Source of the DNA: Antedon mediterranea
Taxonomy: Eukaryota; Echinodermata; Crinoidea; Comatulida; Antedonidae
Direction of reading: 5' to 3'
Length of the DNA: 64,000 nucleotides
NCBI RefSeq assembly: GCF_964355755.1
Contig: NC_092679.1
Coordinates: forward strand, 4,154,001 to 4,218,000
Numbering within the stretch: the first letter of the stretch is position 1; every line of letters begins with the position of its first letter. The notes under the pieces are model-generated. The model ran no database searches and was not told where the DNA came from. It saw only the letters and a list, made by a program, of their open reading frames with translations. The translations under genes were made by a program, and so were the position numbers. Positions 1-64,000 of the stretch are shown piece after piece.

Positions 1-3000
1 ATCCATCTTTGCAATCGCAGCTGAAGCTACCGATTGAGTTGGAACAGATTTGCCCACAACCGTCTATACCAACGCTACATTCATTAATATCTGGTAAACA
101 TAAATAAAGAGAAAATAAAATTATTGTTATTAGACTATTTTGAAAGGAAATGGAGATATTATTTAATTTGAAAGCAGAAATTGTGTGTTACTGATGCAAA
201 AAATGTTATTACTTGTTGCAAGAGAACCAGTAACCCTCAATAGTATCTGTGAAATTGTCTGTGATTTTAGTTCTTACCTTCACAGTTGTATGAATCGTAG
301 GCTTCATATCCTGTGTGACAAAGGCACTCAAAACTACCTTGTGAATTTGTACAAAAGTGACAGCTTGCGAAAGAGCATTCATTGATATCTGAAAAAAAAA
401 ACAGTTATTAGAATATAATTTTGTGTGTGTTGTTGAACCAATACCAATACGTTCTTTAATTTTCATAAAATGTGTTCTTTATTTTTCTTTTCTCTTTGCT
501 TTCTTCCTACGATATGTAATAGACGCTTTTAATTTTGTTATTTAGTTCTAATTTGAAGTTTTACTTCATGTGTTTTTATACCTGTGCAGTTAGTTGTCCC
601 AGAATATCCATCTGAACAATAACATCTAAAGCTTCCAGGAAGGTTTTCACAAAAATGTTCGCACCCGGCATTGTAGAGTTCGCATTCATCCACATCTATT
701 TAAAATAAGGAAGTATACTTAAATGTAAATAATATAATTTCGTAATGAAAGTTTAATCAAATATCTGTGAAATGCACTGTTTTTATTGCAAGACAACATT
801 TATGAACATGTTACTGTATTCCATTCACAATACACGAACATTTCACAGAAAACAAACTGTTTTACTTTGTTTATAAACAATGCTTTTAAGGACAGTTCGG
901 ACATTAACATGTACTGAATCCGTTATTTCATATATTAAATTCTGCCAGGACATATGTGATAAAGACGTAGTTAAGATATATCCAAATCAAAACCCATGGT
1001 TTAATAAGTCTATTTAGGATTTGATACGAAATAGAGATAGGGCTTTCAGATCAAATGATAAGGATCTATTTAGAAAATCAAAATACGAGTTAAGAAAGGG
1101 AATAAATAAAGCCAAGAGAAAATACGGCCATACTGCGTTGAAACACCGGTTCTCGTCAGATCACCGAAGTTAAGCAACGTTGGGCCCGGTTGCGTTCTGG
1201 ATGGGAGACCGTCTAGAAATCGTGGCGGGTGCTGTATATACTGGAGAGTGATGGTGTAATGGTAATATTGGACTAGCATGTGATAGGCATGGTTCGAGGT
1301 TATCTGTACCATACTAATTGCATCCTTAGGCAAGATGCTTTACTCTCATTGCCTAATCTGGTAGGCGCTGCACTGCTGGCTGCCGTGGGTCCGTGGAGGG
1401 CCTAATCCGAATTTCCTCACTGAGGACAAATATTAATACAAAATACAAAAAAATACAAAAAAATATAAAAACGGGTTAGAGGAAGATATATCTTCCGGCG
1501 ATTCCAGAGAGATATGGAAAAGATTAAATAAAATAACAAACTACAAACCAAAATCTGATAAAATTAACTCAAATGATGACCTACCCCAACGACTGAATGA
1601 TTTCTTCAGTCGTTTTGACACTTCCCCTCTCCATCAAGACACTAATTATGAAAATGGTAATGATGTCCCGTTAGTTGTTCTTGAAGAGGATACTTGTAAT
1701 GAGTTTAGTAGATGTAAGTCAAATAAATCAGCTGGTCCAGAAGGTATATCCCCTATGCTTGTTAAACATTGTTGCAAACAGATTGCCCATATTTTTACAT
1801 ACATTTTCAATTTCTCTCTTATATCTCAAATTATTCCGCGATGTTTTAAAGATTCTGTAATAATTCCGATTCCGAAACGTTCCCCAATCGAAACCCTGAA
1901 TGATTACCGACATATAACATTAACGTCGGTTCTGATGAAATGCTTTGAACATAATAGTCCTTAATTACCTGAAGGCCAAATGTCCAATATCAGTTCGCCT
2001 ATAGACCAAACCGGTCTACTGAAGATGCTGTATCGATCACTTTGCATAGGATCTTAGAGCATCTCGAACGTGATAAAAGATATGCTAGGATTTTATATAT
2101 AGATTTTAGTTCAGCATTTAATACGATTGTACCGTATAAGTTACACACTAAGATGGTTGAAATCGGTTTCGATATTTCTATATGTAACTGGGTGTTAAAC
2201 TTTTTAACTGATCGACCCCAACGTACTAAAGTGGGTACCATTATATCGGATAAGCGTATTATAAGTACAGGTGTACCACAGGGCTGTGTTCTGTCGCCCT
2301 TTCTTTTTACTTTATTTACATATGACTGTGTTACCTACTACAGTAACTGTCATATCGCTAAATTCGCGGATGATACTACCATTGTAGGTCTAATCAATGA
2401 TGACAGTGATGAGTCTGATTATCGCAACCAAGTTAAACGAGTTGAAGACTGGTGTAACGAAAACAATCTGTTCTTGAATGTATCTAAGACCAAAGAAATG
2501 GTTGTAGACTTCCGTAAATCATATATCCAATATTTATTAATGGTATATCAGTTGAGTTTGTAGAAGAATTTAAATTCTTGGGATTTTTTATTTCAAATGA
2601 TCTGAAGTGGCATATTAACACACGTAACATTATTAGAAAGGCCCAAAGAAGAATCTACTTCCTACGTAGACTTAGATCATTTGGTATAAACTCTGAAATA
2701 ATGTCTTCCTTCTATAGGTCAGTTATAGAGAGTGTCATATCGTATTCTTTAACGGTATGGTTCGGTAGCGCTACCGAAGATCAAAAGCGTGACCTAAATA
2801 GAATAGTCAAGACCGCATCGCGTATAATTGGATCTGCACAATTGCCTTTGGAGAACATATTTTCGGATCGTCGGACCAAAGATGATCAATTTCATCCGGC
2901 CTCTAGTATGTTTCAGTTGATGCGCAGCGGTCGGCGATTTCGTTCTATTAAAGCCGATAAGGCACGATTTACAAATAGTTTCTTTCCAGGAGCTATTAGA

Positions 3001-6000
3001 GCCTTAAACATATTATGTAGACACTTTTTTTGTAATTTTTTTGTTTTTGAGTTCGTGTTGTGTCCGTTGGATATTGTGCTCCGCCAACAGAGCAAACAGA
3101 ATTTCTATGTTTTTTCTTAAAACAAATGATAATAAATGATACTTGACTTGACTTGACTTGAAACTAAATCAAAATGAATAGTTTTTTAGTTCTATTTACC
3201 ATTTTGACATCTACTTCCGTCATATCCTTCGGGGCAGTCGCAGTTGTTAGGTCCTGTACACTGGCCGTTGTTCTGGCACTGAGGCTGACAAACGGCTGTA
3301 AAAAAATGGTTTTACGTAGTTTACCGGAACCGTAAAAAAAGAGAGAAAGTTCAGACAACGTGATTGTTAGAGTAAGTGCGATTACTAACGCTCACGTGAC
3401 TATACCAGGAAAACACCAATCGTAACGATAACGGTAAATTCGGACTTAACAATTTCGGATATAAAGCTATGTCACTATCAAACTAGTTTGACAAAAAAGT
3501 GTGATTTGTCCAAATATGGTAGTAATATTACATCATTATGGGCACATCACATTTTTTGTGACATGAAGTTTGACAGTGTAGACAGAGCTTTAAAATATCA
3601 TATATATGAAAACATTTATAATGGTGTACCATGTATCATGGTACATTTTTTTGTTAAAAAAAGAAGTTAACTGAAATATCGTGTGCCATTATAACAAAAT
3701 TAAGATCTTACGTATGCATTCGGTAAGCATTGAGAGTTCATATCCAGGAAGGCAACTGCATTCAAATCCACCGTAGTTGTTAGTACATATATGAGCACAT
3801 CCATCAGTGTTCTCCCAACATTCATCACCTAAAATCCAAAATTATGGCATCATAACTCATTTCTTCTTTTATATAGTCATCATTAATAATAAGATGGACC
3901 TTTTAACAATGTGAAAATGGTATAACGTTTGTTTAAACGTAGGATTTTGTACGTAACGCAACGTAAGTGATAGATTATTCGAACAATCGCGTCTGATTAG
4001 TAAACTTCATTGCGTTGCCTCTCTAGTGGAAAAATAACCAAATGCCATTTTCTCATTGACGTATAGTATTATACTTACGATCATCACAAGCATCTCCTAC
4101 ATAAAAATCTTGACATTCACAATGATCTGGAGCCGTGCACTCTCCTTTAGCACACAGTGGAGTACAAGTAACTAGAATTATGAATTACATTGTTAATGTC
4201 GAAAATCGATTATGAACAATATAATGATATTTTATTGGTTTTCATGACTGCAAACTTTGGAAAACTTGGCATTTTCTCGAGTTTGGAAACAAAAGTTCGC
4301 CAGTTTACACTATAGTTTTAATTCACGGGAAACCATGTTGTTGACAGTCAGTATAATGATAGTTTACTACGTACCTTCACAGTCACGCCCATTTGGTGTC
4401 AACACATATCCCGTGTTACATTGACAATAGTAACTTCCAGCTGTGTTCCTGCAATGGTGCTCACATCCACCATTGTTATCCGCACATTCGTTGATATCTT
4501 TAAAAAAGTAAAAATATTATAGGGTTTAACACATTTTTTTTTCTTGGACACACCTCATTGAATGTACACAGTAATACAAGTCTAATACAGTATTAAAATA
4601 AAAAGTGTAGTACAGTATTAAAATAAAAAGTGTAGTACAGTATTAAAATAAAAAGTGTAGTACAGTATTAAAATAAAAAGTGTAGTACAGTATTAAAATA
4701 AAAAGTGTAGTACAGTATTAAAATAAAAAGTGTAGTACAGTATTAAAATAAAAAGTGTAGTACAGTATTAAAATAAAAAGTGTAGTACAGTATTAAAATA
4801 AAAAGTGTAGTACAGTATTAAAATAAAAAGTGTAGTACAGTATTAAAATAAAAAGATGCTTAATGTTAATGTTCTCTGTCAAGATTTGACCTCATTTTCA
4901 TCTCATTCCTGATTTATTATACTAAACTAAAGTACTAAAGTGTATATTGCATTGTTTCAACACCTTTTAACAATCACTAATTGTGGTAATATTCAGTAAT
5001 CTATACATAGAAAATAAATTGGTAAAATTGTTTATTGTTATGCGTAACTTACCAGAACACCGTGTTCCTTGAAATCCACTGTTGCACTCACAAGTGTCAG
5101 GATCCTCGCAAGTTCCACCAACGCCACAATCATCGGGTGGGCATAGTGCTATAGTAAAGATCGTTATTTAGATAAAATAAACCACAATAGCTACTCAAAA
5201 GGTTACTGATACTGTATACATTTTACATGTGTTAGAGTAAAACAACTGTAGTAGAATGCTTTATTAAAGCCAGCCAAATTAAATTCACTTATACAATTAT
5301 ATCAAGTATTATAATTATAAACTCACGAATTGTACAGCCTCCTAATCCATCTTCAGCCCAACCACTACAGCAATAGTAGTTTGTCGAGTACACGTTCCAA
5401 TACTGGGTGCGGTATGATCGGGTATATCCACGACTTAAAGAAAATAGTATTTACACATAATCACAACAGTAATGGAAATAACAAAAAAAATGAAGAATTA
5501 ATCAATTAAAAAAAAGTATAATAACACAGTTGTTAAATAATATTATACTGTAGTTTAATTCTTTCTAAATTGCCAAAACACTATAGGCCTATATTAAGCA
5601 ATACAAACAAAAGAGTGCTAACGTGCCAAAAACATTCGATGATAGAGAAACATAGGCTTACTCGCAGCTTGGTCTTATTAAAAAAACGTCAAGTAGAGTC
5701 ACCCATTGTATTTAATAAAAAAATTGCTGCTGCCAAATTATTTCAGAAATAATGGCTACTCATCTGACAAATTTCACATTTAGGGTTGCTGAGAATGACT
5801 TTCCTTTTACGCTGCCTTTTTGTTGAAGTTGTGAACACACAAAACACAACTCGAAATGTTAGAAACTTCAGAGGTCTATTTAGTCAATCCAGGTCAATAT
5901 CAAATAATCACTATAAAATAGTCACTCATTAAAGACATACTTAATGTGTTTATTTCTTTAATTTACTTACCCATATGTTGTGCAGCGGAACAAGCCGAGA

Positions 6001-7198
6001 AAGCCACAACTCGTGGAACCTGTAGTTTGATGAGAGACTGAGTAGGAGACTGCACGTGAATGTCGAACAGATTCTTGCCTACTGCAGACATTGGCACTAA
6101 AATAATGTAATTTTGTTACTCAAGTGACGTTTTTTTTTTTTTTATTTGAAAACTTTAGTACAGATACCGTATTATCGGATTGAATTATATCCGTTTCCCT
6201 TTGGACACTCCAAGGAATAGAAGGATATGCATCGATGGTGACATCAAACGATTTTTCAAAGCATAGGGTACTACTATTTACACACAATTTGTATTAAATA
6301 TTGTAATTACATTTATTAATAATCTAATCTAATATTTCTAAGAGATCGTTTAATTCGAATTCAGAAAAGTTAGAATTAAATTCGTCGCATAAAGTTTTGT
6401 TCGTCGCCATAGGATCTAGCGCTAAACATATGAAATACTAATCATGACACTAAGACCGCGAAATTTATCCAACAATAGTAAAGGTTGTAATATAATATAA
6501 TAATAATATAACAATTTATATAGCGCACATATCCACTAAAAGTGCTCAAGGTTATTGCGCGCATGTGCAGTAAACAATATATTAGGCACGCGACCGTTTC
6601 GTTGTTGCGACGGTACTGTGTTTTTTTTTTAAACATTTTTCCGCGCTCTGTCGGTTAGAGTTATAGAAGCTTTGATCTCAAACGGATGCATATCCTTCTA
6701 TTCCTTAATTTATTGACACACTCACAGCCGTAACAAAAGATATATGATACAACAACATGTTATATTGTGGTTTACAGTATTGGGCTAATTGTTATGAATA
6801 CGAACACTAAGTCCACCACTGCTCCTTGAGCACTGAGAATAAGACGCTATATAAATATCAATCATCATCACCACCACCATCATCATCACTTTCAATACAA
6901 TGTGTATCGATTAAGCAAAACAGGTTGTACTTTTAAACAATTATATTATAGTGAATGATGACATGAGCGCGTTTCTCTGTATACAACAAAATACTTCCTA
7001 ACTTTATTTTCGCACAATCTCCTTAAACTAAAACTAATTGGTAGTTTGTCCCACTCAATTAACGTTTTTGATAACTACTTTTGCTTGCCAAACACTTAAT
7101 ATCGAATTTAAAGAAAAAAAGTTAACTTACCGCCCTGGGCTCGGCACAGAAATGATAATATTTACTAATGAAAAACATATCAACAACGAAAACATCAT
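1..7198 (-). CDS. EMI-EGF repeat receptor gene, copy 1 (3' end beyond window)
   Basis: Exons (minus, high to low): 7198-7131, 6096-5971, 5433-5327, 5148-5053, 4497-4375, 4171-4079, 3828-3712, 3295-3200, 695-582, 388-278 and 90-1 (cut by the edge). All junctions are GT-AG and in frame; EGF exons are all phase 1. The product starts [11 protein letters not shown] (signal peptide), then an EMI domain at about residues 25-100 (NVCSRQ, then YYCCSGW and GGC) split over two exons. It is followed by alternating plain EGF and calcium-binding EGF units (DINEC, DVDEC, DINEC). By comparison with copy 2 the missing part should add two sushi domains, a TM helix and a short tail, making a cell-surface adhesion or scavenger-type receptor. 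The EMI-EGF plan recalls MEGF10/Draper-like proteins, but the sushi domains set it apart, so no orthologue is claimed. It looks intact within the window. Confidence 0.85.
785..3162 (+). mobile_element. CR1/L2-type LINE, 5'-truncated and dead, copy 1
   Basis: The plus strand encodes the connector and reverse transcriptase of a CR1/L2 (Rex1-like) non-LTR element. Visible motifs are [22 protein letters not shown], the catalytic [19 protein letters not shown] and the C-terminal [10 protein letters not shown]. It ends in an ACTTG repeat tail near 3141-3160. It is 5'-truncated, carries frameshifts (for example near 2555) and a stop near 1015, and is interrupted by a SINE. It lies in an intron of the EMI-EGF gene, antisense to it. 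The same insertion sits at 19.2-22.4 kb in copy 2, so it predates the duplication. Confidence 0.9.
1126..1462 (+). mobile_element. 5S rRNA-derived SINE (SINE3 type) inserted in the LINE
   Basis: The first ~115 bases closely resemble 5S rRNA, including the promoter-like block GATCACCGAAGTTAAGCAAC and GGATGGGAGACC. A tRNA-like stretch with a B-box-like GGTTCGAGG follows, then a core with CTTAGGCAAGATGCTTTAC. An A-rich AAATAC tail ends the element. The paralogous LINE at 19.5 kb lacks it, which defines the empty site; the flanking AAATAC/AAATAT is the likely target duplication. It is a SINE and not a 5S gene, because the 3' half of the 5S sequence is altered and a SINE body and tail follow. Confidence 0.85.
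3462..3597. mobile_element. MITE, family 2 (CTATCAAACTAGTTTGAC ends)
   Basis: Foldback sequence with inverted ends CACTATCAAACTAGTTTGAC and its degenerate complement ending at GTGTAGACAGAGC, containing the inverted CAAATATGG and GGGCACATCACA blocks. It lies in an intron of the EMI-EGF gene; the paralogous intron has a copy at 22.7 kb. Confidence 0.7.
3946..4030. mobile_element. MITE fragment, family 1 (CGTAACGCAACG...)
   Basis: Degenerate copy of the family whose full copies lie at 45.6 and 56.1 kb. The hallmark words CGTAACGCAACGTAAG, CAATCGCG and GCGTTGCCTCTCTAGTG are visible. The matching intron of copy 2 (23.13-23.24 kb) has the same insertion. Confidence 0.55.
4581..4855. repeat. 25-bp minisatellite, 11 units
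   Basis: Eleven head-to-tail units of 25 bases (TGTAGTACAGTATTAAAATA plus AAAAG). The first unit differs slightly and the rest are essentially identical. It lies in an intron of EMI-EGF copy 1. The corresponding intron of copy 2 (23.8-24.2 kb) has no such array, so it expanded after the duplication. Confidence 0.95.
6212..6706. mobile_element. Candidate TIR element, ~495 bp
   Basis: The 22-base word AAGGAATAGAAGGATATGCA-TC at 6212-6233 recurs as its exact inverse at 6685-6706. The interior is AT-rich with no coding capacity. A non-autonomous DNA transposon in the first intron of the EMI-EGF gene fits; no clear target duplication is visible. Confidence 0.5.
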
Positions 7199-7325
7199 TA
7201 CATCGTGTATGCAATCAATACATTTAATTGTCTGGTGTAGGCCTAACTGCCTTTTAAAAATCGAAATTTGCTTATTTATAAGCGGCAATGTACCCCGATG
7301 TGACGTTTAATATGTTGTTCTCAGC

Positions 7326-7332
7326 TTATATA
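7326..7332 (-). promoter_or_regulatory. TATA-box candidate of EMI-EGF copy 1
   Basis: On the minus strand the sequence reads TTGTATATAAGCTG, about 125 bases upstream of the first ATG (7198). A start site near 7300 would leave a ~100-base 5' UTR. The inferred promoter region is absent from copy 2, where a deletion removed it. Confidence 0.4.
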
Positions 7333-9072
7333 CAAACATAAAACAAACAAATCACGTGATGTTTACAATAATATATTGTATTTTAACACTACTTCCTGTT
7401 ACGCTTGGTTATAGGCCTATGTTTGATTTATACATTAATAAACCTATTTTTTATTTTTAGACTAAGTGTAATCTTCTTTTATTAACTTTAATCATGTGTA
7501 AACACCTGATTGTATATTGCATGCTCACCACCACAAAACGTGAAGTGAATTTGCTAGAATGGATCAAGGTTTGAATTCCATCAACATCTTCAATATATTA
7601 TATTTTAGAGAGTGCTTCAGTTATATAGGAATCATGCTGTTCTTTTTATATAAGGTTTATTTGATGTTATCAATATATATATTAAAAAAAAAGGCTGTGT
7701 TTATATATATATATATAACTCCGAGTTCGAGTCTCGGTTGGGCGACTTTTTCTCATTCTCACAGATTTCCTCTATAGATATACTGAAATTTAATTAATTA
7801 ATTTGAAACGATAAAGATGAGGAAATCTGTGAGAATGAGAAAAAGTCGCCCCATCCGAGACTCGAACTCGGACCGCACCAGTTGTACGCACGCGCACCAG
7901 AGATCAAATTGATACGCCCTCATCTTACAGTATTTTTATTCAATTAATGTTTTTTGCCTGATTTGTTTATATATATATTCATATGTATATTTAGGAAATG
8001 TATTATTTAAAACTCGTACTTTCTTTTTAATACCTTTTTCATTTGTTTTATTGTTACTGATTGAAAGAAAGAAAATAAATGTTTACGTTGAATTGAATCA
8101 ATCTCATGCATTATTCATGATTTCTTTCTTTCAAAACTACGAAATCATTGAAAAAGCATGACTCCTGTTTTCTTTCGTATGATAAAAATACGTGAACTTT
8201 ATGGAGTTTGTCTTCATTTAACTCAGTCCAGCTCATGGAATTAATCTACCTGAAACTGAATAGGCCTAATCAATGTTTATTACCCCGATAGTCACTTATA
8301 GGGTACTTGCAGAAACCAATGTTTATCCTAATATTTGTTAGTCGGAAACTTGCACTAATCAATGTTTACCCTAATAGTCATTTATGGGGTAGAGCTACAA
8401 TGTACATGATACTACTCGAAAAATTCCCCCACAGATATTGTAACATTTGATGAGTTGCTCATTCAAATGTAAAAAAAGGTAATTATTGTAAAATTCCAAT
8501 TGTACTTCTTTTCCTAAAAAAATATATATATATTTTAATTTGATGATGGACATTTTGTAGAGGTGCTAAGTGCAAATAATTTAGGTAATTTCCCCATCTA
8601 GTTTTATCGTTCAAATTATTGTTTATTCTTTTCAAAATACTGGACTGATTATTTCAAATTTGTATAGTCGTAAACATAACATCCCGCGGTTTTTGTTTGG
8701 TAACGGAATGTTAAAACGTACCTTGTTGAAATCACCAACTGACACCTTTTATTCTTATTTTATGAAGCTTCTGTCAATAATCCAGATTGGCTGTTTGCCA
8801 GACTATTTCAACATTGTATTACAATTAATGTTGTTGTTTAGATAATAGACTGGAATTGAATGATTTGTATGAAATTCCCCCAACTGTTATAATGACAGGT
8901 CCTATAAGCATATTATTTATACACCACTATAACAATCAAGCAAGCTTGCTACAGTAACAGCCCTGTTTACAATGTAACTGCACGATATACCGTAATAGAC
9001 ATAAAGTAGGCCTACATTATATACTTTATGTAGGCCTTGGTGCTCTCAGAATGTAATCGTAATGCCTATAGT
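7333..9072. other. Intergenic DNA upstream of EMI-EGF copy 1
   Basis: AT-rich sequence between the EMI-EGF promoter and the last exon of the damaged Ig gene. Apart from the inverted SINE heads it holds no supported gene. From about 7510 on it aligns with 25.05-26.2 kb of copy 2, which locates the right edge of the deletion there. Confidence 0.6.
7721..7871. repeat. Inverted pair of tRNA-derived SINE heads
   Basis: Two ~55-base arms face each other: CCGAGTTCGAGTCTCGG followed by GGGCGAC and CTTTTTCTCATTCTCACAG, and then the near-exact inverse. The GTTCGAGTC word is a tRNA B box, and the right arm extends on the minus strand into tRNA-like sequence to about 7920. Lies in the intergenic DNA between the copy 1 EMI-EGF and Ig genes. 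Confidence 0.65.
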
Positions 9073-10712
9073 CTACACTAACAAACTTTTGTTTGAAAAC
9101 TCCGATCTTGTCACTGCTTGACATTGTATTGTATTTTTGTGTATGTGCACGGACGGCCAGAGAAGAACAACCATGTGTTGATCTGGGCCTCCGTGGTTAA
9201 ATAAAGTTGAATTGAATTTAGTGAGAAGGTTTTGTATACTCCGGAGACTGTGCATCTAAACAACACGAGATCACCACAATACCAAGCCATGATTGCGATC
9301 CTCAATTGGACAGCCGCCAAAGGAAGACCACCTTTTCCTAAAAGTAACAAACTCGGAATAGTCAGGAAAGAGTATAATTTCACTCTTCCTTGGAATAATC
9401 ATTGGCACAAAAGATTCAAATTTAAAACCAGCACAATTCCGGCGGTCACATTTATTATTTAATTAATTTCAAACATTATTTATACAGGATAAATAATGTT
9501 GTTGTTTTGATTGTTGTGGGCAGTATTCCTTCATGTTCCTCACTAAAATATTTCTAAAAAAACAAAAATCTAAATTTAAATGTAGGTTTAAAAATTAATG
9601 AAACTATACGTAGACCATAATTTAATTATTTCGATTTAGCCCAGGATTGCCCAGCTGTTTAACCTAAATGGAATAATACAATAACACAATGCTGTAATTT
9701 TTAGACCATACCTTTGTACACGACACGCATAAGAAACTACAGATCATTCCAAAAATGAACCCTGCAAAACTGCCGGCTGCTTCCAACGCAAAGACATCTT
9801 AAAGAGAAAATTTATAATTATTATCGATCGAAAAACGTATTGAAGTATTAGGACAGAGTACTCAAATGGTCTATTACACTATCACATTTTAAAGTCGTGC
9901 AAAAGATGAGATGGGATTGATTTTTCCATATTTTTCATGACATTGTGAATGTAGGGCAATTGATTCCCGAGAAAGATTGGCCGGAGAGATGATCCTTTTA
10001 GATTAAAATGAGTAGATTAAAAAAATGATTATACTGCAGTACGTATAACTACATTTTGTTTGATCTTAAACCATGTTTAGTGTTGTTAAAAAATCATATG
10101 GTATTGCAGTAAAAACAAGGAGTTACTGCAGCAGCTGCAGTAGAATAATTTGGACATGTTTCATTATAAAATGAATAGATGAATGAAAGCACTCGGAAAC
10201 TGAGTGAAGTACTTTACAAAATATTGCCACAGAGGGCGCATGTTAAAAGAATACACATTTTCCTTTTTTTTTGTTATTTGTGAAGTTAATAATGAACAGA
10301 TTTTCTTAAATTTCAATAAGCATGTTCTGTGAGTATATAACTATCTACACCGACAAATTCAGAATGATAACTTGAAAATTGTAGGTGCTATCGTGCTAAC
10401 AAAATACATACAAAGCAAGTAAAAATTGTATTTTTCCAAGCAATAATTGCACTCAAGACAAGGGCGCTATACGTTAGGGCATTTATATTATTGTTTCTGT
10501 CTCATGATAGTTACCTGAATGATCATTAACTTCAATTGTTGTCTTCGCCGATGTGATGTTTTCTAAGCGGTTTTCGCACATACAATGGTACCTTCCTCCC
10601 GGATATTACGAAAACTAACCCATTTGTTCGTTCCATTTGAAAGCAATTGTTCATTTCGGTACCACGTGACAGAGGGCCGGGCGCATAACCATTGCATATG
10701 CAGATTAAACTT
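9073..10712 (-). pseudogene. Ig-TM receptor gene, copy 1, disrupted remnant
   Basis: Remnant of the gene that is intact at 26.2-30.0 kb. Recognisable exons are: tail exon 9255-9073 (60 codons plus stop, open), TM exon 9797-9712 (GFIFGMICSFLCVSC, two codons shorter than copy 2) and part of the second Ig exon 10,515 to about 10,712. The Ig exon has lost about 10 bases around 10,595 (frameshift) and breaks off about 90 bases before an inserted LINE. The signal peptide and first Ig exons are not found between 14.1 and 16.2 kb. A functional product is unlikely. Confidence 0.75.
9110..9235 (+). mobile_element. LINE-like 3' end ending AAATAAAGTTGAATTGAATT
   Basis: The plus strand ends with GGGCCTCCGTGGTTAAATAAA followed by a TTGAA repeat, typical of CR1/L2-like 3' tails. 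The matching stretch in copy 2 is 26,225-26,350. On the minus strand it coincides with the predicted cytoplasmic-tail exon of the Ig receptor genes. Confidence 0.45.
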
Positions 10713-10799
10713 TTATTTGAAATTTAATTATTATAGTGTGAAAAACTGTAAACCTTTATATAGATGTGTCATTCAGACAAAGTTTTCCTCAATTGGAAA

Positions 10800-13700
10800 T
10801 ATACGCAATTTTAGTTTGATATTTCAGGAGGGATGCAGTCATCTACAAAGCTTTTTCGATTCTTTATGGACTTTTTGGCTTTCTGGTACTCCTATTTATC
10901 AAACTCATCACACCTTATTGGGAGCTCTTCAAAGATTGGTGGTATTTCTTCATATTCTTTTGTCACCATTGGTGGATTTCCTAACAATTTATTAAAGTGC
11001 CATTTTTTCTTCGCTGGTCTTTCCTTTTAGTTGTCCTCCTTTTGACCTTTTTCTCCCACAGACTTTATTTATTAGTTTCCACGTTATTTCATATTGTTGG
11101 TTTAGGGTTGCATTTTCAACTTCTCTGTGTATTGGTTTCCTATTAATCTTTGTGTAGTTGCTATTTGCGTTCCTCAAATTCAAGGGCTGATTCCTTGTTG
11201 TCTCTGAGGATGTGACTTTTATAAGCAGCTTTTAGTGTTTTTGCATTCTCAATTTTGTCTCTGAAAGTGCCTTTTGTCTTTTCTTCTGTATTTTTGGGAG
11301 CAATTTTTCAGCAGTTGCTTTGCTAGCTGTTATCAGGTTTCCATATTTGGCAGTGGAGCTATTGTCCTCACACATATCATTGAGAATGGTGTATTTATTC
11401 TTTACTTCTATGGTGTACTTTTCCTGCATTTTGGGGTCTTGTTGTATCATCATCAATCATACTTGACTTTCTTTGGTGGGGTCTTACCACTGGCACGTAA
11501 GCTTAGTCTAACTCTGATGTTCACAATCCTGTGATCAGATCCAGTAGACGCAAACGAGTTATAAGCTTGTGAGTCCATCACGCTATTCAGCCACTTTCTC
11601 CTGGTCAAGATGTAGTCAAGTTGCACCTTATACCCACTCGGCAGTATGCAGGTCCAACTCTTACACTCATCCTTCTGAAATCTGGTATTGGTTACAAAGA
11701 GACTGTTTCCACAGCAAAGTCATAAAGTAGTTTACCATTTCTATTTGTCATTTCGTGGTATGTGTAAGCAGCAATATCTTTCCCGATCTCGCATTAAAGT
11801 CTCTTATTGTGAGGAGGACAGACTTTGTTGCAGTATTAAGTTCATTGTAAAATTGTTCTACTTATTCATCGTCAGATGTATTTGTAGGAGAGTATGCAGT
11901 GATGACAATACTTCCCACTAAATGTTGCTTTGATTATTCTTGTACTTTCACAGGTTATGGAGGTCAGACTCCGTTTCTTGCAGCTGATGCTGTGATGAGT
12001 TGAAATCCTTCAATGAGATTTTCATACCTTAGCTGTTCATCCGTATGCACTATCCTATGTTCATGGATGGCAAGCACATCAATGTTATACTTCTGTGCAA
12101 GAGTACACGGCTCTAGTTGCTTGTTTAGGCTTCTAATAGTTTTGGTATTTAATGTTGCAAAGTTCATGCACAGTCTTCTTACATTTTAGAAGACTTGGTT
12201 TCCTGATGCGTCCTCCTCTATCAGTTACTACCCGTCCATCTGGCTTTAAGGCACTAACGTCATAATTTTCACAATGAAGTGAGGGGGTATCAGCACCAGG
12301 TAGATTATCATGGACTTTAACCCTGGTGTAATTATTTGTAGCCATCATAATTGTTTTCAGTTGCTATATCTACTGGGGTCGCAAGTTCTACCAGTAGCTA
12401 TCCACTGACCGTTGTGATGTGTGTCAATCCTCCTTCGCCCATTATCTAGCCGTTGGGATATGTTATCAATCCTCATCCGCTCTTTAGCCAAGGTGACAGA
12501 AAAACAAGGGTAGTGGACTACCCTTAAGCAAATTGCTAGCCAGCACTAACAATGTTTTCCCCCAGAGCCCCGTCAGTTAATCCAGCTGCGTGGCACACGG
12601 CTGAGCTATGCTACTACTGCACTACATCTCAACCTTCTAGGACGTAGGGTTGGGTACTGTACGATAGGCGATTAGGGACAGATAGGCTGATGGAATTGCC
12701 AACTGTAGCTACTACATAAGTTGAAGTTGTGCTTCATACAGCAATTTACCACAGATGATTGCATCCCTCTTAAACTTCTTACCAAATGTGACATTGATGA
12801 CATCATCCTTGAGTTTTGCAATAGGGCACTAATAGAGAGCCAGAAACCTGACCAGTAGTCTGTGCTAAATCTAATCCCTGTACCAAAATCAGGAGACCTA
12901 AGTCAGGCTGGCAACTATAGAGGCAAATTCTGTTGTTGCAAAGACATACAACAGGATGATCTTGAACAGGCTTAGACCACACATTGACAATCTATTAAGA
13001 ACAAATCAAAATGGATTCAGGAAGGGCAGATCAACTGTATCACATATTCTAGCCCTTCGACGGATCATTGAAGAAATTACTTCTAATAATCTCAGTGCTG
13101 TTATTACCTTCATAGACTTCAAGAAGGCATTCGATACCATACACTGAGGAAAGATGCTGAAAATACTCGCAGCCTATGGAATCCCAAAAATCATCATTGA
13201 TGCCATTGAAGATACCTACTGCAACACACAAGCCAAAGTCATTACCCCTGATGGCGAGACCAAGCTTTTCGAAGTCATTGCTGGTGTACTACAGGGAGAT
13301 ACTCTTGCTCCGTATTTATTTAAATAAGCTTGGACTACTGCATTAGGACAGCCACCTGTGGTAGGGAGGAAGAACTGGGTTTTACTACCTCGACAAACCC
13401 GTAGAATTGGGCCAAAGGTAGTACCAGACCTTGACTTCGCGGATGATATTGGACTTACCTCAAACACCATTAGACCAAGCACAGAAACTCCTGATCGAAG
13501 TCGAGGAAGCTACACATGAATGCTAGCAAAACAAAGTGCATTCTCTTCAACCAAGACCAGGATGCTGAATTATTCACCATTGACGACAGTAAACTTGAAT
13601 CTGTGACCGACTTTAAATATCTCGGGTCATGGATTGGTAGTACCGAGCATGATATCAGTGTACGCAAGGCACTTGCCTGGAAATCGTCCAATGCCCTTTC

Positions 13701-14108
13701 CAAAATATGGAAGTCAAATCTCCTAAGGAAGATCAAACAACGCTTGTTCAAAGCTACAGTTGAAAGTGTACTCCTTATGGAGCAGAAAGCTGGACAATTA
13801 CCAAACAAATCAGAAAATCACTTGATGGTTGCTACACCAGGATGTTGAGATCTGCTTTCAATATCAGCTGGAAAGACAGGTTGACCAAGAGTTGGTGATC
13901 TCCCTCCCATCTCAAAGAAAATCAAAGAGAGACGATTGAGATTTGCTGGGCACTGTTTCCGGAGCAGAGATGAAATCATCTCAAACCTCATTCTATGGAG
14001 ACCACAACATGGACATCGGAATCCAGGGCTTCCTACAGCCTCCTACCACCCGGAGAGCCATCATAGGAGTCCGACCGAGGTCGCCGTAAGTAAGTAAGTA
14101 AGTAAGTA
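10800..14108. mobile_element. APE-type non-LTR retrotransposon with inverted 5' half (twin priming)
   Basis: Two halves of one element lie head to head. On the minus strand, 12,350 down to about 10,800 encodes the endonuclease start (NFATLNTKTIRSLNKQLEP, DVLAIHEHRIVH, LITASAARNG) and the linker up to DDCIPPE. On the plus strand, about 12,740-14,090 resumes at DDCIPLKLL and runs through reverse transcriptase (GFRKGRSTVSHILALRRI, FIDFKKAFDTIH, AGVLQGDTLAP, LDFADDIGL). It ends in a GTAA repeat (14,088-14,107). Stops and frameshifts make it inactive. It lies next to the broken Ig exon of copy 1. Confidence 0.85.
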
Positions 14109-14866
14109 TACTATCTGTACTCACATAATAGTACGCTAATTTCCCACACATACACATTGTGCTGGTTATTGTAAAGCTAATAGTAAATTGCCTATTTATA
14201 ATGTTCAAAACGCAGCGTTTGTTGAAGCAATAAACCGTGAAGACAATCCTTCCTCCGTCGTCTGAAAACAACTTCCTTATGTAGCATTTATGTCTATTAA
14301 ACGCTTTAGGGTAAACTTTTCGAACTTTGCTTGCCATAGTAAACACTCGCATGTCTTCTTGTGTGTTATTTTCTCCTTTCCTTAACCTATTCTAATCAAA
14401 CCGTCTGCCCTCTTAAACCGCAAAATAAAAATATGTCATATTTTTAAGGTTATTAACGAACAATATTATTTTTCTCTAATGGTCACATATTTCAACATTT
14501 GTCATTGCATGTTAAACTATAGATTCATATTATAGTTTTTTTTATAACGACCTTACAAGTTCAATATATTAAATCTCGATACGTAGGACATGTTAACAGA
14601 AATTAACAATTTTTATATTCATAGTCTCGTGATGTAATCTCGACCAATCATTTTATCGTATTTAATACAACACTTTGCGAATTTCTTGCGTTTCTATCAT
14701 CTAAGAACTCGCGCGCGCAATTTAAAAAACTGCCATAAGTCTAAAGTAGTCTAAATGTATCATTTGCGCTGTAGGCAATTCAGTTTCAAATGAATCATGA
14801 ATGTATACAGAATGTTGAGAACATGTCAATGATCGTCATCCACCTACCTTGATTTTTGTCTAAAAC

Positions 14867-15188
14867 CAAAGAACTTATAACACAAGAATCTCCTGTTCTT
14901 CAATTTGCATTCAAAACACAGTATCGGAAGTACAGGGTTAAAAGGTCAAACTGGGCGACGCCATTTCACAGCATGGAGCAGCGCCCCCTCCACACTAGGA
15001 AGTCAATTACTCTACCCCCTAGAGTATTAGCAGATCCCCTTTATGATTTTGACTTTCTAATTTGATGCGGGCGCCCTACTCCATGGCTCACAATGGCGCC
15101 AACCATAGCTCTATTCTATCCCACAATGCCTTTCGAAATTGTTACGCGCTTCGGACGAACAGGAGATTCTTGTGTTATAAGTTCTTTG
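14867..15188. mobile_element. MITE, 322 bp, TIR CAAAGAACTTATAACACAAG
   Basis: Ends are CAAAGAACTTATAACACAAG... and the exact inverse finishing CTTTG, about 31 bases each. It is flanked by the 7-base direct repeat CTAAAAC (14,860-14,866 and 15,189-15,195). hAT-like by TIR style; the TSD is one base short of the usual eight. No transposase. Confidence 0.85.
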
Positions 15189-15792
15189 CTAAAACCCTAA
15201 CTTTTCCAAAACTTTAGTAAGTAAAACAGTCATTGAATGTGGTTGTTTGAAAGTCCCGTGTTTCTTCGAAATCGATGTAAGGTTTTAGTTAACCGATTTA
15301 TTGAATGTATGGTGTTATTATTTTGAGTAGTTAGCGAAGTTACCTTATTTCTATACCGATCTAAAGTAATTGTGGAAATTATATAGTGCAGGAAAAATGG
15401 ATGCCATGCGTCCAACGAATATTAGTAGGTAGTGTGATGTGAGGTAGTAAAACCATGTATAGGATCATGAACAAAACAGTATAGGCTCAATTCCTAAGAT
15501 TAAATACAAATTTTATTTCTCGTTCTGACTATTTAAAATGAAATCTTAGGAAACACACTGGGTATATTGATTACTGTAGTCTCTCATTTAGGAGGTGGTT
15601 TATATAATATATTTTTTACATCAAATATAAATAAATAAATAGGTCTATACAATACCGGCACTATTTTCCAGGTAGGCATATCATTGTTTATGCCTATATA
15701 CGTGGAAGTACAATACAGGGGGTACCTTGAATTTGATAAAAGGCAATTACTTATTCCTTACAGACTGAGATTTAATTTGCAATACTGTGACA

Positions 15793-16025
15793 TTTTTAGT
15801 CGCGTTTGCGTGCAACGCGACACTACAGCTCACTATGTCCGTCGGTTGGTAAATGAGCACGCGACTGCAGCCATGTATATGGCCTTGTTACTATCAATAC
15901 TGTTTTGATTAATGATACCAAAGATGTTGTGCCTACATGGCTGCAGTCGCGTGCTCAAGTTAGTGTTTACCGACCAACCGACCGACATAGTGAGTTGTAG
16001 AGCCGCGTTGCACGCGACTAAAAAA
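15793..16025. mobile_element. Foldback MITE, ~233 bp, TTTTTAGTCGCG ends
   Basis: Inverted arms start TTTTTAGTCGCG and end CGCGACTAAAAA. The arms extend through GTGCAACGCG, CACTATGTC, GGTTGGTAAA, GAGCACGCGACTGCAGCCAT and their inverses, with a short AT-rich loop. No coding potential. Confidence 0.75.
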
Positions 16026-16199
16026 GGTTGAAGTCAACAGTGTCGATCGTGGTTTTCAGCACAACTTAGCAAAAGAATCAGAACTGTATATAAAATGAAT
16101 CTTAACCTCAATAACAAATCAATGTCAAGTAACTTCATCTTACACAAGAGTGAGGATTTTGCTTATAAGGGAAACGACAGTGAAATGTAATGTATTTTT

Positions 16200-19100
16200 T
16201 TACATTTTTGAAGTCGTATACACATTTTCATATAGTGATTGAATATTTGCAATTCCTTCTACAGTTTCCGTATCTTCCCTTACACACTTAGCATCCAAAT
16301 GATCCGCCGTTTCATATAGCTCATTGTCTTCGCATGTCTTCTCGTTAGCTATAGAAATGTTTTTTAAAGCATGGGTTACATACAAAGCTTGTATTTAGTA
16401 ACAATACTTTTTTTTTACTTTTACAGTGTTGGGATTTTTATTATTGGATTAAGCTTGCGTTGCGCCTACGTCGCTGTGTTGCGTGGGTTCAGTAGGCCTA
16501 CAATTGGGAACCAATATTTACATTTTCGAATAGGCAATGTTGTCAGTCAGAATCAGTTATTTAGTTTAAAAAAATACTTACCTCCTCTGTACGTCTTTGC
16601 TTTTCTTCGGATGATGAATATCAATAGCAGGATAAAAACAACACATCCTCCACAAACTCCTCCGACGAGATAGGGCAAATTACTGTTGTCCTTCGAAAAT
16701 ATAAAAATGCTCAGTACAATTATTTAACTTTTGGATAACTTTTTATAATACAAATTTGATCCTGTACTTCTATTAGGAATTTCTAAAGCAACAGTGCTTA
16801 TTACAAGCGACCAGCAGTTGCCAGCCAACAAAACTTCTAAAATTATTACTGTAGTAAGTTTACCTCTTTCGGTGACTCCTCTTTAGGTAGTTGTGTAATA
16901 GAGGAATCTTCAAATAAAATAAAGAAATGAATGAAGACATGGTCAAAATGTGCATTTTTGTTTTGATGCTTCGGTATAAGATGGCAATTGTGTTCGCATG
17001 TTCTATAACAAAAACAATTGCTATTTCAAACCGAATAAGACTCCACTTTATTTCCTCTGACATACAGAAACACTCCTTGTATGTTTGTCTGTTTGTGAAC
17101 AGTCTAGAGGTTGTTTTTATCCGAATCTTGCAAAACTTGGCCACAATAGTTTTTGACCCAAAATCGATGGTCAACTGCAAGGTCACAACGTACAACGCTA
17201 ATTAAAAAATATTTATTAAAATTTAACAAAGAACCGCCCTCAGCAGGATTTGAATCAGGGTTTTTAACCATGAAAAGCTAGAGCATACCTATTACACCAA
17301 ACTCACAGAATAGTTGTTATTGTTTCCTTATAGCACAGCCATGAAAGAGGTATTCGTACTCCCACTCCCTATGAAATGTTATAGATTACAGTATAGGCAT
17401 TTGTATTGTTTGGATCAGTGGACATCAGAGGAAAGTATTCTGCATCAAGCGTAATTATAAAAAAAAAGGCTAAACTTTAGTCTTATTACCAGAGAAAGAG
17501 TAGAACGGGAAAAAAGGAAACTGTATCTTAAATTTAAAAAGATTGGAAATTCTTGTTATTAGACTGCTGTGGTTAGTAAGAAAAGCCTGTAACACTTACC
17601 AATACATTTTGGAAAAGTGCTCTTCCAAATGCCAGACAGCAGACATTTTGTAACAATATTTTCTTCCAGGAAATATCCGGAATCACAACCAAAGCTACAT
17701 TCACTTCCTACTTGATTCCCGCATGGAGAAAGAATGTATCCGTTGAGGGGCGATGGAATTTCAGCACAGAGAATCTCTGTAAGATTATAAAAGCAAGTAT
17801 AAAAGCTGTTTATTGCCCATTGTGGTAATTTGTGGAAAGATACTATCTATATGACTTTTTTATTTAAAGCCAAAGCCGACTGGAAGTTGGGGTGTACAGA
17901 TATTCAGGATATCTTGTCAATACATATACTAAGGAGATTATCGTTTATTTTTCAGAATTTAAGAATCAATAATTCAATGTCTTATGACAAACCTTCGCAG
18001 CGTGTTGTACTACCACTCCACACACCGTTTGGTAAACATTCTCGCAAGTCGGAACCTATTAAACGATAGTTCCATTCACACGAAAAGGTGAACGTTTCTC
18101 CTGTTGTAAATCCGCTACATGTTCGATTTCCATAAAAAGGTACACCGATTTCAACGCAAGGGTTAGCTGTTGAAAAACATTATGATTGGAATTGAATAAA
18201 AATTGATCATTTTTTGTATAAGGTAACGTAGTAATATTTCTAAATTTGTTATGCCTTTTACGTAAAGTATGCCTGTACATCAAATTAGTGAAGAGCCTTT
18301 GATATATCTTACAATTATTTATTTAATTATTATGGTTACAATAAAAAGTGAAAAGGAAAAGTTTAAGCAACAAATTTACTAGTTACCCGTGCAGTTTTTA
18401 TTATCAGGATCAAGTGTCCATCCATCTTTGCAATCGCAGCTGAAGCTACCGATTGAGTTGGAACAGATTTGCCCACATCCGTCTATACCAACGCTACATT
18501 CATTAATATCTGGTAAACATAAATAAAGAGAAAATAAAATTATTGTTATTAGACTATTTTGAAAGGAAATGGAGATATTATTTAATTTGAAAGCAGAAAT
18601 TGTGTGTTACTGATGCAAAAAATGTTATTACTTGTTGCAAGAGAACCAGTAACCCTCAATAGTATCTGTGAAATTGTCTGTGATTTTAGTTCTTACCTTC
18701 ACAGTTGTATGAATCGTAGGCTTCATATCCTGTGTGACAAAGGCACTCAAAACTACCTTGTGAATTTGTACAAAAGTGACAGCTTGCGAAAGAGCATTCA
18801 TTGATATCTGAAGAAAAAAACAATTATTAGAATATAATTTTGTGTGTGTTGTTGAACCAATACCAATACGTTCTTTAATTTTCATAAAATGTGTTCTTTG
18901 TTTTCCTTTTCTCTTTGCTTTCTTCCTACGATATGTAATAGACGCTTTTAATTTTGTTATTTAGTTCTAATTTGAAGTTTTACTTCATGTGTTTTATACC
19001 TGTGCAGTTAGTTGTCCCAGAATATCCATCTGAACAATAACATCTAAAGCTTCCAGGAAGGTTTTCACAAAAATGTTCGCACCCGGCATTGTAGAGTTCG

Positions 19101-22100
19101 CATTCATCCACATCTATTTAAAATAAGGAAGTATACTTAAATGTAAATAATATAATTTCGTAATGAAAGTTTAATCAAATATCTGTGTAATGCACTGTTT
19201 TTATTGCAAGACAACATTTATGAACATGTTAATGTATTCCATTCACAATACACGAACATTTCACAGAAAACAAACTGTTTTACTTTGTTTATAAACAATG
19301 CTTTTAAGGACAGTTCGGACATTAACTTATGTACTGAATCCGTTATTTCATATATTAAATTCTGCCAGGACATATGTGATAAAGACGTAGTTAAGATATA
19401 TCCAAATCAAAACCCATGGTTTAATAAGTCTATTAAGGATCTGATACGAAATAGAGATAGGGCTTTCAGATCAAATGATAAGGATCTATTTAGGAAATCA
19501 AAATACGAGTTAAGAAAGGGAATAAATAAAGCCAAGAGAGAATATAAAAACGGGTTAGAGGAAGATATATCTTCCGGCGATTCCAGAGAGATATGGAAAA
19601 GCTTAAATAAAATAACAAACTACAAACCAAAATCTGATAAAATTAACTCAAATGATGACCTACCCCAACGACTGAATGATTTCTTCAGTCGTTTTGACAC
19701 TTCCCCTCTCCATCAAGACACTAATTATGAAAATGGTAATGATGTCCCGTTAGTTGTTCTTGAAGAGGATACTTGTAATGAGTTTAGTAGATGTAAGTCA
19801 AATAAATCAGCTGGTCCAGAAGGTATATCCCCTATGCTTGTTAAACATTGTTGCAAACAGATTGCCCATATTTTTAAATACATTTTCAATTTCTCTCTTA
19901 TATCTCAAATTATTCCGCGATGTTTTAAAGATTCTATAATAATTCCGATTCCGAAATGTTCCCCAATCGAAACCCTGAATGATTACCGACCTATAACATT
20001 AACGTCCGTTCTGATGAAATGCTTTGAACATATAGTCCTTATAATTACCTGAAGGCCAAGTGTCCAATATCAGTTCGCCTATAGACCAAACCGGTCTACT
20101 GAAGATGCTGTATCGATCACTTGCGTGTGGCGCAGTGTGTTGGACGTTGGACTACCGATCGTCAGACCTAGGTTCGAATCCAACTCTCGCCGCATTGCTT
20201 GTATCCGTAGGCAAGATACTTTATTTACGTTGCCTCTCTCCACCCAGGTGTATAAATGGGTACCCAGTTAGATCTAGACACAACTTTGCGCTGGTTACCG
20301 GCTGCATTATGGGAGTATGTTTCCATACGTGTTTGATCCCAAAAAATACTGGGGTAATAATCCTTGTAAAGCGCCTTTGAGCATGATTACTCATGAAAAG
20401 GGCGCTATATAAATGTGGTATTATTATTATTATTATTATCACTTTGCATAGGATCTTAGAGCATCTCGAACGTGATAAAAGATATGCTAGGATTTTATAT
20501 ATAGATTTTAGTTCAGCATTTAATACGATTGTACCGTATAAGTTACACACTAAGATGGTTGAAATCGGTTTCGATATTTCTATATGTAACTGGGTGTTAA
20601 ACTTTTTAACTGATCGACCCCAACGTACTAAAGTGGGCACCTGTTGAACCCACAAATGTGAAAACGCATCACCCACAAATGTAATAAAACAGCGCCCACA
20701 AATGTGAAAACGACCATCGCCCACAAATGTAAAAAAAAAATCAAATCAAATTTAGTGCTAGACTCAAACAAGTTTGATCAAGTTAATACATTATAATAAT
20801 CATGTGTATTGAGTTGTTTCAATAATTGTGTGTTCACGATACGTCTGTTAGGGTCGTCATTAACGCGTTGGAATATTACCATGTTCGATGTTTTTTGCAT
20901 CGACTTGGAACTATACGTACATACTAGTAAGTCAACCAGTTAACAACTACACAACTACAAGCAACAATGATATAACATGGCCTTGATCTGGAAGGAAGTA
21001 TCGTGCATTCGCGCAGCAAATATCGTCTTGAACTATACCACCAACGAGTTAACATGCAAATATCGCGCGCACGAGCAGTAAATTGTAATAATCCAACGCG
21101 TTAACGACGACCCTAACAGACGTATTGTGAACACACAATTATTGAAACAACTCAATACAATGTATATACATTAACATTAACTCGATCAAAATTGTTTGGG
21201 TCTAGCACTAAATTTGATTTGGATTCTTTTTTACATTAATTTGTGGGCGACAAGATCTCTCTTTTTTTCACATTTGTGGGCGCTGTTTTCACATTTGTGG
21301 GTGATGCGTTTTTACAATTGTGGTTGTTTTCACATTTGTGGGTGATGCGTTTTCACATTTGTGGTTGTTTTCACATTTGTGGGTGATACGTTTTCACATT
21401 TGTGGTTGTTTTCACATTTGTGGGCGTTTTCACAGTTGTGGGTTCAACAGCACCATTATATCGGATAAGCGTATTATAAATACAGGTGTACCACAGGGCT
21501 GTGTACTGTCGGCCTTTCTTTTTACTTTATTTACCTATGACTGTGTTACCTACTACAGTAACTGTCATATCGCTAAATTCGCGGATGATACTACCATTGT
21601 AGGTCTAATCAATGATGACAGTGATGAGTCTAATTATCGCAACCAAGTTAAACGAGTTGTGGACTGGTGTAACGAAAACAATCTGTTCTTGAATGTATCT
21701 AAGACCAAAGAAATGGTTGTAGACTTCCGTAAATCATATATCCAATATTTATTAATGGTATATCAGTTGAGTTTGTAGAAGAATTTAAATTCTTGGGATT
21801 TTTTTTTTCAAATTATCTGAAGTGGCATATTAACACACGTAACATTATTAGAAAGGCCCAAAGAAGAATCTACTTCCTACGTAGACTTAGATCATTTGGT
21901 ATAAACTCTGAAATAATGTCGTCCTTCTATAGGTCAGTTATAGAGAGTGTCATAACGTATTCTTTAACGGTATGGTTCGTTAGCGCTACCGCAAATCAAA
22001 AGCGTGACCTAAATAGATTAGTCAAGACCGCATCGCGTATAATTGGATCTGCACAATTGCCTTTGGAGAACATATTTTCGGATCGTCGGACCAAAGATGA

Positions 22101-25042
22101 TCAATTTCATCCGGCCTCTAGTATGTTCCAGTTGATGCGCAGCGGTCGGCGATTTCGTTCTATTAAAGCCAATAAGGCACGATTTACAAATAGTTTCTTT
22201 CCAGGAGCTATTAGAGCCTTAAACATATTATGTAGACACTTTTTTTGTAATTTTTTTGTTTTTGAGTTCGTGTTGTGTTCGTGGATATTGTGCACAGAGC
22301 AAACAGAATGTCTATGTTTTTTCTTAAAACAAATGATAATAAATGATACTTGACTTGACTTGACTTGAAACTAAATCAAAATGAATAGTTTTTTAGTTCT
22401 ATTTACCATTTTGACATCTACTTCCATCATATCCTTCGGGGCAGACGCAGTTGTTAGGTCCTGTACACTGGCCGTTGTTCTGGCACTGAGGCTGACAAAC
22501 GGCTGTAAAAAAATGGTTTTACGTAGTTTACAGGAACCGTAAAAAAGAGGGAAAATCCAGACAACGTGATTGTTAGAGTAAGTGCGATTAATATTAACGC
22601 TCCACATAACTATACCAGGAAAACACCAGTGCTGATGCTATTGAGACCAATCGTAACGATAACGGTAAATTCGGACTTAACAATTTCGGATATAAATCTA
22701 TGTTACTATCAAACTAGTTTTACAAAACAGTGTGATGTGCCCAAATATGGTAGTAATATTACATCATCGTATGGGCACATCACATTGTGTGTAAACAGAG
22801 CTTTAAAATATCATATATGTAAAAACATTTATAATGGTACCATGTATCATGATACATTTTTTGTAGCAAAATATCGTGTGCCATTATAACAAAATTAGTA
22901 TCTTACGCAGGCATTCAGTAAGCATTGAGAGTTCATATCCAGGGAGGCAACTGCATTCAAATCCACCGTAGTTGTTAGTACATATATGAGCACATCCATC
23001 AGTGTTCTCCCAACATTCATCACCTAAATAACAAATTATGGCATCATAACTAATTTCTTCTTTTAATTAGTCATCAATAATAAGATGGACCTTTTAACAA
23101 ATTGCAATGTGAAAAAGGTATAACGTTTGTTTAAACGTAAGATTTCGTACGTAACGCAACGTAAGTAGTTTGACCAATCGCAAGCGATAGATTATTCGAA
23201 CAATCGTGTGTGATTGGTCAACTTAATTGCTTTGCGTCTCTAGTGGAAACACAGCTTTAACAACAAAAAGAGACACTATACCCAAATGCCATTTCGTCAA
23301 TACTTACGATCGTCACAAGCATCTCCAACGTAGAAGTCTTCACACTCACAATAATCTGGAGCCGTGCACTCTCCATTATCACATGGTGGAGTACAAGTAA
23401 CTAGAATTATGAGTTACATTGTTAAAATCGAAAATCGATTTATGAACAATAATTTATTTGTTTCCACTGCAAACTTTGGAAAACTTCGAATTTGCTCGAG
23501 TTTGGAAACAATAGTTTGCCAGTTTTAATTCACGGGAAAACATGTTGTTGACAGGGCCTATTTTAAAGTTGTAATTTGTAGAATAGATTGAAAATGAAAT
23601 ATTTTTCAAATTTCCATTCACTCATGATAATTATTATTCTAGTTTACTACGCACCTTCACAGTCACTCCCATTTGCTTTCAACACATATCCCGTGTTGCA
23701 TTCACAATAGTAACTTCCAGCTGTGTTCCTACAATGGTGTTCACATCCACCGTTGTTACCCGCACATTCATTGATATCTTAACAAATTAAATAGTTTTTA
23801 TATTATCAATGTAAGCACTAATATAATACTAGTTACAAAACATGCATCCCATAAATTGATAGATTATTATTAACCAGCACTTGGAAGTAAAGAACATTAG
23901 AAAACTCAATTTCTGAATAACTGACCTGTTTCTGGTGTGTTATAAGTGTCACAGTATCTTTCTAATGTTTATTTTAAATGGTTTGATTAGAATATTTAGT
24001 ATTCTTTTAAACTCATACTATTGATTTGTTACGATTAATGAACGACAATTTTGTATCATCTAAATGTTCTTGGTCATCATAATTATATATTGTTTCGTTA
24101 TTACTAAGTGGTTATATTCAATAATCTACATAGACAATTAATGAATCTGACTTGCTCTAACCACCTTAATAACGACACTGGTACACTCTTTATTTGTATA
24201 TGTAACTTACCAAGACATTTTGTTCCTTGAAATCCACTGCTGCACTCACAAGTGTCAGGATCAACGCATGATCCACCAACGCCACAATCATCGGGTAGAC
24301 ATAATGCTATAATAAATATTTTGATTTAAAAAAAAGTTTCTATGGTATTAATTATTAACTGGTAAAGTCCCTTTTTTTGGAGGCTACCACTTAATGTTCA
24401 AACGAAAGCATTATGATTTTGGTACATTTGTTTATTTTCCTCTTATCATTACATTTTTATTACGTAATATCATTACATCATGTTGAATTCTCCATGCTTA
24501 CACAGAGCAAAATGAAATCCAGTTCGCTCTTAAAATTATTCAATCTTTTAAATGTTTTGTTCATTTCTCGGCCAATTTATATATTTATCTTACTTTCTGC
24601 CAAATTAAATTTACTTGAAAATTATATCGAGTGAATATATGAACTCACAAATTGTACAGCCTCCTAATCCATCTTCAGCCCAACCGCTACAGCAAAAGTA
24701 GTTTGTTGAGTCCACATCGTAATACTGGATTCTGTTTGCTGAAGTATATCTCCGACTTAAATAAAATCGTATTTTTAATAGATAAAAAAAATTAAAAACA
24801 AAAGAAGTAATGAATTGACAACAAAAATTAACAGTTCTAGAGTAATATACTGTAATATAAATTGTGCTAACGGGCCAAACACACCTGAGGTTGGGGGAAA
24901 CATAATTGGATCGTATTTCTTTAGAATGGCTTTAGTAAGCCTACGTCGAGAACAGATCAGTAGACCTATCATTCATAAGATGTTACTCATGCCCCATTAT
25001 GATTAGTTGTTTATTATTTACCCGTACGTTCTGCAGCGGTCC
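16200..25042 (-). CDS. EMI-EGF-sushi-TM receptor gene, copy 2, 5'-truncated
   Basis: Exons (high to low): remnant 25,042-25,021; 24,755-24,649; 24,306-24,211; 23,777-23,655; 23,400-23,308; 23,023-22,907; 22,502-22,407; 19,113-19,000; 18,807-18,697; 18,509-18,387; 18,166-17,993; 17,776-17,600; 16,907-16,864; 16,690-16,582; 16,348-16,200. They encode the second half of EMI, eight EGF units (five calcium-binding types), two sushi/CCP domains ([12 protein letters not shown]...[19 protein letters not shown]...WKSTFPKC), a stalk, a TM helix ([11 protein letters not shown] then RRK) and a 49-residue tail with ELYETADHL and [16 protein letters not shown] fits a Grb2-type SH2 site. All exons are open and in frame. 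However, the signal-peptide exon and most of the first EMI exon are deleted, so it is expressed only if a new 5' end exists. Confidence 0.8.
17225..17310 (-). mobile_element. tRNA-like SINE head fragment
   Basis: On the minus strand an A-box-like start followed by a B-box-like GATTCAAATCC with acceptor-like GAGGGCGGTTC. A short degenerate fragment in an intron. Confidence 0.3.
20121..20440 (+). mobile_element. tRNA-derived SINE with conserved core and GCGCTATATAAATG tail
   Basis: Starts GCGTGTGGCGCAGTGTGTTGG, with B box GGTTCGAATCC. A core follows with CCGTAGGCAAGATACTTTAT and CACCCAGGTGTATAAATGGG. The 3' part has TTGTAAAGCGCC and GGGCGCTATATAAATG, ending in a TTA repeat. Flanking ATCACTT(T) is duplicated; the undisturbed site is in the copy 1 LINE near 2040. 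The core is shared with the 5S-type SINE at 1126 and the 3' part with 35.4 kb. Confidence 0.85.
20642..21449. mobile_element. Foldback DNA transposon, 808 bp, TGTTGAACCCACA ends
   Basis: Perfect terminal inverted repeats TGTTGAACCCACA...TGTGGGTTCAACA, flanked by the 5-base repeat GCACC (20,637-20,641 and 21,450-21,454). The copy 1 LINE shows the empty site near 2236. The termini carry many copies of CACAAATGTG in clusters. The arms stay complementary for ~240 bases inward (for example CAATAATTGTGTGTTCAC and AACGCGTT), so most of the element is one large hairpin. There is no transposase. TGT...ACA ends with a 5-bp TSD do not point to one superfamily; Ginger-like is possible. Confidence 0.9.
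22702..22806. mobile_element. MITE, family 2
   Basis: Paralogue of the element at 3462, in the same intron of EMI-EGF copy 2, with CTATCAAACTAGTTTTAC and GGGCACATCACATTGTG still visible. The right end is shortened. Confidence 0.65.
23130..23240. mobile_element. MITE fragment, family 1
   Basis: Contains CGTAACGCAACGTAAG, GACCAATCGCAAGCGATAG and TGCGTCTCTAGTGGAAA. Same insertion as at 3946 but better preserved, so it predates the duplication. Confidence 0.6.
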
Positions 25043-25652
25043 CAGTTAAATTACCTTTCCACACTACTACAAAACGTTAAGTAAATTTGCCAAAATGGAT
25101 AAATATGTTGTGTCAGCCAGTCTTGGGTTTGAATTCCATCAATATCTTCAATATATTAGATATTAGAGATTAGAGGGTGGTTCAGTTATAGGAATCATGT
25201 TGGCCATCTTAATTAATCAATCTCATACATTATTCATGATTTCTGAAAACTACAAAATCATTGAAAAAGCATGACTTCTGTGTTCTTTCGTATGATAAAA
25301 ATACGTGAACTTGATGGTTAAGTTTGTCTTCAGTTAACTCAGTCCAGCTTATGGAATTAATCTACCTCGAATTGAATAGGTCTAATCAATGTTTATTACC
25401 CCGATAGTCATTTATATGGTACTTGCAGAAACCAATGTTTATCCTAATATTTATTAGTCTGGAACTTGCACTAACCAATGTTTACCCTAATAGTCATTTA
25501 TGGGGTAGGGCTACAATGTGCATGATACTACTCGAAAAATATTGTACAATTTTATGAGTTGCTCATTCAAATGTAAAAAAAAGGTAATTATCGTAAAATT
25601 CCATTAAGTTGAAAAACTTGTTCTGATTATTTACTTGTACTTGTTTTCCCGC

Positions 25653-25683
<31 letters not shown>

Positions 25684-26200
25684 TAATTTGATAATGGACA
25701 TTTTGTAGAGGTGCTAATTGCAAATAATTTAGGTAATTTTCCCATCTAGTTTTCTCGTTCAAATTATTGTTTATTCTTTTCAAAATACTGGACTGATTAT
25801 TTCAAATTTGTATAGTCGTAAACATGACTTTACACGCCCCGTGGTTTTTGTTTGGGAACGGAATGTTAAAACGTACCTTGTTGAAATCAGCAACTGACAC
25901 CTTTTGTTCTTATTTTATGAAGCTTCTGTCAATAATCTAGATTGCCTGTTTGCCAGACTATTTCAACATTTTATTACAATTAATGTTGTTTAGATAATAG
26001 ACTGGAATTGAATCCCCCAACTGTTATAATGAGAGGTCCTATAAGCATATTATTTATACACCTACAATAACAATCAAGCAAGCTTGCCACAGTAACAGCC
26101 CTGTTTACAATGTAACTGCACAATATCATAGACATAGGCCTACATTATAAACTTTATGTAGGCCTTGGTGCTCTCAGAATGTAATTGTAATGCCTATAGT
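25043..26200. other. Intergenic DNA of copy 2
   Basis: AT-rich, aligns with 7.5-9.07 kb. Its left edge is the breakpoint where the copy 2 EMI exon stops after TTCTGCAGCGGTCC. A TA microsatellite lies near 25,660. No gene seen. Confidence 0.6.
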
Positions 26201-29200
26201 CTACACTAACAAACTTTTGTTTGCAAACTCCGATCTTGCCACTGCTTGACATTGTATTTTATTTTTGTGTATATGCACGGACGGCCAGAGAAGATCAACC
26301 ATGTGTTGATCTGGGCCTCCGTAGTTAAATAAAGTTGAATTGAATTTAGTGAGAAGGTTTTGTATACTCCGGAGACTGTGGATCTAAACAACACGCGATC
26401 ACCACAACACCAAGCCAATCCTCAATTGGACAGCCGCCAAAGGAAGACAAACTTTCTCCAAAAAGTAACAAACTCGGAATAATCAGGAAAGAGTATAATT
26501 TCACTCTTCCTTGGAATAATCATCGGCACAAAAGATTTGAATTTAAAACCAGCACAATTCTGCCGGTCACATTTACTATTTTATTAATTTCAAACATTAT
26601 TTATACAGGATAAAAACATCAGATATAGATTTTAGAACAATAAGTGAAAACATAATTTTTTTTTTTTACGTAAGTGGTTAACTTTATTAAAACTGTAAAA
26701 TTGCAAACGTCTATTTTAATGATCTTCATTTCTCATTTTTGTTTGGAGGACAAATACATCTTTAAGCCTGGTTCAGCGCAACGTATAATTTGACCAATCA
26801 CGGCGCGGTGAATTATGATCAATGTTGTTTTTCAGGTGACGTCTGTTCTGTTGTTTTGATTCTTGTTGTCGGTATTCCTTCATGTTTCTCACTAAAATTT
26901 TGTGTTGAAATATTTCTTTAAAAAAACAAAATCAAAATTTAATATAGGTTAAAAAATAAAGAAACTATACGTAGACCATAATTTTTATTATTTTGATTTC
27001 ACCCAGGATTGCTCTGCTTAACCTACTTCGTTCGTTCGTTTTTATTTCACATTGCATCACACTTGATGAATTGTTACAGATTAATTTAAAGTATTAAATA
27101 AAAGATGCAAAGCCTGGAAAAGACCATAAATTAGCTCAATATAGAGCTTTAAGTCTGGTTTCACCAGAACAAAATGAACTAATACTTGTATCAAATACAA
27201 ATAAACAATATTCTTTATATTAAATTAATTGGAATAATGCAATAACACAACACTGCAACTTTTAGCACATAGGCCTACATACCTTATATATACACGACAC
27301 ACATAAGAAACTACAGATCATTCCAAAAATGAACCCTATGGCAATACTACAGGCTACTTTCCATGCAAAGACATCTTAAGAAGAAAATTTATAATTATTA
27401 TCGATCGAAAAACGTATTGAGGTATTAAGGACAGAGTACTCAAATGGACTATTACACTATCACATTTTAAAGTCGTGCGAAAGATTAGATGGGATTGATT
27501 TTTCCATATTTTTCCTGACAGTGTGAATGTAGGGCAATTGGTTCCCGAGAAAGATTGGCCGGAGAGATGATCCTTTTAGATTAAAATGATTAGATTAAAA
27601 ATGATTATACTGTAGTACGTATAACTACGTTTAGTGTTGTTGTTTAGGAAACTTTTTTGGTAACTATACGTAGGCCTACTGTTTATTGCACTGACTGTCT
27701 CATAAACATTACAAAAAAATCATATGGTATTGCAGCAAAAAAAAGGAGTTACTGCAGCCGCTGCAGTAGAATAATTTGGACATATTTCATTATAAAATGA
27801 ATAGATGAATGAAAGCCCTCAGAAACTGATTGAAGTACAAAATATTGCCACAGAGGGCGCATGTTAAAAGAATACACATTTTCCTTTTTTGTTATTTGTG
27901 AAGTTATTAATGAACCGATTTTTTTAAAATTTCAATAAGCATGTTCTATCTACACCGACAAAGTCAGAATGATAACTTGAAAATTGTAGTAAAGCAAGTA
28001 AATTTGTATTTTGCCAAGCAATAATTGCACTGAAGACGAGGGCGCTATAGGCCTACGTTAGGGCATCAATAGGGAATTTATATTATTGTTTCTGTCTCAT
28101 GATAGTTACCTGAATGATCCTTAACTTCAATTGTTGTCTTTTCCGATGTGATGTTTTCTAAGCGGTTTTCGCACATACAATGGTAACTTCCTTCATCACT
28201 TTTACTGATATTACGAAAACTAACCCATTTGTTCGTTTCATTTGAAAGCAATTGTTCATTTCGGTACCACGTGACAGAGGGGCTGGGGTAACCATTGCAT
28301 ATGCAGATCAAATCAACCATGTTACCTTGTTTTGTTGAAATTGTTCTTTTTTTAGTGTATTTTTTATTAAAATTCAAAGGAACCCGTTCTGCAATGTAAA
28401 ATGAAATGTCTAGATAGAGTCTAGCAGACTATCACAAGTCATCATAAACGAGTCTGGCTGTATTAAATACTTTTAATCATGCCAAAATCTCTATACTTAT
28501 TATTTCTTTTACAGCTCCTCGAGTAATAGGTACGCCATATGCCAAAATGTTCTTTTCAGGAATTTTAAGCAAAATCACTGTCTAGAACCTGTTTATAAAT
28601 CCCTGATGATAGAATACTATACTCACGTTTTATGCTAATGTTAATGTGTTTATTTACAGTTCTTTGTGCAATAATTGGTTCGTGAGAATATACGGCACAA
28701 GAATAAATTCCGCTGTCATGTTCTCTTGCTTTTCGTATGGTGTGACTCGCTGCAAACGACATGATGTCGTCGCTTCCACTACAACTACAATCTTTTGAAG
28801 TGTTGGTGGGGCAACCGTCGGCATTTGGACATTCATTGTCACTGTTTATGTCGCAAAACCACATTTTCATTTCATACATTTGTATGCCCTACGAAAATCA
28901 AATATGCATACACATCAGTATAATATTGAAACTAAATTAGGGAGAATATAAGGTCGGGATATAGGGCCCAGGATGCAAAGACAAAATAAACTATACCTAA
29001 CGCAAGCGTGGTTCCCACTAGCGACGCAACCCAAGGACGTTGACCAATGACAAGCAACAGGTTGAATAACTGAAGTTTAAAGTCAATAACATCCGTATTT
29101 TTTGCAACGGTGTAAGTGTTGCTGTTTATCGAAACGTTGTATAAGTGAGAGATGGGATCTGTGTACGAATCACCCCAAACATAAATGAATACAGCAAGGA

Positions 29201-29990
29201 ATTGTTATGAGACAACCGAACAATCATTTGCACAGCTTTGCGTAAAGTGCGGATTTGGTCTTGTTTTTGTGGAATGTGTGGTTGGAAGTGTTGGGGGGGG
29301 GGGGGGGAGTGGAGGTTGTGTTCATCGTGATGTTGAATTTGTGAAGGTAGACGACCTAGTAAATTAATCTCACCCTTTCTGGTAGTTTCTTTGTGGCATT
29401 ACATGTGATGGTTATATCTTGTCCTGGTGTAAATTCATACCCGTTAGTAGGCGAATCAATTTGAATGTATAGGTGTCCTTTATCCTCTTCGTTTGACACT
29501 AGACATTCACACACACAAAAACAGAACAAACATGTTGTGTAAATCTGATACCTTAAAATGTTTCCTTTATCTCAATAATCAATCAACTGTTTAGAGAGTA
29601 ACTTAACTGAGAATTTATAAAAAGTAAAACAGCTTTTGCATCCCAGACGTTCTAATTCAATACTTTAATATTGAAGTAGTAAATAATATAGCAATAACAT
29701 ACATCTGTAAACGAGAGTGTGTGACGGTATTGACGTGTTTTCACTGGTCAATCAGTGTATATGGGGATCAGTCAGTATTCGGTCAGAAGAAACAGAAATA
29801 AAAGTGTCGATCTATTGTCAGCTGATTAATCGATATTTAATCTGTTAAAAATTATTTTTTAAGTAAGCTAAGACTTACCTCCGTCACTTGATGTAGGCCT
29901 ATTGTTGAAGCCCGCTTGAACTAAGCTAGTAAGGAAGTAGGAAAGAACTAAGCTTACTACACCAAACACTGAACTTAATTTCATAATCAT
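26201..29990 (-). CDS. Ig-Ig-TM receptor gene A (intact, about 350 aa)
   Basis: Exons (high to low): 29,990-29,879 signal peptide (MIMKLSSVFGVVSLVLSYFL); 29,498-29,374 and 28,888-28,627 first Ig domain; 28,388-28,110 second Ig domain; 27,374-27,283 TM (IGFIFGMICSFLCVSC); 26,383-26,201 tail. Frame is kept throughout (351 codons with stop). Ig1 is V-like, split by an intron between strands B and C, and has an unusual MWFC strand C with a second cysteine eight residues on. It closes with DSGIYSCAVY. Ig2 is I-set-like (CNGYPSPSVTWYRNE, DEGSYHCMC). The tail has no TIR domain or clear ITAM. It is a type I membrane protein, paralogous to genes B and C. The tail exon is the least certain part because it lies antisense to a LINE-like 3' end. 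Confidence 0.8.
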
Positions 29991-32372
29991 TGTGGATCGT
30001 TTCGTCTTGATTGTAACGTATTGACTCTCATTAACCCGAGTCCTGCCGTAAACTGTAACAAGACCATACATAGAGAGCATACATACAGGCAATAGGAAAT
30101 TATACTTTTAACGTTTCCATTGTAGATATTTTAAAATATTCTGTTGTTTCTAAAACGATGCTATGGAAAGTCCGCCATTATGTCATGAGATCGGTTTATG
30201 AAGCAATTTCCTGGTGTATAGGCCTAATATAGTATATTAAATTCGGTCAATTGAAGCGATGTGCTTCCGTCCGTAGACTTTCAGTTTGTTGAAGTCTAAT
30301 GGTCGTCTGTTGTCCCATTGAAAACATTGAAAATAATATTAATTTTTTTTGTTTTTGTTGAATATGCCATTTCAATTTCACAGAAAACAGTTGACAATTT
30401 GATCGAAACATATGTAACTTTTTTATAAACCGGTGCACAAAAAACATTTCTGTTTATCATACATTCCTATAATTATCGAGCCATTAACACACAAACATAC
30501 AGGGGTGAAAACATAACCTCCTTGGCGGAGGTAATAACTAGAATTTAATTCGTTACTTTGACGAATTATAGGTGCTCATTTTTATAATTTTATTGACATT
30601 CATATTTTGCACGTATGTTAACATACAATCGGAAAATGTTGATGCCATCCTATTATACGCTTAGTGTTGAGTTGTGCCTATATATGCCATATACATTATG
30701 TACAGTATATACTGTATACGGTATCTATATACAGTGTAGCACCTACTTTTTAACTCCAACTGGCCATATGATAACGTCACAGTATCTGATAGGCTTAATT
30801 TTTATATGAATACATATCTACATTGCACCAGCTCTCATAATAAGTTATAAACATCAAGGTCAACTTTAATTCAGAAGAGCTGTAAGGTATTCAAATTTAC
30901 CTTGTAAGTGAAATTACGTAACCACCGTTATTTAAATTTTAAGACGTGATGACGTTATCCAAATGAAAATCTTGGCAACTCATAAGTAACATAATTGGTT
31001 GAGGTAGAATATATTAAAAATTAAAAGAAAATTGATCACAGATAAGCGAGTTGCGCTCTGTTGAATATGGTGGTCTATGACAAAAGGGGAAAAAACCCTA
31101 TTTTAAAAATTCATGTGGCCAAATGATGACGTCATACCATTTTGTACGTCTAATGTGTATATACATTTATATCATGGAGGAAAAACCCTCCATGTTTATA
31201 TCTACAACTCATTGGCTTCCATAATAAGTTAAAAAAATTGGGGTCACCTTCCATTCTGAAGAGTTATATTCATTTTAAAAAGGCTTTATTTTTTACCATT
31301 TTTATCACTTTTGTACAATTAATGTGCGCATTTTGTCTTTTTTTTAACGTGCTCGTATAGCACTATTTTAAGTCGAAATGGACTCAAATTTGGTGACTGT
31401 ACCAAGGAAGATGAGTAGAATGCAATTTGTACAAAAAAATGTATTTTTTACGCTTTTTATGTACGCACGCGCAAAAACGTGTTTTTGCGCAGTAATTTTT
31501 TAAAACATGCAAATGCTCTAAATTTTATTTGCTAGTATTTTGACCTTGACCTGAAGTTTACCTGTAGTGAATTTCATTAATATGTGATAGGCCTAATGAA
31601 TTATGGATTTCAGGATTAAAGTGATGAGTTACGTCATTTACTCAGAACTTGCAAAGTTGGGTGAGAAGAAAAGGGCATTGCAGGAAAGGAGTGGTTCTTT
31701 CAAACCCTCGTCCGCTGGCTCCCTGGTAAGATGTTGAAAGGACATTACAAAATATCCAAAATATTGTCTTACAACATCAAGTGTTCGAATGGAGCATACA
31801 CCACGTGATAAAAATGGGAATTCCCCGTCGACGATCCAGGAAAAATAAACATAACCTTTGACATAGAGCCTGAATGAATGAATGAGCACCATGTATGTAT
31901 TTCTTTGTTTGGTTTTTGTACCGATTTAATATTCTTTCCTAAACTAAATTTTCGAGGTGATTGCTTTGAATACTGTACACTCGTGATTGATCCTGTTCGA
32001 TAGAATTTGAGCCTCTCTGTCGGGACAATTCCGTGACAAAGAAAGAGCAAGGCTTTCTGAAGCACCAACAGCTCCCTAACTAAAAGATAGGCTAGGTCTT
32101 AATAATCGACCGTCATCATTTGGCCTGCACCATTTGGCCTACATCATCGGGCCTAGCCTAGTAGACAATTTTAGGCCTACTTACTAGGTAATTTTGTACC
32201 CGAATTTGCAATAAACATTTTTTATGTCGTTTTTTAAATTAGAGTTACACAAAAGTGTAAGATTTTCGCTAATTTTTTTTTTTTTAATGCCCTCTTAATT
32301 AAAGTGTACTCTTAGTTATTGTTTTTTTACAGTATGCACAGTGTCAAGACTAGAGAAATTTATAATGAAGGG
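29991..32372. other. Divergent intergenic region between Ig genes A and B
   Basis: Contains promoters for the divergently transcribed Ig genes A and B and a repeated segment at 30.56-31.48 kb. No further gene supported. Gene B's coding exon is preceded by a good acceptor (TTTTTTTACAG, 32,330), so gene B may have an upstream non-coding exon here. Confidence 0.55.
30560..31480. repeat. Diverged direct repeat, two units of about 0.45 kb
   Basis: 30,755-30,900 and 31,110-31,270 share GGCCA-ATGATGACGTCA, CATAATAAGTT, GGTCA and TTCTGAAGAG in the same order. Probably part of a dispersed repeat; no coding potential. Confidence 0.45.
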
Positions 32373-35300
32373 ATGGTGTCCAGATATTATATTATTTGTT
32401 ATGCAGTCATGCTATTAGTGGTCGTGTCTGCAAAAAAAATAAAAACTGAAGAAGAAGGTAAGAGATTCGTTCTTGTTTCTGTAGACTGTAGTACTAGTAG
32501 ACAATTGGTTCAGGGAGTAATTTCTTACTTTGTACTACTAGTTTTTTTATTTATTTGTTTAATTAAACTTTAGCAGGGTAACCCTAAACAGCATATTCTG
32601 ACAATCAAGGGGCCCTCATATAACATATAAAAAACATACATGAAAAAAATATGAACTATATGAAAAAAAAAAAACTACTATGCTCTGTTACTGCTAAATT
32701 GTCCGGATTTGATCTTTAAATTTAGAGAACATAGAGTTAAATCCTTTAGTCAAAATGCTAAGATTTAAGTTTGTGAAAGGGCAGGGTTGAATCCATCAAA
32801 TATTCTCTATCCTTCCCTGGCCACACCCTCACAACTTTAATCTGATATTTTAAATTAAGTGACACCTAATTTATTTAATTCTGAATGTTATATATTTGTT
32901 ACGTTCTTAATATTTTTTATTTGAAATAAAGGATGATTTTATTACTATTATTGATACTTAATATTATTATCCTACTGCCCAAATGTTTATATACAAATTA
33001 GAGATTACGTTAAAATGAAAATATTTCATGTTTGTGTGCTAACATAGGTGGTTATAATACTACAGATTTATTACAATTACATCCAGTGATAACATCCCCA
33101 GCTGTAAGTGGACCATATGAAATGGTTATAGGAGAAACTCTGCATTTATCTTGCAACGTCAACAAAAAAGTAGACTATGTAAGTTGATATTGTGTTGGTT
33201 TGGTAAACATTGACAAAGAGTGAAAAAAAGGATAGAATAGTTGTAAGAAATGATGAGAAAGATAAAACACAAAACATTGCATACAGATGAGTAACATTTT
33301 TTTCGCTGAGGCCCAACAACAAAATTTGATCAAATGAAAAAGATGGGCTTATATTTGGATACGGACCTAAGCCTTATCATACCAGGGTGGGACAATTTTA
33401 AATATTGTGTTTAAAATTTACCATTGACTTAAATTCAATTTAAAGTTATTTTTGTTTTCCAGAATTTTCAGGGCCACCGGCCAATATTCATGTGGTGGTG
33501 TAATTCAACTGCAAAGCCTTGTCATAATAGTAGCGCGCCATTATTATGTAACATTTGTATTAATGTAACCAAAAGTGGCAATGAGGCTAACACATCCAGT
33601 ACTGAATTGACTATTGAACATGTCACCAAGGCCAACACCAGTACATATACCTGCATTGCATTTACTGATGATGATGACTATAGTGCCAGCCCAGTAAATA
33701 TCAGTATTCAGGTCATAGTTCACGGTATGTGCTTTTGAATAAATATGGCAACATACTGTCTCATTTGTACATGCTTACAACAAACAGCTAACACTAACAG
33801 ATAAAGAGTACAGCTAATGAAAAACATCTCAAGTGTACAGCTAACAATAAACAGCTAAAGAGTACATCTAACAGCTAACAACAAACAGCTAAAGTGTACA
33901 GCTAACAATAAACAGCTAAAGAGTACATCTAACAGCTAACGACAAACAGCTAAAGTGTACAGCTAACAATAAACAGCTAAAGAGTACAGCTAACAACATA
34001 CAGAAAGTGTACAACAATAAATAAAATAGTACAGCTAATAACATACAACTAACAAAAACAGCTGTATTATTATTATTCATTATACAACTTTTACAATTTT
34101 AGATCTAAAAATCGATAAACTATTCAAAAAATAAACTTCTCGAACAACAATTTTCTATATTAAACTTAATAATTGATGTTTTACAGAAAAAGTTAAACCA
34201 AAGTTGACAGTTACACAGAGTGTGATTAAAACTATAGGAAGATTTGTTGAACTTGTTTGCATCGATAGTGTGGGCTACCCAACTACTAGTATTTCATGGT
34301 ATAAGGATAGTCATTTTGTACATAGTGGTAGGCTTCTGCGATTAGACAATGTTAGCCACCATGATGCGGGAGTATATCATTGTTCCGCAGTGAATCGTTT
34401 CAATCGAGTGAATTCATCTGTTATTCTCAAGGTTCAGGACGATAGTAAGATGAAATGAAAGGCTTGTACCCTTTTCACATGTGCCTTGAGAAATCTTGGG
34501 AGATAAAGCTTAGTTGCGCGCTATTTGATTACTATGACTGGTCAGTTTAATACCAGGGCAATACATGCGCGCAGTAAGAACTCGGGACATCTCGGAACAA
34601 AAAAACATCCTCTCATCAGTGTGTTTTTTTTTCTCCAAAATTGTCTTAACAGTATGCAAACATTTTTACAACTTTGCTTTTTGCAGGTGTGAAAAGGGTA
34701 TAAAACCTCTATTAGTTTCCAATACTTTTTTTCACATTAATGTGAATTCAAATCTACACATTGAAAAATAACCCATACTTTCTGAATGAGGTTTAAATAT
34801 GAGCTAAAGGGTTTTGACTTGTTTTAACTGTGAGAAAATCCTAGTACTGGGTACGAGGATTGAACCAATTTCTGTGGTTTTTTTTTATAATGATATTTAT
34901 TTTTATTTTCATAGTGATATTTATTTATTTTTATAGTAATGACATCTTTTTCTTTATCCTGTTTATTACATAAATGGATACTTTTGTAAACTTCGTCTTA
35001 TTTTGAATAGTTTCAGAATCATTCACTAAATATAATGTGATTGTAGGCTGTCCAGCAGCACTATTTGCAATTATTGGTAAGCTTTGTTGTTATTTTTGCC
35101 TTCATAGCCGTCCATAGCTTTTTTGTGTTGCTGTTTAACATTGTGAGGTTTTTGTACAATAATGCGTTAGGCTGGTTAAAAACTAGGCAACCTGTAGTAT
35201 CCTTAAGTTGTGCATGCTTCATTTACTCTCTATTCTTAATTCTGGCCCCGAAACCTTGACTCAGAAATACCGGGATGGTGTCCGGCGGGGGATAGTTTTA

Positions 35301-35872
35301 CCATAGTTAAGCTTAGTTACATTTTTTTTTCACATTATTGATTGTCTCCATCCCCGAAACCTCGACTAAGAAATACCGGAATGGTGTCCGGCGGGGGATA
35401 GTTTATTACCATTAGTTAAAGTCTAATGTAAAGCGGGGTCAGTGATCCATTAGGCGCTATATAAATACTGTTTATTATTGTTATTATTATTATTTATAGA
35501 ATAAAAAAAAGCGCCCTTTAGTCAGTTATAATTATATTCAAGAGGACAGAAGCATTAGGAAAGTATCACGAGGAAGCTTATAGTTACTAAGGCTGAAAAA
35601 TGAATAAAAAATAAAAATAAACAAAACTAATTGATAATAGATCATTATTTCTTAATTATTAAATAGAATATCAATTTAAAAAAAGTATCATTTAATGAAG
35701 AAAGAACAGTAATTAAAACTATTGATTGGTGTTTTTTTTGTAAGAAATATTTCTTGTTTATTATGAAACAGGTATTTCTGTTTGGATTTACATACGAAAG
35801 GTTCAGGAGAAACGTAATTGCAGATGCATGTCCAACCCAAGCCAGGCAGAAAATGAAAATCTGATTAATTAA
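32373..35872 (+). CDS. Ig-Ig-TM receptor gene B (288 aa)
   Basis: Exons 32,373-32,457, 33,048-33,178, 33,463-33,724, 34,187-34,444, 35,047-35,076 and 35,772-35,872; 867 coding bases, in frame. The signal peptide is MVSRYYIICYAVMLLVVVSA. Ig1 is split by an intron and has strand C motif MWWCN with a second Cys after six residues, ending NTSTYTCIAF. Ig2 has CIDSVGYPTTSISWYKD and DAGVYHCSAV. The TM helix CPAALFAIIGISVWIYI is divided between a 30-base exon and the last exon. A short basic tail KVQEKRNCRC ends LIN. Start chosen at the ATG before the hydrophobic stretch; an in-frame ATG lies further up at 32,337. Reading through the donor at 34,445 would give a shorter form ending DDSKMK without TM, possibly secreted. 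Confidence 0.8.
33785..34060. repeat. Degenerate minisatellite in gene B intron 3
   Basis: Tandem AACAGCTAA(C/A)-rich units of roughly 20 and 60 bases, alternating AAAGAGTACA and AAAGTGTACA, about four long periods. Confidence 0.85.
35255..35500 (+). mobile_element. SINE 3' part with internal duplication
   Basis: CCCGAAACCTTGACTCAGAA through GTCCGGCGGGGGATAG occurs twice (35,246 and 35,350). It is followed by AAGCGGGGTCAGTGATCCATTAGGCGCTATATAAATACTG and a TTA repeat, the same 3' end as the SINE at 20,121. Lies in gene B's last intron. Confidence 0.6.
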
Positions 35873-36061
35873 GAGCAAGATTTGTCCCTAACAATTACCA
35901 ACAAAGTTCCAGTTATTTGTGTTGTCTTTAATCAAAGGTAGGTCTTATCTAGGCCTATTACAAAACAAAAGTGTGTGACATTATATTGAAAGCTCTGTCC
36001 ACACTATCAAAGTAGTTCGACCAAAAATGTGGATGCCATTAAATTGAAATATACTGTACTA

Positions 36062-36213
36062 ACTAAAGCTCTGTCCACACTATCAACTAGTTTGACAACA
36101 AAATGTGGGATGTGACCAAATATGGTATTGATATGATGTCATCATGTCCATATATGGGCACATCACATTTGTTTTTGTCACATAAAGTTTGATAGTGTAG
36201 ACAGAGCTTAAGT
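36062..36213. mobile_element. MITE, family 2, full copy
   Basis: Ends AAGCTCTGTCCACACTATCA and TGATAGTGTAGACAGAGCTT, near-perfect inverted arms through CAAATATGG/CCATATATGGG. Flanking sequence suggests a TTAA-like target. Confidence 0.85.
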
Positions 36214-36887
36214 TAGAGTGGTAATTGAGTTCTGTTGGCTCATTTCTGATCAACTTGGTAAAACATGGTATAAACATAAACAGTGGTTATTTTTGAAAAC
36301 ATTTATTTTTTTTCAATTACAATTAATTACAATTGCATTATTGCAACAAAAAAAGTTGACCTGGTCAGTCACGCTTGTGCTTTTTAATTATAAAACTAAT
36401 TTATGCAGCTTTTTTGAAAATTAGGAAATTATGCAAATAAAAAGAATGCAGGTTAATTTATCAATAATTTTGATATAATACTGCGTATATATTTATATAT
36501 TATTTATAGTTTTTATATTATATAAATTTCATATATACGTCATGAAACACCGTGGGAAAAAATCTATACTGTTTATAGGTACAATTTTTTTTTGTCACAA
36601 AAACTTCTTTTTTACAATTTTAATGACTTTATGTTAGTTAGTTTTCTACAGATGAAATTGTATAAAAAAAAATTTTTTTTAGGCTGATTTTACTTAAATT
36701 TGTTTGTATAGTTGCGTGACAATGTTTAATGTGTCATGACAAATATGTACAGTACTACTACCTATTCAAAAAATAAATTCTCTTTTAATTAAATACAAAT
36801 ATACAATTTAATGAAGAAATATGCACTCTGAACATTTAATATAGTAAGTACAGCCTCATATTTTGATCTGAGTGGAGTCACTAAAAC

Positions 36888-37035
36888 TTTGATTTCCACT
36901 TGGATGCAACGACATTGGCACAAAGTGAGGTGACCAATCACAAGCGACAGTTCAGATGGTCCATCACGTCGTGATTGGTCAAATTATTGACGCCCTCTTA
37001 TTTCCCACTGATTGCATCCAAATGGGAACCAATCA
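36888..37035. mobile_element. MITE, family 1
   Basis: TTTCCACTTGGATGCAACGAC...GACCAATCACAAGCGACAG and the inverse CGTGATTGGTCAAATTA...TTGCATCCAAATGGGAACCA. Foldback structure visible. Confidence 0.7.
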
Positions 37036-38380
37036 TTAGTGTCCATTCCTTTTAGTTGGTTTAAAGTTTATTTTAAGATTTTTCATTCAGCCTTGTTGAA
37101 GATATGTAAATATTATAAAAGTGTATATGAATACAAAAATGTCGACTTTCATAAATAAATTGCGTTTATTTCAATTTTTTTTCTAGGAGTAATACTAAAA
37201 TCTACATTGGTTTCACCCCCCCCCCCCATGTACATACTCCGCGATACGCTGTGTTTGTTAAGGGGCATACAACCGATTGTGTCGCAGCCACAGATAAATC
37301 CTTTAATCTCTGAAACTCTCCATTCTGTTGTTAGATTGCCTTGGTTGAACACTGAAATTGATCTAAATTGAACTAAATCTAGGAAGCAAAAAGCATGCTT
37401 GGTAATTTACACTAGTGGCTATATCTTATAATATCTAACATTATATAAATAATATAATATTTATAATAATAATAATAGTGTATAAACATTAATATCATTA
37501 GTTTTTCTACTTTAACGCAGGAACTCTGATTTGCTTTGAAACAAATCCTAAACCCTAACATCCTCCTAAATATAGGAATACAGTATATTTTGTTGGTTAA
37601 AACACAACCATATTATTACAACACTTACATTCATCAACGAATGTGTTATCGTTATATTCTCAATGATACATACAAAAATACATACAAAAATACATAATAT
37701 TTTGTATTTTTTACGGTTTGTATGTTTGATGTCTTTAATAAATAAATTCTCTTCTTAAAGATGTATTGACAAATTTAAAAAAAAAATAAAAATTCCGAAA
37801 AAAGTGGATCATTTTGAAGTATTATAATAGTTATTAACTTTCACCAAAAATTAGTCTAAAAAAAAAATCATTTAACTGAAATACAGATGTTTTTTTGTTC
37901 AAAAAATAACTTTGACTTCCAGTCAAAGTTTTCGATCAAAACATGTCCCATAATGGAACGCGGTTGTTTGTCTACTCTGTATGCATAATCATAAAACTTC
38001 CTCGCGATCTGTGTGAAAACACCTTCTTAACAGTGATGAGTTGTACACAATCCAAATTAGCATATGCATAATGCATACTCGTGGTTTGAAATCTTTGTTT
38101 ACTTTAGCTCGCGACGATTTTTCAGACGAAATGTAATAAAACTAATTTACCTGTTAATTACGTAAACTTGTTGTTTTTGGCTCGAATTTTGAATAACTTT
38201 AATATTACTTTGATATTGCCAATTTAAATTTAGAATATTTTGACCTTCATTTTTTTGTGTTCCAAGAGACAATACATCTTTAAATAATTTGAAATAAATA
38301 AATAAATATAAATATGTATTTTTATATAGAGAATGTAATTAGAAATACAGAATTCAATTATATTGAATTATAGGACTTTT

Positions 38381-41127
38381 TTATCTGTCACTTGGCCCTT
38401 CATCTGTCATAAACATTAGCGCCATTGGATTTGTTAGTGAAGGGTAACGGTCTGACCGGAGGTACATTGCGTAATTGTCGGGTGACCTTGCGAGATAAAA
38501 TGGTGTCCTTGCGTACTCTTTGTTGAATTGTTGATTGATCATGAACAAGAAGGAAGATGAACCCCACGATACGGGTTGTATACAGAAGAATGCTGAAAGT
38601 CCTTCCTGAAAATAGAATAAAATGAATTATAGTATAATGCACTGTTATTAATATTTGTTCCCAAAAGGTTTCCAATTTGTGAAATGTCAATTGTACATTA
38701 TAATACATACACTGCATTGTTTTGTTTAGTTCGTACTACCTTGTTTCCACTTCGGTTTTGTTTGAATAAAAAAAGTTGATGGATGTTTTGAATGATCATT
38801 TGTTTGATTGATTGATCATTTATTTTTATCGATTGATTGATTAAATTGGTTCAGGTTTGCTTGCTTGTGTTATGCCACAAATCCTGGAGATTGGTTCTCA
38901 CTAGCACGCAAGGCAAGGGCGTAAGCACAACCAATCATCCATCGCGTCGGGATAGGTCAATTTACTTTCGTTGCGCTTATGTACGTGCGTTGCGCTTACG
39001 TACGTGTGTTGCACTTACGTACGTGCGTTGCGCCGTGCGTTGTGTTCAAGTGGAATATAACAAATAATCACAAATTCAGACTTACTATTTCGTTAACTTT
39101 TATTTTATCTGTGTTAACGGCCAAAAGAATGACCTTGTCGTCTTTCTGGTAGATACATAGCTGATATGGAAAACTGTATTTGTCTGATTTTGTAGGATCA
39201 TGCATCATCAGCTGTACCTGATTGTTGCGCGTCTGACTAATCTTTCTAAATTGTATTTCAGCTGTAATAAAGTATAATTTAAAATGAATATGAAAAAATG
39301 TCATTAGCTGAAAGGTTAAATACGTAATGTTTTTTAGATAAGTTACTTTTATACGAACTCTGGAAATTTCTTGGGGAAAACCAGATGAATGCGTTTCTAT
39401 CAATCAATAGGGGCGTTTTCAAATTATTGTTTTGCAGAAGTAGGTTACAGCTGAGCTCGCCATGTCAAGATAGGAACTCGTAACAGCCCTTTGATCTTAT
39501 GTCTGGCTGCGACAAATACAGTGCAATCGTACTGCACTGTACTATGTATATTCTCCGCGGTGTCTGTTAAAGGAGCGTGGAACTGATCGTGTCGCAGCCA
39601 CAGATAAACCCTTTGATTGCCGGAGCTCAGCATCCTGATTTTTGATTGCCTTTGTTAGTTTCTGCTCAAAATATTAAAACAGTACTTACATGCTAGGCTC
39701 TTGTTTTTATCATAAGCGTATCCTTTAAAATCAACACTGTAGCCTTTCAAATTTGATGGCAGGCCTACTGCCGCCTTCTTTGTTATCTGCAGTGCATTTC
39801 TTCCCATATTTTGCTGATTTGACCAAGGCAAAAAATGCACAATGTCCCTGTCTGCGGGATACTAAAATTTGAAATAATAATTAGAATGCATATTATTTTA
39901 GGCCCCTATGTTAAAATGGCGACCATCTTGGATTTCAACATGGTTGCTAAACGAAAATATTTACTTTAATAGCAATATATTTGGAATCTAAGTAGGCCTA
40001 TAAATATAGACACCATTTTTAACCTGCTATGTTACTCTATAACCCATCTTGGATTTTAACATAGCGGCTGAAATAGTATTTATAACTTTAATAACAATTT
40101 ATAACATATTATTTGGAATCCTCAGTATCACAAACGTATAGGTATAGATACCATTTTTAACCATGCTATGTTACCACAAAACGATTCAAAGTAGTTGTTT
40201 TAACGAACACTATTTTCCAGTTAAAGATATATTGTCCCTCTTAAAAAACTGTTTTAAATTTTTGTTGAATACCGGTATGCCAAATAATAGTTATTCACTT
40301 TGACCAGAAATTGGATCGAAAAAAAGTCAAATTGGCTGCCAGCCAATGAGTTTTTGATTTATTTTATCAAATTCAAAAATGTCCACTTAATAAGTCAAAA
40401 CATTATTTTCAGATAAAACCACAAAAAGTCTTGATTTTTCATGTTTTGGTGGACAATACATATTTAATACAATTGTCCCCGTTCGATTTTTTTTCTTTAA
40501 AGAACCGGAAGTTTGGGTGCGGTCCCGCCGTCACATGAACAATGATTTATTTACAGCACCCGGCCACTCGGGGAATTTCCCCAAAACTAGCAAGTATGAT
40601 TTGAATACATATTCGAACAATTAATTATGGTTAATGGTAGGCCCACTTAATCAATCATTGCCTCTTAGTTTAAATTTCTTAATGTACGTTATCTACTTTT
40701 GTTTCGGCTGAACTTGTACTAAAGATTCGTACGATGATTGTATTAAATGTAATCTAGGGCTCTACCGGTATTTGACCCGCATCCACAATAATTTGAAAAC
40801 TAATTGAAAGTGCTATCAATTAAGTATGGTATAAAACATCAGGATTGGTTTCCACTTAGACGCAACGCAATGACGTAAGCGCGCCGCAAGTACTATTTGA
40901 CCAATCACGCCCTACGTGTTTGCGCTACGTTCAAATGGGAACCAAGCTTTAAGTATATTCGTGGTTAAGAAACTTACCCTAAGTTCGATTTCGGCGGGAG
41001 GGATGGGATACATGCTATCGACTTGATCATCTCCTCTCAAAACTTCATTGTTATTGTATCCTCCAGCTGGTTGCAATTTCTCTGAATCTGATAGATATTT
41101 CTGTTCTTCTGTCATTATAGGCGGCAT
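38381..41127 (-). CDS. Candidate IL-1/IL-18-family (beta-trefoil) cytokine-like protein, 240 aa
   Basis: Exons (high to low): 41,127-40,978, 39,861-39,690, 39,261-39,086, 38,605-38,381; GT-AG junctions, phases 0, 1, 0, 241 codons with stop. No signal peptide and no TM segment. An acidic N-terminal region holds DQVD followed by S at residues 34-38, a caspase-type site. Exon 3 encodes alternating strands (VQLMMHDP, FPYQLCIYQKDDKVILLAV, DKIKVNEI) and exon 4 encodes FFCIQP, FLFMIN, PFYLARSPDNYAMYLRSD and ALMFM. Order and spacing match IL-1 beta around its last intron, and PFYLA sits where the family has P-x-W-Y-I-S. Known IL-1 ligands are leaderless pro-proteins, as here. The family call is by-eye homology; an FGF-like or unrelated trefoil is the main alternative. 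The gene model itself is firmer than the name. Confidence 0.6.
38888..39055. mobile_element. MITE, family 1, in the IL-1-like gene's last intron
   Basis: GATTGGTTCTCACTAGCACGCAAGG...CAACCAATCATCCATCGCG and then repeated CGTTGCGCTTACGTACGTG units ending GCGTTGTGTTCAAGTGGAA. The right arm has expanded into four short tandem copies. Confidence 0.6.
40845..40952. mobile_element. MITE, family 1, in the IL-1-like gene's first intron
   Basis: GGTTTCCACTTAGACGCAACGCAATGACG...GACCAATCACG...GCGCTACGTTCAAATGGGAACCAAGCTTTAA. Short copy with both ends. Confidence 0.7.
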
Positions 41128-41220
41128 TATAGTTTTGCTGTAACTAATACGTTTTGCGTATAATATGAATAGTATGTTTTGCTGCTTAGGCTTTACTGAT
41201 GATAGAAAAATTCGTCGAGT

Positions 41221-41229
41221 CTATATAAA
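41221..41229 (-). promoter_or_regulatory. TATA-box candidate of the IL-1-like gene
   Basis: On the minus strand ATTTATATAGACTC lies about 95 bases upstream of the ATG at 41,127, placing a start site near 41,195. No acceptor-like signal is seen between them, so the first exon would be simple. Confidence 0.4.
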
Positions 41230-42044
41230 TTGTACTTTGATCGTTAATCCTGATAAGATGATTGGTTGACTTGCGTTATTGCGTCACTCGCCGATACTTA
41301 TGAACTGAAATATGAAAATGAAACACTTCACTGTAACATATTTAGGGATTTTTCATTATTGCATCAATTCTATATATGGATACTGTGTTTTTTATTATAA
41401 CTTTATTGTGTTGGAATTTGGCGGGTGGGAATAAATAGATCTTTGATTTTTGCTTAATCATGCCTGCATGCACCCCGCGAGTGCACCCCCTGCGCGTGCA
41501 CTAGACCAGGGAATAATGGATGGTGGGTACATGTTTTATACATAGTCGTACGTCAAGCTATATTTTTTCTTGGTATTAAAAATGTATGGCAAAGTAAGAA
41601 GGCATCTACGATGGTGTGTTTTTTTTTATTTTGATGCAAATAAAAGATCCTTTTTGTTTGCAACCAGCTACCTATACCATTAGCTCCCCCACTCCACCAC
41701 TGTTCCCCCATACTTCTATTCCTTCCCACTATCTCTTCCACACACCCAACCGCCCCTCCCCCACCCCACCATATCTCCTATACTCCACTTATCTCAACAC
41801 CCCATCAAGTTGTTATATTTTCATTCATTCATTCGTTTTATTATTCCACATAAAATAAATCATTTTAAATCAAGATATCCTTGTTACGGTTTTGTTTATC
41901 GGTGGATACGTTCAAAGCCGAAAGGGGCTTTCGGGCTGAGTTTCCAAAGGACATTATATTTTTGTTTATGGTAAGGTAAAAACAACAAAAATACGCAGGA
42001 TGTTAGAAGTGAAACCAGAAACAACTTTCATTCATTCAGCATAA

Positions 42045-42290
42045 CTATTTTCTATTGTGTTTGACCATAGATCCGGAACTATTCCATATGAAGCATATTT
42101 ATGTGTTCATTCATTACAGTAGTATTTGTTTATACTAGATTTCCGTTTTTACTAATAATTATTTTCTATTGTGTTTGACCATAGATCCGGAACTATTCCA
42201 TATAAGGCAGATTTATGTCTTCATTCATTTGTAATTACAGTAGTATTTGTTTATACTATTACTAGATTTCCGTTTTTACTAATAATTATT
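42045..42290. repeat. Tandem duplication of a ~120-bp segment
   Basis: ATTTTCTATTGTGTTTGACC through CCGTTTTTACTAATAATTA occurs twice in a row with small indels. Confidence 0.9.
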
Positions 42291-43589
42291 TTTACGTTTT
42301 CCCAATCCGTTTAAGGTATATACAATAAAACCGCTATATGAGACCATTGTAGGCCTTATGCGTTTGAATTTTCAACTCCCCGGAAAAAAAAAAACTTTTT
42401 TTATGCATCAAAAATAAAAGGAATTTCGAAAGATGTTTTGCAGTTAAGATGTCCCATGTGTGGGTGCCGAATACTCGTGATGCCGGTCACAAGACGTTAC
42501 TGCAAATGTAAGCTGAAACCGGCAGATATATAAAAAGAAATAATACATTGGCTTGAAATGGGAATCCCCTTCTGAGGAACCGCTCAAGCATGACGTGGAA
42601 TTCATATTGTATAAGCATCCTCATTGTTTCTTCTAAAAATATCGGGCTTTTTTTTATGAATTGAAGTGAAAACCGTGGAGGAATTATTTAGAATAAACTC
42701 ATTATTATATTGTTTACTTCAAAACGCATTACAATGGAAATATTTCAGTCGTGTGTTTGTGTTTGGCATTTTGCTTACGTTTTTGTTTTTAAAACTGATA
42801 GCTATACCCCTCCCCTTGAATAGCCTTCGAATAAGCCCAAGCCCGTTCTCATAAAAAAAAATTAATAAATAAACCAAAATATAAAAGACTTTTGTGTGGT
42901 TTTGAGTTGTGCCTTTGGAAATTCCCCGAGTCGAAATAGGCTTTTGAAAAGCATCACGGTAGCCATTGAATACACAGCAGAGGGAGTTGTAATTAAAACT
43001 CCCTGAATACAGCAGTTATAGTGTGCATGATCATAGAGATATCGGTATGATAATGTCAATTGTTAAACTGTTAAGATTTTGCTTTCTGTTTAGCCAGGGG
43101 TGTATATACACAATTCTAGAATGATGAACATGAATTAATAAGTTTTCTTTCTTTTTCCCCGAATGTATTAGGCCTACTAGGTTTACCAAATACACTAGAA
43201 ACCAAATTTAATGCGCGAATATGCTACGATATGAGGAATTATGATAATATACAAAACAATTATGAATAAATAAACTTGGACTTTGCATCATAACCTGACG
43301 CAAAGGTATGACACTAAACAGGACATTTATAACAACAATGCATTGAAAACGACATTGCATTATTTTAACATGACTAATATTATAACACAAACATAATTAA
43401 TTTTATCAGCAAGGTTAATGTCCGAAAACCATTGTTATACAAATACTGCTGAACAACTGTAAATAATAATTTAAGGATTTGGAAGATACTTTGATGACAG
43501 ATCCGGTGCATTTATCACTTATTTGGTCTAACAAGCTATCACACTGACGTAAGTACCGATTCGTAACGTAGGCCTATATTGACAATAAC

Positions 43590-43690
43590 ACGGTTGCTCT
43601 GGGGCTGGAATCGAACCCACCGCTCCCACCAGATTATTACTAGCCTGACCATTGGGCTTCTCATTGATTATGGCTACGTTTGATTCTCTT
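43590..43690 (-). mobile_element. tRNA-like SINE head
   Basis: On the minus strand GGTGGGTTCGATTCCAGCCC is a B-box/T-arm-like word preceded by a degenerate tRNA-like 5' half. No proper acceptor stem, so not a tRNA gene. Confidence 0.35.
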
Positions 43691-44062
43691 GTAACAAATC
43701 ATTTAAATTATACTTCGCACCACCGCAATTAAAAATCATATGTAAAATATTCTGTAGCCCTACTGATGATTGAGGAGCCTACGTGGTAGGGATTGGGATT
43801 CCAATGGGATTTGAACCTGCGACCTCCAATATACATACTTCGTGAAATGTGTCTTGTGACAATGCCACTGTACTGTTCCGTAACAACCTCCTATGACAAA
43901 AACAAGGAAACTTGGTTCTTTCCGGTATGACTCAACTTTAGGGGAAATTCCGAAAATGAAAATACCTGCGTTTTATATTTAATCACTCCTCGTATTCTTA
44001 TGTTATGGTTACAGTATTTCAACATAATATCCGCTGCAGACTTTAATGGAGTTGGTGCTAAA

Positions 44063-47000
44063 ATGAAACCGTTCTGCAGCTGTACGATTATGTACTTATT
44101 GGTGGTAGTGTTTAATGGCTTTACAGTTAGTGGTATTGAAATAATCAAGTCTTTCTCACAAGATAATTATTGTAATAAGAAATCAGGTAATAAATACACA
44201 ATATTGTTTATAAAATAGACCTACTTTGATGGATTGTAGGCCTATAATAAAACTTTATGTGACAAAAAAATGTGATCTGCCCATATATGGACATGATGAT
44301 GTCATATTGGTTGAAGGTTCTTTGTAAATTCTTTTATTATTGATATATTTGGATATTTCTTAAATAATTTATAATAAATCTATTTTTTACTTGTTTTTTT
44401 TAGTTTTAAACATGTTAAACTTAGGCCTATGTGTTAGAGAAAAGATATTAGTTAAATTGTTTTTTGGAGTTTCTGTGTTATATTATTTATATTTTGTTTT
44501 GAGGAGCCTATTCACCACAAGCTTTGCTTTCTTTTAGGCTCCTCCACTTTATATTTATATATTTGTAAAGTGAAATAAATAAATGAATGAAATGAATTGA
44601 AAATATTTGGGCATATCACAACCATATTTGTGCACATCACATTGTTTTTTGATTTTTTTTTTTTATTGTCACATAACGTTTCATAGTGTAGACAGACTTG
44701 TTGGTGATTGCATTTGAAAATGCCAGCCATCATTTTTTTGGCCTCTAATTATTTATCGCTTAACTTTATATTATTTGTAATTTTAGTGTTTTTTTTCTTA
44801 TATTATTTTGATGTATTTTTCCGTAGAGAGCCGCATGACTGTTATTTTTATATTGATTTACCTTTCGGTCTGTTTTCATGTACGCTTTGTTAATAATAAT
44901 GGCGAAGCCTGATATGATTATGATACTTATAATTATTATTTAAACTACCGTTTTACATTAAAGGTTCGTTTGAAAAATACTCTTTTTTATAGAACATTCA
45001 GCGCTTCAAACAAAATTACCTTGTTTTTGCCCGAAAGAATGGTATGATGGTCAATTTTTAAAATCTCTATGTCCCACGATTGAAACACGAAAAAAAGAAA
45101 TACAGTTAATTAAAGGAGAAAATGTAACTTTTGAATGTCGTGTGTCTAAAAAACTTGGACCGGTATGTATAATGTTACACTACTTTATCAAATATTAATA
45201 GTATAGGCCTATTATACCGATTGAATTAAAATATAGAGGATCGACACCCCTTTATATACTTGGTTCCCACTAGGACGCAACGAAAGTAATTGACCAATCG
45301 TAGGCAATTATATTATATTCGAACTGTCGCTAGAGCTTCGTTCTCACTATAACGCAACGCATGCGCAAGACTCAAACGCAATGCAAGCGTGTTGACCACT
45401 GACAAGCGACAGTTCAAATAATCCATCGCTTGTGATTGGTCAACTCACTTACGTTGCGTCCACGTCCTTGCGTTGCGTTCTAGTGAACCAAGCTTAATGT
45501 CATTGGTCAACTCGCTACGTTCTTGCGTTGCGTCCTACATGCAGTATAGTATAGTGGGAACTTACTTTTCCCATAAAACGAATGATGGCAATATGTGTTT
45601 TCACTAAACGACCAACCCACAGGGGATACCCATATTTAAGCGTGGTTCCCACTAGCGACGCAACGCAAGGACGTAACGCAACGCAAGTGAATTGACCAAT
45701 CACAAGCGATGTCTTATTCGCTTGTGATTGCTAACTGTCTATTCGCTTGTCATTGGTTAAAACGCTTGCGTTGCGTTTACGTCCTTGCGTTACGTTCTAG
45801 TGGGAACCAAGCTTAAGAGGGGAATGTGTCGGGTCCCCGGAAGGGGCTCTGGGTTCTACAAATAGTGATAAATGATTTCCTATTTGATAAAATTACAAAG
45901 ACTATAACGAAACGTATCAAATTTGTGACATTTTATTGTATAATTTTCTATTACAGGACCCCCACTATAAAATTCGTATGTGGTGGTGTAATGGAACGGC
46001 GGGTGAAAAATGTTACACGAATGAACAAGCACCTGACCGGGGCACGCCTACTTATTTTGTCTATTCAGAGAGTGGGTATGAGGCTAAGGAGTGGTTTATA
46101 CGTTTCACCATCACGAACGCCAGCAAAATGGATGAGAATACGTACACGTGCGTGGCAAACACGGAGGATTTTGATTATACAGAAACTCCGGGCTATAACA
46201 GCATTCACGTGTCTGTACATGGTAAGTATTTCTTTATTGTTATAAATAAAATGATTATTTCTTTTCTTAATGAACTCACTTCTGAGGACGATCCAAGCTT
46301 ATTGATCGAAACGTCGAGAAACTCAACAGTTCTTTTCAAAACTAATAAACGTGGTGTACCGCAAACTTTATATCAACACTTAATGCACTTGTTAATAATG
46401 AAAAATTCCCCTCTATTTCAGATGCTGTTAAACCAAATCTTATTTATCAACCACCGCCAAAAGTCAACAAAGTTGATGGTAGACTGGTAGAACTGTACTG
46501 TGCTAGTAGTGGATATCCAGAGACTAATATCCAATGGGTTAAAAATGGAACACCACTAACAAACGGCCTAAATAGCACCAACATTATACAATATGGAAGC
46601 CAATCAGTTTTACAGATTAAATCGATAACTGAGTCGGAGGAAGGAACGTATCAATGTATTGCGTCTAATAAATTAGATTTAATTGAATCACAAGGAACGA
46701 CGGTGACAGTCGGTAAACAACAGCAAAGTAAGTCTCCGTAAATTTAACAATATTGGTATTGGTAGATATTTCGAAATAAATTTGGCGGGAAATTTGGTCA
46801 TGTGGTTCTTATTGTTTTCGTTGTTTTATAGAGTGGAGTTGGTTCATTTGTCTATACATAGCAATAATGTCGTTCAGTGGTGTCGTCACAGCCATAGTGT
46901 TGGTGGTAGTATGCTCAAGTCGGCGAGGTTGGTCTTTTTACGATTTTGATATTAACTTAACGATATTCGTTCACGTCAGTGGAGTGATTAATACCAGCAA

Positions 47001-47263
47001 TTCAATATTGTGTATTATATAACACCTAAATACCTGTCATTTGATTGACGAATGTGGGTCACATGGCGTGCAATAGTACGCACTATTAAACGATCGTTAA
47101 ATAGTACTTTTTCGTGTATTATAATATACGATTGAGAAATCATTTTTTCCGTTTTTCATTTATAGAAAAGGAACAATTTGACTCGGCTGTGACTGTCGAT
47201 GGCCGTAGAGCATGTCATTCGTACTCGCCCATTCCACAAGTGTTACTAATAAACAACGTATAA
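44063..47263 (+). CDS. Ig-Ig-TM receptor gene C (352 aa)
   Basis: Exons 44,063-44,186, 44,993-45,162, 45,957-46,221, 46,422-46,727, 46,832-46,927 and 47,166-47,263; 1059 coding bases in frame. Order is signal peptide (MYLLVVVFNGFTVSG region), a cysteine-bearing linker (CFCPKEW), and Ig1 split by an intron (ENVTFECRV; MWWCNGTAGEKC; DENTYTCVAN). Ig2 follows (VELYCASSGYPETNIQWVKN; EEGTYQCIAS), then TM (GVVTAIVLVVVC followed by SSRR) and a short tail with HSYSPIPQVLLINNV. Same domain order, intron positions and phases as genes A and B, so the three are tandem or inverted paralogues. No TIR or kinase. The donor after the TM exon (GTTGGT) is weak. The cell-surface role is inferred; the ligand is unknown. 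Confidence 0.82.
44254..44696. mobile_element. MITE family 2 split by a nested LINE/SINE 3' end
   Basis: Left half: ACTTTATGTGACAAAAAAATG...GGACATGATGATGTCATAT. Right half resumes at about 44,605 with GGGCATATCACAACCATATT and ends ATAGTGTAGACAG. The ~300-base insert ends GTAAAGTGAAATAAATAAATG plus an AATGA repeat, a retroelement tail. Lies in gene C intron 1. Confidence 0.7.
45255..45497. mobile_element. MITE family 1, two adjacent copies
   Basis: TTGGTTCCCACTAGGACGCAACG (partial copy) is followed by CTTCGTTCTCACTATAACGCAACGC...GTTGCGTTCTAGTGAACCAAGCTTAA (full foldback copy). In gene C intron 2. Confidence 0.8.
45643..45816. mobile_element. MITE family 1, full copy with TTAA flanks
   Basis: Runs from TTTAAGCGTGGTTCCCACTAG to CTAGTGGGAACCAAGCTTAAG. 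The arms contain two GCAACGCAA blocks and CCAATCACAAGCGA. The flanking TTAA on both sides suggests TTAA-targeting (piggyBac- or Kolobok-like) mobilisation. Confidence 0.85.
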
Positions 47264-48029
47264 CAGAAGAAGAAAGTTTTTATTGAAGAACAAAGTTGTA
47301 TTGGGACAACAATAAGGGGCACCCAACCAAATGTCCCCTATAAGTAATAGGGTTGTCCCTAAAATAAGGTTTCGTAGGTTGTAGTGGTAAAACCATATTA
47401 TCCCCTCTTTCATTATGGGGAAAGTGTCCTTTTAAATAGGGTTTCTTCCTGTGTCCCATGTCTACTATTGTAATAGAGATTACTATTGTAATAGAGATTA
47501 CTATTGAAATAGAGAACGCCAAACACCTTGTTTATTTATTCGACCTTTAATAATTTGAGAACGATATTGAAAACAAGATATTTTTTTTTTTAAAGTTTAT
47601 TTTAAGATATGTTATTCACAATTCTAATTCATTCCAGGTGAACTGTACGGGAATATTTTATAATATTAACAATAAAATGGAAATAAATATTATTTATATT
47701 AGTTATTACAAATAATAATTTTATTGTATCGTATTCCTTATGTTTATGGAAATTTATTTTTTGTTATTCCTATCTTTAATTAGTTTAATAAGTAAAAAAT
47801 ATATATAGTTTATGACCGGCCATGTTTACAACAACAAAAAAACAGCTTTAGATGCTACCTTGGAAAACAATAGATCCATGATGCGACAAATCGATATAAT
47901 GAAAAAAATCCCCGAATTTGTTGTTCAAAAGTCATGTAAAAAAACAGACAGCGCCACCATGCACAATAACTTTTTAATGAGCTTGCATGCTAGCCTCCAA
48001 TAAAAGACGTGACGGACGGATAAACAAGA
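47264..48029. other. Intergenic DNA between gene C and zfyve21
   Basis: Contains gene C 3' flank (AATAAAATGG near 47,670 is a possible poly(A) signal), a short TACTATTGTAATAGAGAT triplication at 47,463-47,515, and the zfyve21 upstream region. No gene seen. Confidence 0.5.
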
Positions 48030-51000
48030 ATGGCTTCAGATTCAGGAAAACAGCTTGTCAAAAGTAAGAGTGGATTACGTATGATAAGTATTGAGGAGAA
48101 GGACAATAGTCCCTTTCAACTTTTAGAGCCACCATGGGTACCAGATATGCAGGTGGGTATGCAAGTTGTCAGTGAAGTCTAGCCTAGGCCTAGCCCTAAC
48201 TAGCCTAGGCTAAATAGGCTAGGCCTACGGGTATTCAGGCCTACTACTAGCCTAGGTAGGCTAGGCCTAGCTAGGCTAGGCTAGCCTTAGTAGGTAGGCA
48301 GGAGGCTAGATAGCTAGGCTAGGGCCTAGTTAGGCCTGCCTGGGCCCACCCAACTCCACCAGGCGCCTTAGTAGGCTAGAGTAGTAGTAGATAGCCTAGG
48401 CTAGTAGCTAGGTAGTATAGGTAGCCTAGCCTAGTTAGCTAGCCTAGCGCCAGGCCCCTGCAGGCCTGGCCTAACTAAGCCTAGCTAGGTCTACACAGGG
48501 CCTAGCTAGGCTAGTAGGGCCTGGACCTAGGCTAGGCCCTACGGTTGGTGAGCTGATTAACAATCAAGGCAAGAAAAGGGGAGGGCTAGCCTAGTCCTAT
48601 ACGTTAATCCTATCTATCTAGGCCTATTCATTTTAACGCAGTGGTTAGGAATCCGGCACCGGAACTCAACTGCACATTGTAACAAATCCAGACAGAAACT
48701 TTACACACTGAGAACTAAACCTAAAACTAAAAACATCCCTCTAGGCAATGGTGGGTAAAGACGATGATGGATAAAGACGATGGTCAATAAAATACAATTT
48801 TTTGAATAAGAAAAAAATTCAAAATATATAAAGAATTGAACCTACAAAATCTAGCCGCAGTACCACACCACTAAGCCAGCCAACCAGTCGGAAAAATTGG
48901 TGTGTACATGAGGTTATAAAAATGTGCATGCATGAGCAGAGGGGTGGAGGAGGCAGGGTGTATTTAATGCCTCTACTACAGTATTAACTATTAGTAAGTG
49001 TTAGCTTGTCAATTGTATGACCCACTATACGACCCCCCTGGGAGAGTTGCATAATTTGTCTGATGTGTGTGATACCATGACGCACCTGTCTGTGTATAAA
49101 AAATATGACTTGCCTTTAGGTGATTATGACACACCCATCTTTATGCACTGTGATCATGTTTATGATAAATATAGTGGGTGGTAAAGTAACGGGCACTGAC
49201 ACACCATTCATTGCACATTGTTCATTGATGTTGCGTACCATTTAGGTTTTTTGAGCACCCCTGCATCAATACTGATTTGTAAATGACGCATCCATGACAC
49301 ACCTCGCCCATGGATCGTATACTAGTGGGTCATACAATTGACAAAGTGCATAACTAAGACTACCTGATAATTGCTATTAAATATTTCTTTTTTTTTAGTC
49401 TAAAGAGTGTATTAAGTGCCATTCAAAATTTGACTTAATGAAGAGAAGGGTAAGGATTTCAAACGTTGTCGCATAAAATAATATATGACCACATGGCTCG
49501 AAATTGAAACAAACTCCGCAAATCTAACTTGAAAAATTTAAAAGCTAACTAGCAGACTATCAAACGTATATTTAAAAATAAATTACAACCAGCAAAATAC
49601 TTTGGAAATTTTTCAATATCAATTACAGTGGAGTTGTGGCTTGGTGGTTTATGATGCTTGGCTAACAATCCTGTTTTCAAGTTCTGTCAGTTTCTATTAA
49701 CAATTAACTCCACTCACAAAGACTTGTAATAAGAGCATCTTGTGTTGTTTGTCTTGTGAACATTATTCCCACCTTTTTGATAGTGAATGAATTTGCCTAT
49801 GATTTGCCTAAATACAGTATATATAAAAACATCAAAACAGTATGAAAAATCTACTTGCTATGCTAGCTAGTATATTATGGTGAATTTCAAGCCCTGTCGC
49901 ACAGTAGTAATTTATTCGTTAGCAGAAACAAAACTTTAAATCAGATATGCGTTTTCATTTAGCATCATTGTCGACGATGTGGACTTTGTTTCTGCAATGT
50001 CTGCTGTGCTAGTAAAGTCGGTCTTCCTCGGATGAACTTTGTTGACCCCGTCCGTATGTGTTCTGAATGTTCTGTTGTCACGAAAAAAGAAAATGAATTT
50101 TATGACAAGCATCTGAAGTGTTTGATTACTGGAAGTTTCTTCATGTTATCAGCTGCTGATGCTGACGAAGATAACATTGTGACATATGTCAAGCTCACCG
50201 CTAACCACAGGTGAGTCTCTCGTTTTATCCATGTCCCACCAAATGTCCATTAATTAATATAAAAAAGTAAATAAATAAAAGTGTATGCATGGTATGATCT
50301 CGAGTCAACCAGCAGTGAAGTCAACTGATACTAAGTGTGTGTGTTCAGAAGAAGATGGCTACAAGAACAGTAATAACATTGCTCAGTCTTGTACAATCCT
50401 ATTGGTCCAAGTACAATACTTAAAATATCTGGTCAACAAACATAACCACCTTCTTTTGTGCCTGGTTGTCGTGTCATAGTTTCCACAGTAGGCTCAATCT
50501 CATTGAATAGATCTGTACTTAGTGTGTCACTTTGCAATCACATTTCAAGCCAAATAAACAATAAACAAACATCTAATTCCCCTTTTCATTCCAATAAAAA
50601 AAAATGTTATAATAGTGTTTTGTATAAAACTTAGGGGTGACACAACATTAGGCACTTTATAAATCCAGGATATTATTATAATCTTACTGTACAGTAATAA
50701 TGGTAATAATATTTATTTGGATCAACACTTTTTTAACAGTGGCACACATGCGTAAATGGTGCTTCTATACAAATTACAAAATTTAAACAACACAATTACT
50801 TAAAAAACTATACACAAACAATGGAAATTAAAAACTGAAACTAAAACATTTATCCTATTTGATTGAGAACTAAAATATAAAATTTGACTAAAGGCTTATT
50901 TACAAGACTTTTTAATACAACAACTAATTTTGCAACAGCAACGGAAAAGAAAGCACACATTTTAAAATAAAACAGTTCAAAATTGTTATAGAATTCAGTA

Positions 51001-54000
51001 AATTCATATTGTTCTTATCATAAATGTTTAACAACAATAGTTTTGTTTAATATAGTTTTTCTTCTATAGATTACAAAATTGAAATTTAGCAATGCTTTCC
51101 ATGTAAAGATGATATAGCTGTAAGATAATATAAAATAGTTGTTTGTACTTTGTGATGGTATTGTCAGGTTTCAAAGTATATACTGCCCTCGTCAGCTCCT
51201 CAGACATGTAAACATGTTTATGCAACTTAAAGGGATTAAGTTAATCTCCTTGTAAAGGTCAAGATCTGTTAAATACATTTCTGTCATAATTTACCTAATT
51301 TTTTTGTATAAATTACTGTAAAATGAAGATGATCTTTAAATTTAATTTACAGTGTGATGCTCCTTGCCAGTTAATTTATATCGTATGTTATCACTTTGCG
51401 ATCGTAATTCATACTCGTAAAGCAGTCAATAAATCTAAAAATAGAAAACAGTTACTGACATCAGAATATTTTTTTGAAATTATGAATTTCTAATAACCGT
51501 ATTTATAGGGTACATTGAAAACAAGCTTTTTCCGTTATTTTTCAAGTTACAAATAATAGTGCTAGTACTGTAGATTGAAAAAAATATAATTAATTTAAAA
51601 AATAAATTAATTAATAACAATGAGCAATGTAACTGTATGCAGCACCCACTGTATGCACGAGAATTGAAAAAGCTAGAACCAGTGTAGCCTTCAACAATGA
51701 AGTTTGCTCCTAAAGGGAAGAAGAACAACTCCTTGACGCAAAGCTATTCCACCGTAGTTAAATTACAATTTTAAGCATGGCTTTATTTGTGTACACATCA
51801 TTAATTGTAAATTTACAATCTTTTAATTCATTTATCAGTGGAAAATTATTTCCATTTACTGTATTGTCATTTGCAGATAAAATATACATATAAATTATGT
51901 TGGCTCTGGGAGAGATATACAAAAACAAATAAATAAAAGTCTTCATCTTTTTGTAGAACGATAATGTTCAATGAAGAGAAACCTGATCGAGAGTCAACAA
52001 AGACGAGCAGGTGGGTTTACGACCCAGTAGACATGATCAACATACAAAATCTGAACATTGAAACAACAGGTGATACTTCACATGGTGAGATATGGCATTG
52101 TCTTATATAATTTTTTTCATTAATAAATGATGGATACTGAAAAAATATGCGATATACTGTATATAGTATTTTGGCTGATTGTTTTAATAGCATGATGTAA
52201 TGATGATAACAATATGTAAATCTTAAGCCCTGTCTACAGTATCAAACTTTATGTGACAAAAAAATGTAATGTGCCTATATATGGACATGGTGATATCGTA
52301 TTTGGGCATACCCCTTTTTTTTTGTCACACTAGTTTGGTTGTGTATACAAGGCTTAATATTGTTCTCCTAATGCTAAGCTTCTAAGCGCTTCACATTATT
52401 GCCCCAGTCATTTTTGGATAAAACACGTATGGACAGCTGCTTCCATAATGTTGCAACTTCATATAGTAATTAGTGCAATTGTGTTTGACTCTACCTAGTA
52501 CCCATTTACTCCTGGGTGGGGAGAGGCAAGCGTAAATAAAAAGTCTTGCCTAAGGAGGCACAAACAATTTGACAATCATTGGTCTCGAACTCTTGATTCT
52601 TTAATTAAAAATACAACGCCTAACACAATGCCCTTACTAATATATTTTAAAAGTGAACTGTCAGTGTCAATTGTTTATTATTAAACTCTGCTTTCATTAT
52701 TGGCTGCATCTTGGTTACTGTATATATATCTTGGTAAGTTTTTTCAAACAATATATTTATGTGTATTTGTAATTTAATTTTATTTATTTATTCGACTTCT
52801 CACTAACTCAGTTAGTGAAGGATCTGGACCAACAGGTGGTAAACACCTCTAAAACGGTCCAGTCCCAATTTGCACAGTGGCTGTGTGTGACAGTGGCTGT
52901 GTTTGTGTTGACTAGTACACCGGGGTAACCCCCTACTCGTCTCGAAAGATGTACTAGGTTCTTTAAAGTGCGCATGAGCTATGTGTACACTGGACCTACG
53001 GTTTATAGTCCTTATCCGAGAAGACTCGTTCTACCACCAGAACCATGGAGCGAGTGAGCCTCGAACCCTTGCCGATGTTATGGCTACGTAATTACGGTTC
53101 CACTGTAGTGTCTTAACCGCTCGGCCACTCACTCGCTAAATGTAATTCGCATTTTGTTTGCACACAGTGCTATTGATTGTGAATGCATATTAATTGTAAA
53201 TAATGTATGAATGTTTATTTGTAAATATTGTTTGTTTGTTTTTGTAAGGTGTGTTTCCACAGTAACAGGACATTGTTAGTACTGTACATCCCTGCACTTA
53301 AGCCTAGAAAAGAAAACAGTTCCCTATTATAGCCCATTTAAAATTTACCATGGTAATAACTTATGCATTCTAGTATAATGTATCCAGGACATTGTTAGTA
53401 CATCGCTACACCTAAGAAGAAAAAAAACAGTTCCCTATTATAGCCCATTTAAAATTTACCATGGTAATAACTTATGCATTCTAGTATAATGTATCCAGGA
53501 CATTGTTAGTACATCGCTAAACTTAAACCTACACCTAAGAAGAAAAAAAAACAGTTCCCTATTATAGCCCATTTAAAATTTACCATTCTAGTAAAATGTA
53601 CCCAGGAATATAAAATATGATTTTGCTACAACAAAATACAATTATTACAAGTACTCTTAAGGATCATATTCAAGTGTCTTTTAGGCATCAGGCCAACCCT
53701 CAAACATCATGGTGTACAGTAGGTGAATAGTATCATAGTACAATAACATTAAGGCCCCAGAGAGAACTATTTATACAGGAAAGTCAATTCAACTATCACA
53801 AAAACAGAGACCTGAAAAGCAGCCCATTCCAAGCCTGTACACTTTATGCTAGGTTTTTGTACTAATCACTGTATATAAATACATAATTGTCAGTTTATTA
53901 TTAAAATATTAATATTCCTCACAGGTTTCATGCCAAAAGCAGCCGTCTTGAAATATAAATACCTAGACAACAGCAAAGAAGTCATTTTGAAAGTGCCTGA

Positions 54001-54427
54001 TGATAATAGCAAAAAGCAATCTATGGCGTGGATTGTAGCATTGCAAAAGGTAATGACTCTAAATATATTTAATTGTATATATGGTAGACATAGAAAATGG
54101 GCTACATTATTTTATTTGAAGCCAACGATACACAGTTAAATGTATCTGCTATGTAAAGGGGGGACAAAATTATTAGTCCGATGTTTTCACCAAGTATTGC
54201 ATAAATGTACAAATGTCTTATAAATTGGGTAAATTCAAAATTGATAAACTATATTGTACCTACTGTATATATTTATCGTTGTACCTATATATATTTCGAC
54301 GCATGACTTGATTTTATAAATCATTTTATTCTTTTGGAGTGAGTTCCACAATTGTTTTTATTCTTTCACATTTTATTCTTATTTTTTTCAGGCTGTGAAA
54401 ATGTTAATGTCATCCAAAGAAACTTAG
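48030..54427 (+). CDS. zfyve21: Zinc finger FYVE domain-containing protein 21 orthologue (236 aa)
   Basis: Exons 48,030-48,152, 49,399-49,449, 49,963-50,210, 51,957-52,084, 53,925-54,049 and 54,392-54,427; 711 coding bases, in frame. The N-terminus has the family's SGLRM and PPWVPD. A FYVE zinc finger spans about residues 42-107 (CIKCHSKFDLMKRR, HHCRRCG, CFCNVCC, PRM.FVDPVRMCSEC), which binds phosphatidylinositol 3-phosphate on endosomes. The C-terminal half is the PH-like domain ending SMAWIVALQKAVKML. Length matches the human protein (234 aa). In vertebrates ZFYVE21 regulates focal-adhesion turnover and endosomal signalling; the same role here is inferred. Large introns hold MITEs and SINEs; all zinc ligands are present. 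Confidence 0.97.
48180..48560. repeat. TAGGCCTA/CTAGGC-rich low-complexity tract
   Basis: Dense runs of CTAGGC, GGCCTAG and TAGGCCTA in both orientations, in zfyve21 intron 1. Related tracts lie at 59,990-60,350 and 60,905-61,010. Confidence 0.9.
52225..52357. mobile_element. MITE family 2, full copy with TTAA flanks
   Basis: TTAAGCCCTGTCTACAGTATC...TATACAAGGCTTAA; inner blocks GTGACAAAAAAATG and CATATATGG. In zfyve21 intron 4. Confidence 0.85.
52363..52635 (-). mobile_element. tRNA-derived SINE, same family as 20,121
   Basis: On the minus strand: degenerate tRNA head with GAGTTCGAGACC, then CCTTAGGCAAGACTTTTTAT and CACCCAGGAGTAAATGGGTAC, ATACGTGTTTTATCC and GTGAAGCGC. Parallels the SINE at 20,121 along its length. 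Confidence 0.75.
52780..53147 (-). mobile_element. tRNA-derived SINE with Ser/Leu-like head
   Basis: The minus strand starts GCGAGTGAGTGGCCGAGCGGTTAAG and has GGGTTCGAGGCTCACTCGC. This is a tRNA-like head with a long variable arm, followed by ~280 bases of body ending in an AAATAAATAAA tail. In zfyve21 intron 4. Confidence 0.75.
53265..53600. repeat. Three tandem ~115-bp repeats
   Basis: GGACATTGTTAGTAC...AACAGTTCCCTATTATAGCC...TTTACCATGGTAATAAC recurs three times; the third copy is shortened. In zfyve21 intron 4. Confidence 0.9.
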
Positions 54428-54561
54428 GAGAACAGTATTTCCAAGGAGTTTTTTTACTCGTTTACCATATCTTTCATAAGTAACTGTTTGAACTCAGTTG
54501 TAAGCCCATCTCCCTTGAATACAAACATTGCTAAGCCTTCAGGAGTGGAACTGAGAACAGT

Positions 54562-54698
54562 CTTATATACTATGTCTACACTATCAAATTTATGTGACAA
54601 AAAAATGTGATACCCATATACGGACATGTCATATCACGACCATATTTGGGCACATCACACTTTTTTGTCAAACTAGTTTGATAGTGCTGACAGAGCTT
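54562..54698. mobile_element. MITE family 2 in the zfyve21 3' UTR
   Basis: ATACTATGTCTACACTATCA to TTTGATAGTGCTGACAGAGC with the usual inverted inner blocks. It lies between the stop codon and the probable poly(A) signal, so the mRNA may contain the hairpin. Confidence 0.75.
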
Positions 54699-54818
54699 TA
54701 TACTACAGTATGAACTTTGTAGTATGCCTTTAAAAACAAAACATCTGTGTATAAAATTATGTGCACCTATTCAATTCTTCTGTGAATTTCAAATTGGTTC
54801 AGTATTCAGTAATTTGTA

Positions 54819-54824
54819 AATAAA
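54819..54824 (+). promoter_or_regulatory. Poly(A) signal candidate, zfyve21
   Basis: AATAAA about 390 bases after the stop codon; first canonical hexamer downstream on this strand that I see. Confidence 0.35.
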
Positions 54825-56531
54825 AAATGTAATTTTCCTAAAAACATTCAGTCTAGGCTTCAAACTCAATGAAGTTTGTTTGCTAATAGACCAGTTTCAC
54901 GCTTCTTAATTTAACGTTAGTGATTGCGCAATATCAAGAAAAATTCCCAAATTCATTGGAAAGGTACACAGACAAAAAGCTATCATTTGGACTAAACAAT
55001 ATTTTATAAAATTTTTATTTTTAGTACTATTGAAAACGTACAATATATATTTTAAATTATAGTAATATAAAAATTAAATTGTCATTTGTATGACAATATG
55101 TATATTAAATGTTATTTTTAACAAAATTATGCTTGCCAGACTAGGCTTAAGGTTTTTTAAACAAAGTAATCTAGTATGCATGCCCCACTTAATTTTAAAA
55201 TTTGATTCATCTTTCCAAATATTTGGTTTAGTCAGGGGATCTCCAAAAAATGATGGTTCTCAGAGATCTCCATCATCTTCCTTCAAAAAGCATCTCAGAA
55301 TAATTTGAAGTACGGTATCTTATTTGAGTGCATGGGTTACCTATTTACGTACAAGGTCCACAAAAGGGCCCCAGTGGAGTTGGAATCACTTACCTCATTA
55401 CAATATATTTTCATCAAACCACATTGTTTTTCTTTTATTTATCCTCAGCCGTAGACTGTATATAATGTCACCTACAAATGTTACTATATGTACAAACATT
55501 CCATAATATAAGAAAAGTTGATCCAAAAAATTAAAACTAATCTCTGTAAAGTAACAGTAAAACTTCACAAAAATAAATAAGTTATATTAATTTTATTCTG
55601 TAAATTTATTAAAACAATGCATCATATTTTTATTATATGTTAAAATAATAATAATGTAAAAATATAAGTCGTTAAATAGAAGTATTATTTTGCTGACAAA
55701 TAAAAGAAATTTTAAAATATTTTCTGTCAATATTTATTAAATGCTGTTTAATTTCATTGGTTAACCTATCATTTTACACCTTTCCTTGCAGTTACAAGGT
55801 CTTAACAACTGACCATGGTCAAAGGAGGTGGCCAAGCAAACCCAGTCCAGCTTTAGAGTAAGGCCTTCAACCAAACTAAATTTCAATCCAGCATTTATCA
55901 TGATAATCTCCAGGTATTGTTACGTGTTAGCCACGAGTTCTCTCATTCTTAGCTATGCAGTATAAAGTTGATTGCAACCCAGCATATTATGCTTTATGTC
56001 AACATCCAAGTACTGTATACTCAACCCTTTATAAATGGTGGTACTCAGTAGTGGCGTTGTAATGGCTATGAGCACTCACTGGCTAAACCCAGGGGCCTAG
56101 AGCTAAAGCTTGGTTCCCACTAAAACGTAACGCAAGGACATAAACGCAACGCAAGCGTTTAAACCAATGACAAGCAAAGTTATAGACAGTTAGCAATCAC
56201 AAGCGAAGAAGCCATCGCTTGTGATTGGTCAATTCACTTGTGTTGCGTCGCTAGTGGGAACCACGCTTTATGGGGCAGTGTCTAGAGGAAAAAACAGGCA
56301 ATTGTGTCAAAAAGGCCCGAGGCCTCCAGCATTGGAGGGCCACTTAGGGTTACTAAACCAGGGGCCTCAGGCCTCTGCATTACGCCACTGGTGGTACTGT
56401 ATTGTCTTTTTGTATGCGTCCCTGTTACACATTGGGAAAGATATGTACAGTGGATTTCGGAGTTTGTCTACTTGTTTAGAATTCAATGATAGTTAGTTAG
56501 TTGATAGTTTTAACTGACCATCAGCAATGTA
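54825..56531. other. Intergenic DNA between the convergent zfyve21 and nepro
   Basis: AT-rich; holds a family 1 MITE (56,104-56,272). The small open frames here show no domain and sit in repeat-like sequence. Confidence 0.55.
56104..56272. mobile_element. MITE family 1, full copy
   Basis: TAAAGCTTGGTTCCCACTAAAACG to CGCTAGTGGGAACCACGCTTTA, almost the exact inverse of the copy at 45,643. Confidence 0.85.
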
Positions 56532-59500
56532 TTATTGTAGACATGAAAATATATCATCTAACTCATCTTCATCAGTTCTATCATGTATTTCGTTGCTTGG
56601 TAATTTTTTAGGCATAATTCCAGATGTTTTATCTATCTTTTCATTAGCTTTCTTATGTTTTCTTTTTGTACTTTTATTCTCAACAATTATGATTTCTTCT
56701 TCTTCAACCTTTTTCCTCTTTTTCTTTTTAACTTCCTTATCTGCATTGTCACTTTCTTGTAGTGTATCAACCGTATCACAATACTCATTGCTTTCTAAAT
56801 ATATTGTTTCTTTTTTCTTCTTTTTCTTAATTTTCCTTTGACCTTTTATTTGTTTAGTGTTATCACCTTTGACCTCCTCTTGAACCACTGCTTGTTCATA
56901 TATGTTTTCATCATGCTCATGCCTTTTCCTCTTTTTCTTACCTTCCTCATTGCTTTGATTATCAACCAGAGGCATGTCTACTTCTTTCATTATATCTGTT
57001 TTGTCCATCATTTTTTTTGCATTATTATCATCACATTCCTCATTTTCTTCAATTTCAACTTCCACACTACTTGTGTTAACTTTGTCTCTAACTTTCTTCG
57101 TCTTTTTCCTTTTTTCTTTTCGCAAAACTTCCTCATCATCATTTATAGACTGTTCATTTGCTTTTTTCATTATTTGCACTTTAGTACTCAAATCATCAGT
57201 GGTATCATCTTCATCAATCTTTGTCCTGTACTTTTTTTTCTTTTTCTTTCTTGGAATCGCAACTCCTACATCTTCTGTGGAAGTTACTCCTGAAATAATT
57301 CAATATGTATGTTTAGTATATATCAGGTTTTGTAGATTTGCAAATAACATTTTTTTAGTGGAAAGATTGTTTTACCTAAAAGATGTGGATTTTGACCAAC
57401 CAACTAAAAGACGATGAGAGTAGAAATTGGAATTAGGGCCTAGGAAATACATTAACATTGCAACCTGCATTTTGTACCTGTCTTATCGTCATTATGCTCT
57501 CTTTGGTTTTCTGCGTTACTAGTGGCAGCTTCGTCTTCACACAACAGTCGTTTTTTCTTCTGTTTCTTCTTTTTATGAATGATAATGTCATCATCTTCTT
57601 TTGTAACTGGCTCTAAAATTTAAACAGATAATATAAATCTTTGGTATATAAGTATGTCTAGCATCAATTGGGCTACACTGAATATACTATTGTGTTGTCT
57701 TAGATTTTCTTTATTAAAAATGGTTTACTTACCTCCGATGTCCATCTCACTACATGCTTCCATTGCCATGTATAAATCATCATCTTTGCTTAAGTTTTGC
57801 TGAACAACATCAAGATTTTCTGGTGGCTTCTGCAAACTTCCAAACATTTTGCTGAGTGTGTCTTTCTTTGTTTTCTCACTAATATGTTTACTGTAAAATG
57901 GAATAGAAATATGATATAACTAAAACAGATTGTCGTAAGGTTGTCTTCAGCAATGCAAGTGAGTTTACCAATCACAAGTACCAGTTTGGATGATCACATG
58001 TTGCGATTGGTTAAATTACTTACGCAGTACAACCTAGTGGGAACCAAGCTTTAGACCCATGCATTAAAAAACTGATGTAATCTACATTAGTGTATTCGTT
58101 CCCAGTACCGGACATCTTGGACTGGCCAACTATGTCTGGTTTTCTGGAAAGTCTGGTACACTATTTGGAATGTGTTTTAAATGGTAAAAAGGAATTTGGT
58201 CCCTAAGAAAAGTCTGGTATTGGTAGAGTTTCTGGTTTTCAGAGAGTCCGTTATTGGGAGACTTGACTGTATTTAGAGTAAACTTTACCTTCTGCTTTTG
58301 AGAGAAGAAGCATCCAATTCCACCCATTTCGATAAACAATGAGGTAATTCTTTAAATATCTACAGAAACAAACGGAACCTTTATTCTACACATTGTGCAA
58401 AACGGAAGGCGATACAAAGATGTAAAATGCATGTTCCTTATAATACAGATGATGTCATAACATCAACTATACCGACACGTTATAGGAACTACAGTAGAGG
58501 ACCATATCAATTTGTTGGAATGAAGGATGATTACATTACATAATTTTAATAATGATATTGCATGTGAGAACAGGCATATATGTATTTAAATTGTATGAAT
58601 TAATGACTCACTGTATAATATTCAGATTGCTCGTCGCTTAAGCCAAAATTTCTCAGAACTTCGTACCACAAAAAAAGTTTGACTAAAACACCTTTCACAA
58701 GAACCCTGATGAAGAGAGAAGTACAAAATTGTGCAAAGTCATAAAAAAAAATGTCTGTCTTATCAATCATGTTTTGAATTTAAGGTATATGCTATACTGT
58801 TTGTAAACAATTTTATTTAAGATACATGATTCTATCTTTTTATGGGCATACAATGCATCGATTGCCAATAAGTAATGAATAGCATTAGCAGTGAAGTGTA
58901 CACTCATACCATATTCTACTGATGAGAGCTACGAAGAATATGTTCTGAGCAACGAACTGACCAATGCGAAGATTTCCAACAATTAAGCTAATTTAAAAGT
59001 TAAGAATGTTAACAGTTACGAATGATTACACTGCTTTATATATGTAATGTAAAATTATTTATCATTTTTCTGGCACAGTTGTACACACAGTATCTTTCGT
59101 ATCTGAAGGATACACAAATGTCTGCTCGCTAAGCTGCAAGATGTGGCTGCATAGTTTAGACAATCCAACTAGTTTTTCCAGCAGGAACTTGGTACAAGTT
59201 GCACTTGGAACTTGTTCCATATCTTTGATGTGCTTTCCACTGAAAAAAAACCCCCAAACATATGATCTATTAAGGACATTCTTTATTGTTAAAAATAAAT
59301 TTTAAGTTTTTTGTTAAACCAGTTGTAAACTACTTACTTGCTACGTTTCGGCTATTTTTAATAGCCTTGGTCACGCAAATGACGTTGACATGATGTCCTG
59401 TCATTCGTAACAACTGGTTTAACAAAAAAGTTAAAATTTATTTTTAAATATCCATTTGAAACCAGATGAAATTTTTTGAGAATTCTTTATTGTATTTACA

Positions 59501-60509
59501 GTACTATAATTATTATTACTGATTATTTACAGTACTTACGTTTCACAAAGTGAGAGAATTGTCTTAAATAGATTTGATAAGTTCATTTTAAGTGCTTTTT
59601 CTAAGCATTTCTGAATCTGAAATATTAAAAAATTATAAATAAAAGAAATTTAAAAGATGTACTTTTAATAAGAGACCACTTTCTGTTGAAGTCAACATTA
59701 ATATATAATGGTCCTTAATTAGAAACATGGATCAGCTATTTAATTGACAAGTTCTTCTTCTTAAGTATGCTGTTTCACCTTTCCAAGAAGACTGAACCAT
59801 TTCCAGTGTCTCTGTTGATTTTGAAGTTTGTATAGAAGTCGTCGAAGCGTGCAAGACTCGGCTAACAAATACACGTTGAATGCCGGTTCCAAAAACATAC
59901 ATCCTTCGTTAAGCATTTTAACCAAAGTATCCTTAAAATGGCCTGAAATTAGAAACCAATTTTGCACTTACAAAATAGCTATATCCTAGGCTAGGCCTAT
60001 ATTAAATTAATTAGGCCAAATATACATTTTATTTTGGTAAATTTACTCTAGGCCTAGTAAAGTAGTAGTATTATTTATTACTAACTAGGCCTAGGCTAGT
60101 TTTTTTTTACTGTACTAGGCTAGTAACTAGCCTAGTACAGTAAAAAAAAAAGAGGTGCAACAATGTCCTGCTTACATAACTGTTACAAGAATTTAAGTTG
60201 GACCAGCTCAGTCTAAGATGGTCCTCTACTGGCATACCATACCATACTGGCCTGGCCTAGCCTAGCTCTAACGGCTAGGCCTACTACTACTACTAGGCCT
60301 AGCCTGGAAGGGGCCTACTAAAAATAAGTACTAACTGGGCCTAGGCCTAGGTACACACAAAATAAGTGTCAACAGTAAGTTATATATTACAATTGATAAT
60401 TATTCATATACTAACTATCATAACATATTTTCTTCCAAATCGTTAAGCCGGAATTAGAGGGATATTCGTGATTAAACGTGTTCCATGCGAATTTTATGGG
60501 CGCTGCCAT
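56532..60509 (-). CDS. nepro: Nucleolus and neural progenitor protein (NEPRO) orthologue, about 593 aa
   Basis: Ten exons (high to low): 60,509-60,416, 59,942-59,779, 59,616-59,540, 59,239-59,087, 58,987-58,910, 58,705-58,612, 58,359-58,289, 57,890-57,733, 57,612-57,478, 57,289-56,532. All are in frame; the donor of exon 4 (59,087) is the least certain. The N-terminal ~240 residues match NEPRO: LAESCTLRRLLYKLQNQ, IQKCLEKALKMNL and NIFFVALISRIWVLVKGVLV correspond to conserved vertebrate stretches (human SRLWVLYKGVLKR). The C-terminal half is lysine/glutamate-rich with KKKRKK clusters typical of nucleolar proteins, and ends DELDDIFSCLQ, like the human DDIDDIFALMGV end. Length is near human (567 aa). 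In vertebrates NEPRO is nucleolar and linked to RNase P/MRP and early development. Confidence 0.9.
57940..58056. mobile_element. MITE family 1, short copy
   Basis: GCAATGCAAGTGAGTTTACCAATCACAAG...GCGATTGGTTAAATTACTTACG...CTAGTGGGAACCAAGCTTTA, in a nepro intron. Confidence 0.6.
59291..59445. mobile_element. MITE with 34-bp inverted repeats
   Basis: AAATTTTAAGTTTTTTGTTAAACCAGTTGT and its inverse ACAACTGGTTTAACAAAAAA-GTTAAAATTT enclose ~85 bases. In a nepro intron. Confidence 0.8.
59990..60350. repeat. TAGGCCTA-rich tract with a ~28-bp-arm hairpin
   Basis: CTAGGCCTA words throughout. At 60,098-60,152 the arms TTTTTTTTTACTGTACTAGG and CCTAGTACAGTAAAAAAAAA form a near-perfect hairpin. In nepro intron 1. 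Confidence 0.85.
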
Positions 60510-61027
60510 TTTGTTTTCAATCCTGCCGTCAATAACACAACCTATGGCGCGTCATTTGTGACATTTGTACTGCTTTATTTTTATTGGTATTCATTAATTT
60601 AAAATTCGTTGCATTGATATGTTTGTAATAATTATGAACAAGTTCGCATAACAGGTTCTCATCATTGTGCTGTTTCAAAATGACTTATTGGCATTGAGTT
60701 GCGTAAATCATTCAAATCGTGTATAAACATAATCACAACTACTCGGAGGCACTATTAGCACGCCATACGTTAATTTCAAAACAGAAAAAGCCAAGTTTAG
60801 TTAGAGGTTTCCATAAAGTTTAGGTAAATAAAAAGCAAAGTAAAATGAGTTTAGCTAAGCATAGGTGTTAATAAATACGAAAATACATGCGTTAGTTTGT
60901 TTGAATAGGCCAGGCCTAGTAGTAGGTCAAGGCCAGTACTTGCTTAGCCTTTATTTAGTTCTATCTAAAGCCTAGCGATGCTAGGCTAGGCCAGGCCTAG
61001 GCTTCCTCTACTTTAGAGTAGCAGTGT

Positions 61028-61290
61028 TATGCGCGATTTGAACGATTTGCGCAATTTGAAATTGCGCAAAAAAATCCTTGCGCAATTTGAAATTGCGCAA
61101 AGAATTCTTGCGCAATTTTAAATTGCGCAAGGATTTTTTTGCGCAATTTCAAATTGCGCAATCAACTTGCGCAATTTCAAATTGCGCAAGAAAATCTTTG
61201 CGCAATTTTAAATTGCGCTGCACAATTTGTAAATTGCGCAAGATAGTTCTTGCGCAATATGACACCTTTGCGCAATTTGAAAACGAACTG
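61028..61290. repeat. Cluster of GCGCAATTT(G/C/A)AAATTGCGC palindromes
   Basis: About seven 21-23-base palindromes TTGCGCAATTTGAAATTGCG and variants, separated by AAGAATTC or AAAAATC-like spacers. A second cluster lies at 61,683-61,812. Confidence 0.95.
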
Positions 61291-61682
61291 TAAATTTTCC
61301 CATACATGGCTAGGCTAGGCCTAGGCAGAGGAGTTTAAAATTTAGTATTTTATTATATAAATAAGACCATTTCAATGAAGATAATGTTTAATACTCACTT
61401 TTTAAGTTTTTAATATTAGTTTAAGCTAGGCCATGTAACCTAGTCAGTATCAGTAGTCCAGACCCTAGCTAGGCTAGAGTAGTATAGCCGGCCGCCCGCG
61501 CCGCGCCCGCCTGGTGGAACACCACCGCTTCGTTTTCCTTCGTCGGTTCTTCGACGGTATGCTAACTTATAACAATATTTGCACTACTAAAAATAAGGAA
61601 ATGCGATATTTATCTTTAATTTTGAATCATTCTTAGAAATTACTATAAAAATATGGGTGTGCATGATTTCACAATCTGTCGA

Positions 61683-61812
61683 AAAACCTTGCGCAATTTG
61701 CAGATTACTTGCGCAATTTAATACGTTGCTTGCGCAATTTGAAACACATGTTTCAATTCAAATTGCGCAAGGATTTTTTTTGCGCAATTTCAAATTGCGC
61801 AAATCGTTCAAA
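61683..61812. repeat. Second cluster of GCGCAATTT palindromes
   Basis: TTGCGCAATTTG half-sites followed by full palindromes and the outer word TTGCGCAAATCG-TTCAAATCGCGCATAACA, the inverse of the left edge at 61,028-61,050 (TTATGCGCGATTTGAACGAT). The two clusters thus bound a ~790-bp inverted structure. Confidence 0.9.
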
Positions 61813-62103
61813 TCGCGCATAACAGCAGCAGTATAAACTATATGTACGTACGTAGAGACGGTAGTCTAGATAGTACGTTAGAATAATAAACGCCCTCTAG
61901 TAGCTAGCTAGTAGTATAGTAAAGTAGGGCCTAGGAATAGTTTTAGTAGGAATTACTATCCAAGAAGGACCTAGGGCCTAGCTAGCATATATAGACTAGC
62001 TCTTCGATATAAACTAGCATTTCTTTTTTTGTGTATTCCAATAAATACAATTTATCATTAAATAGATTAGGTTTTGATTTTTTTTATTTCAGCTTCTGAT
62101 TGA

Positions 62104-63919
62104 ATGATGGATATTGAGAAGGAGCACCACTGCTGCAGTAGAATCAGCTATCATTGCTTTAAATGCAAAAAAGAAAATACAGCTACACCTACTAAAACTA
62201 AATGTAAATACCACCATAAAGCATGTATTGGTAGGTTTCATGGCAACAGACCTCACCGTAACTCACAGACCTCACCGTAACTCACAGACCTCCCAAATTG
62301 TACACATTTCAAAGATGTTCTCTTTCTTTGAAATCTTGATTAAGTTGAGCATGGAGGTATAAAATTAGGTTTATAATCTTATACCTCCATGAGTTATTGA
62401 TAGAAACAAAACAGTTTGCAAAGCTTTTTATAAATATACAACAGACCAATTACTGTTCTCCGCATAGCACTGGGGAAGAGTATAATTTCACTCTTTCCTG
62501 ATATCACCAAGCAGTAATGCTCTCTTGCCAATGACAACTTCTTTTATTATCTTTGTGTGATAATATATGATAACAAATAAAAATGTTGTTTATAGCAAAG
62601 TATGTGGAAAATTCTTAAAGCATAATACATGTAAAAGAAAGAACCCCATTTTACATATCAAATTAATTTAAAAAATCAGTTTTTAAATTATAATTTCAAA
62701 ACAGGTACCAACAAAGTATTCAATGTATTTATAAGATTTTTACATATTTGTAAACTAGCTATGTTTATAAATTTCCCATTTCCTTTCTTTAAACATATAT
62801 TACTGCTGTATTGTTTTCTTCTTTAAGGCGCTGTATACACAAACTTTGTGGGACAAAAAATATGATGTGCCTATAGATAGGCATGATGATGTCATATCAC
62901 TACCATATTTGGGCATATCACTACCATATTTGGGCACATCTCACTTTTTTGTCAAACTAATTTGATAGTGCTTAAAAATAGGCCAGATTGGATATCAAAA
63001 TTAAAGAAATAAATTGTTTCTATATATACCTAACATATCCTTAATTTCCATTTATTATGCTTCGTTTTAGACAACCCGACTTATGATGATACAGCTACTT
63101 ACAATGTAGTAGAATCGTCAACTCAACGAGGTCATCCAAAATTAGTTGACAGCAACGGTTATTCATATGTTAAACGGAAGACTTCCAGTAACTCAACGTA
63201 TTGGAGGTATACATTTTTTTTAATGCTGTGTATATGTAAGCATAGTGAATTATGGTTCTTTAAAAATTAGAGAAAGACTATTTTGAGGCAAAACATTTTG
63301 TTGCAATTTTGAGATAAGTTTACTGGTAAGTTTCTTGGTATTCAGTAAAGATAAGTTTACCGGTATATCTCTGTTAAAAACTGAATTGGATTGATTTAAA
63401 AAAAAAAAAAAAGACTACAGATATGCGCCTTCCCTTTTTCACAGCTAGATACCATACATTGTATATGCATACTAGCATCCATCAGCGAGCACAAACTCGG
63501 CAATTGCAGAATGGATAAACTATTTTATAATTTGAGGCTTAGGGAGTGGAGTTGAAAGAGTCATGAGTTACAACCCTGGCACTAGGTCAGGATTGAACCC
63601 TGGACATTGGGATTGAAAGGCAAGCACTTTAACCATCAAGCTACACCTCCACTTTTTGATTTATCTTACCATTAGAGCTCTCTCGTTACAACAATCTTGA
63701 ATCCCTGAACCTCTTGCATAGTGAAGTACAATCATTACAATTCCAAAAATCATAGTTTTAATTGAATTTTTATAATTTTTAGATGTTCTCTAAGAAATAA
63801 GAATATCACATGCAAGGCAACCGTGATTCAAAGGAGTCAGTGCATTCCAGAGTTTGTGTTTGGAAGTTGTTTTCATATCCATCTACCAAATCAAGGTGGT
63901 AGACCAAAATCATCTAGAG
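62104..63919 (+). CDS. FLYWCH-type zinc finger protein (5' part, continues past window)
   Basis: Exons 62,104-62,230, 63,071-63,206 and 63,783-63,919 are in frame and end in a phase-1 donor, so more exons lie beyond the edge. The first exon gives MMDIEKEHHCCSRISYHCF, a short Cys/His-rich segment. Exons 2-3 make one FLYWCH finger: YNVVESSTQRGHPKLVDSNG, YSYVKRK, YWRC, CKATVI and HIHLPNQGGRP. The C-x-C...H-x-H ligands are present. FLYWCH fingers bind DNA or proteins, and many derive from transposases, so the function here is open. The start is the first ATG after the acceptor, with a stop just upstream. Confidence 0.75.
62826..62975. mobile_element. MITE family 2 with internal duplication
   Basis: GCGCTGTATACACAAACTTT...CTAATTTGATAGTGC with ATCACTACCATATTTGGGCA present twice. 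In the first FLYWCH-gene intron shown. Confidence 0.7.
63440..63653 (-). mobile_element. tRNA-derived SINE
   Basis: The minus strand begins GTGGAGGTGTAGCTTGATGG (A-box-like) and contains CCAGGGTTCAATCCTGACC (B box). A body of ~110 bases follows toward 63,440. In a FLYWCH-gene intron. Confidence 0.65.
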
Positions 63920-64000
63920 GTAAAAAATGAAACCCTATTAGTAAATTCTATTTTAATTGGTTCTTGTTTATGTCATATTTTGTTAGGGGTCCTAATGATG

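Follow-up and report, generated by a model that had tools for sequence, protein, structure and literature searches.

A four-exon orphan gene of the crinoid Antedon mediterranea and its low odds as an IL-1-type ligand

Introduction

Do IL-1-type ligands exist outside vertebrates? Receptor genes resembling IL-1R occur in invertebrates, and no IL-1 ligand gene was known outside vertebrates in the genomes of 2022, according to the part of PMC9020223 available to us; judged by titles and abstract openings, the papers returned by literature searches likewise report none. The question is raised anew by a small minus-strand gene in a 64-kb stretch of DNA (64,000 nt, hereafter the window) from Antedon mediterranea. 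Its 240-residue product had been proposed in an initial annotation as a deep IL-1/IL-18 homologue in an invertebrate deuterostome, and the source animal is indeed an echinoderm. If true, no earlier IL-1 ligand would be known at the molecular level outside vertebrates, and the ligand would be older than the chordate/ambulacrarian split; a proven crinoid IL-1 would answer the missing invertebrate ligand of PMC9020223, as that source's available part describes it. As it stands, the locus holds a real orphan gene and a reasonable yet low-odds IL-1 candidate.

Results

Gene model and protein features

The four exons join to 240 residues plus a stop codon (Table 1), with GTAAGT at three of three donors, AG at three of three acceptors and intron phases 0, 1 and 0. 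An NCBI/UniRef entry from this comatulid crinoid, 'uncharacterized protein [Antedon mediterranea]', is identical over all 240 residues, so the same exons were picked by an independent annotation. The exon number, protein length and span (38381-41127) given initially were all exact, and this is a genuine protein-coding gene.

Table 1 Features of the gene and its flanks (window coordinates)
Feature	Position	Strand	Description
Exon 1, coding part	40978..41127	-	residues 1-50; Asp/Glu-, Pro- and Gly-rich; donor GTAAGT, phase 0
Exon 2	39690..39861	-	172 nt; residues 51-107 and base 1 of codon 108; donor GTAAGT, phase 1
Exon 3	39086..39261	-	176 nt; remainder of codon 108 to residue 166; donor GTAAGT, phase 0
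Exon 4	38381..38605	-	225 nt, 74 codons plus stop; residues 167-240
DQVD|S	41014..41028	-	residues 34-38; sole DxxD followed by G/S/A/N/T in the protein
TATATA, possible TATA box	41222..41227	-	100 nt upstream of ATG
TTATTTATTTATTT, AU-rich element-like repeat	38292..38305	-	starts 76 nt after stop
ATTAAA, possible poly(A) signal	38198..38203	-	+178, downstream of the AU-rich stretch

The protein is about 27 kDa, and its acidic N-terminal part is probably disordered. Hydropathy revealed neither a signal peptide or leader (the most hydrophobic N-terminal 11-mer averages -0.7) nor a membrane segment (the top 19-mer anywhere averages 1.3), in agreement with the earlier description of a leaderless protein. 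Lack of a leader is a trait of most cytosolic proteins. The single DQVD|S motif is, by consensus, a candidate caspase-type site.

Search for relatives

Among 5.77 billion proteins, the only match at E<=10 was the protein itself, for both the whole-protein query (141 scored candidates) and a query with residues 108-240 (22 scored candidates); because this type of search depends on 5-residue words in common, divergent relatives can be missed. In the Antedon genome (354-Mb assembly, 18 contigs), where the window occupies C10:4154001-4218000, all four candidates were the gene's own exons, and paralogue searches of the window gave matches beyond these exons only at E>=2.4. NCBIfam held no family matching the protein, Pfam returned one unrelated bacterial methyltransferase domain under the cut-off (E 0.063) and a phmmer search of PDB gave a single unrelated chain (E 0.29). 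Within the searches run, the gene appears restricted to this crinoid lineage, a claim that we hold jointly with the whole preferred reading set out below and consider probable to the same degree.

IL-1 profile tests and their power

Profile comparisons gave the proposed IL-1 relationship no significant support. The IL-1 profile PF00340 left the protein unmatched in both a Pfam scan and a genome-wide PF00340 search. A profile comparison of the kind that the initial annotation had suggested likewise gave no IL-1 signal, hhalign assigning a probability of 0.3% in a comparison with seven IL-1 superfamily members. An IL-1beta HMM scored the protein at -1.6 bits (619/2000 shuffles as good) and an IL-18 HMM at -1.3 bits (877/2000), and for an IL-33 HMM no score was reported. 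The best score for the whole protein came from a 38-sequence superfamily HMM, with 1.7 bits (equalled by 54 of 2000 shuffles), but the reversed protein reached 1.5 bits; with the same model, exon 3 alone scored 4.1 bits (62/2000) and exon 4 alone -1.9 bits (242/2000). On an eight-sequence IL-1 HMM, the full-length protein scored 0.1 bits, and three cuts of it scored 0.6-1.3 bits, values matched by 74-90 of 1000 shuffles.

The power of such tests was gauged with known members. When left out of training, IL-33 still scored 10.4 bits (2/1000 shuffles) and IL-18 23.7 bits (0/1000). An HMM built from IL-1beta only recovered IL-18 (9.0 bits, 2/1000) and FGF2 (12.9 bits, 0/1000) but gave IL-33 -0.7 bits, a score reached by 298 of 1000 shuffles. 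Because IL-33 is invisible to the IL-1beta HMM, a failed PF00340 or profile match is not decisive: true members can escape one subfamily's profile, and the negative result therefore lowers the IL-1 claim without ending it. The available part of PMC5861070 questions whether IL-18 and IL-33 share an ancestor with IL-1beta, given that trefoils may arise repeatedly. A search of the protein database with seven IL-1 superfamily members gave 421 proteins at E<=10, and the named sources among the 120 matches listed were mammals.

The portion of PMC12108812 available to us describes a conserved IL-1 family motif, FES...PG-WF. A PFYLA block, likened initially to the P-x-W-Y-I-S segment of IL-1s, is present in the last exon, but the FES part is absent at the expected spacing.

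The genome-wide PF00340 search pointed to one place, locus L005, at 23.2 bits (cut-off 25); 14 control genomes had no PF00340 match, so this search has no positive control. L005 (733-2196, minus strand, at 21.92 Mb on contig C11) carries a 487-residue open frame of an Ig-type membrane protein with an Ig domain over the cut-off at residues 40-128. Within the frame, PF00340 matches residues 159-231 below the cut-off (20.7 bits, E 0.00033). We read this match as chance: by eye, the same residues show the C..W..C pattern of another Ig fold, and the open frame also encodes a membrane segment.

Intron phases in IL-1 and FGF genes

In published IL-1beta genes, the last three introns have phases 1, 1 and 0 and the IL-1 domain lies within the last three exons (PMC4880838, available part); in pacu IL-1beta, exons of 168 and 137 nt precede the last one (PMC7687281, available part). 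The candidate shows phases 0, 1 and 0, compared to 1, 1 and 0 in IL-1beta, with exons of 172, 176 and 225 nt. Its last exon of 74 codons is close to that of human IL-1beta, which we take to span 70 codons.

The last two phases are also found in another family of this genome. A PF00167 search of the Antedon assembly gave 14 FGF-like exon matches, three of them flagged at or over the cut-off. All seven penultimate exons read by eye have an acceptor in phase 1 and a donor in phase 0, and each of the three last exons examined begins in phase 0. Since phases 1 and 0 are common to Antedon FGF-like genes and IL-1beta, IL-1 is not singled out. The initial statement that the final intron falls at the place of the last IL-1 intron is thus right as to phase and loses its specificity: the phase pair argues weakly for trefoil ligands as a class and not at all for IL-1 specifically, and an intron-phase match alone cannot separate IL-1 from FGF. 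The Antedon FGF-like exons, which lie at loci L006-L013 on contigs C4, C5 and C10 and include a cluster at C10:17.61-17.67 Mb with the exon 2 core GLYLSMD, look like a crinoid FGF expansion.

These phases, flanking seven of seven FGF-like penultimate exons read as they do that of the candidate, raise the alternative that the protein is a very divergent FGF-type beta-trefoil ligand within the crinoid FGF-like set. We regard this as highly improbable. The candidate gene is among none of the 14 PF00167 matches, and ten comparisons with Antedon FGF-like exons gave no significant alignment (z -0.98 to 1.69), whereas those exons align to one another with z values of 2.9 to 18.6. Its penultimate exon, at 176 nt, also differs from the 104-110 nt of the Antedon FGF-like exons read.

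Intron-anchored and pairwise alignments

Intron-anchored alignments mostly resembled those of shuffled sequences. The line-up of exon 3 with IL-1beta, made by eye in the initial annotation, does exist, but the gapless intron-anchored match of 44 residues holds four identities and is not above chance, 764 of 5000 shuffles scoring as high; its hydropathy correlation of 0.27 was matched or exceeded by 175 of 5000. When seven IL-1 superfamily members were built into right- and left-anchored profiles, the candidate had z values of 0.14 and -0.42 (69/150 and 97/150 shuffles as good), and profiles of four core members gave -0.85 and 0.11. Members left out as controls scored higher, with right/left z values of 3.74/6.49 for IL-18, 4.26/7.29 for IL-1alpha and 1.93/1.66 for IL-33; FGF2 as a further control gave -0.19/6.04.

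Pairwise alignments of the last exon with 11 references ranged from z -0.98 to 2.18. IL-33 (2.18, 14/500 shuffles), IL-1beta (1.80, 26/500) and FGF2 (1.60, 33/500) ranked best, and IL-18 lowest. Under other gap rules, IL-33 rose up to 2.83 and IL-1beta to 1.95 (82/2000 shuffles), the IL-1beta value varying between 1.0 and 1.95 across settings. Penultimate-exon alignments with 15 references ranged from -0.98 to 1.69. As a power control, the last exon of a divergent Antedon FGF-like gene, L007, gave z values of -0.78 to 0.61 with seven IL-1s and 3.3 to 4.0 with FGF2 and a further two FGF-like exons of this animal. The mildly favorable anchored results are the best among many comparisons.

MAFFT was tried with eleven sets or settings (three plus eight), and the register varied with the IL-1s chosen. 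In an alignment with 19 IL-1beta/IL-36 sequences, the exon 3 strands were aligned and the last intron fell at most one residue from where we take that of IL-1beta to lie, while the phase-1 intron fell about 15 residues before its presumed IL-1beta counterpart. This alignment, in which the last intron nearly coincided, was the one used, a choice that favors the IL-1 claim.

Structure prediction

The IL-1 superfamily fold is a twelve-strand beta-trefoil. AlphaFold reached a pLDDT of 34.8 from the single sequence. Supplying the 19 IL-1beta/IL-36 rows, which tilts the test in favor of the IL-1 claim, gave 37.7, and only residues 141-160 then averaged above 55. Foldseek returned no match at E<=0.001 for either model (0 of 95 and 0 of 77, respectively), and the search with the single-sequence model was set aside as meaningless. 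For the IL-1-row model, the top match was IL-1beta (E 0.55, TM 0.15-0.20, rmsd 14.5), which we do not count as support because the rows given to AlphaFold were IL-1s. Prediction thus yielded no usable fold match and no confident non-trefoil fold either. Both low-confidence models place strands at residues ~95-100, 106-112, 123-125, 140-147, 150-157 and 185-187 and also hold short helices. The domain that follows the acidic N-terminal part is likely mostly beta-strand, 'mostly beta' being a weak prediction because the pLDDT values are 35-38 and the second model was steered by IL-1 rows.

Weighing the IL-1 reading

The reading as a deep IL-1/IL-18 homologue would make the protein a beta-trefoil pro-cytokine with a mature domain from about residue 90 and a predicted IL-1R-like receptor. 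The candidate resembles IL-1beta, IL-18 and IL-33 in being a leaderless precursor of similar length with a candidate protease site ahead of the domain, in its phase-1 and phase-0 last introns (as in the IL-1beta genes of PMC4880838, available part) and in the similar length of its last exon. The exon 3 strands and last intron in the 19-row alignment, the last-exon z values for IL-33 (2.2-2.8), IL-1beta and FGF2 (1.6) and the superfamily HMM score speak in the same direction. It departs from the superfamily in that sequence, profile and structure comparisons gave no significant match, in the missing FES part and in the phase of the first of its three introns, 0 rather than 1. Against the homologue also count the near-equal score of the reversed protein, an IL-18 last-exon z of about -1, anchored profiles on which left-out members reach 1.7 to 7.3, the unmatched PF00340, AlphaFold models with no confident fold even given IL-1 rows, a MAFFT register that shifts with the IL-1s chosen and the early phase-1 intron of the 19-row alignment.

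No test gave a significant signal for the deep homologue that was originally claimed; the same tests miss true relatives, so the claim stays unrefuted as well as unproven. A true IL-1-type ligand is an outcome to which we assign a small chance, and deep homology to IL-1/IL-18 is accordingly unlikely in our judgment, if clearly less so than an FGF-type ligand. The fuller version, a crinoid IL-1-type pro-cytokine that would be cut at DQVD|S, fold as a beta-trefoil, share IL-1/FGF-like last phases and be made from an AU-rich unstable mRNA, is marginally less likely still.

A probable lineage-specific leaderless protein

The best explanation, and in our view the probable one, is a lineage-specific leaderless protein with an acidic N-terminal part followed by a mostly beta-strand domain. 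Such a protein would be soluble and cytosolic, and its transcript may be inducible and short-lived. The gene's flanks bear on these transcript properties. Downstream, the 14-base TTATTTATTTATTT has a single match in the 64-kb window (0.02 expected) and was present in 2 of 100 shuffles, and five ATTTA pentamers lie +68 to +96 after the stop. The 9-mer TTATTTATT is enriched across the window (21 versus 5.7 expected); AU-rich 9-mers being enriched window-wide, the AU-rich element could be no more than an AT repeat of this region. Upstream, two more TATA-like words lie at -249 and -413, and the 700 nt before the gene contain no kappaB consensus and one loose Rel-like word.

If the lineage-specific protein signals, it would, by analogy with leaderless alarmins, have to exit from damaged cells by a route other than the secretory one, perhaps after trimming at DQVD|S. 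More likely than not, and counted inside the preferred reading, is an ordinary intracellular protein whose cytokine-like features are coincidental in an AT-rich genome. The empty homologue searches, the lack of a fold and the commonness of AU-rich nonamers in the window are in keeping with it; nothing specific opposes it, apart from the 14-base AU-rich repeat that occurs once in 64 kb, right after the stop.

Genomic surroundings

Pfam was scanned in all frames over 41.2-56.2 kb of the plus strand and 22.8-37.8 kb of the minus strand, together with ten selected open frames. Ig exons over the Pfam cut-off flank the gene at 28.08-28.43 kb (-), 34.18-34.46 kb (+) and 46.35-46.74 kb (+), adjoined by weaker Ig-like exons. 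By eye, the Ig exon sets at 28081-28888 (-), 33433-34455 (+) and 45891-46738 (+) look like paralogous two-Ig receptors. With Ig exons on both sides of the gene, a ligand-receptor pair came into consideration. IL-1R receptors combine Ig with TIR domains, and the pairing was rejected, the scanned parts containing no TIR domain. The available part of PMC5861070 lists CKAP2L, SLC20A1, PSD4 and OGDH as IL-1beta neighbours; in a further difference from that family, none of them was recognized in the window parts scanned.

Other features of the window include sushi and EGF-type exons (PF00084, PF07974, PF07645 and PF14670) at 17562-24325 (-), which suggest an adhesion-type mosaic gene, and a FYVE domain over the cut-off with a sub-threshold ZFYVE21 C-terminal match at 49963-50211 (+), likely a ZFYVE21 orthologue. 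Repeated fragments resembling reverse-transcriptase retroelements were seen by eye at 1437-3117, 19156-20049 and 21305-22350 (+), the first of them directly preceded by a 5S rRNA-like sequence at 1120-1240 (+; RF00001, 71.3 bits).
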